From Clostridia bacterium (GTDB taxonomy: Bacteria; Bacillota; Clostridia; Oscillospirales; Acutalibacteraceae): DNA of 40,833 nucleotides. The notes under the pieces were generated by a model. The model was not told the origin of the DNA, made no database searches, and was given only the letters and a program-made list of their open reading frames with translations. A program made the translations under genes and the position numbers. Position 1 is the first letter of the stretch, and each line of letters starts with the position of its first letter. The stretch covers positions 1 through 40,833 of the forward strand of contig JAFQON010000023.1 in assembly GCA_017403185.1 (NCBI GenBank), in the 5' to 3' direction. Of this stretch, positions 1 through 40,833 are shown one piece after another.

Positions 1-135
1 AAGCCGCCTCCAAGATAAGATATCCCATGGCGTAAGCCAGTAAGACCCCTCATGGACTATGAGGTTGATAGGTTGCATGTGTAAGCGTGGTGACACGTTC
101 AGCTTGGCAATACTAATAGGTCGAGGGCTTGACCA
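1..135 (+). rRNA. 23S ribosomal RNA, 3' end (partial)
   Basis: The first 135 bases match the conserved 3' terminus of bacterial 23S rRNA: the GTAAGCGTGGTGACACGTTC stretch, then AATACTAATAGGTCGAGGGC and a terminal CTTGACC. The 5' part lies outside the window. The end is placed by analogy with Bacillus-type 23S (ending near CTTAACCA), so it is accurate only to a few bases. No 5S rRNA or tRNA could be found before the terminator at 217-240. Confidence 0.95.
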
Positions 136-216
136 ATGTTTATATCTCTTCTTTCTCATTATTTTCTATCTGACTTTGTTCAGTTTTCAGGGTGTATTTA
201 ATAACCCGATAATTAA

Positions 217-241
217 TCGTCTCAACAGAGGCGGTTTTTTG
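217..241 (+). terminator. Rho-independent terminator after the rRNA operon
   Basis: A six-base-pair stem CGTCTC (218-223) / GAGGCG (228-233) with loop AACA is followed by a run of six T. One pair is G-U. It lies about 80 bases after the 23S end and would close the ribosomal transcript. Confidence 0.75.
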
Positions 242-298
242 TTTTATATAACACTTTTGTGTTTTAATTCAACACTTTTGCATTTTTAAACAAAGTTA

Positions 299-327
299 TT
301 GACAATTCAACATTATATTGTTACAAT
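299..327 (+). promoter_or_regulatory. Sigma-A type promoter for the GNAT cluster leader
   Basis: A perfect -35 box TTGACA (299-304) and -10 box TACAAT (322-327) are separated by exactly 17 bases. Transcription would start near 334, giving a leader of about 170 nt before the first acetyltransferase. The leader holds a 22-codon ORF and a terminator. Confidence 0.75.
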
Positions 328-357
328 GAAAAAAATTATGAAAGGCAGGCGGGCAAA

Positions 358-426
358 ATGACAATGTATTATCTTTATTATTCAGAACAGTATATTAAAT
401 CAGATGTTGTTTTGTTCGCAATATAA
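358..426 (+). CDS. Putative 22-aa Tyr-rich leader peptide
   Basis: A short ORF starts with ATG at 358 and stops with TAA at 424-426. The peptide begins MTMYYLYYSEQYIKS and has five Tyr in its first 12 residues. It lies between the promoter at 299-327 and the terminator at 455-486, which is where leader peptides of attenuation systems sit. The upstream GGCGGG is only a weak ribosome binding site. No competing antiterminator hairpin was convincing by eye. It could be a chance ORF in a leader, so translation is an inference. Confidence 0.35.
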   Translation: MTMYYLYYSEQYIKSDVVLFAI

Positions 427-453
427 CCGTAATTATTCAGCGATTATACTGAA

Positions 454-486
454 CTCCTCTGATTTTTGTATCAGGGGATTTTTTTA
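454..486 (+). terminator. Terminator/attenuator in front of the GNAT cluster
   Basis: An eight-base-pair stem TCCTCTGA (455-462) / TCAGGGGA (471-478) with an eight-base loop is followed by an uninterrupted T run. It ends only 16 bases before the GTG start of the first acetyltransferase, so the ribosome binding site follows directly. Transcripts from the 299-327 promoter must read through it, which makes an attenuator more likely than a simple gene-end terminator. Confidence 0.7.
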
Positions 487-501
487 TTCGGAGGGATTAC
501 C

Positions 502-993
502 GTGATTTCATTAAGATTAACAACTGTTGATGATGTTGATATTCTGACAAAAATTCAACAAAAAGCGTTTCGTCCGCTTTATGAAAAGTATCATGACGAG
601 GGTAACCCGTGCTTAAGAGATGAGCGGGATATTCTTTGCAGGCTGAATAATCCTAATTTTTTATATTTTACAATTATACTTGACGGAGAAATTGTTGGCG
701 GTTTGATGTATAAATTATGCGGTGCTACACCGTTTATCAAGAAACTGCGCAGGGGGGAATATTATCTTGGCAGAGTGTATATAATTCCCGATTTACAGAG
801 CAAAGGAATTGCATCTCAGGCAATTCTTATGTCTGAAAAATATTTAAAAAAGCCAAAAAAGCTCTATGTTGACTTCCCTGCAGATTTGGAGAAAAACCGC
901 AGATGCTACGAAAAAGCAGGCTACAGTGACACCGGCAAAAGACTTGAAACAGCGCCGGGATTGATACTTGCCGCTTTTGAAAAAAACTTTTGA
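502..993 (+). CDS. GNAT family N-acetyltransferase (1)
   Basis: A 163-residue GCN5-related acetyltransferase, expected to move the acetyl group of acetyl-CoA onto an amine; substrate unknown. The acetyl-CoA loop is seen as GRVYIIPDLQSKGIASQAIL (beta4 followed by the Q/RxxGxG/A-type turn), and the C-terminal NRRCYEKAGY is the usual alpha4/beta6 end. The GTG at 502 is chosen because GGAGGG lies six bases upstream; an ATG at 466 falls inside the terminator hairpin and has no ribosome site. It is the first of three GNAT genes in one direction with 15-28 base gaps, so they probably form one transcript. The family is clear but the substrate cannot be read. Confidence 0.85.
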   Translation: MISLRLTTVDDVDILTKIQQKAFRPLYEKYHDEGNPCLRDERDILCRLNNPNFLYFTIILDGEIVGGLMYKLCGATPFIKKLRRGEYYLGRVYIIPDLQSKGIASQAILMSEKYLKKPKKLYVDFPADLEKNRRCYEKAGYSDTGKRLETAPGLILAAFEKNF

Positions 994-1008
994 TGAGGAT
1001 GAATTCAA

Positions 1009-1560
1009 ATGATATTTAACGATAAGAAAATCATATTAAAAGACGGAGAAACGGCTGTTTTGAAAACTCCCGATATCAAAGATGCCGAAATGATGCTTTA
1101 TAATATTAAAACTGCCAGCGGAGAAACAGATTTTCTTACCCGTTATCCTGAATTTTGGGATGATGTTTCTCTCGAAAGTGAAGAAAACTGGATACGCAGT
1201 ATGCGTGAATCCGAAAATAACCTTGTGATTGCGTGCTATATTGATGAAAAGCCTGTCGGAAGCTGCGATATCACCTTTTTCAACGGCTGCAAGAGTTTTC
1301 ACCGTGCCGGATTGGGTATTTCGATTACAAAAAAATATTGGAATCTCGGCATAGGGTCTGCGATGTTTGAGGCGTTGTTGGAGACCGCTCAAAATCACGG
1401 GGGCACAGAAATCGTTGAGCTTGAATTTATTGAAGGCAATGAGCGGGCTGTTGCTCTTTATAAAAAATTCGGTTTTGAGGTTGCCTGCATTGCACCAAAG
1501 GCTTATAAGCTGAAGGATGGAACATATCAAGGTAAGGTTTATATGCAGAAGTACTTATAA
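1009..1560 (+). CDS. GNAT family N-acetyltransferase (2), RimJ/RimL-like
   Basis: A 183-residue acetyltransferase. The acetyl-CoA signature is GISITKKYWNLGIGSAMFEA, followed by the ELEFIEGNERAVALYKKFGF end typical of ribosomal-protein-like and aminoglycoside-like GNAT enzymes. It starts 15 bases after the first GNAT gene, with GAGGA a short way upstream of the ATG. The lack of a gap with its own promoter suggests co-transcription with its neighbours. Possible targets include small amines, protein N-termini or antibiotics. The family is certain; the substrate is not. Confidence 0.87.
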   Translation: MIFNDKKIILKDGETAVLKTPDIKDAEMMLYNIKTASGETDFLTRYPEFWDDVSLESEENWIRSMRESENNLVIACYIDEKPVGSCDITFFNGCKSFHRAGLGISITKKYWNLGIGSAMFEALLETAQNHGGTEIVELEFIEGNERAVALYKKFGFEVACIAPKAYKLKDGTYQGKVYMQKYL

Positions 1561-1588
1561 TTTAATAAAGCGGAAGAGAGGAATTGAA

Positions 1589-2089
1589 ATGGAAAACACA
1601 TTAAAACAAATCAGCTTCAAACGAATGAACAGTGACGAATTCAAGGTGTATTCAAAATGGTCTGCCAAGGCCTATGCCGACCATCTGATAAAATCAGGCG
1701 ATGAAAAATTCAGATTTAAAGCATTGATAGCGGCAAAAAGCGAATTCAGAGACATTTTCCCTGAGGGTGCCGATTCTGCCGATAACTATCTTTATATTGT
1801 CTTAAATGAAAATAACGAGAAAATCGGTGTTCTCGGCTATCAGAAAAGCCCCTTTGAAGAGAATGCCGCATTTGTAACCGAGAATGTTATCAAAGAGGAA
1901 TACAGAGGCAAGGGTTACGGTAAAAGCGCATTTGTGAAGATTCAGGAGGATGCCCGTGAAAAAGGATTTTCAAAAATGGTGCTGAATGTTTTCAAGCACA
2001 CGCCCGTATCGTATGCAATGTATGAAAAAAACGGATTTAAAGTGATTGAAGACCATGGCGGAAGTGCGATAATGGAGAAAATTCTTTAA
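1589..2089 (+). CDS. GNAT family N-acetyltransferase (3)
   Basis: A 166-residue GNAT protein. The acetyl-CoA motif EEYRGKGYGKSAFVKIQEDA is near residues 107-126 and the C-terminal end is AMYEKNGFKVIEDHGG. ATG 1589 is preceded by AGAGAGG with proper spacing; an in-frame upstream ATG at 1517 would run inside the second GNAT gene and is rejected. It is the last of the GNAT trio, and the next gene is about 200 bases away behind two hairpins. The three proteins are not near-identical copies, so this is a functional cluster rather than a recent duplication. Confidence 0.85.
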   Translation: MENTLKQISFKRMNSDEFKVYSKWSAKAYADHLIKSGDEKFRFKALIAAKSEFRDIFPEGADSADNYLYIVLNENNEKIGVLGYQKSPFEENAAFVTENVIKEEYRGKGYGKSAFVKIQEDAREKGFSKMVLNVFKHTPVSYAMYEKNGFKVIEDHGGSAIMEKIL

Positions 2090-2104
2090 AATCAGTTATA
2101 ATAT

Positions 2105-2183
2105 GCGGCAATTCTTCTGCCGCTCATAAATTGATAACTAAAGAGAGATTTACAAGGTTTCGGGCAGCCACGCATGGCTGCCC
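2105..2183 (+). other. Two intergenic stem-loops between GNAT cluster and two-component genes
   Basis: GCGGCA (2105-2110) pairs with TGCCGC (2118-2123). GGGCAGCC (2162-2169) pairs perfectly with GGCTGCCC (2176-2183) around the loop ACGCAT. Neither has a T run, so they are not standard intrinsic terminators. They may protect RNA 3' ends or act in the leader of the response regulator. Confidence 0.45.
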
Positions 2184-2295
2184 TGCTTATAAATCCGAGT
2201 TATTCAAAAAATCAAAAAAATTTTAAAAAATGTGTAAAACGACACACAAAAGACACACAGAGGGGTTAATGTTATCTCAAAGGGAGATGGTTGAA

Positions 2296-2964
2296 TTGAA
2301 TAAAATCCTGATTTGCGATGATGAACAAAAAATCAGAGAAACATATTTTGATTATTTATCTGCCAAAGGCTTTGAGGTTTGCCTTGCCTGCAACGGAGCA
2401 GAAGGGCTGAAAAAGGTTAATAACGATTCTTTTGACCTTATCATTCTCGATGTTATGATGCCTGTTATGAATGGGCTTGATGCCTGCAGAGAAATCCGAA
2501 AAATCTCAGACACGCCGATTCTTTTTCTCTCTGCTCTCGGTGAAGAACAGAATTTGCTTGACGGCTACCGCTTGGGCGGTGACGACTATATCGTAAAACC
2601 GTTCCCCATGGCTGTGCTTGCTGAAAAGTGCAATGCGATAATCAGCCGCCGCAAGGGCAGCACACTTCAAAATGAAATTTCATGCTGCGGAGTAACTCTT
2701 GATAAAACAAAATTCAGCGTTACTGTTGACGGTGCGGAGATTAATCTTGCAAACAAAACCTTCAAGCTGCTTGCGGTGCTGATGGAGAATAAAAACAATG
2801 TTCTTTCCCGTGAACAGATTCTGACCAAGGTCTGGGGCTGGGATTTTGACGGCGACGAGCGTGTGGTTGATACTCATATAAAGAAGCTCAGAAAAGCGCT
2901 CGGAGAAAAATCGGCACACATAAAAACAATTATCGGCGGCGGATATTCATTCAGAGAGGGGTAA
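2296..2964 (+). CDS. OmpR/PhoB-family response regulator
   Basis: A two-component response regulator. The N-terminal receiver shows the acidic pocket CDDE, the phospho-acceptor Asp in IILDVMMP (near residue 52) and the conserved Lys in DYIVKPF. The C-terminal winged helix ends EQILTKVWGW...VDTHIKKLRKALGEK...GGGYSF, typical of OmpR/PhoB DNA-binding domains. The start is uncertain: TTG 2296 gives the family-like MNKILICDDE and sits nine bases after AGGGAG. ATG 2287 directly abuts that site, and ATG 2269 has GAGGGG only three bases upstream. The partner kinase starts seven bases after its stop, so the two act as a pair. The signal sensed is unknown. Confidence 0.93.
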   Translation: MNKILICDDEQKIRETYFDYLSAKGFEVCLACNGAEGLKKVNNDSFDLIILDVMMPVMNGLDACREIRKISDTPILFLSALGEEQNLLDGYRLGGDDYIVKPFPMAVLAEKCNAIISRRKGSTLQNEISCCGVTLDKTKFSVTVDGAEINLANKTFKLLAVLMENKNNVLSREQILTKVWGWDFDGDERVVDTHIKKLRKALGEKSAHIKTIIGGGYSFREG

Positions 2965-2970
2965 ATTGAA

Positions 2971-4560
2971 ATGACAAAAAAGAAGATGATTTCCATAATT
3001 ATGCTTGTTGTTTTTGTGCTTTTTATCGGCGCTTCATATCTGAATTTTTTGGGCGCACGCAGTAATGTGAAAAGCGAGATGGAAACAAAGTGCATCGCAA
3101 CCGCTTCAGATGTCAGGGAATCGATTAAAGAGTATTCCGAAAGAGACGAAAAAGATTTTGAAGAGCTTCATGAGAATTTTCGCAACACCTTGCTTTTCAG
3201 CTCGAATCGGGCAGAATATGATACTTATGCCTATGCGCTTACGGATATGCAGGGCAATATCCTTTGTAAAAGTGAAAGCGGAGTATGGTTCTGGCATGAC
3301 AAAGGAACCGAGTATATTTCACTTGAAGAATATATCACGCCCGAGATTAAAGCTGAGCTGACGGATTTTATAAAAACGGCTGACGGTGATATTTTGCTGC
3401 CTCATGAATTGAATCTGAATTATAATGGCGAGGTTTTCACACCTGTTTCTGTTGTGTTTACGGATAACATCTTCCCAGGTGACCCTGAGGATGGAGATGA
3501 GTTTATTACTTTCAGCTTCAATGACCTTGAGGTTACCCATGTTTTCAACGGCGGTGACGGTCTTGTTTGTGAATTGTATAATCTTTACGGTGATGCGGGC
3601 TACGGCGAGCTTAATACTGAGTTGGATGAGAAAATAAAAGATCTCAGCTTTTTGCTGAACGGCACGGCAGGCTACAGCTCTTCAGGTTTTGATTATAATA
3701 ATGACCGTTTTCAGGTTATTGAAGCTTCAGGCGATTATATTTTTATAGGTTTTGCAAGATATAATCCGAATTTAAAGGCACTGACCTCCCTGTTCTTTTA
3801 TAACCAGACGATTATAACTGTTTGCGTTTTTCTGATTCTTACGGTTGTTACTCTTATTGTTGCCGTTAAGCTGTTTAATAAAAATGAAAGAATAAAGAAA
3901 AATCAGCAGGCATTCACCTCTGCTGCGGCGCATGAGCTGAAAACACCGCTTGCCGTAATTCAGAATCAGTGTGAGTGCATAATGGAGGGCATTGCACCTG
4001 AGAAAAACGAAAAATATGTGCAGTCAATATATGATGAAGCTGTCAGAATGAACGGAATTGTTAAAACCCTTCTGCTTTTTAACCGTGTTTCCAATGCGGA
4101 TAAGGTGATAAAATCCGAATGTGATTTTTCTGAAATTGCAGCGGCGGAGCTTGAGAAATATGAAGCATATGCTCAGTCAAATAATGTAAAGCTCAACGCT
4201 GATATACAGGATGCCGTGGCTGTTAATGCAAATGCAGAGCTTCTTGCATTGGCGGTTGACAACTACCTTTCCAATGCGATAAAATATGCAGCAGGCGAAA
4301 AATCTGTGAGCGTTTCGTTAAAAAAAGACGGTTTGGATTTTGTGTTCAGCGTTTATAATGACTGTGACGGCATAGATAATTCCGATGATGTGTGGGAAGT
4401 GCTTACAAAAGGCGATAAGGCACGCAGCAGTGACAGGAATTCAGGCGGCATGGGTCTGCCGATTTGCAAAAGAATTTTTGAGCTGCATTCCTTCAGATAT
4501 TATTATAAGAACGAAAAGGACGGCGTAACCTTTGTTTTTAAAGGAAAAACAAACGGTTGA
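2971..4560 (+). CDS. Membrane sensor histidine kinase
   Basis: A 529-residue kinase expected to phosphorylate the regulator encoded just upstream. Residues about 7-26 form a first membrane helix. A long extracytoplasmic sensor region follows, then a second helix at about 278-301. The HisKA box AAAHELKTPLAVI carries the phospho-acceptor His321; the ATPase domain has the N box NYLSNAIKY and the G box GGMGLPICKR. No HAMP domain is evident; the second helix leads almost directly to HisKA. ATG 2971 follows GAGAGGGG, which overlaps the end of the regulator gene. The sensor domain was not recognised. Confidence 0.93.
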   Translation: MTKKKMISIIMLVVFVLFIGASYLNFLGARSNVKSEMETKCIATASDVRESIKEYSERDEKDFEELHENFRNTLLFSSNRAEYDTYAYALTDMQGNILCKSESGVWFWHDKGTEYISLEEYITPEIKAELTDFIKTADGDILLPHELNLNYNGEVFTPVSVVFTDNIFPGDPEDGDEFITFSFNDLEVTHVFNGGDGLVCELYNLYGDAGYGELNTELDEKIKDLSFLLNGTAGYSSSGFDYNNDRFQVIEASGDYIFIGFARYNPNLKALTSLFFYNQTIITVCVFLILTVVTLIVAVKLFNKNERIKKNQQAFTSAAAHELKTPLAVIQNQCECIMEGIAPEKNEKYVQSIYDEAVRMNGIVKTLLLFNRVSNADKVIKSECDFSEIAAAELEKYEAYAQSNNVKLNADIQDAVAVNANAELLALAVDNYLSNAIKYAAGEKSVSVSLKKDGLDFVFSVYNDCDGIDNSDDVWEVLTKGDKARSSDRNSGGMGLPICKRIFELHSFRYYYKNEKDGVTFVFKGKTNG

Positions 4561-4574
4561 TTAAGGGCTGAAGA

Positions 4575-5066
4575 ATGAAAAACATCAAAACAATCCATCA
4601 ATACGGCAGGGTTTACAGTGAAGAGCCGCAGAGAGTGCGTGTCGGAAGCCGCGGATTTTTGATTGACGGCAATAAAATCCTGCTTTCGCATGAAATGAAC
4701 ACGGGCGTTTATCTTATCCCGGGCGGAGGTAACGAAAACGGCGAAACCGATGAGGAGTGCTGCATTCGTGAGCTCAGGGAAGAAATGGGCTGCGAGGTGA
4801 AGCCGCTTGAAAAAATTCTTGTGATTTACGAGCATTTCCGTGAAATTCTTTATGTGAGCCACTATTTTGTGTGTGAAATTATCGGTGAGGGGTCTCAGAC
4901 ACTTACCGAAAGTGAGATTGAGCACGGAGTTGTGCCCGAATGGGTGGAGCTTGAGAAGGCTCTTGAAATCTTCGGCAGCTATGCGGATTATGCTGAAATC
5001 GACGAAGAAATCGAGGGTCAGTATAAAAGGGAATACACCGCAATAAAACATTATACCGCTTTGTAA
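4575..5066 (+). CDS. Nudix hydrolase
   Basis: A 163-residue Nudix pyrophosphohydrolase, cleaving a nucleoside diphosphate linked to another moiety with Mg2+. The complete Nudix box G-x5-E-x7-REUxEExGU is at about residues 51-73 (ending RELREEMGC). It starts 14 bases after the kinase stop and may be read with it. Its stop codon lies inside the terminator hairpin 5055-5094. The substrate cannot be predicted from the sequence. Confidence 0.88.
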   Translation: MKNIKTIHQYGRVYSEEPQRVRVGSRGFLIDGNKILLSHEMNTGVYLIPGGGNENGETDEECCIRELREEMGCEVKPLEKILVIYEHFREILYVSHYFVCEIIGEGSQTLTESEIEHGVVPEWVELEKALEIFGSYADYAEIDEEIEGQYKREYTAIKHYTAL

Positions 5067-5094
5067 TTTAATGTTGCAAAGCGGTTCTTTTTTT
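5055..5094 (+). terminator. Terminator overlapping the Nudix stop codon
   Basis: A nine-base-pair perfect stem ACCGCTTTG (5055-5063) / CAAAGCGGT (5077-5085) with a 13-base loop is followed by TCTTTTTTT. The left arm is still inside the Nudix coding sequence, and the stop codon is in the loop. Confidence 0.8.
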
Positions 5095-5102
5095 GATAGA
5101 AT
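5074..5102 (+). promoter_or_regulatory. Candidate promoter of the FAD/glycosidase operon
   Basis: TTGCAA (5074-5079) and TAGAAT (5097-5102) are 17 bases apart. The -35 box lies in the loop and right arm of the preceding terminator, and the T run forms part of the spacer. The start at 5132 is 30 bases further. The match is moderate (4/6 and 5/6). Confidence 0.45.
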
Positions 5103-5131
5103 TGAAATCAGAAAAAGAAAGGGGAAGACTT

Positions 5132-6496
5132 ATGAAAAATTATGATATCGTAATTGTCGGTGCTTCAACCGCAGGCAGTTATTTTGCCCGCAGAATGGCG
5201 GAGAAGGGCTTTTCCGTGCTTGCGATTGACAAGAGCTCAAGAGAAAAAATCAGCCCTGAATATGATGTGTTCCATATGGAAAAGAAGGATATGGAAAAAT
5301 ATGGCCTGCCCAAAGTCAAAGAGGGTGACGGAATATGCGAATTCATCTTCAGCAAGCAGGATATGATGTCGGCTTACAGCAATTACCCCAAGGCGGCACC
5401 GACCGAGGTTGTGGGGATGCACAAGCATGACTACATTGTTCTTATGAATGATTGGGCAGCCGAATCGGGCGCAGAAATCATATATGAAGCCGCATTTGAC
5501 AGCCTTATTTATGACGAAAACGGCAAAATAAACGGCGTTACATACGAAAAAGACGGCAAAAAGGTCACGGTTAGCTGCCGCCTTGTTGCCGATTGCTCGG
5601 GCATACCTGCAGTTGTAAGGCGCAGCCTGCCTGACGGCTACGGCATTGAAAAATTCGAGCTTACCCCAGATGATATTCTTTATGTTGTGCTCAGATATGT
5701 TGATTTCACCGAGAAAAAGGGCAGATGGCTGCAGTCTCAGTTCTGGCTTGCTTACAAAAGCTGGCTTGCGCCGAGTGCGGGCAGTGATGCAATTCTCGGC
5801 ATCGGTGCGTGCTTCGGCTTTGACTATGTTGAAAAATGCTTTAAGCAGTTTGAAAAGAATGCAAGGCTGCCGGGCTACACCGTTAAAAAAATCGAAAAAG
5901 GCAGAACGCCTTATCATCGTGCACCCTATTCGTTTGTATCCGACGGCTTCATTGCAATGGGTGATGCAGCCTGCCTCACAAAGCCCAACTGCGGCGAGGG
6001 CTGCACTGCATCGCTTGTGCTTGAGCAGATAGCCGTTGATGTTGCGTCAAAGGCTATGGAAAACGGCGCTTATCCCACAAGGGAAGCCCTCTGGAGCATC
6101 AACAAGCTTTATAACAACACTCAGGGCAAGGAGTTTGCAAGCCTCATGGCACTGCTCACGGGAGTTGTAAGGCACAGCCCCAAGGCGAATGAATTCCTCT
6201 TTAAGCACGATGTTATCTTCAGCGAAAAAATCCTTGGCGGAATGGGCAGGGAGCTTGAGCTGAGCGTTGGCGATATGCTCAAAATCGTGCTGTTTGTGCT
6301 CATAGGAATTCTCAGCCTCAACATTAAAATTTCCGAAATCAGGAGCATCCTCAGCGGACTTATCAACAGCGGCAAGCTCACGGAGCATTATGAAAAATTC
6401 CCCGAAACGCCCGACGGCTTTGAACAATGGGTGAATGAAGCGGAAATTCTTTGGAAGAAAGCGGGCAAGCTTTCGGATTGGAAGCCTGAATTATGA
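5132..6496 (+). CDS. FAD-dependent oxidoreductase, geranylgeranyl-reductase-like
   Basis: A 454-residue flavoprotein. The N-terminal dinucleotide-binding fold is DIVIVGASTAGSYFARRMAE with the acidic residue ending beta2 at LAIDK. A second FAD motif, DGFIAMGDAACLTKPNCGEG, lies past residue 270. This layout is that of the geranylgeranyl reductase/PHBH-like group, which reduces isoprenoid double bonds or hydroxylates substrates. A hydrophobic stretch KIVLFVLIGILSLNI near the C-terminus suggests membrane contact. ATG 5132 has AAAGGGGA upstream. It is the first gene of an operon and overlaps the next gene by ATGA. The link to the downstream glycosidases is unexplained. Confidence 0.82.
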   Translation: MKNYDIVIVGASTAGSYFARRMAEKGFSVLAIDKSSREKISPEYDVFHMEKKDMEKYGLPKVKEGDGICEFIFSKQDMMSAYSNYPKAAPTEVVGMHKHDYIVLMNDWAAESGAEIIYEAAFDSLIYDENGKINGVTYEKDGKKVTVSCRLVADCSGIPAVVRRSLPDGYGIEKFELTPDDILYVVLRYVDFTEKKGRWLQSQFWLAYKSWLAPSAGSDAILGIGACFGFDYVEKCFKQFEKNARLPGYTVKKIEKGRTPYHRAPYSFVSDGFIAMGDAACLTKPNCGEGCTASLVLEQIAVDVASKAMENGAYPTREALWSINKLYNNTQGKEFASLMALLTGVVRHSPKANEFLFKHDVIFSEKILGGMGRELELSVGDMLKIVLFVLIGILSLNIKISEIRSILSGLINSGKLTEHYEKFPETPDGFEQWVNEAEILWKKAGKLSDWKPEL

Positions 6497-8988
6497 CTAA
6501 AATTATAAGCCTTATACTGAGCTTTTTCACGGCTCTCAGCCTTGCGGCGGAGGGTCTGCCCTATATGTTTCAGCCCACTGTTGAGATTGATGCGGCGGTG
6601 AGCATGGGCGAGGTGTCGAGCAGGGCATCGGGTTATCTTTACGGCATTGCGCAGAGCAATGTGCCTGACTCTGCAATGACTGAAAGCGTTGATATTGCGA
6701 GTGTTTCGCAAAAGGTTATCGGCGGCCTGCAGCATCCGATAGGCGATGTTGACGATGCTGCGCCTGCACTCGGCAACTGCGATTATATCACGGTTTATCT
6801 GCAGGATTGCTTTGACACCTGGTATTACTGCAACGATGAAATATGGCAGATGCGAAAGGCGGGCACCTATGACCATATGGATTTTGTGCGCACCCGTTTT
6901 TTGCCACAGGTTGAAGAGAAGGTGAGAGAACTTTCTCAAAAAGAATATTCGGACAAGCTCGTTTACTGCATATATAACGAAGCTGATAACGGAGTTTGGT
7001 TCGGCACGATGTCAGATGACGGCACATGGCTGATGTTTGACGATGCGGCAAAGCAGCGGTTTTATGAAGCGTGGAAGGAGACCTATAATCTCGTCAAATC
7101 CATTGACCCCGATGCGAGAATCGGCGGCCCGGGCAACTGCGATTATGACAGCTATGAGATAAAGCATTTTCTTGAATACTGCAAGGCGAATAACTGCGTG
7201 CCCGATGTTATGATTTATCACGAATTGGGCGATAAATCATCTTTGTATTGGCAGGACCATGTTGATGACTACCGCAGAATTGAGAATGAACTCGGCATTG
7301 ATGAATTGCCGATAATCGTTACCGAATACGGCACGATGTATGAGTGCGGCGCACCTGCGGATATGCTGAAATATGTTGTGCAGATTGAGAATTCGGGTGT
7401 TTACGGCAACATGGCATATTGGCGCCTTGCCAACAATCTTAACGATACTGCGGCGGATAACAACAGCCCCAATTCAAATTGGTGGCTCTTCCGCTGGTAT
7501 GCGGATATGGAGGGCAGCCTGCTCAAATCAAAGATAATTGATGTTTTGCACGCTGATTTTGCCAATGTGATAAAATACGGCTTTGACCGTTTCCATTACG
7601 GCGGCTTCACGGGCATTGCATCCCTCACCGACAGCAAGGATGAGATAAATGTTATCTGCGGCGGCTGCGACTATTCGGGCAATGTGTGCTTCAAAAATCT
7701 TGATGAAACAAACCTCGGCAAAAAGGTGAATGTGCGCATAGAGTGTGTTTATTTTGAGGGTCTGAGCGGTGTTGTCACCGAGCCGTATGTTGTGCACGAA
7801 TACACCGACACCGTAACCCTCGGCAGGTTAAAGGTTAAGCTTGAAAACATCGACCCTACGGCGGTTTATCATATTGTGATTACCGAGGCAGAGGGTGATG
7901 TTGATTACAAAGAAGCTCTTCCCGTGCGCTATGAATTTGAACACGGCACGAGAAGCGGCGGGTCATATACCTACGACAGTGCATACGCCACAACGGGTGA
8001 GCTTCAGGGAATGGTCGGCGGCCTTGAAAACCTCGGCGACAGCGTAACAGTGAATTTTGAAATCCCCGAGAGCGGATACTATGACCTTTCGCTCATCTAC
8101 GGCAATTCAAATGACGGGCGCACTCCCGCTGACCGCAAGGATACCCTTGCAACAATGACCGTTGACGGCGTGAGCGAAGAAATTGCCTTCCCCAACACAA
8201 TCAAGAGCGAATACACCGATAAAATGACCTTTACCCGTTATTTTGAAGCGGGTACACATACCCTTAATCTTGCCCATAAGAGCGGCACTTTTGTTGTTGA
8301 CAGCCTGCTTGTTGTGCCTCACAGCGATGATAAGTCGATAGCCGTTCTGAAGGATTCGGACAGAACAACCTCTGCAGTAAAATCCTTCCTTGCGGTGTCG
8401 CCTGACGACGGATTTTATGAAATGAACATCGGCGTGAATGCCGATTTTGAGCTTGACGGCGCAGAATACACTGCCGAAAACGGCAATGCGCTTGTGTATC
8501 TGAGAAGGGGTCTTAATTATATTGATATCAAAACGGCAGAGGATATCGCCTGCGATATTGTGAAATCAGAAAAAACGGGCTTCACCGTAAGCGTTTCGGC
8601 AAGTGAAATGACCCTTGACGGCGCGGCTCTCAGCGGCAATTACATAGACGGAATTTCATCGCTCGGCGGCAGTGCATCGTTTAAAGTGACCGTGCCCGAA
8701 AGCGGCAGCTACCGCATGACCCTTGCATACGCAAACAACGATGAGGGCGGAGTGCACAGCTACAATGTTGACCTTATCGAGCGATATGTTACCGTTGAAG
8801 CAAACGGCAGATTGCAGACCCTCTGGTGCAGAAACACATATAGCTGGGATACCGTTAAAACCGCAACAATAAACCTTGAGCTTGCGGCAGGGGAGAATGA
8901 AATTGTTCTTTCAAATGACGGCTCGGTCAGATTCAACGGCAACGATTCACACGCTCCCCATATCTACGGCGTAACGGTCAACAGGTGA
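6493..8988 (+). CDS. Secreted clan GH-A glycoside hydrolase (GH39-like) with CBM-like modules
   Basis: An 831-residue protein with an N-terminal signal-peptide-like helix (residues about 3-20). Residues roughly 45-370 look like a TIM-barrel glycosidase: the acid/base candidate is Glu163 in CIYNEADNGVWFG and the nucleophile candidate is Glu278 in IVTEYGTMYECG, as in clan GH-A. The C-terminal half holds two beta-rich modules resembling CBM6/CBM35, around residues 475-620 (YEFEHGTRSGG...) and 690-831. Its start overlaps the FAD gene stop by ATGA. The GH43 enzyme and mutarotase downstream suggest a plant or dietary hemicellulose substrate. The family number is my best guess; GH5, GH30 or an uncharacterised clan-A family remain possible. 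Confidence 0.7.
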   Translation: MTKIISLILSFFTALSLAAEGLPYMFQPTVEIDAAVSMGEVSSRASGYLYGIAQSNVPDSAMTESVDIASVSQKVIGGLQHPIGDVDDAAPALGNCDYITVYLQDCFDTWYYCNDEIWQMRKAGTYDHMDFVRTRFLPQVEEKVRELSQKEYSDKLVYCIYNEADNGVWFGTMSDDGTWLMFDDAAKQRFYEAWKETYNLVKSIDPDARIGGPGNCDYDSYEIKHFLEYCKANNCVPDVMIYHELGDKSSLYWQDHVDDYRRIENELGIDELPIIVTEYGTMYECGAPADMLKYVVQIENSGVYGNMAYWRLANNLNDTAADNNSPNSNWWLFRWYADMEGSLLKSKIIDVLHADFANVIKYGFDRFHYGGFTGIASLTDSKDEINVICGGCDYSGNVCFKNLDETNLGKKVNVRIECVYFEGLSGVVTEPYVVHEYTDTVTLGRLKVKLENIDPTAVYHIVITEAEGDVDYKEALPVRYEFEHGTRSGGSYTYDSAYATTGELQGMVGGLENLGDSVTVNFEIPESGYYDLSLIYGNSNDGRTPADRKDTLATMTVDGVSEEIAFPNTIKSEYTDKMTFTRYFEAGTHTLNLAHKSGTFVVDSLLVVPHSDDKSIAVLKDSDRTTSAVKSFLAVSPDDGFYEMNIGVNADFELDGAEYTAENGNALVYLRRGLNYIDIKTAEDIACDIVKSEKTGFTVSVSASEMTLDGAALSGNYIDGISSLGGSASFKVTVPESGSYRMTLAYANNDEGGVHSYNVDLIERYVTVEANGRLQTLWCRNTYSWDTVKTATINLELAAGENEIVLSNDGSVRFNGNDSHAPHIYGVTVNR

Positions 8989-8992
8989 TATT

Positions 8993-9688
8993 ATGACAGA
9001 GGAATATATCCGCAGCCGCCTTTTTGAGCTGCAGGACGAAGGCTACAGGGATTTTCATTCAAGGCTTATGCCGACTGTTAAAAAGGAGCTTATAATCGGT
9101 GTGCGTACACCCGACTTGCGAAGGCTTGCAAAGGAGATTTCAAAAACGGAGCACTGCACCGAATTCCTGAAAATCCTGCCCCATAAATACTATGAGGAGA
9201 ATAATCTTCATGCCTTCCTTATCGAAGAAATAAAGGATTACAACGCTTGTATTTGTGAAATAAATCGTTTTTTACCCTTCGTTGATAACTGGGCAACCTG
9301 CGATATGCTGCGCCCGAAGATATTCAAAAAGCATCTGCCCGAATTGGTTGAAGAAATCAAAAAATGGCTGGAATCCGAGGATGTTTATGCAGTTCGTTTC
9401 GGCATTGAGATGCTGATGTGTTATTACCTTGATGAAGCGTTCAGCCCCGAATATCCCGAACGGATTTCACAAATCAGGAGCGATGAATACTACATAAAAA
9501 TGATGCTTGCATGGTATTTTGCAACGGCACTTGCAAAGCGGTATGACGAGGTGATACCTTACCTTGAAAATAACCGCCTTGATGCCGATACCCATAACAA
9601 AACAATCCGCAAGGCGGTTGAAAGCTTTCGCATAACCAATGAGCAAAAGGCGTATCTTCGCACATTGAAAAGGAGAGAATTACAATGA
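8993..9688 (+). CDS. AlkD-like DNA alkylation repair protein
   Basis: A 231-residue all-helical HEAT-like repeat protein of the DNA alkylation repair (AlkD) family, whose members remove alkylated bases from DNA. The diagnostic segments are VRTPDLRRLAKEI near the N-terminus, the helix with FLPFVDNWATCDML, then AVRFGIEMLMCYYL and the C-terminal NKTIRKAVESFRI. It begins four bases after the glycosidase stop, and its own stop overlaps the GH43 start by ATGA. A repair enzyme between two carbohydrate enzymes is odd. The family is quite sure; the biological link is not. Confidence 0.88.
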   Translation: MTEEYIRSRLFELQDEGYRDFHSRLMPTVKKELIIGVRTPDLRRLAKEISKTEHCTEFLKILPHKYYEENNLHAFLIEEIKDYNACICEINRFLPFVDNWATCDMLRPKIFKKHLPELVEEIKKWLESEDVYAVRFGIEMLMCYYLDEAFSPEYPERISQIRSDEYYIKMMLAWYFATALAKRYDEVIPYLENNRLDADTHNKTIRKAVESFRITNEQKAYLRTLKRRELQ

Positions 9689-10722
9689 AAAGAGTGATAT
9701 CTTTTATTCTTGCTGCTCTGCTACTGATCGGAGGTGCTTGTGTGAGCGCAAACGCACAGGGTGAATACCCCTTCAAAACAACCGACGGGCTTGTGCGTGA
9801 CCCGTATGTGCTCGTTTATGAAGGCAAGTATTATCTTTACGGCACCTGCCTTTCAAACGGCAAGGGCTACGGCTGCGTTGTGAGCGAGGATCTTGAGAAT
9901 TGGTCATATCCCGTGCAGGTCTATACCCCCGCCGAGGGCTCTGACGAAATTGCCGATTTCTGGGCGCCCGAGTGCCATTATTATAACGGCTCATTTTATC
10001 TTTTTGCCACCTACCGCTCGCAGGCAAGCGGCAAAAGGGGAACGGCGATTTATAAAAGCTCTTCGCCCCTCGGACCGTTTGAGATGATAACCGACGGTCA
10101 CATAACGCCGAAGGCGATTGACTGCATTGACGGCACTCTTTATATTGACGGCAGCGGTCAGCCGTGGATGGTCTATGTTAACGAATGGACTTCAAGCCCC
10201 GATGAGGTGGGCGAAATGGCTGCGGCAAGGCTCAGCGAGGATTTGAGCCGATTTATCAGCGAGCCCATTGTGCTTTTCAGAGCGAGAAATCATATCTGGA
10301 CTACGGGCAAAGTTACCGACGGCCCATGCCTTTACCGCACAAAGAACGGCAGGCTTATCATGCTGTGGTCAAACATTTCAAAATCGGGCGGCTATGCGGT
10401 CGGCATGGCGGTTTCAGATAACGGCGAGATAGACGGCAACTGGATTCATTACCCCGAGGCTTTTTATGAAAGAGGCAGCTTTTTTGAGTATGACGGCGGT
10501 CATCCCATGCTGTTTTATACCCTTGACGGCAGGCTGACAATGGCAATCCATTCGCCCAACGGGGCAACAGACGGCGTGGTTGAAACGGCGACCTTCCTGC
10601 CAATTAAGGATACGGGCGATTTAATTGAAATCGAAGGGAAATACACCTTCGGCGATGCTTTTTACAGAGCATTTTTTGAGGTGTATTACAATATAATCAA
10701 GCTTTGGTATAAGATTTTTTAA
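9685..10722 (+). CDS. Secreted GH43-like glycoside hydrolase with C-terminal amphipathic tail
   Basis: A 345-residue protein with a signal peptide (residues 1-24, cleavage after SANA). The five-bladed propeller signs are the catalytic base region LVRDPYVLVYEGKYYLYGT, then FWAPECHYYNGSFYLFATYR and the acid region VTDGPCLYRTKNGRLIMLWS. Many GH43 enzymes have Glu before GP; here it is Asp, seen in some subfamilies. Activity would be on arabinofuranosyl or xylosyl side groups. The last 26 residues, after KYTFGDAF, are aromatic and amphipathic (FYRAFFEVYYNIIKLWYKIF) and do not belong to the GH43 fold. Similar tails end the esterase at 18443 and the protease at 20475. Confidence 0.85.
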   Translation: MKRVISFILAALLLIGGACVSANAQGEYPFKTTDGLVRDPYVLVYEGKYYLYGTCLSNGKGYGCVVSEDLENWSYPVQVYTPAEGSDEIADFWAPECHYYNGSFYLFATYRSQASGKRGTAIYKSSSPLGPFEMITDGHITPKAIDCIDGTLYIDGSGQPWMVYVNEWTSSPDEVGEMAAARLSEDLSRFISEPIVLFRARNHIWTTGKVTDGPCLYRTKNGRLIMLWSNISKSGGYAVGMAVSDNGEIDGNWIHYPEAFYERGSFFEYDGGHPMLFYTLDGRLTMAIHSPNGATDGVVETATFLPIKDTGDLIEIEGKYTFGDAFYRAFFEVYYNIIKLWYKIF

Positions 10723-10733
10723 GGAGAATTAAT

Positions 10734-11576
10734 ATGTATTACAAAATTGAAAATGAATTTTTAACCTGCGAAATCGACGATATGGGTGCTCAGCTTCATT
10801 CGCTTGTGCTCAAAGAAAACGGCAAGGAATATATCTGGCAGGGCAACCCCGATATATGGTACGGTCAGGCACCCGTGCTTTTCCCCGTTATCGGTCAGCT
10901 TATCGGCGATAAATTCCGCTACAACGGCATTGAATACACAATGCCCAAGCACGGTCTTGCAAGAAAGCTGCTTTTCAATGTTAAGCAGTGCGAAGGCGCA
11001 AAGGCGGTGTTCAGCCTTGAAAGCGATGAAAACACGCTCAGAAGCTACCCGTTTGAGTTTGAATATCTTGTAACATTTGAGCTTAAAGATAAAGCGCTCG
11101 TCAACACAATGACGGTTATCAATAAAACAAAGGGTGAAATGTATTTTTCGGTTGGTGCGCACCCCGCATTCAACTGCAAGGTGGGCGATGTCATTGAGTT
11201 TGAGCAGCCCGAAACCCTCTCAACCGAGCGTATTGACAAGGAAAATCTTATCATTGATGAAAAATTCCCCCTTATCGAAAATTCAAGGGAAATTGAAATC
11301 ACAAAAGAGATTTTTGAGCCCGATGCACTCATTCTCTCTGATATCAAATCAAAGAAGCTCCGCATAACGGGTGATTATGAAATCGAATTCACCTTCGGCG
11401 ACTGCCCCTTCCTCGGCATCTGGGCAAAGCCGGGCGCACCCTATGTGTGCATTGAGCCGTGGTACGGCGTGAATGACGGCAGAGAAGTTAAAGCCGATAT
11501 TTCGGAAAAGAGAGGAATTCAGCACCTCAACGAGGGCGAAAGCTTTGAGTTTGCCTGGATTGCAGAGGTTAAATAA
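10734..11576 (+). CDS. Aldose 1-epimerase family protein (galactose mutarotase-like)
   Basis: A 280-residue mutarotase-like protein (LacX-type subgroup) that would interconvert anomers of hexoses or related sugars. Seen motifs: GAQLHSLVLKENGKEYIWQG at the N-terminus, a His in YTMPKHGLARK, a His in VGAHPAFNC and a C-terminal CIEPWYGVNDG. AAGGAG lies directly upstream with good spacing, 11 bases after the GH43 gene. It is the last gene of the operon begun at 5132 and is followed by a strong terminator. It has no signal peptide, so it acts in the cytoplasm on imported sugar. Confidence 0.9.
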   Translation: MYYKIENEFLTCEIDDMGAQLHSLVLKENGKEYIWQGNPDIWYGQAPVLFPVIGQLIGDKFRYNGIEYTMPKHGLARKLLFNVKQCEGAKAVFSLESDENTLRSYPFEFEYLVTFELKDKALVNTMTVINKTKGEMYFSVGAHPAFNCKVGDVIEFEQPETLSTERIDKENLIIDEKFPLIENSREIEITKEIFEPDALILSDIKSKKLRITGDYEIEFTFGDCPFLGIWAKPGAPYVCIEPWYGVNDGREVKADISEKRGIQHLNEGESFEFAWIAEVK

Positions 11577-11581
11577 TAAAC

Positions 11582-11622
11582 AAAAATCCCGTTGACCTAA
11601 AAGTCAACGGGAAATTTTTTTG
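11582..11622. terminator. Bidirectional terminator between convergent genes
   Basis: A nine-base-pair perfect stem CCCGTTGAC (11588-11596) / GTCAACGGG (11603-11611) is flanked by AAAAA on the left and a run of eight T on the right. It can end both the mutarotase operon and the metH operon. Confidence 0.9.
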
Positions 11623-11629
11623 CCTTTAT

Positions 11630-13978
11630 TCAATTAAAAACCGTCTCTGCGTATCTGACTGCCGCCATGGCATCGGTGCCGTAGCTGTCTGCGCCTATCA
11701 TTTCGGCATATTCCGCCGTCATAACCGCTCCGCCGACCATTACCCTGCATTCGGGTGCCGCCTTTCGCAGAAGCTTGATTGTTTCTTCCATTGCGGGTAC
11801 GGTAGTGGTCATAAGTGCGCTTAAGCCCGCAAGGCGGATGTTTTCTTTTATAACCGTGTCAACGATTTTTTGCGGCTCAACATCCTTGCCGAGGTCAAAA
11901 ACATCATATCCGTAATTCTCCAGAAGAACTTTAACAATGTTTTTGCCGATATCGTGGATATCGCCCTTGACCGTTGCGATAACGATTTTGCCCTTCTTGC
12001 TTTCACCTGCGGGGATTGCCGCCTTGATTGCATCAAACGCTTCCTTTGCCGCCTGAGCGCTCATGAGAAGCTGAGGCAGATACACCTTCTTTTCTTCAAA
12101 GCCCTTGCCCACGGTGTTGAGGGCGGGGATAATCATTGTGTCGATAATCTCAAGCGGCGAAGCTGTTTTGAGCATTTCAGCCGCCGCCATGCCTGCCTGC
12201 TCCTTAAGACCGCTTATGATGCAGCCGTCAAGGCTCTTATCATTTTTTGCGGCGGATGCGCTTTCGGCAGGTGAAAGTGCCGATGCAAATTCAATGTAGT
12301 CCGTGCAGTTTTCATCCTTGCCCGTGAGTGCCGTGAAGCAGTGCCACGCCTTCATCATCTCAACCGAGAAGGGGTTGATTATAGCGCAGTCAAGCCCGTT
12401 TTGCATCGCCATGGTGTAAAAAACGGCGTTAACATCGGGTCTTGACGGCAGACCGAATGAAATGTTTGAAACGCCGAGGCTTGTTATGATGCCCATGCCG
12501 TGAAGTATTTTAACCGCTTCAAGCGTAACATTTGCGCTGTTGCCGTCGCTTGAAACAGCCATTGCAAGCGGGTCAACAATAATATCGTTTTCGCCTATGC
12601 CGTATTCGGCGGCACGGGCAATTATTTTTTTTGCAATCTCAACTCTGCCCTCTGCGGTGTCGGGGATTCCGCCTTCGTCAAGAGTAACGGCAATCACAAC
12701 GCCGCCGTATTTTTTAATCAGCGGAAATACCGCCTTCATGCTGTCTTCCTTGCCGCTTACGGAATTCACAAGGGGCTTGCCGTTATAAATGCGCATTGCC
12801 CTTTCCATTGCCACGGGGTCAACGGTGTCAATCTGCAGCGGCAAATCAATAACGCCCTGAAGAGCTTTTATAACGCTCACCATCATCTCAGGCTCGTCAA
12901 TTTCAGGCAGACCTACATTCACATCAAGCACCGAAACGCCCTTTTTATTCTGCGCAAGTCCCTCGCTCAGAATGTAGTTTATATCGTTTTTGCGAAGCGC
13001 CTCTTTAAAGAGCTTTTTGCCCGTGGGGTTGATTCTTTCGCCGATTATCACGGGCTTTTCGCCGATTTTAACGGCGTGTGTGTAGGATGAAATGACGGTG
13101 TTATTCTTCTTTTCGGGAAGAATAAACGGCAGATTTTTTGTTTTTTCAACCGTTTTTGCAATATGCAGAGGGGTTGTGCCGCAGCAGCCGCCGATGATTG
13201 TTGCGCCCGCCTTTACGATTTCACACATTATATCCGAAAATTCAGCCGCATCAACATCAAAAACGGTCTTTCCGTTTTCGCTTCGGGGCAGGCCTGCATT
13301 GGGGTTGACGATTACGGGCACGCTTGCGTTTTTCACAAATTCGGGCACGATTTCAAGCATCTGCCCGGGGCCGAGTGAGCAGTTTATGCCGAGCGCATCA
13401 ACGCCCAGACCTTCAAGCATCGCAATCATTGAGGCAGGGTCAGCACCCGTCATAAGCTTCTTTGTTTCGTCATAAACGCAGGTGATGAAAACGGGCAAAT
13501 CGCAGCTTTCCTTTGCGGCAAGCACAGCCGCCTTGGCTTCAAGGCTGTCATTCATGGTTTCAATCAGCACAAGGTCCGCACCTGCAGCAGCACCGATTTT
13601 AATTGTTTCTGAGAAAATCGACACCGCTTCTTCAAAATTCAGATCGCCGAGCGGCTCAAGCATTTTGCCCGTGGGGCCGATATCAAGCGCAACAAAGGCA
13701 TCATATCCGCTGCAGGCGGTTTTTGCATTTTTTATTGCGGCTGTGACGATTTCTTCAAGATTTATAAATTTGAGCCTGTTTGCACCAAAGGTGCAGGAGG
13801 TTATAATCTGTGCACCCGCTTCAAGGTAGAGGCGGTGCATCTCAACTATCTTTTCGGGGCGTGTGATATTCCACATCTCGGGGTATTCGCCCGCTTTCAG
13901 CCCCCACGACTGCAGGAGCGTGCCTGCGCCGCCGTCACAATATGTTATTGAAGATTTGATTTTTTCAAGAATGTTCAT
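11630..13978 (-). CDS. metH: Cobalamin-dependent methionine synthase, catalytic part
   Basis: A 782-residue methionine synthase, transferring methyl from methyl-tetrahydrofolate through cobalamin to homocysteine. Order of domains: homocysteine S-methyltransferase with zinc ligands (GINCSLGP and IIGGCCGTTP), pterin-binding domain (IIGERINPTGKKLFKEAL), cap helices, and B12 domain with the cobalamin His motif VKGDIHDIGKNIVKVLLEN. It ends after the B12 domain; the reactivation domain is absent and encoded separately just upstream. ATG 13978 is chosen because AGGTGATT precedes it; the longer frame adds 20 residues inside the upstream gene. It is cytoplasmic. No S-box or cobalamin riboswitch was visible upstream. 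Confidence 0.95.
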   Translation of the reverse strand: MNILEKIKSSITYCDGGAGTLLQSWGLKAGEYPEMWNITRPEKIVEMHRLYLEAGAQIITSCTFGANRLKFINLEEIVTAAIKNAKTACSGYDAFVALDIGPTGKMLEPLGDLNFEEAVSIFSETIKIGAAAGADLVLIETMNDSLEAKAAVLAAKESCDLPVFITCVYDETKKLMTGADPASMIAMLEGLGVDALGINCSLGPGQMLEIVPEFVKNASVPVIVNPNAGLPRSENGKTVFDVDAAEFSDIMCEIVKAGATIIGGCCGTTPLHIAKTVEKTKNLPFILPEKKNNTVISSYTHAVKIGEKPVIIGERINPTGKKLFKEALRKNDINYILSEGLAQNKKGVSVLDVNVGLPEIDEPEMMVSVIKALQGVIDLPLQIDTVDPVAMERAMRIYNGKPLVNSVSGKEDSMKAVFPLIKKYGGVVIAVTLDEGGIPDTAEGRVEIAKKIIARAAEYGIGENDIIVDPLAMAVSSDGNSANVTLEAVKILHGMGIITSLGVSNISFGLPSRPDVNAVFYTMAMQNGLDCAIINPFSVEMMKAWHCFTALTGKDENCTDYIEFASALSPAESASAAKNDKSLDGCIISGLKEQAGMAAAEMLKTASPLEIIDTMIIPALNTVGKGFEEKKVYLPQLLMSAQAAKEAFDAIKAAIPAGESKKGKIVIATVKGDIHDIGKNIVKVLLENYGYDVFDLGKDVEPQKIVDTVIKENIRLAGLSALMTTTVPAMEETIKLLRKAAPECRVMVGGAVMTAEYAEMIGADSYGTDAMAAVRYAETVFN

Positions 13979-13983
13979 GTTAA

Positions 13984-14634
13984 TCACCTGTAGGGGCAGT
14001 CGGTTTTTTTGCAAATCATGCAGCCCGGGCCCGTGCATTTATTCTTTTCTTTGCCGATGCCGATTATCGCCGTAACGGATTTTACGGGCACCATCATCAG
14101 GCTGTCGGTAAGGCTCATTCCTATGTTTTTCTTTGTCTGCAGGAATTCGACAATATTCCTCTGGCATTCAAGCGGCAAATCGCCGTAGCCGGGGCTGAAT
14201 CGGGGGCGCAGATACTCTGCATTTTCAAACGATGAATTCAGCTTATCGCAGAATGCTTCAATCGCCGCCGAGCCCACGCAATCCGTAACAACGCCTTTGA
14301 GCGGAGAAATAACCGAATTGCGTTCAATCAGCCTGTGTGCATCAATCCCTGTTGTTGCCGCCATAATATACGCATAATCGCAGCCTGCAAGGTTCTTTTC
14401 AAGCGATTTGCTGTTGACCTTCATAAAGCCGAGGTCAACTCCGTTTTTGATTTTTACGGGCACCTTCTCACAGCAGGCGATGAAGCTTGCGCAATTCCTG
14501 AATTCCTCGGCGCAGTCACACATAAGCGCATCTGCGGCTTCATCGGGCTTTACGGAATAATAGCCGAGATAAACGGCAACCTCTTTGGGGTCAATGTTTA
14601 TTTCGGCTGCTTGTAATTTTATAATCTGTGTCAT
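13984..14634 (-). CDS. MetH reactivation-domain protein (separate gene)
   Basis: A 216-residue homologue of the AdoMet-binding activation domain of methionine synthase, which remethylates oxidised cobalamin with S-adenosylmethionine and a reductant. The AdoMet motif is seen as LRPRFSPGYGDLPLE, equivalent to RxxPGY of MetH. The catalytic part starts five bases after its stop, so together they replace the four-domain enzyme. The C-terminus carries CTGPGCMICKKTDCPYR, a four-Cys cluster that could bind zinc or an iron-sulphur cluster and is unusual for the domain in one-piece MetH. Separate activation proteins are known in Clostridia and Thermotoga. Confidence 0.9.
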   Translation of the reverse strand: MTQIIKLQAAEINIDPKEVAVYLGYYSVKPDEAADALMCDCAEEFRNCASFIACCEKVPVKIKNGVDLGFMKVNSKSLEKNLAGCDYAYIMAATTGIDAHRLIERNSVISPLKGVVTDCVGSAAIEAFCDKLNSSFENAEYLRPRFSPGYGDLPLECQRNIVEFLQTKKNIGMSLTDSLMMVPVKSVTAIIGIGKEKNKCTGPGCMICKKTDCPYR

Positions 14635-14637
14635 AAA

Positions 14638-15180
14638 TTATGCCTTTTTCTTAAATATAAACAGCTTGCTGAAAATATAATTGAGAATAACCACCACAAC
14701 GCCCACGATGAGCTTTGAAATAAGCTCGGGAATGGTGAGCAGGGTAACAAAAACAAACATCATTGCGGTTTCGATAACAAACGAGAAAAGCCTTGCGCCG
14801 ATGAATGCAACAAATTCCTTGCCCGCAACGGCAGGCTTCCAGCTTTTTGAGTTGAAAACCCAGAGCTTGTTTGTGACAAAGGCAAAAATAACGGTGATAA
14901 CCCATGCAATGCAGTTTGCGTCAAGGTATGCCGCATCGCCGTCAAATAATTTTTGCAAAAATGAGCCGTCGGGCAGAATGTTGTGAGAAACGCCCTCCCA
15001 GCCGATTGATAAAAACAGCTCATGGAATATCCAGAAAACAACAAAGTTGAGCACGGTTGCAAGCACACCGAAAAAGATGTATACCACAATTTCCTTTGTG
15101 AAAAATTTGTCAATGAGCTTGCCGATGAAGCTCTCTTTTTTGAAAAGCTTAAAAAGCAGTTCCCTTATTTTTTCAATCAT
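14638..15180 (-). CDS. GtrA-like membrane protein
   Basis: A 180-residue protein with four predicted membrane helices, for example IVVYIFFGVLATVLNFVVFW and WVITVIFAFVTNKLWVF. The FFGVLATVLNF and FVTNKLWVFNS motifs are typical of GtrA/DPMS-like flippases, which help move polyprenyl-linked sugars or modify surface glycans. CGGAG lies upstream of ATG 15180. The next gene, the MetH activation protein, starts three bases after its stop, so it probably shares the transcript although no functional link is known. Confidence 0.88.
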   Translation of the reverse strand: MIEKIRELLFKLFKKESFIGKLIDKFFTKEIVVYIFFGVLATVLNFVVFWIFHELFLSIGWEGVSHNILPDGSFLQKLFDGDAAYLDANCIAWVITVIFAFVTNKLWVFNSKSWKPAVAGKEFVAFIGARLFSFVIETAMMFVFVTLLTIPELISKLIVGVVVVILNYIFSKLFIFKKKA

Positions 15181-15220
15181 AATTTTAACTCCGAAAAAAA
15201 TTATATACTTTGATTATGAA

Positions 15221-15336
15221 AAAATGAATAGTGAATAATGAAAAGTGAAAAATTTCGGAAGGGCTCTGCCCTTGCCCGATTATAATAAGCGTCGCAGACC
15301 CTTAATTATTCATTATTCATTTTTCACTATTCACTT
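15221..15336 (+). repeat. Palindromic intergenic repeat, family 1, copy A (inverted orientation)
   Basis: About 115 bases with terminal inverted repeats made of GTGAATAATGAAAAGTG-like units. The core, read on the minus strand, begins AATTAAGGGTCTGCGACGC and continues through a hairpin AAGGGC-AGA-GCCCTT. The same core occurs at 20137-20255 and 26631-26744 in the opposite orientation. No protein is encoded. It resembles a MITE. Confidence 0.85.
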
Positions 15337-15403
15337 GTTTTACCCTCGTTAACCAAAGTGTAATATTATTTTAAAACAAAATAACAATAAAGTCAATAAA
15401 CCC

Positions 15404-15431
15404 TTGCATTTTTAATACTTTATGATAAAAT
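15404..15431 (+). promoter_or_regulatory. Candidate promoter of the DUF1624-like gene
   Basis: TTGCAT (15404-15409) and TAAAAT (15426-15431) are 16 bases apart. The ribosome binding site AGGTGA follows immediately and the start codon is at 15448, so the untranslated leader would be very short. Confidence 0.35.
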
Positions 15432-15447
15432 AATATGAGGTGAATTT

Positions 15448-16224
15448 ATGAGAACAGATACCGCAGCGAAAAAAAGAATATTCTTAATAGACGAGATAAG
15501 AGGTCTTGCGGTGCTGTGCATGATTTTTTATCATGCGTTCTATGTTTTTGATTCATTCTTTGATTGGGAATGGGCGGATGCACTTTTTAAATTCTTTATG
15601 CCCGTTCAGCCGTTTTTTGCGGGGATTTTCATTTTTATCTGCGGAATTTCCTGCACCCTTTCAAAAAATAACCTCAAAAGGGGAGCAATCCTGCTCGGTG
15701 TTGCTCTCGGCTTTACGCTTGTGACGGCGGTTGTTATGCCGAAGCTCGGCTTTATTGACTGCGAAATCTATTTCGGAATCCTGCATTTTCTTGCGGTGTC
15801 AATTCTGATTTATGCTCTGCTTTCAAAGCCGCTTTCAAAAGTTCCGCCTGCAATCGGCGTGATTTTCTGCGCAGCTCTTTATCCTTTTACAAGCGGCATT
15901 TCAGAGGGCTTGCTCAGCTACGGCGGGCTTGTTGTGTGCAAAATCCCCGAGGTGCTTTACGGCAGCAACCTGCTCATGCCCCTCGGAATTTACAAACAGG
16001 GCTTTTTCTCAGCGGATTATTTTCCGCTTTTCCCCGATATATTCATCTTCCTTTCGGGAGTGTTTGCGGGGCTTCACCTTGCCAAAAACGGTTATCCCGA
16101 ATTTTCTTATTCAAAAAGAATTCCGTTTTTCGGCTTTCTCGGCAGAAATGCTTTGCCGATTTATGTTGTCCATATGCCAATAGTCTATGCTTTGGGATAT
16201 ATAATAAATATGATTATTAATTAA
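15448..16224 (+). CDS. DUF1624/heparan-alpha-glucosaminide acetyltransferase-like membrane protein
   Basis: A 258-residue membrane protein with about seven hydrophobic helices. The N-terminal RIFLIDEIRGLAVLCMIFYH is the signature of the DUF1624/YeiB-like acyltransferase group, with the first-helix Asp-Glu-x-Arg-Gly and a conserved His at the helix end. A GISCTLSKNN loop and a C-terminal GRNALPIYVVHMPIVYAL helix agree. The family is thought to move acyl groups across membranes, but few members have known substrates. The ribosome site is GAGGTGA. The stop is 16 bases before mrp; the genes may be co-transcribed. Confidence 0.85.
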   Translation: MRTDTAAKKRIFLIDEIRGLAVLCMIFYHAFYVFDSFFDWEWADALFKFFMPVQPFFAGIFIFICGISCTLSKNNLKRGAILLGVALGFTLVTAVVMPKLGFIDCEIYFGILHFLAVSILIYALLSKPLSKVPPAIGVIFCAALYPFTSGISEGLLSYGGLVVCKIPEVLYGSNLLMPLGIYKQGFFSADYFPLFPDIFIFLSGVFAGLHLAKNGYPEFSYSKRIPFFGFLGRNALPIYVVHMPIVYALGYIINMIIN

Positions 16225-16240
16225 GACAGGAGAATTAATT

Positions 16241-17071
16241 ATGAGTGAAGGATGCAGCGGCAACTGCTCAAGTTGCGCAAGTAATTGCGATTCAAGAAAA
16301 GAAGCGCAGGATATGAGAATTCCGTGCGGACCTTTCAGCAATATAGGCAAGGTTATCGGCGTTGTAAGCGGTAAGGGCGGCGTTGGCAAATCGCTTGTCA
16401 CCTCGATGCTTGCAAGCGCAATGCAGGCAAGGGGCAAGTCATGCGCCGTGCTTGATGCGGATATCACGGGCCCCTCAATCCCCAAATCGTTCGGAATTAA
16501 AGAGAGAGCAAAGGCAGACGAAAGCGGCCTTCTGCCCGAAGAGAGCAAAACAGGCATCAAGGTTATGTCAATCAACCTTCTTCTTGAGAACGAGGAGTCG
16601 CCCGTTGTGTGGAGAGGCCCCGTTATCTCGGGCGTTATCCAGCAGTTCTGGAAGGATGTTGCATGGGGCGATGTTGACTATATGTTTGTTGATATGCCTC
16701 CCGGCACGGGCGATGTGTCGCTCACCGTGTTCCAGAATCTGCCCGTTGACGGCATCGTTATCGTAACAACTCCGCAGGATCTTGTTACAATGATTGTCAA
16801 AAAAGCGTTCAACATGGCAAAGCTTATGAATATCCCCGTGCTTGGCCTTGTTGAGAACATGAGTTATTTTGTTTGCCCCGACTGCGGCAAGGAATACAAA
16901 ATCTTCGGCGAAAGCAGAATTGACGAAATTGCCGCCGAGCTTGGTGTGCCCGTGCTCGCAAAGTTCCCCATCGATCCCAAAACGGCATCGCTTGTTGATA
17001 AGGGTGCCATCGAGCTTGCAGACGACAAATATATCGCATCAGCCGTTGACTTTATTTCAAATTTGGATTAA
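16241..17071 (+). CDS. Mrp/NBP35-family iron-sulphur carrier ATPase
   Basis: A 276-residue P-loop protein. The deviant Walker A is VVSGKGGVGKSLVTSML near residue 48, Walker B region is DYMFVDMPPGTGDVSLT, and a CPDC pair stands near residue 210. The N-terminus has CSGNCSSCASNC, four spaced cysteines as in NBP35-type scaffold proteins. The family carries Fe-S clusters to apoproteins in the cytoplasm. ACAGGAGAA is a strong ribosome site. It is followed 35 bases later by serS. Confidence 0.92.
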   Translation: MSEGCSGNCSSCASNCDSRKEAQDMRIPCGPFSNIGKVIGVVSGKGGVGKSLVTSMLASAMQARGKSCAVLDADITGPSIPKSFGIKERAKADESGLLPEESKTGIKVMSINLLLENEESPVVWRGPVISGVIQQFWKDVAWGDVDYMFVDMPPGTGDVSLTVFQNLPVDGIVIVTTPQDLVTMIVKKAFNMAKLMNIPVLGLVENMSYFVCPDCGKEYKIFGESRIDEIAAELGVPVLAKFPIDPKTASLVDKGAIELADDKYIASAVDFISNLD

Positions 17072-17106
17072 AATAACGGATATAAAACCTTCAGGAGTTG
17101 AAAAAT

Positions 17107-18393
17107 ATGCTTGATATCAAATTTTTAAGAGAAAATCCCGATATCGTAAAAGAAAATATAAAAAAGAAGTTTCAGGACAGCAAGCTTGCACTCGTTGATG
17201 AGGTAATCGAGCTTGATGCGCAGTCAAGAGCAATCAAGTCCGAGGCTGACGGTCTCAGAGCAAACCGCAACAAGGTTTCAAAGGAAATCGGTATGCTTAT
17301 GGCTCAGGGCAAGAAGGAAGAGGCAATGGCAGCAAAGTCAAAGGTAACCGAATATTCCGAAAGACTTGCCGAATGCGAAAAGCTTGAAGCTGAGTACGCC
17401 GAAAAGGTTACCAAGATAATGATGGTTATTCCCAACATCATCGACCCGAGTGTGCCCGTCGGCAAGGATGACAGCGAAAATGTTGAGGTTACAAAATACG
17501 GCGAGCCCGTAGTGCCCGATTTTGAAATTCCTTATCACACCGAGATTATGGAGCGCTTCAACGGCATCGACCTTGATGCTGCAAGAAACGTTGCGGGTAA
17601 CGGCTTCTATTATCTTATGGGTGATATCGCACGCCTTCATTCAGCCTGCATCTCATATGCAAGGGATTTTATGATTGACAGAGGCTTCACCTATTGCGTG
17701 CCCCCCTTCATGATTCGCAGCAATGTTGTAACAGGCGTTATGAGCTTTGCCGAAATGGATGCAATGATGTATAAGATTGAAGGCGAGGACCTCTATCTTA
17801 TCGGCACAAGTGAGCATTCAATGATCGGCAAATATATCGACACCATCGTTAATGAGGACACCCTTCCTCACACCCTCACAAGCTATTCACCCTGCTTCCG
17901 TAAGGAGAAGGGTGCCCACGGCATTGAGGAGAGAGGCGTTTACAGAATTCATCAGTTTGAAAAGCAGGAAATGATTGTTGTGTGCAAGCCCGAGGACAGC
18001 ATGATGTGGTTTGAAAAGCTCTGGCAGAATACCGTTGACCTTTTCCGCTCACTCGATATCCCCGTCAGAACTCTTGAATGCTGCTCAGGCGACCTTGCAG
18101 ACCTTAAGGTCAAGTCATTCGATGTTGAAGCATGGTCACCCAGACAGAAGAAGTATTTTGAGGTCGGCTCCTGCTCAAATCTCGGCGATGCTCAGGCACG
18201 CAGGCTCAAAATCAGAGTCAACGGCAAGAACGGCAAGTATTTTGCGCACACTCTCAACAACACTGTTGTTGCTCCTCCCAGAATGCTCATTGCGTTCCTT
18301 GAGAATAATCTCAATGCAGACGGCAGCGTGAATATCCCCGTTGCTCTCAGACCCTATATGGGCGGCAAAGAGAAGCTTGTTCCCGTTAAATAA
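17107..18393 (+). CDS. serS: Seryl-tRNA synthetase
   Basis: A 428-residue class II enzyme that charges tRNA-Ser with serine. The N-terminal coiled-coil arm spans about residues 25-105 (SRAIKSEADGLRANRNKVSK). Motif 2 is CFRKEKGAHGIEERGVYRIH and motif 3 NNTVVAPPRMLIAFLEN; the segment DLYLIGTSEHSMIGKY replaces the common TAEVPLTN version, so the protein belongs to a less usual SerS clade. ATG 17107 lies nine bases after AGGAG; TTG 17098 in the same frame touches the site and is rejected. No T-box leader is seen. Confidence 0.93.
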   Translation: MLDIKFLRENPDIVKENIKKKFQDSKLALVDEVIELDAQSRAIKSEADGLRANRNKVSKEIGMLMAQGKKEEAMAAKSKVTEYSERLAECEKLEAEYAEKVTKIMMVIPNIIDPSVPVGKDDSENVEVTKYGEPVVPDFEIPYHTEIMERFNGIDLDAARNVAGNGFYYLMGDIARLHSACISYARDFMIDRGFTYCVPPFMIRSNVVTGVMSFAEMDAMMYKIEGEDLYLIGTSEHSMIGKYIDTIVNEDTLPHTLTSYSPCFRKEKGAHGIEERGVYRIHQFEKQEMIVVCKPEDSMMWFEKLWQNTVDLFRSLDIPVRTLECCSGDLADLKVKSFDVEAWSPRQKKYFEVGSCSNLGDAQARRLKIRVNGKNGKYFAHTLNNTVVAPPRMLIAFLENNLNADGSVNIPVALRPYMGGKEKLVPVK

Positions 18394-18399
18394 TATAAA

Positions 18400-18440
18400 A
18401 AACCCTCTGTATTTTACGATGAAATACAGAGGTTTTTTTG
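18400..18440. terminator. Bidirectional terminator between serS and the esterase
   Basis: An 11-base-pair stem CCTCTGTATTT (18404-18414) / AAATACAGAGG (18422-18432) has a seven-base loop, a T run on the right and an A run on the left. It ends serS and the convergent esterase gene. Confidence 0.88.
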
Positions 18441-18442
18441 CT

Positions 18443-19504
18443 TTATAATCCGAGCATCCTTTGAAAAATATTGACAACCTTGAGTGCGTAGTTGCGGATT
18501 GCGTTGAAAAATCTTTCAAATACGGTTACGGTTGTGTTGCCCGTGCCCTCGGCAGCCTCACCGTTATAATCCGAGGATATCGAATTCATCCAGCTTATGA
18601 TACCGTTGGGGCTTTCAAGCGAAACGCTGCTGCCGCTGCCGTCAACGGTTGAAGCGTTGGGGTATGCGCTGCCGTCAAGCATATGAAGGTCATATGTGAT
18701 AACCTTTGCCATGTGGTGGTTGTCGCTTGCCGCATTCCCCGCAGGCTCGGTAACATCCGTGAGCGTTGTCAGACGGCAGTCAGATGGCGTGCTGTTGTAT
18801 TTGCGCACATTGTTCCAGAGCGGAGTTGTGACCAGATTGTAGTTAACGGCGGGGTCTTTGGTGCTGGATATCATCCATATTGCCACATCACGGCAAGCCC
18901 TGACATCGGCTGCGGTGACCGTGCCCGTTGATGCAATCGGGAATGCACCCGCAAAATATTCGGGGTAGGCAACGATCATGTTCCATGCCATTTCGCCGCC
19001 TGCCGAGCTGCCGGTGATAAAAATTTTTGTTGTGTCAATATTGCTGCCGTGCTTTGCAATCATATCGTCAATTACGGCACGGAGAGGCTCGAGAAGATCG
19101 GTGCTCCAATATACAAGCTTATCTTCGGGTGAACGGGGGAGCAGGATATATGCGCCGCCGCTTTCAAAACGGCTCTGAAGCTCCGCCGATGCCCAGTACG
19201 GCATATCGCTGTCGTCAAGCTGAGCGTTAACATAGTCTGCGTGACCTATGCCGTGAAGGAATATTACAAGAGGGTATTTTGTGCCGTCATTCTCACCTGC
19301 GGGTGAATAGTAGCAGTAGTCAAGGGCGTATCCGCCATCCTTTGGCGCAACATCGCTTTCGAATTCATCACGCAGTGCTTCAATGCCCGCAGAGGTGGGC
19401 AGTGCTGTTTTGCGCTGTGAAACGGCAGATGCGCTTATGCACACAAGCGAAAGTAACACGCAGACAGCCATGATAATTGAGAGAGCTTTTTTGAAAGGTT
19501 TCAT
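18443..19504 (-). CDS. Secreted alpha/beta-hydrolase esterase with amphipathic C-terminal tail
   Basis: A 353-residue protein with a signal peptide (residues 1-27, ending SASA). The fold is that of PHB-depolymerase/feruloyl-esterase-like hydrolases: the oxyanion segment PLVIFLHGIGH and the nucleophile elbow GSSAGG with Ser167. Asp in STKDPAVN and a downstream His (NHHMAK or DLHML) may complete the triad. It would cleave ester groups outside the cell, such as on plant polysaccharides. After a Gly/Thr/Glu-rich linker (GEAAEGTGNTT) the last 25 residues, FERFFNAIRNYALKVVNIFQ followed by RMLGL, form an amphipathic helix like those of the GH43 and protease. AAGGGG lies nine bases before ATG 19504. 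Confidence 0.85.
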   Translation of the reverse strand: MKPFKKALSIIMAVCVLLSLVCISASAVSQRKTALPTSAGIEALRDEFESDVAPKDGGYALDYCYYSPAGENDGTKYPLVIFLHGIGHADYVNAQLDDSDMPYWASAELQSRFESGGAYILLPRSPEDKLVYWSTDLLEPLRAVIDDMIAKHGSNIDTTKIFITGSSAGGEMAWNMIVAYPEYFAGAFPIASTGTVTAADVRACRDVAIWMISSTKDPAVNYNLVTTPLWNNVRKYNSTPSDCRLTTLTDVTEPAGNAASDNHHMAKVITYDLHMLDGSAYPNASTVDGSGSSVSLESPNGIISWMNSISSDYNGEAAEGTGNTTVTVFERFFNAIRNYALKVVNIFQRMLGL

Positions 19505-19603
19505 TTACGGCAACCCCTTTTTATATACTTTTGAATATTTTAGGGGGGAAATGTTACCGAAATGTTAATAAAAAAATAATTTTTCAGATCCTTTATCTCG
19601 TGT

Positions 19604-19954
19604 CTATTCCGCCCCTATACCGAGGCTTACCGAAAGGGCTCTGTCAACCCTGAGCATATCCGTTTCGTCAAGTATTCCCATTTTTTCGCGCAGCCTTTTT
19701 TTGTCAAGCGTGCGCACCTGCTCAAGCAGCACAATGGAATCCTTCGCAAGCCCGCAGCCGTCGGCATTGACTCTTATGTGGGTGGGCAGGCTGGTTTTGA
19801 AGCGTTGGCTTGTTATTGCGGCGGCAATAACCGTGGGGCTGAATTTGTTGCCCACATCGTTCTGAACTATCAGAACGGGCCTTGTGCCGCCTTGCTCCGA
19901 GCCGATTACGGGGCTCAGATCGGCATAATAAATTTCTCCCCGTTTAACCGTCAA
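19604..19954 (-). CDS. MazF/EndoA-type endoribonuclease toxin
   Basis: A 116-residue (from TTG 19954) PemK/MazF-fold protein that cuts single-stranded RNA at short motifs. It matches Firmicute EndoA throughout: VKRGEIYYADLSPVIGSEQG, RPVLIVQNDVGNKFSPTVI, then LPTHIRV and DSIVLLEQVRTLDKKRL. Start choice: ATG at 19963 and 19960 touch or nearly touch the GGAG site, while TTG 19954 has nine-base spacing and gives TVKRGE, where family members begin. No MazE-like antitoxin gene is next to it; a 19-codon ORF (19944-20003) overlaps the start. It may be a solitary toxin or be controlled by an antitoxin elsewhere. Confidence 0.93.
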   Translation of the reverse strand: MTVKRGEIYYADLSPVIGSEQGGTRPVLIVQNDVGNKFSPTVIAAAITSQRFKTSLPTHIRVNADGCGLAKDSIVLLEQVRTLDKKRLREKMGILDETDMLRVDRALSVSLGIGAE

Positions 19955-20078
19955 AATCATCATCTCCGTTGAAAGTTAAGTTGTTCATAACTATTTTTGG
20001 CATACGGCAGGCAAATTAAACGCATTTTTGAAATCGGGGAGCAAAAAAATTTCAAAATTGCCTGTCCTTCCTATTCCT

Positions 20079-20107
20079 ATTATATACATTTCATGGGAAA
20101 ATGTTAT
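20079..20107 (-). promoter_or_regulatory. Candidate promoter of mazF
   Basis: On the minus strand a perfect TATAAT (20079-20084) lies 17 bases after a weak ATAACA (20102-20107). The leader to the start codon would be about 115 nt. The -35 match is only 4/6. Confidence 0.4.
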
Positions 20108-20136
20108 GGATAATTCGCCTTGCGGCAATCATATCA

Positions 20137-20255
20137 GTGAAAAATGAATAATGAAAAGTGAATAATGAATAATTAAGGGTCTGCGACGCTTATTATATTC
20201 GGGCAAGGGCAGAGCCCTTCCGAAATTTTTCATTCTTCATTATTAATTTTTCACT
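20137..20255 (+). repeat. Palindromic intergenic repeat, family 1, copy B
   Basis: The same repeat as 15221-15336, opposite orientation. The ends are GTGAAAAATGAATAATG-like inverted repeats and the core AAGGGTCTGCGACGCTTATT leads to the AAGGGC-AGA-GCCCTT hairpin. It lies in the gap between mazF and the protease, a stretch of about 470 bases with no gene that is mostly repeats. Confidence 0.85.
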
Positions 20256-20260
20256 CGGAT

Positions 20261-20358
20261 TTGTCATCCTGAACGCAGTGAAGGATCTCAGGTAAAATGA
20301 AGCAAAGAAACCGTTCCGCCGTCAGCAGAGATTCTTCGCTTCGCTCAGAATGACAAAT
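20261..20358 (+). repeat. Palindromic intergenic repeat, family 2
   Basis: The left arm TTGTCATCCTGAACGCAGTG (20261 on) and the right arm GCTTCGCTCAGAATGACAA (ending 20356) form an imperfect inverted repeat of about 29 bases per arm, with a 40-base middle. The first 37 bases recur at the window end (40799-40833 and just before). Similar CATCCTGA/TCAGAATGA pairs occur in many bacterial genomes as REP/MITE-like DNA. Confidence 0.8.
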
Positions 20359-20474
20359 CTGTATAATTCATTGTGCGATAATTAAAATTTTTTTGCTTTT
20401 TTTCAAAAAAACACAAACCAAACCGATTTTTGGTTCGTCTTATAGGTGAAAGACAAAAAACGGAGATGATATAT

Positions 20475-22262
20475 ATGAAAAAAACATTCAGAAAAACAGC
20501 ATCCTTAATCCTTGCAGCAGCAATCGGTGCACTTTCGTTTTCATCGGCAATTCCCGCATTTGCGGCGGATGAGCCCATTGTTATTCATGTTGAGCACGGA
20601 GAAACAAGCGAATTCGGTTATCAGCCTTACCGCTATGTTGACGAAAACGGCAACGAAGTGAACTTCGGGCAGGAAGAGGTTTTGTTCACCTGCTCGGCAA
20701 ATAATCTTCCTGCCGCTTACGATGCAAGGGAAAAAGGGATTATCACCAAGGTTAAAAATCAGGGCGATGCAGGCAACTGCTGGGCGCACGCAGCCATGAG
20801 CCTTATGGAAACAAGCAGTGTGCTCAAGGGCTACGACACCGCAGAGGACGCCGATTATTCCGAGGCACACCTCACATGGTTTACGGGCAAGGGTCTTGCG
20901 GAAGACGAGAATGATTTGGCATACGGCGACGGCTATGACCTTGAAGACCCCTATAACTACGGCGGCAACTGGAAAAGAGCTGCAGGTGCAATGGCGAGAT
21001 GGTCTGGCGTCGCAGAGGAGAGCGAGTTCCCCTCATACCCGAGAAATGTTGCGGCAATGGGCAATTATGAAGAAGCAGACAGATACAACACTTCATCGGG
21101 CGTTATCCTTGAATCCGCTCAGGCACTCACGGATGATAACGATGTCAAGCAGTGGATTTATGAAAACGGCTCGGCAACGGTTGCTTTCTGCCAGAACAGC
21201 AAGTATCTCAACAAAGAGACCGCTGCATATTGCTGCCTTGAAAATTACTCTGTTAACCACATGATTACAATTGTCGGCTGGGATGACGATTATCCTGTTG
21301 AGAATTTCGGCACCGTGAAGCCTTCGGGCAACGGCGCATGGCTTTGCAAAAACAGCTGGGGCGAAAGCTGGGGCGATAACGGATACTTCTGGCTCTCATA
21401 TGAGGACGAAACAACAGCTCTTTTTGCAGGCTTCACCGCTCAGCAGGCTGATAAATACTATAAAAACTATACCTACAACGGTGCAGAATGGAACACTGCT
21501 TACGGCACCTACGGCTCCGTTCAGGTTGCCAATGTTTTCACCGCAACGGGCAATGAAAAGCTCACTGCGGTTGCGGTTCAGACCGTCGGCACAAATATCA
21601 GAACAAGAATTAAGGTTTATAAGGGCATCGCAGACGGCAGCACAAATCCCGTGGGCACCACCCTTGCCGCAAGCTGCGAAACCGTTCTCGAAAGAGAAGG
21701 CTATCACACAATTTATCTTGACAGCGGTGTTTCGCTTGAAAAAGGCGAAAAATTCTCGGTTGTTGCCGAATATTATAATCTTGACACAAAGATAACCTTC
21801 TTCCCCGTTGAGGACAGAACGGTTGACTGTCAGTTCTATTCAAGCAGAGAGGGCGAGAGCTTTGTGAATTACGGCACAAGCGCAAATTCATGGCAAACTG
21901 CCGCATCCGAAGAATTCAACAATGTGTTTGTTCAGGCGTTTACCGAATGCGCTCATAAGTATGCCGAAAAAACCGAGGGCGTAACCTGCACCGAAGACGG
22001 CGTGAAGGTAACATACTGTGAGCAGTGCGGCAAGGTGGAGAGCGAAACCGCAGTTTCACACACGGGCCACAGCTTCGGCACTTGGAGTCAGTTCAAAAGG
22101 AACGCAGACGGTGACGAAATCAGCACAAGAGAGTGCATTCACTGCGGCAAGACCGAAACAAGAAAGCTCAGCCAGATGAATGTTGTAACTGTTGACAGCC
22201 TGTTTGAAATGCTTTTTGCAAGGTTTATTGAAATATTCAGATCATTGTTTTCATTAAAATAA
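20475..22262 (+). CDS. Secreted papain-family (C1) cysteine protease with lectin-like domain, CxxC repeats and C-terminal tail
   Basis: A 595-residue secreted protease. The signal peptide spans residues 1-30 (cut after PAFA). The C1 catalytic residues are clear: Cys102 in QGDAGNCWAHAAM, His262 in VNHMITIVGWDDD and Asn293 in CKNSWGESWGDNGY. Next comes a beta-rich region (about 330-490) like the lectin-like domain of clostridial C1 peptidases. Two Cys-rich units follow (CTEDGVKVTYCEQCGKVE and STRECIHCGKTE), a form common in secreted Clostridia proteins. The end is an amphipathic tail, SLFEMLFARFIEIFRSLF, like two other secreted proteins here. ATG 20475 has CGGAG nine bases upstream. Confidence 0.9.
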   Translation: MKKTFRKTASLILAAAIGALSFSSAIPAFAADEPIVIHVEHGETSEFGYQPYRYVDENGNEVNFGQEEVLFTCSANNLPAAYDAREKGIITKVKNQGDAGNCWAHAAMSLMETSSVLKGYDTAEDADYSEAHLTWFTGKGLAEDENDLAYGDGYDLEDPYNYGGNWKRAAGAMARWSGVAEESEFPSYPRNVAAMGNYEEADRYNTSSGVILESAQALTDDNDVKQWIYENGSATVAFCQNSKYLNKETAAYCCLENYSVNHMITIVGWDDDYPVENFGTVKPSGNGAWLCKNSWGESWGDNGYFWLSYEDETTALFAGFTAQQADKYYKNYTYNGAEWNTAYGTYGSVQVANVFTATGNEKLTAVAVQTVGTNIRTRIKVYKGIADGSTNPVGTTLAASCETVLEREGYHTIYLDSGVSLEKGEKFSVVAEYYNLDTKITFFPVEDRTVDCQFYSSREGESFVNYGTSANSWQTAASEEFNNVFVQAFTECAHKYAEKTEGVTCTEDGVKVTYCEQCGKVESETAVSHTGHSFGTWSQFKRNADGDEISTRECIHCGKTETRKLSQMNVVTVDSLFEMLFARFIEIFRSLFSLK

Positions 22263-22293
22263 ATCGGGCATGGAGTTGAGACTTGCCTGAAGC

Positions 22294-22329
22294 ACAAAAG
22301 ACACTGCTTTTCACGGCAGTGTCTTTTGT
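22294..22329. terminator. Bidirectional terminator between protease and YwlG-like gene
   Basis: A 14-base-pair stem ACAAAAGACACTGC (22294-22307) / GCAGTGTCTTTTGT (22316-22329) with an eight-base loop. The T-rich right arm and A-rich left arm serve as tracts in both directions. It lies between convergent genes. Confidence 0.8.
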
Positions 22330-22331
22330 CA

Positions 22332-22868
22332 TTATTCATATTTTGCTCTCTCGCCGCCGATGTATTTCGGCCTTGTTTTTGCTGCGGAAAGCTTTGCTTC
22401 GCCTATGGTGTTGTTTTCAAGCCTTAAAGGCACGGCAACTCTTTTGAGGTGCATTCCGATGAGGGTTGTGCCGATGTCAATGCCTGCGTCTGCTCTGATT
22501 TCTTCAAGAGCAACGGGGTTTTTCATTGTGTGATAAGCCGCAGTTGCGAATGAGCCGCCTGCATGGGGGTGGGGCACTACGCATACCCTTTCGAGCCCGA
22601 GAGCATCCGCCTTCTCTTTTTCAATAATAATCGCTCTGTTGAGGTGCTCGCAGCACTGAGCGGCAAGATATATTCCTTTTTCGGCAAAAACACTGTTGAG
22701 CCCGTCAAAAATCTGCTGCGCAATCTCAAGCGTGCCGCTTGTGCCGATTCTTTCACCTATTACCTCACTTGTTGAGCAGCCGATAACTGCGATATCGCTG
22801 CTTTTTAATTCCGCCTTTTCAACAAGCTCCCTTGCGGCAGCCTGTGCCTGATTAAAAATCTTTTCCAT
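22332..22868 (-). CDS. YwlG/TIGR01440 family protein (DUF436)
   Basis: A 178-residue protein of the DUF436 family, present across Firmicutes without an established role. Conserved parts seen: IAVIGCSTSEVIGERIGTSG, AAQCCEHLNRAI, VVPHPHAGGSFATAAY and GIDIGTTLIGMHLKRVAVPL. It may bind a nucleotide or metal through the His/Cys motifs, but this is not known. The second ATG (22868) is preferred: AGAGG is six bases upstream, against three for 22871. The start overlaps the stop region of the ECF gene, so the two are coupled. Confidence 0.9.
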   Translation of the reverse strand: MEKIFNQAQAAARELVEKAELKSSDIAVIGCSTSEVIGERIGTSGTLEIAQQIFDGLNSVFAEKGIYLAAQCCEHLNRAIIIEKEKADALGLERVCVVPHPHAGGSFATAAYHTMKNPVALEEIRADAGIDIGTTLIGMHLKRVAVPLRLENNTIGEAKLSAAKTRPKYIGGERAKYE

Positions 22869-22871
22869 CAT

Positions 22872-23384
22872 TTACCTCTTAAAAAATGAATTGAGTGTCT
22901 TGTTTTTTTCAATAACAGTTGCAACCGCAATTGCCGCAACAATTCCCACAACTCCCTGCATAACATTTGAGAATATGCTGCCTGCAGCCGCAAGGCCGTA
23001 TGAAAGTATAACCGCCTCATAGCCGAAATATCCGAGCACCATAACCGCCTCCGCAGCGATTCCGCCCGTAAGCTTTGCCGCAAACGGTTTTTTGCGCAGC
23101 GCTTTGAATATCAGATATGCCGCAACAGCCATCAGAGCCTTGATAACAAAGGTTGCCGGGGCATACTGCACATAGCCGGAGAGGATATCCGCAAGTGCTG
23201 AGCCGAGCCCTGCCGCAACTGAGCCGTAAACGGGGCCGAGAAGCCATGCGCTGAGCAGCACAAAGCAGTCGCCGAGGTTAAAATAGCCGTTTGTTGCGGG
23301 CGAGGGGATTTTTACAACCATTGTGGCAAGGCATACAACGGCGGTGAAAAGTGCAGCCGTAACGAGCCTTTGCATTTTTTTCAT
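22872..23384 (-). CDS. ECF transporter S component
   Basis: A 170-residue substrate-binding membrane subunit of an energy-coupling-factor vitamin transporter, with about five or six membrane helices. The loop PSPATNGYFNLGDCFVLLSA and helix GPVYGSVAAGLGSALADIL are typical of the ECF-riboflavin-type S group (DUF1393). The transported compound cannot be read, and no riboswitch was recognised upstream. No EcfA/EcfT genes are in the window, so it would use a shared module. ATG 23384 has AAGGAGA nine bases upstream. Confidence 0.88.
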   Translation of the reverse strand: MKKMQRLVTAALFTAVVCLATMVVKIPSPATNGYFNLGDCFVLLSAWLLGPVYGSVAAGLGSALADILSGYVQYAPATFVIKALMAVAAYLIFKALRKKPFAAKLTGGIAAEAVMVLGYFGYEAVILSYGLAAAGSIFSNVMQGVVGIVAAIAVATVIEKNKTLNSFFKR

Positions 23385-23417
23385 TTTTTTGTTTCTCCTT
23401 TGCGATGTATATAATAA

Positions 23418-23446
23418 AGTATAATCCAAAAAGAGCTATATTTCAA
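23418..23446 (-). promoter_or_regulatory. Promoter of the ECF S-component operon
   Basis: Reading on the minus strand: TTGAAA (23441-23446) and TATACT (23418-23423), 17 bases apart. It directs transcription toward the ECF/YwlG pair and lies back to back with the GH2 promoter. Confidence 0.6.
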
Positions 23447-23491
23447 GGAGTGTTTTGTTGTGATTTTTAACATAAATATTCTTTGTTTAGC

Positions 23492-23520
23492 TTGAAAAAA
23501 TGGTTGCACTGTGGTATTGT
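23492..23520 (+). promoter_or_regulatory. Promoter of the beta-galactosidase gene
   Basis: TTGAAA (23492-23497) and TATTGT (23515-23520), 17 bases apart, lie 32 bases before ATG 23552. No clear operator palindrome or cre site was seen around it. Confidence 0.6.
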
Positions 23521-23539
23521 TGAATAAATAAAATAATAA

Positions 23540-26560
<3,021 letters not shown>

Positions 26561-26562
26561 CA

Positions 26563-26604
26563 CAAATCCCCGTCAGCGGTAATCCGTTGGCGGGGAGTTT
26601 TTTG
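26563..26604 (+). terminator. Terminator of the beta-galactosidase gene
   Basis: A 12-base-pair stem (26568-26579 with 26584-26595, including two G-U pairs) around the loop TAAT is followed by AGTTTTTT. Confidence 0.88.
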
Positions 26605-26630
26605 TTGAGTGCAGCAAGCACACATTTGTT

Positions 26631-26744
26631 AAGTGAATAATGAAAAGTGAATAATTAATAATTAAGGGTCTGCGACGCTTGTTATATTCGGGCAAGGGCA
26701 GAGCCCTTCCGAAATTTTTCATTTTTCATTATTAATTATTCATT
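26631..26744 (+). repeat. Palindromic intergenic repeat, family 1, copy C
   Basis: The third copy of the element, same orientation as copy B. The core AAGGGTCTGCGACGCTTGTT differs from copy B by one base here. The AAGGGC-AGA-GCCCTT hairpin and the ATTATTCATT-like ends are kept. A short piece at 26748-26770 (GGTCACAGGCGGAGCCTGCC) resembles the variant at the window end. Confidence 0.85.
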
Positions 26745-26782
26745 CAAATCGGTCACAGGCGGAGCCTGCCTTTAATTCCGAA

Positions 26783-27127
26783 TTAAAAATTGCTTCCGTT
26801 CCAGCCCCAATGCTCTGCTTCTTCGTATTTGATATAAATATTTGCTCTGTCGATGCCGAGCTCCTCGTTCACGATTTCAGAGAGTGCGGCGGTGAGCCTG
26901 TCATAAGCCGCATCGGAGGTTGAACCGAAAAGGCTTACCTCAAGGTAGGCGTAATCCTGCGAGCAGTCGCCCTTGAAATACATGCTGATGTTATCCTCAA
27001 ACGCAAGCATGAGCCATGCCTCGCTCTTGCCGGGGATAAGCGCAATTGCTTCGCCGAGCTTTGCTTTGAGATTTTCTTTGTTTTGAGGTGTGAGCTCCTT
27101 GCTGACTGTTGTTCTGATATAAGGCAT
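26783..27127 (-). CDS. MIF-like tautomerase (macrophage migration inhibitory factor family)
   Basis: A 114-residue protein of the MIF/D-dopachrome tautomerase family, which uses the amino-terminal proline after Met removal to tautomerise keto-enol substrates; vertebrate MIF is also a cytokine. Seen: MPYIRTTV with Pro at position 2, IPGKSEAWLMLAF with Lys34 matching the catalytic Lys of MIF, and a C-terminal IYIKYEEAEHWGWNGSNF nearly like the end of animal MIF (GWNNSTF). Length equals MIF. AAGGAGG lies eight bases before ATG 27127, the strongest ribosome site in this operon. It has no signal peptide. It is the last gene of a regulator/kinase/lipoprotein operon. The real substrate is unknown. 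Confidence 0.88.
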   Translation of the reverse strand: MPYIRTTVSKELTPQNKENLKAKLGEAIALIPGKSEAWLMLAFEDNISMYFKGDCSQDYAYLEVSLFGSTSDAAYDRLTAALSEIVNEELGIDRANIYIKYEEAEHWGWNGSNF

Positions 27128-27140
27128 AATAAAATCCTCC

Positions 27141-29384
27141 TTAGTTGATTCTTATAAAGCTTCTTGCCTCAACAACCGCACCGAGCACGGTGAAGTCGCT
27201 GTCGGTATAGTTAACATAAATCATTGAGCCGGTGTCGTATTCCGTGCAGAATACGCCGTCGTCAATTTCATAGTGGTCGGTTATTCTGGCATCTCTCAGG
27301 TCATTGAGAGCCTCGTTTGCCTTGGTGTAGAATTCCGCAGCGGTGTTTATGGTGTTGTCATACCAGAAAATGTCATCCTGCGCTTCGCCGATGCTTTCAT
27401 AATTCCATTCGTAGTGTGGGCAGGCTCCGTATTCGATGCACTTGAGCAGCAGCTCATCCTGATTGATGCTTGTGTTGACCGCTTCGCCCGCATAGTCAAC
27501 TATTCCGTGGAGCACAAGCTGAATGAAGGGCACCGAAACATATGCGCCGCTTTCACGCACGGTTGATTTGAGCGGGATATTGATAACCGAATCAATATTT
27601 TTGAGCATATAGAAATTGCCTGTTTCCGTCATTGATGAATAGCCCGTTGAGAGGGGAGAAACAGCCTTCACTATCTCCTGCGAGGCGGCTTCTCTGAGCA
27701 GACCGCCGTTTGAAAAATCGGAGTAAAGATAAGTGCCTGCATCGCTTATGCAGTAGCCCGAGAAGCTGTAGCCGCGTGTGCTGCTCACAACTGAGGCAAC
27801 AACCTTGCCAAGCTCGCCGATTTTTCTGAATTTTCTCTCTTCGGGGTCTTTGCCCGTGTATCTGCTCAGCTTGCTGTTGGGCTTGACGGTAACATCTGAT
27901 TTTTCAATGCCCTGTGCATTGCCTGAGCTGAAGCTGTCGGCTGATGAAAGCAGGTTGATGTCAAGATAAAGGCTCATTTTCTGCGCCGTGATGTATTCAT
28001 AAAGGCTGCTGAGCTTATCCGCACCGCCGAGGCGTGCGAGCATCCTTGAATTTTTTATATCCTTTGAATCCGTGCCGCCGCTGAAAATTCCCGTGTAGCG
28101 CACGCAGACATTGTTGATGCCCTTGTTTTTCATTCTCACAAGCATATCCTGCGCCTGCTCAAAGGTGGTGAGCTTTTTGAGGTAGCTTACCATGCCGAAT
28201 GAGGATTTTGCCGCACCCGTGAGGGTGAGATAAAACGGCAGATAGTCGGCGGGCTCAACAGTTTTGGTTGAAAGCACGGAGTTTCTGATAAGCTGCTCTC
28301 TGCAGGCTGAGGCAAGCCCCGCATAGGTTGCGTTTTTGCCTGAAAGGAAGCGATAGCACAGCGATATCTTCTCCGTAGCGGCAGCCTTTGAAATATAAAG
28401 ATTTTCGTTTTCGTAAGCAACGGGAGTGATGTTGAAGCTCGGGTAAACCTTGTTGTATTCGCTGACGGATGTTGCCTTGTCCGCATTTATGAATGCAACC
28501 GCATCGCCGTTTTCGATAAGGGCAACAAAAGCCGAGCTGCCGTGCTTTATGCCGAAGGCGGGGATAACCGCATTGCCCGAGGATTGAGCACCCGTTGCAG
28601 GGTCATTGCCGTAAACCGCAAACGAAAGCGGCTCGAAGGATTCATCGTACATAGCGGTTTTGATTATTGCACCGCTGCCGTCAGGCACAAGCAGAAAATC
28701 ATCCTCGCCCGAATCGTTGAAGCAGCCGAAGCCGCCCAGAAGCTCCAGATTTTCAATGAAAGCATCCTCATTGCCCGTGATGTTTGAATGGGTGCACTCA
28801 ACGCTCATGCTGCCGTCTGCAAGGGTTGCGGTAACGGTTACACGAAAGCCGATATCCGTTTTTTCATAAGCGGTTTTCTTTGCCGTTTTTTCATCGGGGA
28901 AGATTTCATAGATGAATTCCGCACCGTTTTCAAGAATGCCGTATGAAGCCTTGCCGAAGGCAAGCGAATTATCCTGAGAATTGAGGCTGTAAATATCCGT
29001 GCCTGCGTTCACGGTGATTGAAACCACGCTTGCGTCGCTCAGCAGCTCTTCGCCCTGAGCAACTCCGCTCAGCAGCGGAAGTGCGCTCCACAGCTTGTTT
29101 TTGGTTGTTTCAACAACGCAGAAGCTGTTTGATTTCGGGTCAACATAAAGCTTTATAAGCCCCGAGGATGCCGCTTCTTCGGTGAAGGATTTTTCGCTCT
29201 CCGAGTAATGCACGGCTGCATTTGCCGCAGGGCTGCTGATTGTGTTTCTGCTCTCAACCGATTTGCGTGTTCTGATGCCCGAATCATCTTTGCCCGAGCA
29301 GGCAGTGAGCATAACAAGACAAAGGCAGAGCATTATTGCCGCCGCCCTTGTTAATATTTTTTTGAATTTACCTTTTTTTGTCAT
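27141..29384 (-). CDS. Large surface lipoprotein, DUF5696-like
   Basis: A 747-residue lipoprotein. The signal peptide carries a lipobox LVMLTACSGK with Cys near position 28, so it would be anchored outside the membrane. The body is mixed alpha/beta: a beta-rich N-terminal half and a later part (GVVDYAGEAVNTSINQDELL, GACPHYEWNYES) resembling the DUF5696 proteins of Firmicutes, which may have a glycosidase-like barrel. No catalytic residues could be assigned. ATG 29384 is chosen because the lipoprotein signal starts there; the frame extends further up only by running inside the kinase gene, whose end it overlaps by 17 bases. It follows a sensor kinase, suggesting an envelope-stress or glycan-sensing role. 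Confidence 0.65.
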   Translation of the reverse strand: MTKKGKFKKILTRAAAIMLCLCLVMLTACSGKDDSGIRTRKSVESRNTISSPAANAAVHYSESEKSFTEEAASSGLIKLYVDPKSNSFCVVETTKNKLWSALPLLSGVAQGEELLSDASVVSITVNAGTDIYSLNSQDNSLAFGKASYGILENGAEFIYEIFPDEKTAKKTAYEKTDIGFRVTVTATLADGSMSVECTHSNITGNEDAFIENLELLGGFGCFNDSGEDDFLLVPDGSGAIIKTAMYDESFEPLSFAVYGNDPATGAQSSGNAVIPAFGIKHGSSAFVALIENGDAVAFINADKATSVSEYNKVYPSFNITPVAYENENLYISKAAATEKISLCYRFLSGKNATYAGLASACREQLIRNSVLSTKTVEPADYLPFYLTLTGAAKSSFGMVSYLKKLTTFEQAQDMLVRMKNKGINNVCVRYTGIFSGGTDSKDIKNSRMLARLGGADKLSSLYEYITAQKMSLYLDINLLSSADSFSSGNAQGIEKSDVTVKPNSKLSRYTGKDPEERKFRKIGELGKVVASVVSSTRGYSFSGYCISDAGTYLYSDFSNGGLLREAASQEIVKAVSPLSTGYSSMTETGNFYMLKNIDSVINIPLKSTVRESGAYVSVPFIQLVLHGIVDYAGEAVNTSINQDELLLKCIEYGACPHYEWNYESIGEAQDDIFWYDNTINTAAEFYTKANEALNDLRDARITDHYEIDDGVFCTEYDTGSMIYVNYTDSDFTVLGAVVEARSFIRIN

Positions 29385-30888
29385 AATATGCCGAGTCCTT
29401 TGAAACTTCAAATGTGAACACAACGCCTTTGGCAACATTTTTTACGCCGCAGCGGCAGGAATGGTTATCCATGATGCTTTTAACGATTGAAAGCCCCAAG
29501 CCGAAGCGGTTTTCGCTTCTGCCGTGAGCCTTGTCCGCTCTGTAGAAGCTGTCCCACAGCTCAGGCATATCGCTGTCCGCAATGTGCTCGCCCGTGTTGA
29601 AAACGCTTATTTCAATCAGATGCTCGCTTTCGGTGCAGCCGATTTCGATTACTTTTTCACCCGAGCAGTGAGAAACGGCGTTTGTGATGTAATTTTTGAG
29701 AACGATTTCGATTTTATCCTCCTCGCCGAAGCAGGCAAGGGGAGCGGGCACCTTATTGATAACCCTTATGCCGTTTTGCTCAAACTGAAGGGAAAGGTGG
29801 TTGAGCAGTGAGGCGATTTTTGAGCCGATATCAAAAATTTCGGGCATAAAGGGCTGAGTTTTGCTCTCAAGCTTTGAAAGCTCAAGCAGCTCAACAACAA
29901 GCTCGTTCATTTTTTTGCTCTCGTCATTGATAATCTGGCAGTATTCCTTGATAACCTCGGGGTCGCTGCTTATGCCCTCACACACGCCCTCCGCATAGCC
30001 CGATATAATCGCAATCGGAGTTTTGAGCTCGTGTGAAACATTGCTGATGAAGGATTTTCTCGCATTGTCGAGCGCATGGCGTCTTTCGATATCCTTTTCA
30101 AGCTGACCGTTTTTATCCTTGAGGTCCATAAGCGTAGCATCAAGCGTTGTTGAGAGGGTGTTGATGCTTTTGCCGAGCTCGCCGATTTCATCCTTGCCGT
30201 AGTCGGCGCATTTTCTGTCAAAATTGAGTGCCGCCATATCCTTTGTAACATCGTTCATTTCAACAAGGGGCTTTGTGAATTTTGCAACAAGAATATAAAA
30301 CACGGCAGCCATAATAATAATCATCGTTATGCTGATGAAGGAGTAAACACTGCCCGCCACATCAACTATGTTTTCAACATCCGCAACCTCGGAGTAAATA
30401 TGAACGGTTTCGCCCGAATCAAGAGGGTAGGAATAGATGAAAAATTCAATGTTTGCCGTTTGATTTTTGCGTATTTCAAAATTCTCATAGTCAACGGCGT
30501 TTTTGTAGCTGTCAGACGGCTGAAGGGATGAATATTCGGCGGTTGATGCCGCAGAGGAGGCGAAGTGCTCGCTGCCCGATGCGGTGCCGTTAGATGCCGA
30601 TGTGTAGGCAAGGGAGCCGTCGGGGTTGACAAGCTCAAAATCAATGTTGTTTTTGACCGCAACGGTGTTCAAATCAAAATAATATGTAGCCGAGCCGGGG
30701 ATGCAGGCGCTTATGCTGTCTGCAACCTCCGTCATATCGTTATAGGTTCGGTAAGCAAAAACCCTGAAAAGCATGGGAGTGCTGAACACTGTTATCATCA
30801 CAAACAGTGCTGTGAGCACGGCAAAAATTGTTGCAAAAAGCTTTGTTCGGATTTTGCTTATTCTGAATTTCGGTAAATTGGATTTCAA
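29368..30888 (-). CDS. Membrane sensor histidine kinase with HAMP domain
   Basis: A 506-residue kinase, partner of the regulator upstream. A first membrane helix (about residues 17-38) precedes an extracytoplasmic sensor rich in Ser/Ala, then a second helix (ITMIIIMAAVFYILVAKFT), a HAMP linker (PLVEMNDVTKDMAALNFDR), the HisKA box FISNVSHELKTPIAIISGYA with His near 286, and the ATPase domain with NYITNAVSH (N box) and FGLGLSIVKSIMDNH (G2 box). No ATG is available near the front. TTG 30888 lies nine bases after GGG of AAGGG; TTG 30894 in the same frame is the other candidate. It is close in type to VanS/PhoR kinases. Confidence 0.93.
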   Translation of the reverse strand: MKSNLPKFRISKIRTKLFATIFAVLTALFVMITVFSTPMLFRVFAYRTYNDMTEVADSISACIPGSATYYFDLNTVAVKNNIDFELVNPDGSLAYTSASNGTASGSEHFASSAASTAEYSSLQPSDSYKNAVDYENFEIRKNQTANIEFFIYSYPLDSGETVHIYSEVADVENIVDVAGSVYSFISITMIIIMAAVFYILVAKFTKPLVEMNDVTKDMAALNFDRKCADYGKDEIGELGKSINTLSTTLDATLMDLKDKNGQLEKDIERRHALDNARKSFISNVSHELKTPIAIISGYAEGVCEGISSDPEVIKEYCQIINDESKKMNELVVELLELSKLESKTQPFMPEIFDIGSKIASLLNHLSLQFEQNGIRVINKVPAPLACFGEEDKIEIVLKNYITNAVSHCSGEKVIEIGCTESEHLIEISVFNTGEHIADSDMPELWDSFYRADKAHGRSENRFGLGLSIVKSIMDNHSCRCGVKNVAKGVVFTFEVSKDSAYYDKKR

Positions 30889-30900
30889 AGTCAAACACCC

Positions 30901-31578
30901 TTATTCAATCTTATATCCTATGCCGTAAACGGTTTTGAGGTGAGCCTCGCCCCACGGGCCGAGCTTTGTTCTGAGCCTTGCAACATGGGAGTCAACCGTT
31001 CTTGCATCGCCTACGAAATCAACGCCCCATATATCGTCAAGAAGCTGCTCTCTTGAATAAATTCTGCCGATGTTGCCGGCAAGCTTGACGAGAATGTTGT
31101 GCTCCTTTATCGTGAGCTCAAGCGTTGTGCCGTCGAGAGTAATTTTGTGGGCGGGTATATCAATAACAAGGCTGTTAACCGTGATTATATCCTTCTGACT
31201 GCCTGCAGACACCGCCTGAGACCTTTTGAGAAGAGCTTCAACTCTTTTAACGAGCACAACGGGACTGAAGGGCTTTGTAACAAAATCATCCGCACCGCTT
31301 TCAAATGAACGCAGCTCATCGAACTCCTGGCTTCTTGCAGTGAGCATGAGCACGGGCACCGAGCTTGTTTCTCTTATTTTGCGGCAAACCTCCCAGCCGT
31401 CTGCTTCGGGCATCATTATGTCGCATATCACAAGGTCAATGCTGTCTGAGGAGATGAATTTTTCAACGGCATCCCTGCCGTCAACGGCTTCAACGGTTTC
31501 GTAGCCCGCATTTTTAAGAAAGTCACACACAAGGCGCCTGATTCTCGCCTCGTCATCGGCAACAAGAATTCTTTTCAC
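30901..31578 (-). CDS. OmpR/PhoB-family response regulator
   Basis: A 225-residue regulator. The receiver has VADDEARIRRL, phospho-acceptor Asp in LVICDIMMPEADG and Lys in DDFVTKPFSP; the C-terminal winged helix has SREQLLDDIWG...DARTVDSHVARLRTKLG...TVYGIGYKIE. Together with the kinase that follows it forms a two-component system and leads a four-gene operon (regulator, kinase, lipoprotein, MIF-like protein). The start is GTG 31578 with GGTGA a few bases upstream. It is not a near copy of the regulator at 2296. The target genes may include the operon itself. Confidence 0.93.
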   Translation of the reverse strand: MKRILVADDEARIRRLVCDFLKNAGYETVEAVDGRDAVEKFISSDSIDLVICDIMMPEADGWEVCRKIRETSSVPVLMLTARSQEFDELRSFESGADDFVTKPFSPVVLVKRVEALLKRSQAVSAGSQKDIITVNSLVIDIPAHKITLDGTTLELTIKEHNILVKLAGNIGRIYSREQLLDDIWGVDFVGDARTVDSHVARLRTKLGPWGEAHLKTVYGIGYKIE

Positions 31579-31701
31579 AGTATCACCGCTTTCAAAAAAT
31601 AATTATACAAATACAGTTTACCACATTATACGCCTATAAATCAATACTTTTATAAATGAATTGCAATTGATAAAAAAATTCAAAAAAATTTGATAAAACT
31701 A

Positions 31702-31730
31702 TTGTCATACGGAGCAATATTTAGTATAAT
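31702..31730 (+). promoter_or_regulatory. Promoter of the pyrophosphatase-like/Nudix gene
   Basis: TTGTCA (31702-31707) and a perfect TATAAT (31725-31730) are 17 bases apart. The leader to ATG 31795 is about 60 nt and contains GGTTAA/TTAACC (31749 onward), able to form a weak stem. Confidence 0.7.
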
Positions 31731-31794
31731 TAATCAGTATTTATTCTGGGTTAAAAGGCTTTGGGCCGATTAACCTTCCGAAAGGTGTGGTTTT

Positions 31795-32529
31795 ATGCTC
31801 GGCAAATATGTCAGAGTAAGGGTAACTAACCCTATCCGCTCCGTAAACAGGCAGTTCGGCTTTGTGTACCAGCTTAATTTTGGTGCAATTGAGGGGAAAA
31901 AGAGATACGACAGCATTTCTCACGGTGCCTATATCATGGGCATCAACCATCCGGTAAGAACCTTTGACGGCAGAGTTATTGCGGCTATCAAAAGGCCTGA
32001 CGGCAGCCCCACGGTTTATATTGTTGCCCCAAAAAGTATGCGCTTCATTTCGTATCAGATTGAGGATGCGATTGCGTTTGCCGAGAAGGGCAGAGAATAT
32101 AAGCTTGAATGCCTTTACGAGCGTTCGTGCGGTGCGGTTGTTTACCGCAGAATCAACGGTGAGCTCCGTTATCTGCTCATCAAAAACAGGCGAAGCACCC
32201 ACTGGGGCTTCCCTAAGGGTCATATCGAAAAGGGTGAAACTCCCGAGCAGACTGCAATGCGTGAGGTGCTTGAAGAAACGGGCATTCACATTCAAATTCT
32301 GCCGCAGTTTGCCTCCAAATCCGAATATACCATTCAGGGCAGGGTTGAAAAATCCGTTACCATCTTCCTTGCCAAAACAAAGGATACGCAAACAACCATT
32401 CAGCGTGAGGAGATTGAGGATTATATTTGGCTGAATTTTGATAAAGCGATGGATACCCTCAGGTTTATCAATGACAGAAACATTCTTCAGAGTGCACACG
32501 ATTTTCTTGCAGAGCAAAATATTATCTAA
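31795..32529 (+). CDS. Degenerate inorganic-pyrophosphatase-like domain fused to a Nudix hydrolase
   Basis: A 244-residue two-part protein. Residues 1-100 resemble a short inorganic-pyrophosphatase-like domain (MLGKYVRVRV, AYIMGINHPVRTFDGRVIAA, VYIVAPKSMRF), but the acidic DGEEQD-type metal site of such proteins is replaced by YDSISHG, so it is probably not catalytic. Residues about 110-244 are a Nudix domain resembling Ap4A hydrolases: WGFPKGHIEKGETPEQ and REVLEETGI complete the box. The substrate could be a dinucleoside polyphosphate or a nucleotide sugar. The first half might bind the pyrophosphate product or a regulatory ligand. AAAGGTGTGG precedes ATG. A small exporter gene follows by 17 bases. 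Confidence 0.85.
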   Translation: MLGKYVRVRVTNPIRSVNRQFGFVYQLNFGAIEGKKRYDSISHGAYIMGINHPVRTFDGRVIAAIKRPDGSPTVYIVAPKSMRFISYQIEDAIAFAEKGREYKLECLYERSCGAVVYRRINGELRYLLIKNRRSTHWGFPKGHIEKGETPEQTAMREVLEETGIHIQILPQFASKSEYTIQGRVEKSVTIFLAKTKDTQTTIQREEIEDYIWLNFDKAMDTLRFINDRNILQSAHDFLAEQNII

Positions 32530-32546
32530 AAAGAGAGGATAAAAGA

Positions 32547-33074
32547 ATGGCAGAGTCAATCGCCAATTATCTTGTTGAATTTTTTCAGGATAAAATACCC
32601 AAGGAGCTTGTGATATTCCTGATTTCAATGCTCCCCGTGGTTGAGCTCAGGGGCGGTATGATAGCGGCGAGCCTGCTCGGCGTGGGCTTGCTTGAAGCTT
32701 TTGTGATTTGCTATCTGGGCAATATTCTGCCCATTCCGTTCATCCTGCTTTTTATAAGGAAGATTTTTGCATTCCTCAAGCGGTTTAAATTCACCCGCAA
32801 AATCGTTGAGAAGCTCGAGTCAAGCTCAATGCGAAAGAGCGACAAGGTCAAAAAAGGCAGCAAATGGGGTCTGCTCACCTTTGTTGCAATTCCGCTGCCC
32901 GGCACCGGCGGGTGGACAGGCTCACTCATTGCCGCACTGCTTGATATGAGAATTAAAACATCATTCCCCGTAATTGCCTTGGGTGTGCTTATTGCAAACT
33001 TTATCATGGCGCTTTTCTCTTACGGGCTGCTTGATGTGATAATAGGATTTTTTACAGGTTCTTTCACAAAATAA
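32547..33074 (+). CDS. COG2426 small multidrug-export-like membrane protein
   Basis: A 175-residue membrane protein of the Sm_multidrug_ex/COG2426 family, with about four helices. Family features: LPVVELRGGMIAASLLG near the N-terminus and the AIPLPGTGGWTGSLIAALL loop-helix, both repeated-half signatures. The transported compound is not established for the family. AAAGAGAGGA lies before ATG 32547. It stands between the Nudix fusion and the zinc-ribbon protein, all in one direction, so an operon is likely. Confidence 0.88.
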   Translation: MAESIANYLVEFFQDKIPKELVIFLISMLPVVELRGGMIAASLLGVGLLEAFVICYLGNILPIPFILLFIRKIFAFLKRFKFTRKIVEKLESSSMRKSDKVKKGSKWGLLTFVAIPLPGTGGWTGSLIAALLDMRIKTSFPVIALGVLIANFIMALFSYGLLDVIIGFFTGSFTK

Positions 33075-33089
33075 TCAGGAGGGATTTTT

Positions 33090-34460
33090 ATGTTTTGCGC
33101 ACAATGTGGCACCAAATTTGAAGAAGGAGATGTCAGATGCGGCCGCTGCGGCTGGGAGCCAACACAAAAGCCCGAAGTAATTCAGGCTCCCGTTATCCCC
33201 GAAGCTGAGCCTCAGAAGGTTGAAGCACCCATAGCTCAGCCTGTTGTAAGTAACCCTGTTGTTCAGCCCGTGAACACGCCTGTTGCACAGCCCGTGTATG
33301 GAACTCAGCCTGTAATGCAGAATGTGTATGATAATGCACCCGTAATGCAGAATGTGTATGATACTGCACCTGTAATGCAGAATGTATATGATAATGCACC
33401 CGTAATGCAAAATGCGGATAATTCACCTGTTATGCAGAATACAATGAATTACCAGGCACCGCCTGCACAACCCAAGAAAAAGAAGGGGCTTATGATTGCG
33501 ATTATCGTTGCCGCCGTGCTTGTTGTGGGAGCGATTGCCGCCGCTATAGGCGTTTCCGTTTATCACAACAGTGATACATACAAGGTTAAGCAGGCTGCTG
33601 AATATCTTGAAGAGGGCAATATATACTCTGCAAAAGAGATACTTACCGGTGTTTATTCCACTGAGGCCGATGCACTGAACAAATTTATTTCAGTTGAATC
33701 GGCTAAGCAGAATTTTGATACAGCCGTAACCGTTTCTTATGCAACAACATACAACCCTTACGATGCGGCAGACGAATTTGAAAGCTTTGCTGCAGTGGTT
33801 TCCGATATCGATGCTGATTTGGTAATTATGGTGTATCTGCCCGAAAACCTGCAAAGCCGTTTGGATGAGTATAAGGCAGCTGTTGAATTTATCGAATCAA
33901 CCGTTTACGGCAAAGAGACTGACGGTATTACGCTTTATGAAGACAGAGGTTTTTATCACTTTTTCAGAGACGCTCAGAAGGTTATGCTCAACGAGGTTGA
34001 CAGGAATAACAGCTCATTTGGCGGTGCCAGCTTTACGCTCAACGGGCTTCAGGCAAATGTAAACATTGCAAACGATGCTCTTGAGGATCTTGGCGGCTAT
34101 GATTTTGATGCCATTGAGCTCAGCAGCGATGAGGTTACAAAATTCCCCGAGCAGTGGTCAGGCAAAACAATCGGCATCAGTACGCACGCAAAGGGCGTTA
34201 TCCGCGATTTGATTGATGTGTGTGAAAGCACTGCCGAATCAAATCAGGAGATTATAGATGAAGGGCTTAAGAAATTCGGCGAATACGAGAATCTTTATAT
34301 CACAGACGCCGATCCTTCTTATTCGGCAGATGTCGGCGATTATCTTCAGAATATAAAATCTGAATCGGATGTAACCGCAAATGCCGAAAGGATTGCCGCA
34401 ATGCTTCAGGTTGAAATGCTTTATTCGATTCTCAACGGTGAGGCTGCAACGATATTATAA
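33090..34460 (+). CDS. Zinc-ribbon membrane protein with tandem PVMQNVYDNA repeats
   Basis: A 456-residue protein. The N-terminus is a zinc ribbon (CAQCG...CGRCGWEP). Residues about 30-125 are Pro/Val/Gln-rich and contain tandem ten-residue units PVMQNVYDNA. A basic KKKKG precedes one membrane helix (LMIAIIVAAVLVVGAIAAAI, about 131-150). The remaining 300 residues lie outside, alpha-helical, with no family recognised. Zinc ribbon plus helix plus outer domain is a common layout for zinc_ribbon_2 proteins in Clostridia whose functions are unknown. It is followed by a strong terminator. The ribosome site is AGGAGGG. Confidence 0.82.
   Translation: MFCAQCGTKFEEGDVRCGRCGWEPTQKPEVIQAPVIPEAEPQKVEAPIAQPVVSNPVVQPVNTPVAQPVYGTQPVMQNVYDNAPVMQNVYDTAPVMQNVYDNAPVMQNADNSPVMQNTMNYQAPPAQPKKKKGLMIAIIVAAVLVVGAIAAAIGVSVYHNSDTYKVKQAAEYLEEGNIYSAKEILTGVYSTEADALNKFISVESAKQNFDTAVTVSYATTYNPYDAADEFESFAAVVSDIDADLVIMVYLPENLQSRLDEYKAAVEFIESTVYGKETDGITLYEDRGFYHFFRDAQKVMLNEVDRNNSSFGGASFTLNGLQANVNIANDALEDLGGYDFDAIELSSDEVTKFPEQWSGKTIGISTHAKGVIRDLIDVCESTAESNQEIIDEGLKKFGEYENLYITDADPSYSADVGDYLQNIKSESDVTANAERIAAMLQVEMLYSILNGEAATIL
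33309..33428 (+). repeat. In-frame 30-base tandem repeat
   Basis: Four consecutive units start at 33309, 33339, 33369 and 33399, each coding PVMQNxYDxA; the last unit is shorter and a partial fifth follows (PVMQNTMNY). The DNA copies differ by only a few bases, so copy number may change by slippage. Confidence 0.85.
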
Positions 34461-34496
34461 AAAATCAAGGGGCTGTTTTTTACAGCCCCTGTTTTT
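34461..34496. terminator. Terminator after the zinc-ribbon gene
   Basis: A nine-base-pair stem AGGGGCTGT (34468-34476) / ACAGCCCCT (34482-34490), with a five-base loop, then GTTTTT. The A run on the left lets it also end the convergent TetR gene. Confidence 0.88.
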
Positions 34497-35067
34497 ATAC
34501 ATAGAATTGCATATTAAGTTTAACAAGAGAGCCCACGATAGAGGCAATCTCTTTTGGTGTTGCCTGAATTCCGTCGTCAAGCCAGCTGAGAATAACCTGC
34601 TTTGCGCCTGAGGTAATATAAACCAGGTAAGCGTTGGCTTCGTCTTTGTTCTGCGTTTTTTGCTGGGAATAAACAATTTCAAGCAGTCTGTCATAATACA
34701 CCTCAACAAGCCTCCAGAGGAAGTTGTTGAGCACATTGGACTGAGCAAGCATTCTGTAATATTCTTTATCTCTGTCGAGATATTCGCATATCTGCTCAAT
34801 AAGAAGGGTGATGTTGCTTATGATGTTTTCAAAACCGAAGCGGTCAACATATTCCATGAGTATCTTCAGCTCTTCGTTCTCAATATGTTCAAGAACACTT
34901 GAAACATCGGAGTAGTGTGCGTAGAAGGTGCCTCTGCTGATATCGGCTTCTCTTATGATATCTGACACCGTGATTTTGGAAATCTCTTTTTCATGGATGA
35001 GCTTTGCAACCGCTTTTTTGATTAAATTCTTTGAGCGTATAGAGCTCCTGTATTCTGCCTTTGCCAT
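34495..35067 (-). CDS. TetR/AcrR-family transcriptional regulator
   Basis: A 190-residue repressor-type protein. The N-terminal helix-turn-helix is IHEKEISKITVSDIIREADI followed by SRGTFYAHYSD, typical of TetR proteins. The C-terminal ligand and dimer domain is all-helical and ends WLDDGIQATPKEIASIV, like the TetR_C group. ATG 35067 follows AGGAGAGAG; the longer frame (to 35133) would start inside the promoter region and is rejected. It is divergent to the isomerase operon at 35248, and a 9-base inverted repeat overlaps its own promoter, so self-control and possibly control of that operon are plausible. Confidence 0.9.
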   Translation of the reverse strand: MAKAEYRSSIRSKNLIKKAVAKLIHEKEISKITVSDIIREADISRGTFYAHYSDVSSVLEHIENEELKILMEYVDRFGFENIISNITLLIEQICEYLDRDKEYYRMLAQSNVLNNFLWRLVEVYYDRLLEIVYSQQKTQNKDEANAYLVYITSGAKQVILSWLDDGIQATPKEIASIVGSLVKLNMQFYV

Positions 35068-35103
35068 AAATTTTCTCTCTCCTAAAAACGCTGTGCTTTT
35101 TAT

Positions 35104-35151
35104 AAATTTACATTTTTTTTTGCAAAATGTCAATAAACAAACTGTAAATTT
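35104..35151. promoter_or_regulatory. TetR gene promoter with flanking inverted repeat (candidate operator)
   Basis: On the minus strand TTGACA (35129-35134) and TAAATT (35106-35111) are 17 bases apart and point to the TetR gene. AAATTTACA (35104-35112) and TGTAAATTT (35143-35151) form a perfect 9-base inverted repeat, one arm over the -10 box and the other just upstream of -35. This fits an operator or DNA-loop pair; binding is inferred. Confidence 0.5.
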
Positions 35152-35183
35152 TAGAAGAAATTTAATATATATTCAATAATTGC

Positions 35184-35212
35184 TTGTAGATTGCGATATT
35201 ACCTGCTATAAT
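35184..35212 (+). promoter_or_regulatory. Promoter of the isomerase/GH27 operon
   Basis: TTGTAG (35184-35189) and a perfect TATAAT (35207-35212) are 17 bases apart. ATG 35248 is 35 bases downstream. Confidence 0.65.
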
Positions 35213-35247
35213 TATAACAATATTTGTATATTTCGAAGGTGATATAA

Positions 35248-36114
35248 ATGAAGCTTGTTAACCAGACAGATGTGCTCTCAAAAAGATTCGGTGATGAGGC
35301 AGCGGTGCGCATTCTTTGCGACAGCGGCTTTGACGGCATCGATTACTCAATGTTTACCGTGAAGAATGATGACTGCGTGCTGAATACACCTGAATATAAA
35401 AATCATATTCGCAAGCTTATTGAAATTGCGGAGTTTTACGGCGTAACCTTTGAGCAGGCTCATGCACCCTTCCCGTCGGCAAAAGACGGCAATGCCGAAT
35501 ATAATGCCGATATTTTTGAAAAGCTCAAAAGAGCCCTTGAGGTTGCGGGTATGCTTGATGCCAAAATCTGCGTTGTTCACCCTGTGCAATTCAAAGAAAA
35601 TCAGTTTGAAAAGAATATGGAGCTTTATCACAGCCTTGAGCCATATGCAGCGGATTACGGCGTAAAAATCGCTCTTGAAAATATGTTCGGACATGACAAA
35701 AAAACAGACAGGCTTGTGCCCAATGTGTGCAGCGTTGCAGAGGAATTCAACCGTTATGTTGATGCGCTCAACCCCGCTCATTTCACCGCCTGCCTTGATT
35801 TGGGTCACTGCGGTCTTGTCGGCGAGAATGCAGGCAATATGATAAGGCAGATGGGCTCAAGACTCGGCTGCCTTCACATTCACGATAACGATAATCTGCA
35901 CGATTGCCATACCCTGCCTTACACTCGTGAAATGGATTGGGATGACATTCTTCACGCACTCGGTGAGATTGATTACAAGGGTAACTTCACCTATGAGGCG
36001 GATTATTTCCTCACGGAATTCCCCGATGACCTTTTGCCTGCCTGCGAAAGATTCATGCACGATGTGGGCAGGTCAATGATGAGAAAAATTGAGAAATACA
36101 GGGTAAAGAAATGA
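35248..36114 (+). CDS. Sugar phosphate isomerase/epimerase (xylose-isomerase-like TIM barrel)
   Basis: A 288-residue AP-endonuclease-2-like TIM barrel, the group of sugar or inosose isomerases and epimerases. Metal-binding Glu/His/Asp candidates are in EQAHAPFPS, KICVVHPVQF, KIALENMFGHD and ACLDLGHCGL, then LHIHDND and the late Glu in FTYEADYF. It would interconvert keto and aldo sugars in the cytoplasm. GAAGGTGA lies upstream. It is first in an operon that overlaps the rRNA methyltransferase gene by ATGA and leads to an alpha-galactosidase. The exact reaction is not predictable. Confidence 0.87.
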   Translation: MKLVNQTDVLSKRFGDEAAVRILCDSGFDGIDYSMFTVKNDDCVLNTPEYKNHIRKLIEIAEFYGVTFEQAHAPFPSAKDGNAEYNADIFEKLKRALEVAGMLDAKICVVHPVQFKENQFEKNMELYHSLEPYAADYGVKIALENMFGHDKKTDRLVPNVCSVAEEFNRYVDALNPAHFTACLDLGHCGLVGENAGNMIRQMGSRLGCLHIHDNDNLHDCHTLPYTREMDWDDILHALGEIDYKGNFTYEADYFLTEFPDDLLPACERFMHDVGRSMMRKIEKYRVKK

Positions 36115-36932
36115 TAAATTTCATCTGCCCCGTCTGCAAAAAAGAGCTTTGCGAAGAAGAAAAGCTTTACAGATGCGATAACGGGCACTGCTTTGATAAA
36201 TCAAAATTCGGCTATGTCAATCTGCTTATGTCGCAGAAATCCTCCGCCAAGCGCCACGGGGATGACCGCCTTATGGTAAGAGCAAGGCGGGATTTTCTTG
36301 ACTCGGGCGGCTACGGCTTTTTGCGTGATGAGCTTTGCGGAGTATGCGAAAAACACCTGCCCGACGGTGGCAATGTGCTTGATGCAGGCTGCGGTGAGGG
36401 CTGGTATTCTGCGGGCATAAAGGCGTATTTTAAGCAAAAGGGGATTGAAGCCTGCTTCTGCGGCGTTGATATTTCAAAAGATGCGCTTGAATTTTTTTGC
36501 AAAAGAAAATGCGGCGTTCCGTGTGCCGTTGCAAGCCTTTTTGATTTGCCTTTTGCCGACGAATGCCTTGATGCGGTGCTCAACATTTTTTCGCCCGAAG
36601 CGTTTGATGAATTCCGCCGTGTGCTGAAAAAAGGCGGATGTCTTGTGAGGGTTATTCCTCTTGAAAAGCATCTTATGGGGCTTAAGGCGGCGATTTATGA
36701 TGAGCCGTATCTCAACGATGTGCCCGATGCCGCAATAAACGGCTTTGAGCTTGTTGAAACAAGGCAGATAAAAAGCCTGCTTCGCTTTGAGTCCGGAGAA
36801 GATATTCTCAATCTTTTCAAAATGACACCGTATTATTACAAAACGGGCATTGCGGACCAACAAAAAATAAATAATCTTGATTATCTTGAAACTCAGGCAG
36901 AGTTTGAAATCAGAATATACATAAAGGAATGA
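36111..36932 (+). CDS. 23S rRNA (guanine-N1)-methyltransferase, RlmA-like
   Basis: A 273-residue AdoMet methyltransferase. The N-terminal zinc finger is CPVCKKELCEEEKLYRCDNGH, followed by CFDKSKFGYVNLL and KRHGDDRLMVRARRDFLDSG; the AdoMet motif is VLDAGCGEGWYS. This order is diagnostic of RlmA, which methylates G745 or G748 in 23S rRNA helix 35; TlrB-type members alter macrolide response. The gene begins inside the isomerase stop (ATGA) and ends overlapping the GH27 frame, so it is embedded in a sugar operon. The exact target base cannot be read from the sequence. Confidence 0.92.
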   Translation: MINFICPVCKKELCEEEKLYRCDNGHCFDKSKFGYVNLLMSQKSSAKRHGDDRLMVRARRDFLDSGGYGFLRDELCGVCEKHLPDGGNVLDAGCGEGWYSAGIKAYFKQKGIEACFCGVDISKDALEFFCKRKCGVPCAVASLFDLPFADECLDAVLNIFSPEAFDEFRRVLKKGGCLVRVIPLEKHLMGLKAAIYDEPYLNDVPDAAINGFELVETRQIKSLLRFESGEDILNLFKMTPYYYKTGIADQQKINNLDYLETQAEFEIRIYIKE

Positions 36933-36937
36933 AAGCT

Positions 36938-38248
36938 ATGCACAAAAAATTTGCGCTCACCCCTCCCATGGGTTGGAACAGCTGGGATTGCTACGGCGCC
37001 TCGGTCAATGAAGAGGAGCTTAAGGCAAACGCCGATTATATGGCAAAAAATCTCAAGGATTACGGCTGGGAATACATTGTCTGCGACATTCAGTGGTCAG
37101 AGTCCTCTGCCGATTGCCACGATTATCACTATTTTGCACCTCTTTGCATGGACGAATATTCACGCCTTATTCCCGCAGTTGAAAGATTCCCTTCATCAGC
37201 GGGCGGCAAGGGCTTCAGACCCATTGCGGATTATATCCATTCGCTCGGTCTTAAATTCGGCATTCACATTATGAGGGGCATTCCCCGTCAGGCGGCGCAT
37301 ATGAACACCAAAATCAAGTGTGACGGCGTCACAGCAAGGGATATTGCAAATCCGACCTTCATCTGCCCGTGGAATCCCGATATGTACGGCATATACCCCA
37401 ATGCAAAGGGTGCTCAGGAATACTACGATTCAATATTTGAGCTCTACGCCTCGTGGGGCGTTGACTACATCAAGTGTGATGATATCGCAAACACCGAAAT
37501 CAGACCCGATCAGCCCTATTCCGCAAGGGAAGAAATCGAAATGATACGCAAGGCGATTGACAAATGCGGCAGACCCATGGTGCTCAGCCTTTCGCCCGGA
37601 CCTGCACCCGTTTGGGAGCACGAACACCTTGCCGCAAACGCCAATCTCTGGCGCATGACGGGCGATTTCTGGGATGAGTGGAGCAAGCTTCACGCAATGT
37701 TTGAGCGCTGTTATGCGTGGCAGGAGTATGTTCAGCCCGGCGCATGGCCCGATTGCGATATGCTTCCAATAGGTCATCTTAAAGTGAATCCCCGCCAGAA
37801 GGTCAACAAGTGGATTCATTATACATATTTCACCCGTGATGAGCAGATAACGATGATGACCCTCTGGGGCATATTCCGTTCACCGCTCATGATTGGCGGC
37901 GAAATGCGTGACAACGATGAATTCACCCTCTCTCTGCTTCAGAATGCGGAGCTTATTGATATGCTTAAAAACTCAAGCGGAGCAAGGCAGTTCAGCCGCA
38001 AGGAGACCGACGGCAAGGGCGAAATAATCTGGACATCAAAGGGTGAAAGCTGCAGGTATGTTGCACTTTTCAATACCGATGATGAAGAAAGAGAAATCAG
38101 CTTTGATGTTACCGATATCACAATCGGCGGCATTGATTACAGCGTGTGGGATATGTGGGCACATGAGGAGTACACCGTAACGAACGGAGTTTTCTCGGCA
38201 AAAGTCAATCCTCACGGCGCAAGATTATTTAAAATCAAGGTGAAATAA
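36938..38248 (+). CDS. Alpha-galactosidase, glycoside hydrolase family 27
   Basis: A 436-residue enzyme without a signal peptide, removing terminal alpha-galactose from raffinose-type sugars or galactomannan fragments in the cytoplasm. The GH27 start LTPPMGWNSWDCYGA is clear. The nucleophile candidate is Asp181 in VDYIKCDDIAN and the acid/base candidate Asp243 in RMTGDFWDEW. The C-terminal beta domain is normal length. ATG 36938 is nine bases after AAAGGA; the in-frame ATG 36929 sits almost on that site. The neighbouring isomerase and the beta-galactosidase elsewhere in the window suggest galactoside use. Confidence 0.94.
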   Translation: MHKKFALTPPMGWNSWDCYGASVNEEELKANADYMAKNLKDYGWEYIVCDIQWSESSADCHDYHYFAPLCMDEYSRLIPAVERFPSSAGGKGFRPIADYIHSLGLKFGIHIMRGIPRQAAHMNTKIKCDGVTARDIANPTFICPWNPDMYGIYPNAKGAQEYYDSIFELYASWGVDYIKCDDIANTEIRPDQPYSAREEIEMIRKAIDKCGRPMVLSLSPGPAPVWEHEHLAANANLWRMTGDFWDEWSKLHAMFERCYAWQEYVQPGAWPDCDMLPIGHLKVNPRQKVNKWIHYTYFTRDEQITMMTLWGIFRSPLMIGGEMRDNDEFTLSLLQNAELIDMLKNSSGARQFSRKETDGKGEIIWTSKGESCRYVALFNTDDEEREISFDVTDITIGGIDYSVWDMWAHEEYTVTNGVFSAKVNPHGARLFKIKVK

Positions 38249-38249
38249 A

Positions 38250-39875
38250 ATGGAAAGAAATCCTAATTTCAGATTCGCTACCGATAAGCCCGACCATATC
38301 ATGGTCAGTATCTCAGGCGATGCAAAAACCTCAATGACGGTCACATGGAGAATGTGCACCGATGTTGCCGAAGGCTATGTTGAATATTACGAAAAGGGCG
38401 GCGAAAAGAAGCGTGTTGACGCCATAGTCAAGCCCTTTAAAAGTGATGTGAACACAAGCAATATTTTCTGGGCAACTCCTTCAGATCTCAAGGCGGGCAC
38501 CCGCTATTATTATACCTGCGGCAGCGATGAAAACCGCAGTGAGGAATATTGGTTTGACACCGAGGAGGAAAACCTCACAAAGTTCAGATTTATCGCAATT
38601 TCCGACCATCAGAAGGATAATGACCACTATAACCCCGATTATTCCACGCTCAACAAATTCCTTAAGGATGTGCTTGCAAAGTATCCCGATGTGAAATTCA
38701 TTCTCACCGCAGGCGACAACACCAACTGCGGTCAGCACGAAATTCAGTGGAATGCGATGTTTGAGGGGATGCAGGGTATTATGGAGCACATTCCCTATAT
38801 GATGAGCTGCGGCAACCACGACAACAGGGGCTTTGAGCAGTATTTCCCCAACGAGGTTAACAGATATTATGCCGAGCCTGCCGAATTCTTCAACACTCAG
38901 CTTGAATATTCATACCCCAAAAACGGCCCCGAGGGCTGGCAGACCGAGATATACTCGTTCAACTACGGCAACGCTCATTTCACGGTTTTCGGCGTTAATG
39001 AGCCCGAGCTTATGAATGAATGGGCGAAGAAGGATATTGCCGAATGCGGCAAAACATGGAGGTTCGGCGCACATCACTTCCCGATTTATTATGCAGGCCC
39101 CAACCTTGCCAATGACGACAGTTACCCGATGATGCGTGAAGCGATGGAGATGCTCGATGTGCTTTTCTCGGGTCACGAGCATAATTTCTCCCGTTCGTTC
39201 CCTATAAAGAATGAGGAGATTTTCGATAAGCCCTCGCAGGGCACGGTGCATTATGAGCTCGGCAACGGCAATTTCAATCCGCCCGGCACAAAAACAACGG
39301 ATAAGGTATGGCACGCATCCTTCTATCCGCAGGAGGAGCAGGTTGCTGCTTTTGCTCTTGTTGAGGTTGACGGCGATAAGGTTACTCTTGTCACGGAGCT
39401 TAATGACGGCAGAATTGTCGATGAATGTCTCATTGATAAAGAAAAAGACGAAATCAGACCCTACAGACTTGCCCCCGTATTCGGTGAGGGAAGAACGAGA
39501 GTATTCTATAAGGGCTCAGACCTCGGTCTTTGCAATATGTCAACCCCCGCCGTGTGCGAAAACGGTGAGTGGTTTATCGCCTTTGCAACAATGATAAGAT
39601 TTGCGGGCGGTGAGGATATCCGTGAAAAGGGCAGGGTAACGCTCAGGCTCTACGGTCACGAGGCAACCTTTACCGAGGGCAGCAGTATCACACAGACCGA
39701 AAACGGAGAAATCGACCTTGGCGCAAAGGTTTTCAGAGGCAGTGAAGGACAGCTTTATATGCCCGTTGACGGTGCCTGCAAGGCTTTCAGAATGAAATGG
39801 GCTTATGCAAAACGCAATAATTTCATAACAATCGAGCACATCAGCGAAGCTCATCCGATAGTGCCGCAGCCGTAA
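38250..39875 (+). CDS. Purple-acid-phosphatase-like metallophosphoesterase with a C-terminal copper-amine-oxidase-N-like domain
   Basis: A 541-residue protein. Residues 15-100 resemble the fibronectin-like N-domain of purple acid phosphatases (DHIMVSISGDAKTSMTVTW). The metal motifs follow: AISDHQ, LTAGDN, SCGNHDNRG, GAHHFPIYY and FSGHEHNFSRS. After about residue 400 a stalk-like domain (RTRVFYKGSDLGLCNMSTPA...MPVDGACKAF) is like the copper-amine-oxidase N-domain found on secreted Firmicute proteins. However, no signal peptide or membrane helix is present, unusual for both domain types. RBS AAGGTG overlaps the GH27 stop; last gene of the operon, with a terminator after it. Confidence 0.85.
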   Translation: MERNPNFRFATDKPDHIMVSISGDAKTSMTVTWRMCTDVAEGYVEYYEKGGEKKRVDAIVKPFKSDVNTSNIFWATPSDLKAGTRYYYTCGSDENRSEEYWFDTEEENLTKFRFIAISDHQKDNDHYNPDYSTLNKFLKDVLAKYPDVKFILTAGDNTNCGQHEIQWNAMFEGMQGIMEHIPYMMSCGNHDNRGFEQYFPNEVNRYYAEPAEFFNTQLEYSYPKNGPEGWQTEIYSFNYGNAHFTVFGVNEPELMNEWAKKDIAECGKTWRFGAHHFPIYYAGPNLANDDSYPMMREAMEMLDVLFSGHEHNFSRSFPIKNEEIFDKPSQGTVHYELGNGNFNPPGTKTTDKVWHASFYPQEEQVAAFALVEVDGDKVTLVTELNDGRIVDECLIDKEKDEIRPYRLAPVFGEGRTRVFYKGSDLGLCNMSTPAVCENGEWFIAFATMIRFAGGEDIREKGRVTLRLYGHEATFTEGSSITQTENGEIDLGAKVFRGSEGQLYMPVDGACKAFRMKWAYAKRNNFITIEHISEAHPIVPQP

Positions 39876-39889
39876 ATAAATGAATAAAT

Positions 39890-39931
39890 AACCCCCTTGA
39901 ATTTTGCTTTTTAAAATTCAGGGGGGTTATA
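39890..39931. terminator. Hairpin between PAP-like gene and trmO
   Basis: A 16-base-pair stem AACCCCCTTGAATTTT / AAAATTCAGGGGGGTT with one G-U pair, loop GCTTTTT. The T run after it is weak (TTATATG), but its place between two convergent genes supports a shared terminator. Confidence 0.7.
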
Positions 39932-39933
39932 TG

Positions 39934-40605
39934 TTATAACTGTTTTATTTCTGTTACAAAAAGCTTCTCCCCGTCAACCTTAAATCTCACATCAAAGCCC
40001 GCAAATTCAATGCCGTAGATTCTTTCGGGCTCGTTCTGATAGGCGGGTCTGGGGTCTTGCGCCAGAACGGCAGTCAGTGCCGCCTGCTTTTCGGGCGGTA
40101 TTATTTTTAGCAGCTCTTCGGGGAAATCCACATCAAGCCTGCCTTCCTTTTCATTGAGTGCAAAGCCGTTGCTTGCCTCGGGGTGAGAGTCAACATAGGG
40201 CAGGTAAGGCTTGATATCGTAAATCGGTGTGCCGTCAAGCAAATCCGCACCTGCAACACGCAGAATGCAGCCGTGATTTTCCGTTTTCTCAACACCGAGC
40301 AGCTTAACGCTTGAAAGCCCTATAGGATTCGGCCTGAAAGGGGAGCGTGTGGCAAAAACGCCCATGCGCTTGTTGCCGCCGAGCCTCGGCGGTCTGACCG
40401 TGGGCGACCACTCCTTATCGGCGCATTCCGAAAACTGCCACAGCAGCCACAGATGCGAGTATTCTTCAATCCCTCTGAGCGCATCGGGGTTGCGGTATTC
40501 GGGCTCAAAAACAATGGTTGCTTCAAGCTCATCAATAAGCCCGCTTTGCCTTGGTATTCCGAATTTTGATGTGAAATCTGTATGAATATGTGCGATTATT
40601 TTCAT
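39934..40605 (-). CDS. trmO: tRNA t6A37 methyltransferase TrmO (TsaA/YaeB family)
   Basis: A 223-residue AdoMet-dependent enzyme that methylates N6-threonylcarbamoyladenosine 37 in tRNA-Thr. The family marks are IAHIHTDFTSKFGIPRQSG, EEYSHLWLLWQFSE, GVFATRSPFRPNPIGLSSVK and DLLDGTPIYDIKPYLPYVDS. The C-terminal part after residue 150 includes the usual DPRPAYQNEP segment. GGGTGAT lies just before ATG 40605. It is alone, flanked by the convergent PAP-like operon and repeat DNA. Confidence 0.95.
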   Translation of the reverse strand: MKIIAHIHTDFTSKFGIPRQSGLIDELEATIVFEPEYRNPDALRGIEEYSHLWLLWQFSECADKEWSPTVRPPRLGGNKRMGVFATRSPFRPNPIGLSSVKLLGVEKTENHGCILRVAGADLLDGTPIYDIKPYLPYVDSHPEASNGFALNEKEGRLDVDFPEELLKIIPPEKQAALTAVLAQDPRPAYQNEPERIYGIEFAGFDVRFKVDGEKLFVTEIKQL

Positions 40606-40640
40606 TTAATCACCCTGGCTTTGTTATACCTTTATTAACA

Positions 40641-40690
40641 AAATGAACAGTGAAAAATTTCGGATAGGCTCCGCCTATGACCGATTATGT
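40641..40690 (+). repeat. Partial family-1 repeat, variant D
   Basis: AAATGAACAGTGAAAAATTT then CGGATAGGCTCCGCCTATGA and CCGATTATG. It matches the left half of copy A apart from the hairpin sequence, AGGCTCCGCCT instead of AAGGGC-AGA-GCCCTT. The rest of the element is missing. Confidence 0.6.
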
Positions 40691-40708
40691 ATGTTTGTTT
40701 CGGCATCA

Positions 40709-40776
40709 CCGTAGGGGAGGGGTCGCCCCTCCCGAAAAGAATATATTTGGCGGGAGGCGAAACGCCTCCCCTACGA
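40709..40776 (+). repeat. Palindromic intergenic repeat, family 3
   Basis: An imperfect 25-base inverted repeat: CGTAGGGGAGGGGTCGCCCC (40710 on) pairs with GCGAAACGCCTCCCCTACG (ending 40775). Each arm is itself a hairpin (GGGAGG.../...CCTCCC). No copy elsewhere in this window. Confidence 0.7.
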
Positions 40777-40796
40777 ATTGTGACCGTGATTATTAA

Positions 40797-40833
40797 AATT
40801 TGTCATCCTGAACGCAGTGAAGGATCTCAGGTA
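40797..40833 (+). repeat. Family-2 repeat, left arm, cut by the window end
   Basis: ATTTGTCATCCTGAACGCAG and the bases to the window end (AAGGATCTCAGGTA) are identical to 20259-20294. The rest lies outside the window. Confidence 0.85.

Follow-up and report, generated by a model that had tools for sequence, protein, structure and literature searches.

The closest described counterparts of the protein tails reported here are the PBP5/DacA-type DD-carboxypeptidases, which combine a signal peptide, a soluble catalytic domain and a C-terminal amphipathic helix, and the membrane targeting sequence of FtsA, a C-terminal amphipathic helix that follows a flexible linker. FtsA is cytosolic and works at the inner face of the membrane, whereas the tails described below occur on exported proteins. 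According to excerpts of PMC2909392, E. coli PBP5 becomes soluble when it lacks its last 18 residues, which form the membrane-binding helix. The C-terminal helix of FtsA is described, in excerpts of PMC3384640, as potentially membrane-interacting. Short C-terminal extensions common to unrelated exported proteins are also a feature of the LPXTG/sortase and PEP-CTERM/GlyGly-CTERM systems (PMC1569441 and PMC3237569, excerpts). In contrast to the PBP5-type enzymes, the helix here sits on GH43, esterase, protease, GH16, phosphatase and LRR proteins. No paper on such tails was found in the open PubMed Central literature.

The window is a 40,833-nucleotide stretch of contig JAFQON010000023.1 (assembly GCA_017403185.1). 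It comes from an uncultured bacterium with relatives among the Clostridia of ruminant guts. The first-pass annotation had proposed amphipathic aromatic tails at the ends of a GH43-like enzyme, an esterase and a papain-like protease, and the ORF translations confirmed all three (Table 1). The esterase ends in FERFFNAIRNYALKVVNIFQRMLGL; for the protease the tail letters needed correction to SLFEMLFARFIEIFRSLFSLK, one final Lys having been missed. The folds had been called unrelated and the tails placed outside the catalytic domains, and both descriptions held. Domain matches were to Glyco_hydro_43 in the GH43 enzyme (residues 35–293, E 9.7e-33), to Abhydrolase_2 in the alpha/beta-hydrolase esterase (with PHB-depolymerase models below cut-off; Pfam/NCBIfam), and to Peptidase_C1 (E 1.1e-21) and Lectin_like (E 1.2e-20) in the protease, and the Pfam/NCBIfam matched stretches stopped short of the tails in the proteins scanned. 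As annotated, LPXTG motifs, dockerins and SLH domains were absent from the three proteins (sequences and Pfam scan), and the only other two window proteins exported by our signal-peptide rule (6493–8988 and 27141–29438) carry no tail. The three proteins likewise gave no transmembrane segment (19-residue rule), no PEP-CTERM/GlyGly-CTERM match (NCBIfam) and no PBP5_C match (PF07943, E 0.001).

Table 1. Tail-bearing exported proteins of the window and the positions of their tails.
Feature	Position	Strand	Description and basis
Exported GH43 enzyme	9685..10722	+	345 aa, N-terminal signal peptide; ORF list
GH43 C-terminal amphipathic aromatic tail, FYRAFFEVYYNIIKLWYKIF	10660..10719	+	Moment and homologue comparison
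Exported alpha/beta-hydrolase esterase	18443..19504	-	353 aa; ORF, weak Pfam/NCBIfam matches, AF2 model
Esterase C-terminal helix and last residues, VFERFFNAIRNYALKVVNIFQRMLGL	18446..18523	-	AF2 model; helix at model residues 328–350
Exported papain-like protease with lectin-like domain	20475..22262	+	595 aa from ATG at 20475; Pfam
Protease C-terminal amphipathic tail, SLFEMLFARFIEIFRSLFSLK	22197..22259	+	Moment and shuffle test

Of the window's three tails, only that of the esterase was modelled confidently as a helix. The esterase AF2 model, built on a 24-row alignment and with 3doh as its best Foldseek match, consists of the domain, a loop (309–327) and then the single helix listed in Table 1. 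The short linker annotated ahead of the tails is visible in this model, whereas the GH43 tail starts almost directly after ..KYTFGD-. The protease model (2 rows), in which a helix was also drawn at 573–592, had a mean pLDDT of 38.5 and was set aside.

The distribution of tails among homologues differed between the three enzymes. Among the 30 GH43 homologues inspected (fetched and read from 45 matches), a C-terminal extension was present in all seven with a signal peptide and in none of the 23 without; five of the seven, and none of the 23, passed the tail rule. A tail passing the rule was found in 21 of the 23 esterase homologues in named relatives, which represent one family and not independent events (25 loci, less the partial L064 and the distant L065), and in only 16 of 28 protease homologues (30 loci fetched, L235 and L237 being without an ORF). 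The possibility raised in the first-pass annotation, that each tail is a feature of its own enzyme family, thus applies to the esterase and in part to the protease. This retention is what would be expected of an ordinary structural end-helix, packed on its own enzyme and kept for stability. However, confidence in the esterase model was 57 just before the helix and about 70 inside it, compared with >90 over much of the domain; the extension is absent from 23 GH43 homologues; and similar ends occur on different folds. We regard a packed structural helix as highly improbable. The rule found no tail on 30 other exported proteins encoded near the esterases of the named relatives.

Helical moments, whose comparison the first-pass annotation had suggested, set the tails apart from controls. 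The best 18-mers had a moment (muH) of 0.697, a mean hydrophobicity of 0.83 and a net charge of +2 in the GH43 tail, and 0.589, 0.88 and 0, respectively, in the protease tail. Hydrophobicity >0.6 together with a moment >0.45 was found in 21/24 esterases, 5/7 exported GH43 enzymes and 19/28 proteases, versus 0/23 cytosolic GH43 enzymes and 4/350 cytosolic proteins. Amphipathicity exceeded that expected from composition (shuffle p < 0.05) in all 24 esterases, including that of the window, five of seven exported GH43 enzymes and 18 of 28 proteases; the corresponding controls were 1/23 cytosolic GH43 enzymes and 54/350 cytosolic proteins. Charge was not consistently positive, with 11 positive, 10 negative and three uncharged tails among the esterases and 14, 10 and four in the protease family. 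A lipid-binding discriminant separated the groups poorly (106/350 cytosolic controls vs 11/24 esterases and 14/28 proteases).

Enrichment on exported proteins, a check proposed in the first-pass annotation, was seen both in the source genome, a MAG of 80% completeness, and in G017, another genome of the same genus. Gene and signal-peptide calls were made with home-made rules, not SignalP. In 763 kb sampled from the source genome, tails were present on 14 of 77 predicted exported proteins versus three of 350 cytosolic proteins, under a tail rule fixed after the first sample had been seen; the second sample by itself gave 4/31 versus 3/156 (Fisher p 0.015). When the exported proteins were cut at random internal points, six of 1,540 truncated ends passed the rule. 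Since the exported set was defined as lacking transmembrane segments, tails on membrane proteins (2/165) were counted apart. The G017 counts were 11/48 versus 2/155; this sample is not fully independent, as several sampled stretches contained profile matches already known, and chance may account for some of the 11 tails counted there. Tail carriers include, besides the three enzymes of the window, GH16, phosphatase and LRR/InlB-repeat proteins. A lipobox-like motif also occurred in two tail proteins; under a relaxed lipobox rule, with the source genome and G017 pooled, tails were found on 2/25 proteins with a lipobox and 23/100 without.

This range of carriers bears on two other readings. An amphipathic helix that has a long Phe/Ile face is able to pack into bundles, and a tail common to unrelated enzymes could be an assembly signal, pairing mutually or with a scaffold to build a dockerin-like surface complex of unrelated enzymes. 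Such an assembly appears unlikely: no dockerin was found on the proteins scanned (Pfam), and tail sequence differs strongly inside one enzyme family. Many interfaces are bound by aromatic, strongly amphipathic helices, and the tails might instead be surface-active toward outside substrates (lipid droplets, bile-salt micelles, plant cuticle) or act as membrane-disrupting peptides. Their occurrence on LRR/InlB-repeat proteins, phosphatases and proteases, which need not have a hydrophobic substrate in common, speaks against this, and we consider it very unlikely.

Alignments of the window's three tails and of 11 tails were too divergent to use, and the FF-type profiles A4, A5 and A8 took their place. 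The FFxKIIxFFKxLFG profile had 269 matches across the 45 genomes of the genus, with matches in 43 of them (E 1e-4). Sampling within the family covered 135 genera. Elsewhere, the FF-type profile matched in six of 390 other genomes in the class sample and three of 397 in the phylum sample (E 0.003), and three of the nine matches outside the family were short frames, probably chance. A strict A5 search at E 1e-4, kept as a specificity control, had no match in 391 other genomes of the class. The main profile match ended at most 11 residues from the C-terminus in all 41 ORFs with E ≤ 1.5e-3 (39 distinct genes, six of them profile seeds). A frameshift artefact as the source of the tails was dropped because they recur across genomes. 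On homologous enzymes one tail type is swapped for another: the FF-type tail occurs on L063 and L162, two homologues of the esterase, and the protease homologue L231 has a longer, different FF-rich end, with looser tails on the window's esterase and protease. The tail property is conserved more than the tail sequence.

The FF-type form turns up on unrelated proteins across the genus but in few genomes of the class and phylum samples. This pattern would suit a dedicated sorting tag that a partner specific to the clade recognises and perhaps cuts, after the logic of LPXTG/PEP-CTERM but without a transmembrane segment. We give this little credence, since the window's three tails share a property but not a motif, and sortase matches occur in 29 of 30 relatives, including other families of the order. 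Given these sortase matches, the idea that the tail substitutes for sortase was rejected. The signal-peptide proteins of the source-genome sample gave no LPXTG-like motif within their final 45 residues. A related proposal, which we judge unlikely, is a clade-specific surface-display code in hundreds of copies across the genus. Exported proteins would reach the membrane face, a membrane domain or a vesicle by means of a degenerate amphipathic tail that a dedicated partner recognises, and the code would have a second form, the zinc-bracketed variant (CxCxCH-helix-CxCGxxH).

The tails resemble the ends of DD-carboxypeptidases and FtsA. The tail profile also matched the last residues of three DD-carboxypeptidases (L174, L287 and L288; Peptidase_S11/PBP5_C) and of one FtsA (L241), and on account of these matches the reading with most support is that the enzymes are held at the membrane. 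The end of a source-genome DD-carboxypeptidase (L277) is similar as well, while only four of the 29 readable DD-carboxypeptidases from the source and related genomes pass the tail rule. The first-pass annotation had suggested retention, sorting or assembly; of these, retention at the membrane was partly supported, and nothing supported partner-read sorting or assembly, the partner search having been for sortase.

The tails are probably PBP5-like interfacial (monotopic) membrane anchors, reused on many exported proteins. Their C-terminal position, amphipathicity and enrichment on exported proteins come directly from computation, and we infer their membrane binding, its sidedness and a benefit of retention. 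Export via Sec would precede folding of the C-terminal 18–25 residues into an amphipathic helix with its Phe/Tyr/Trp/Ile/Leu face placed in the outer leaflet of the cytoplasmic membrane. Tethering of the enzyme or adhesin to the cell would then need no lipid, sortase or transmembrane segment, in the mode of the C-terminal helix in PBP5-type DD-carboxypeptidases, and in this genus the tail would by now serve as a general module for exported proteins of many unrelated kinds. Several results count against an anchor: the variable tail charge, the poor separation by the lipid-binding discriminant, the 16 of 28 protease homologues and 4 of 29 DD-carboxypeptidases that pass the rule, the lack of tails on the 30 exported proteins near esterases, the short frames among the matches outside the family, and the two tail proteins with a lipobox-like motif. 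In addition, a polysaccharidase on the membrane of a thick-walled cell would lie beneath the wall.

Predictors using only a lipobox, LPXTG or transmembrane helices would label the tail proteins as freely secreted. If the tails are anchors, about a fifth of exported proteins in the two genomes sampled would be cell-bound, which would change how polysaccharide and protein breakdown by this genus is modelled, and a short, portable surface-display tag would be gained.

Translation of the open reading frames (ORFs) confirmed the C-terminal tails described in the first-pass annotation on all three secreted proteins: the GH43 enzyme, the esterase and the papain-like protease. For the protease the final residue had been missed; its true end is SLFEMLFARFIEIFRSLFSLK, with Lys last. 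The domains of the three proteins are unrelated (Glyco_hydro_43; alpha/beta hydrolase; Peptidase_C1 plus Lectin_like), and none of the Pfam/NCBIfam matched stretches shown for them extends into the tail. All three tails represent a looser form, distinct from the sharper FFxKIIxFFKxLFG type.

Tail frequency was measured over 763,490 bases, made up of the window and 40 stretches of the same genome; genes and signal peptides were called by a home-made rule. A tail was scored when an aromatic amphipathic 18-mer with a moment ≥0.5 lay within the last 34 residues. By this rule, which was set after a first look at the data, tails were present on 14 of 77 exported proteins versus 3/350 cytosolic and 2/165 membrane proteins; 6/1,540 random internal cuts of exported proteins passed. 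The exported and cytosolic counts were 7/41 versus 0/172 in the first sample alone, 4/31 versus 3/156 in the second and 3/5 versus 0/22 in the window. The enrichment on exported proteins extended to G017, another genome of this genus (11/48 versus 2/155). In G026, from another family of the same order, the rule was passed by 0/12 exported versus 2/222 cytosolic proteins. Because four exported proteins with amphipathic-looking ends miss the rule (see the table), the count of 14 may be too low. A lipobox-like motif also occurs on two tail proteins. In named relatives, most of them MAGs from the ruminant gut, 0/30 other exported proteins encoded near esterases passed the rule, after removal of 20 BLAST-confirmed esterases; the L041 protease fell marginally below the cut-off (0.464).

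Carriers are listed in the table. For ten more proteins, nine tailed by rule or profile and one (L004) under the rule, none of the best Pfam/NCBIfam stretches extends into the C-terminal end. C2H2-type zinc-finger motifs, as on the exported L005 and L021 proteins, are unusual for a secreted bacterial protein. In a variant tail, of which CPCKCHQGGIAGFFYKIVLFFQKLFGNNKICEFCGAKH is an example, a CxCxCH-like cluster and a CxCG(xxH)-like cluster flank the helix, which looks zinc-bracketed.

Tail carriers and other features of the window, the fetched loci (L), and C46 and C31 of the same genome
Feature	Location	Coordinates	Strand	Remark
GH43 enzyme	window	9685-10722	+	tail
Esterase	window	18443-19504	-	tail
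Papain-like protease	window	20475-22262	+	tail
PemK/MazF-like toxin gene	window	19604-19963	-	between esterase and protease; Pfam E 5.2e-35
Large exported protein	window	6493-8988	+	CBM_35, sub-cut-off GH39 match; without tail
Esterase paralogues	L013, L020			tail
GH16 protein	L012			tail
Metallophosphatases	L002, L021			tail
CehA-like metallohydrolase	L034			tail; identity from sub-cut-off match
LRR_5 protein	L010			tail
Without curated function	L018, L039			tail
LRR_5 and InlB-repeat proteins	L067, L068			added by profile
Small exported C2H2-like zinc-finger protein	L021	17565-18431	-	Pfam zf-C2H2; FF-type tail at end
Small exported C2H2-like zinc-finger protein	L005	15652-16515	-	motif by sequence; FF-type tail at end
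Cys/His-flanked tail variant	L018	3069-4973	-	
Cys/His-flanked tail variant	L037	3-473		
Cys/His-flanked tail variant	L091, L092, L093, L094, L155, L156, L173			
Exported, amphipathic-looking end	L013	9649-13212		rule not passed
Exported, amphipathic-looking end	L012	10075-11655		rule not passed
Exported, amphipathic-looking end	L004	13890-16112		rule not passed
Exported, amphipathic-looking end	L032	12395-13822		rule not passed
Sortase match	C46	25725-26240		one of the genome's two; long open frame, 642 aa
Sortase match	C31	46576-47094		one of the genome's two; long open frame, 670 aa

Among the GH43 homologues (30 loci fetched and read among 45 matches), all seven with a signal peptide, the window's included, carry a C-terminal extension rich in Phe/Tyr/Ile, whereas the 23 without a signal peptide stop at the catalytic domain (L205 is counted here, its positive call having come from an N-terminal overrun). 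Since the seven exported enzymes form one similarity group (55-100% identity to the window enzyme), this comparison is close to a single evolutionary contrast. The aromatic rule was passed by 5/7 exported and 0/23 cytosolic GH43, 22/24 esterases and 16/28 proteases; for the proteases 30 loci were fetched, and the two without an ORF (L235, L237) are not counted. Compared with shuffled versions of the 26 C-terminal residues, the moment was exceptional in 24/24 esterases, 18/28 proteases and 5/7 exported GH43, versus 1/23 cytosolic GH43 and 54/350 cytosolic proteins. Hydrophobicity and moment were both high in 21/24, 19/28 and 5/7, versus 0/23 and 4/350, respectively. Tail charge was inconsistent, with only part of the tails basic. 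Across homologues, the property of the tail is conserved and its sequence is not. In a structure model of the esterase (24-row alignment, mean pLDDT 88; top Foldseek match, esterase 3doh), the domain (41-308) is followed by a loop (309-327) and a helix (328-350), with confidence declining from 83 to 57 along the loop and about 68-72 in the helix.

The sharper form gave a workable profile, with 11 matches at E <1e-3 in the window's own genome. Of 30 genomes searched, 18 matched: the own genome and 17 of the 18 further genomes from the genus, but none of the 11 representing other families of the order; 29 of the 30 loci fetched (all except L097) yielded a tail-matching ORF. Across all loci fetched up to that search, 41 ORFs (39 distinct genes, six being profile seeds) had E ≤1.5e-3, with the main match always ≤11 residues from the C-terminus and a minor second stretch in three. 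The two forms interchange on homologous enzymes: the FF form occurs on two esterase homologues, L063 and L162, and L231, a homologue of the protease, has a longer FF-rich end. Scores with A8, a profile of FF-type tails, were positive for 19/24 esterases (L063 doubles as a seed), 5/7 exported GH43, 11/28 proteases and 6/10 selected DD-carboxypeptidases, versus 1/23 cytosolic GH43 and 17/350 cytosolic proteins.

Within the genus, A8 gave 269 matches at E 1e-4 (summed from the tabulated counts), spread over 43 of the 45 genomes searched. With A5, another FF-type profile, 47/200 family genomes matched at E 0.05, and 18/197 outside the genus at E 1e-3; the match was readable in 25 of 29 new family loci, in 24 of them ≤18 residues from the end. 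Distribution inside the family is patchy, as none of the eight genomes that the class sample lists from other genera of the family had an A8 match (E 0.003). At this threshold, A8 matched 6/390 other genomes in the class sample and 3/397 in the phylum sample, with about one expected by chance in each.

Nine profile matches in these two samples lay outside the family. Those at the C-terminal ends of L287 and L288 fall on DD-carboxypeptidases, as does a third, L174, inside the family; in this the tail resembles PBP5-type DD-carboxypeptidases, although most of these enzymes from the own and related genomes (25/29; 30 loci fetched, L267 unread) fail the tail rule, passed by L268, L277, L280 and L283. 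The last 12 residues of FtsA (L241) match at 14.8 bits within the ORF, the genome-level match having extended beyond the stop codon; a C-terminal helix and linker of FtsA are described in PMC3384640. L242 (DUF1002) and L286 are exported with C-terminal matches, and L245 ends with a match in a cut ORF. The matches in L240, L243 and L244 lie in short frames and are probably due to chance.

The tail is a real C-terminal module concentrated in one lineage, beyond the library matches seen. By analogy, it is most likely a widely reused interfacial anchor of the PBP5 type, which would bind the membrane through its helix. The mechanism resembles a known type of anchor; the surprising part is how extensive it is and how concentrated in a single genus.
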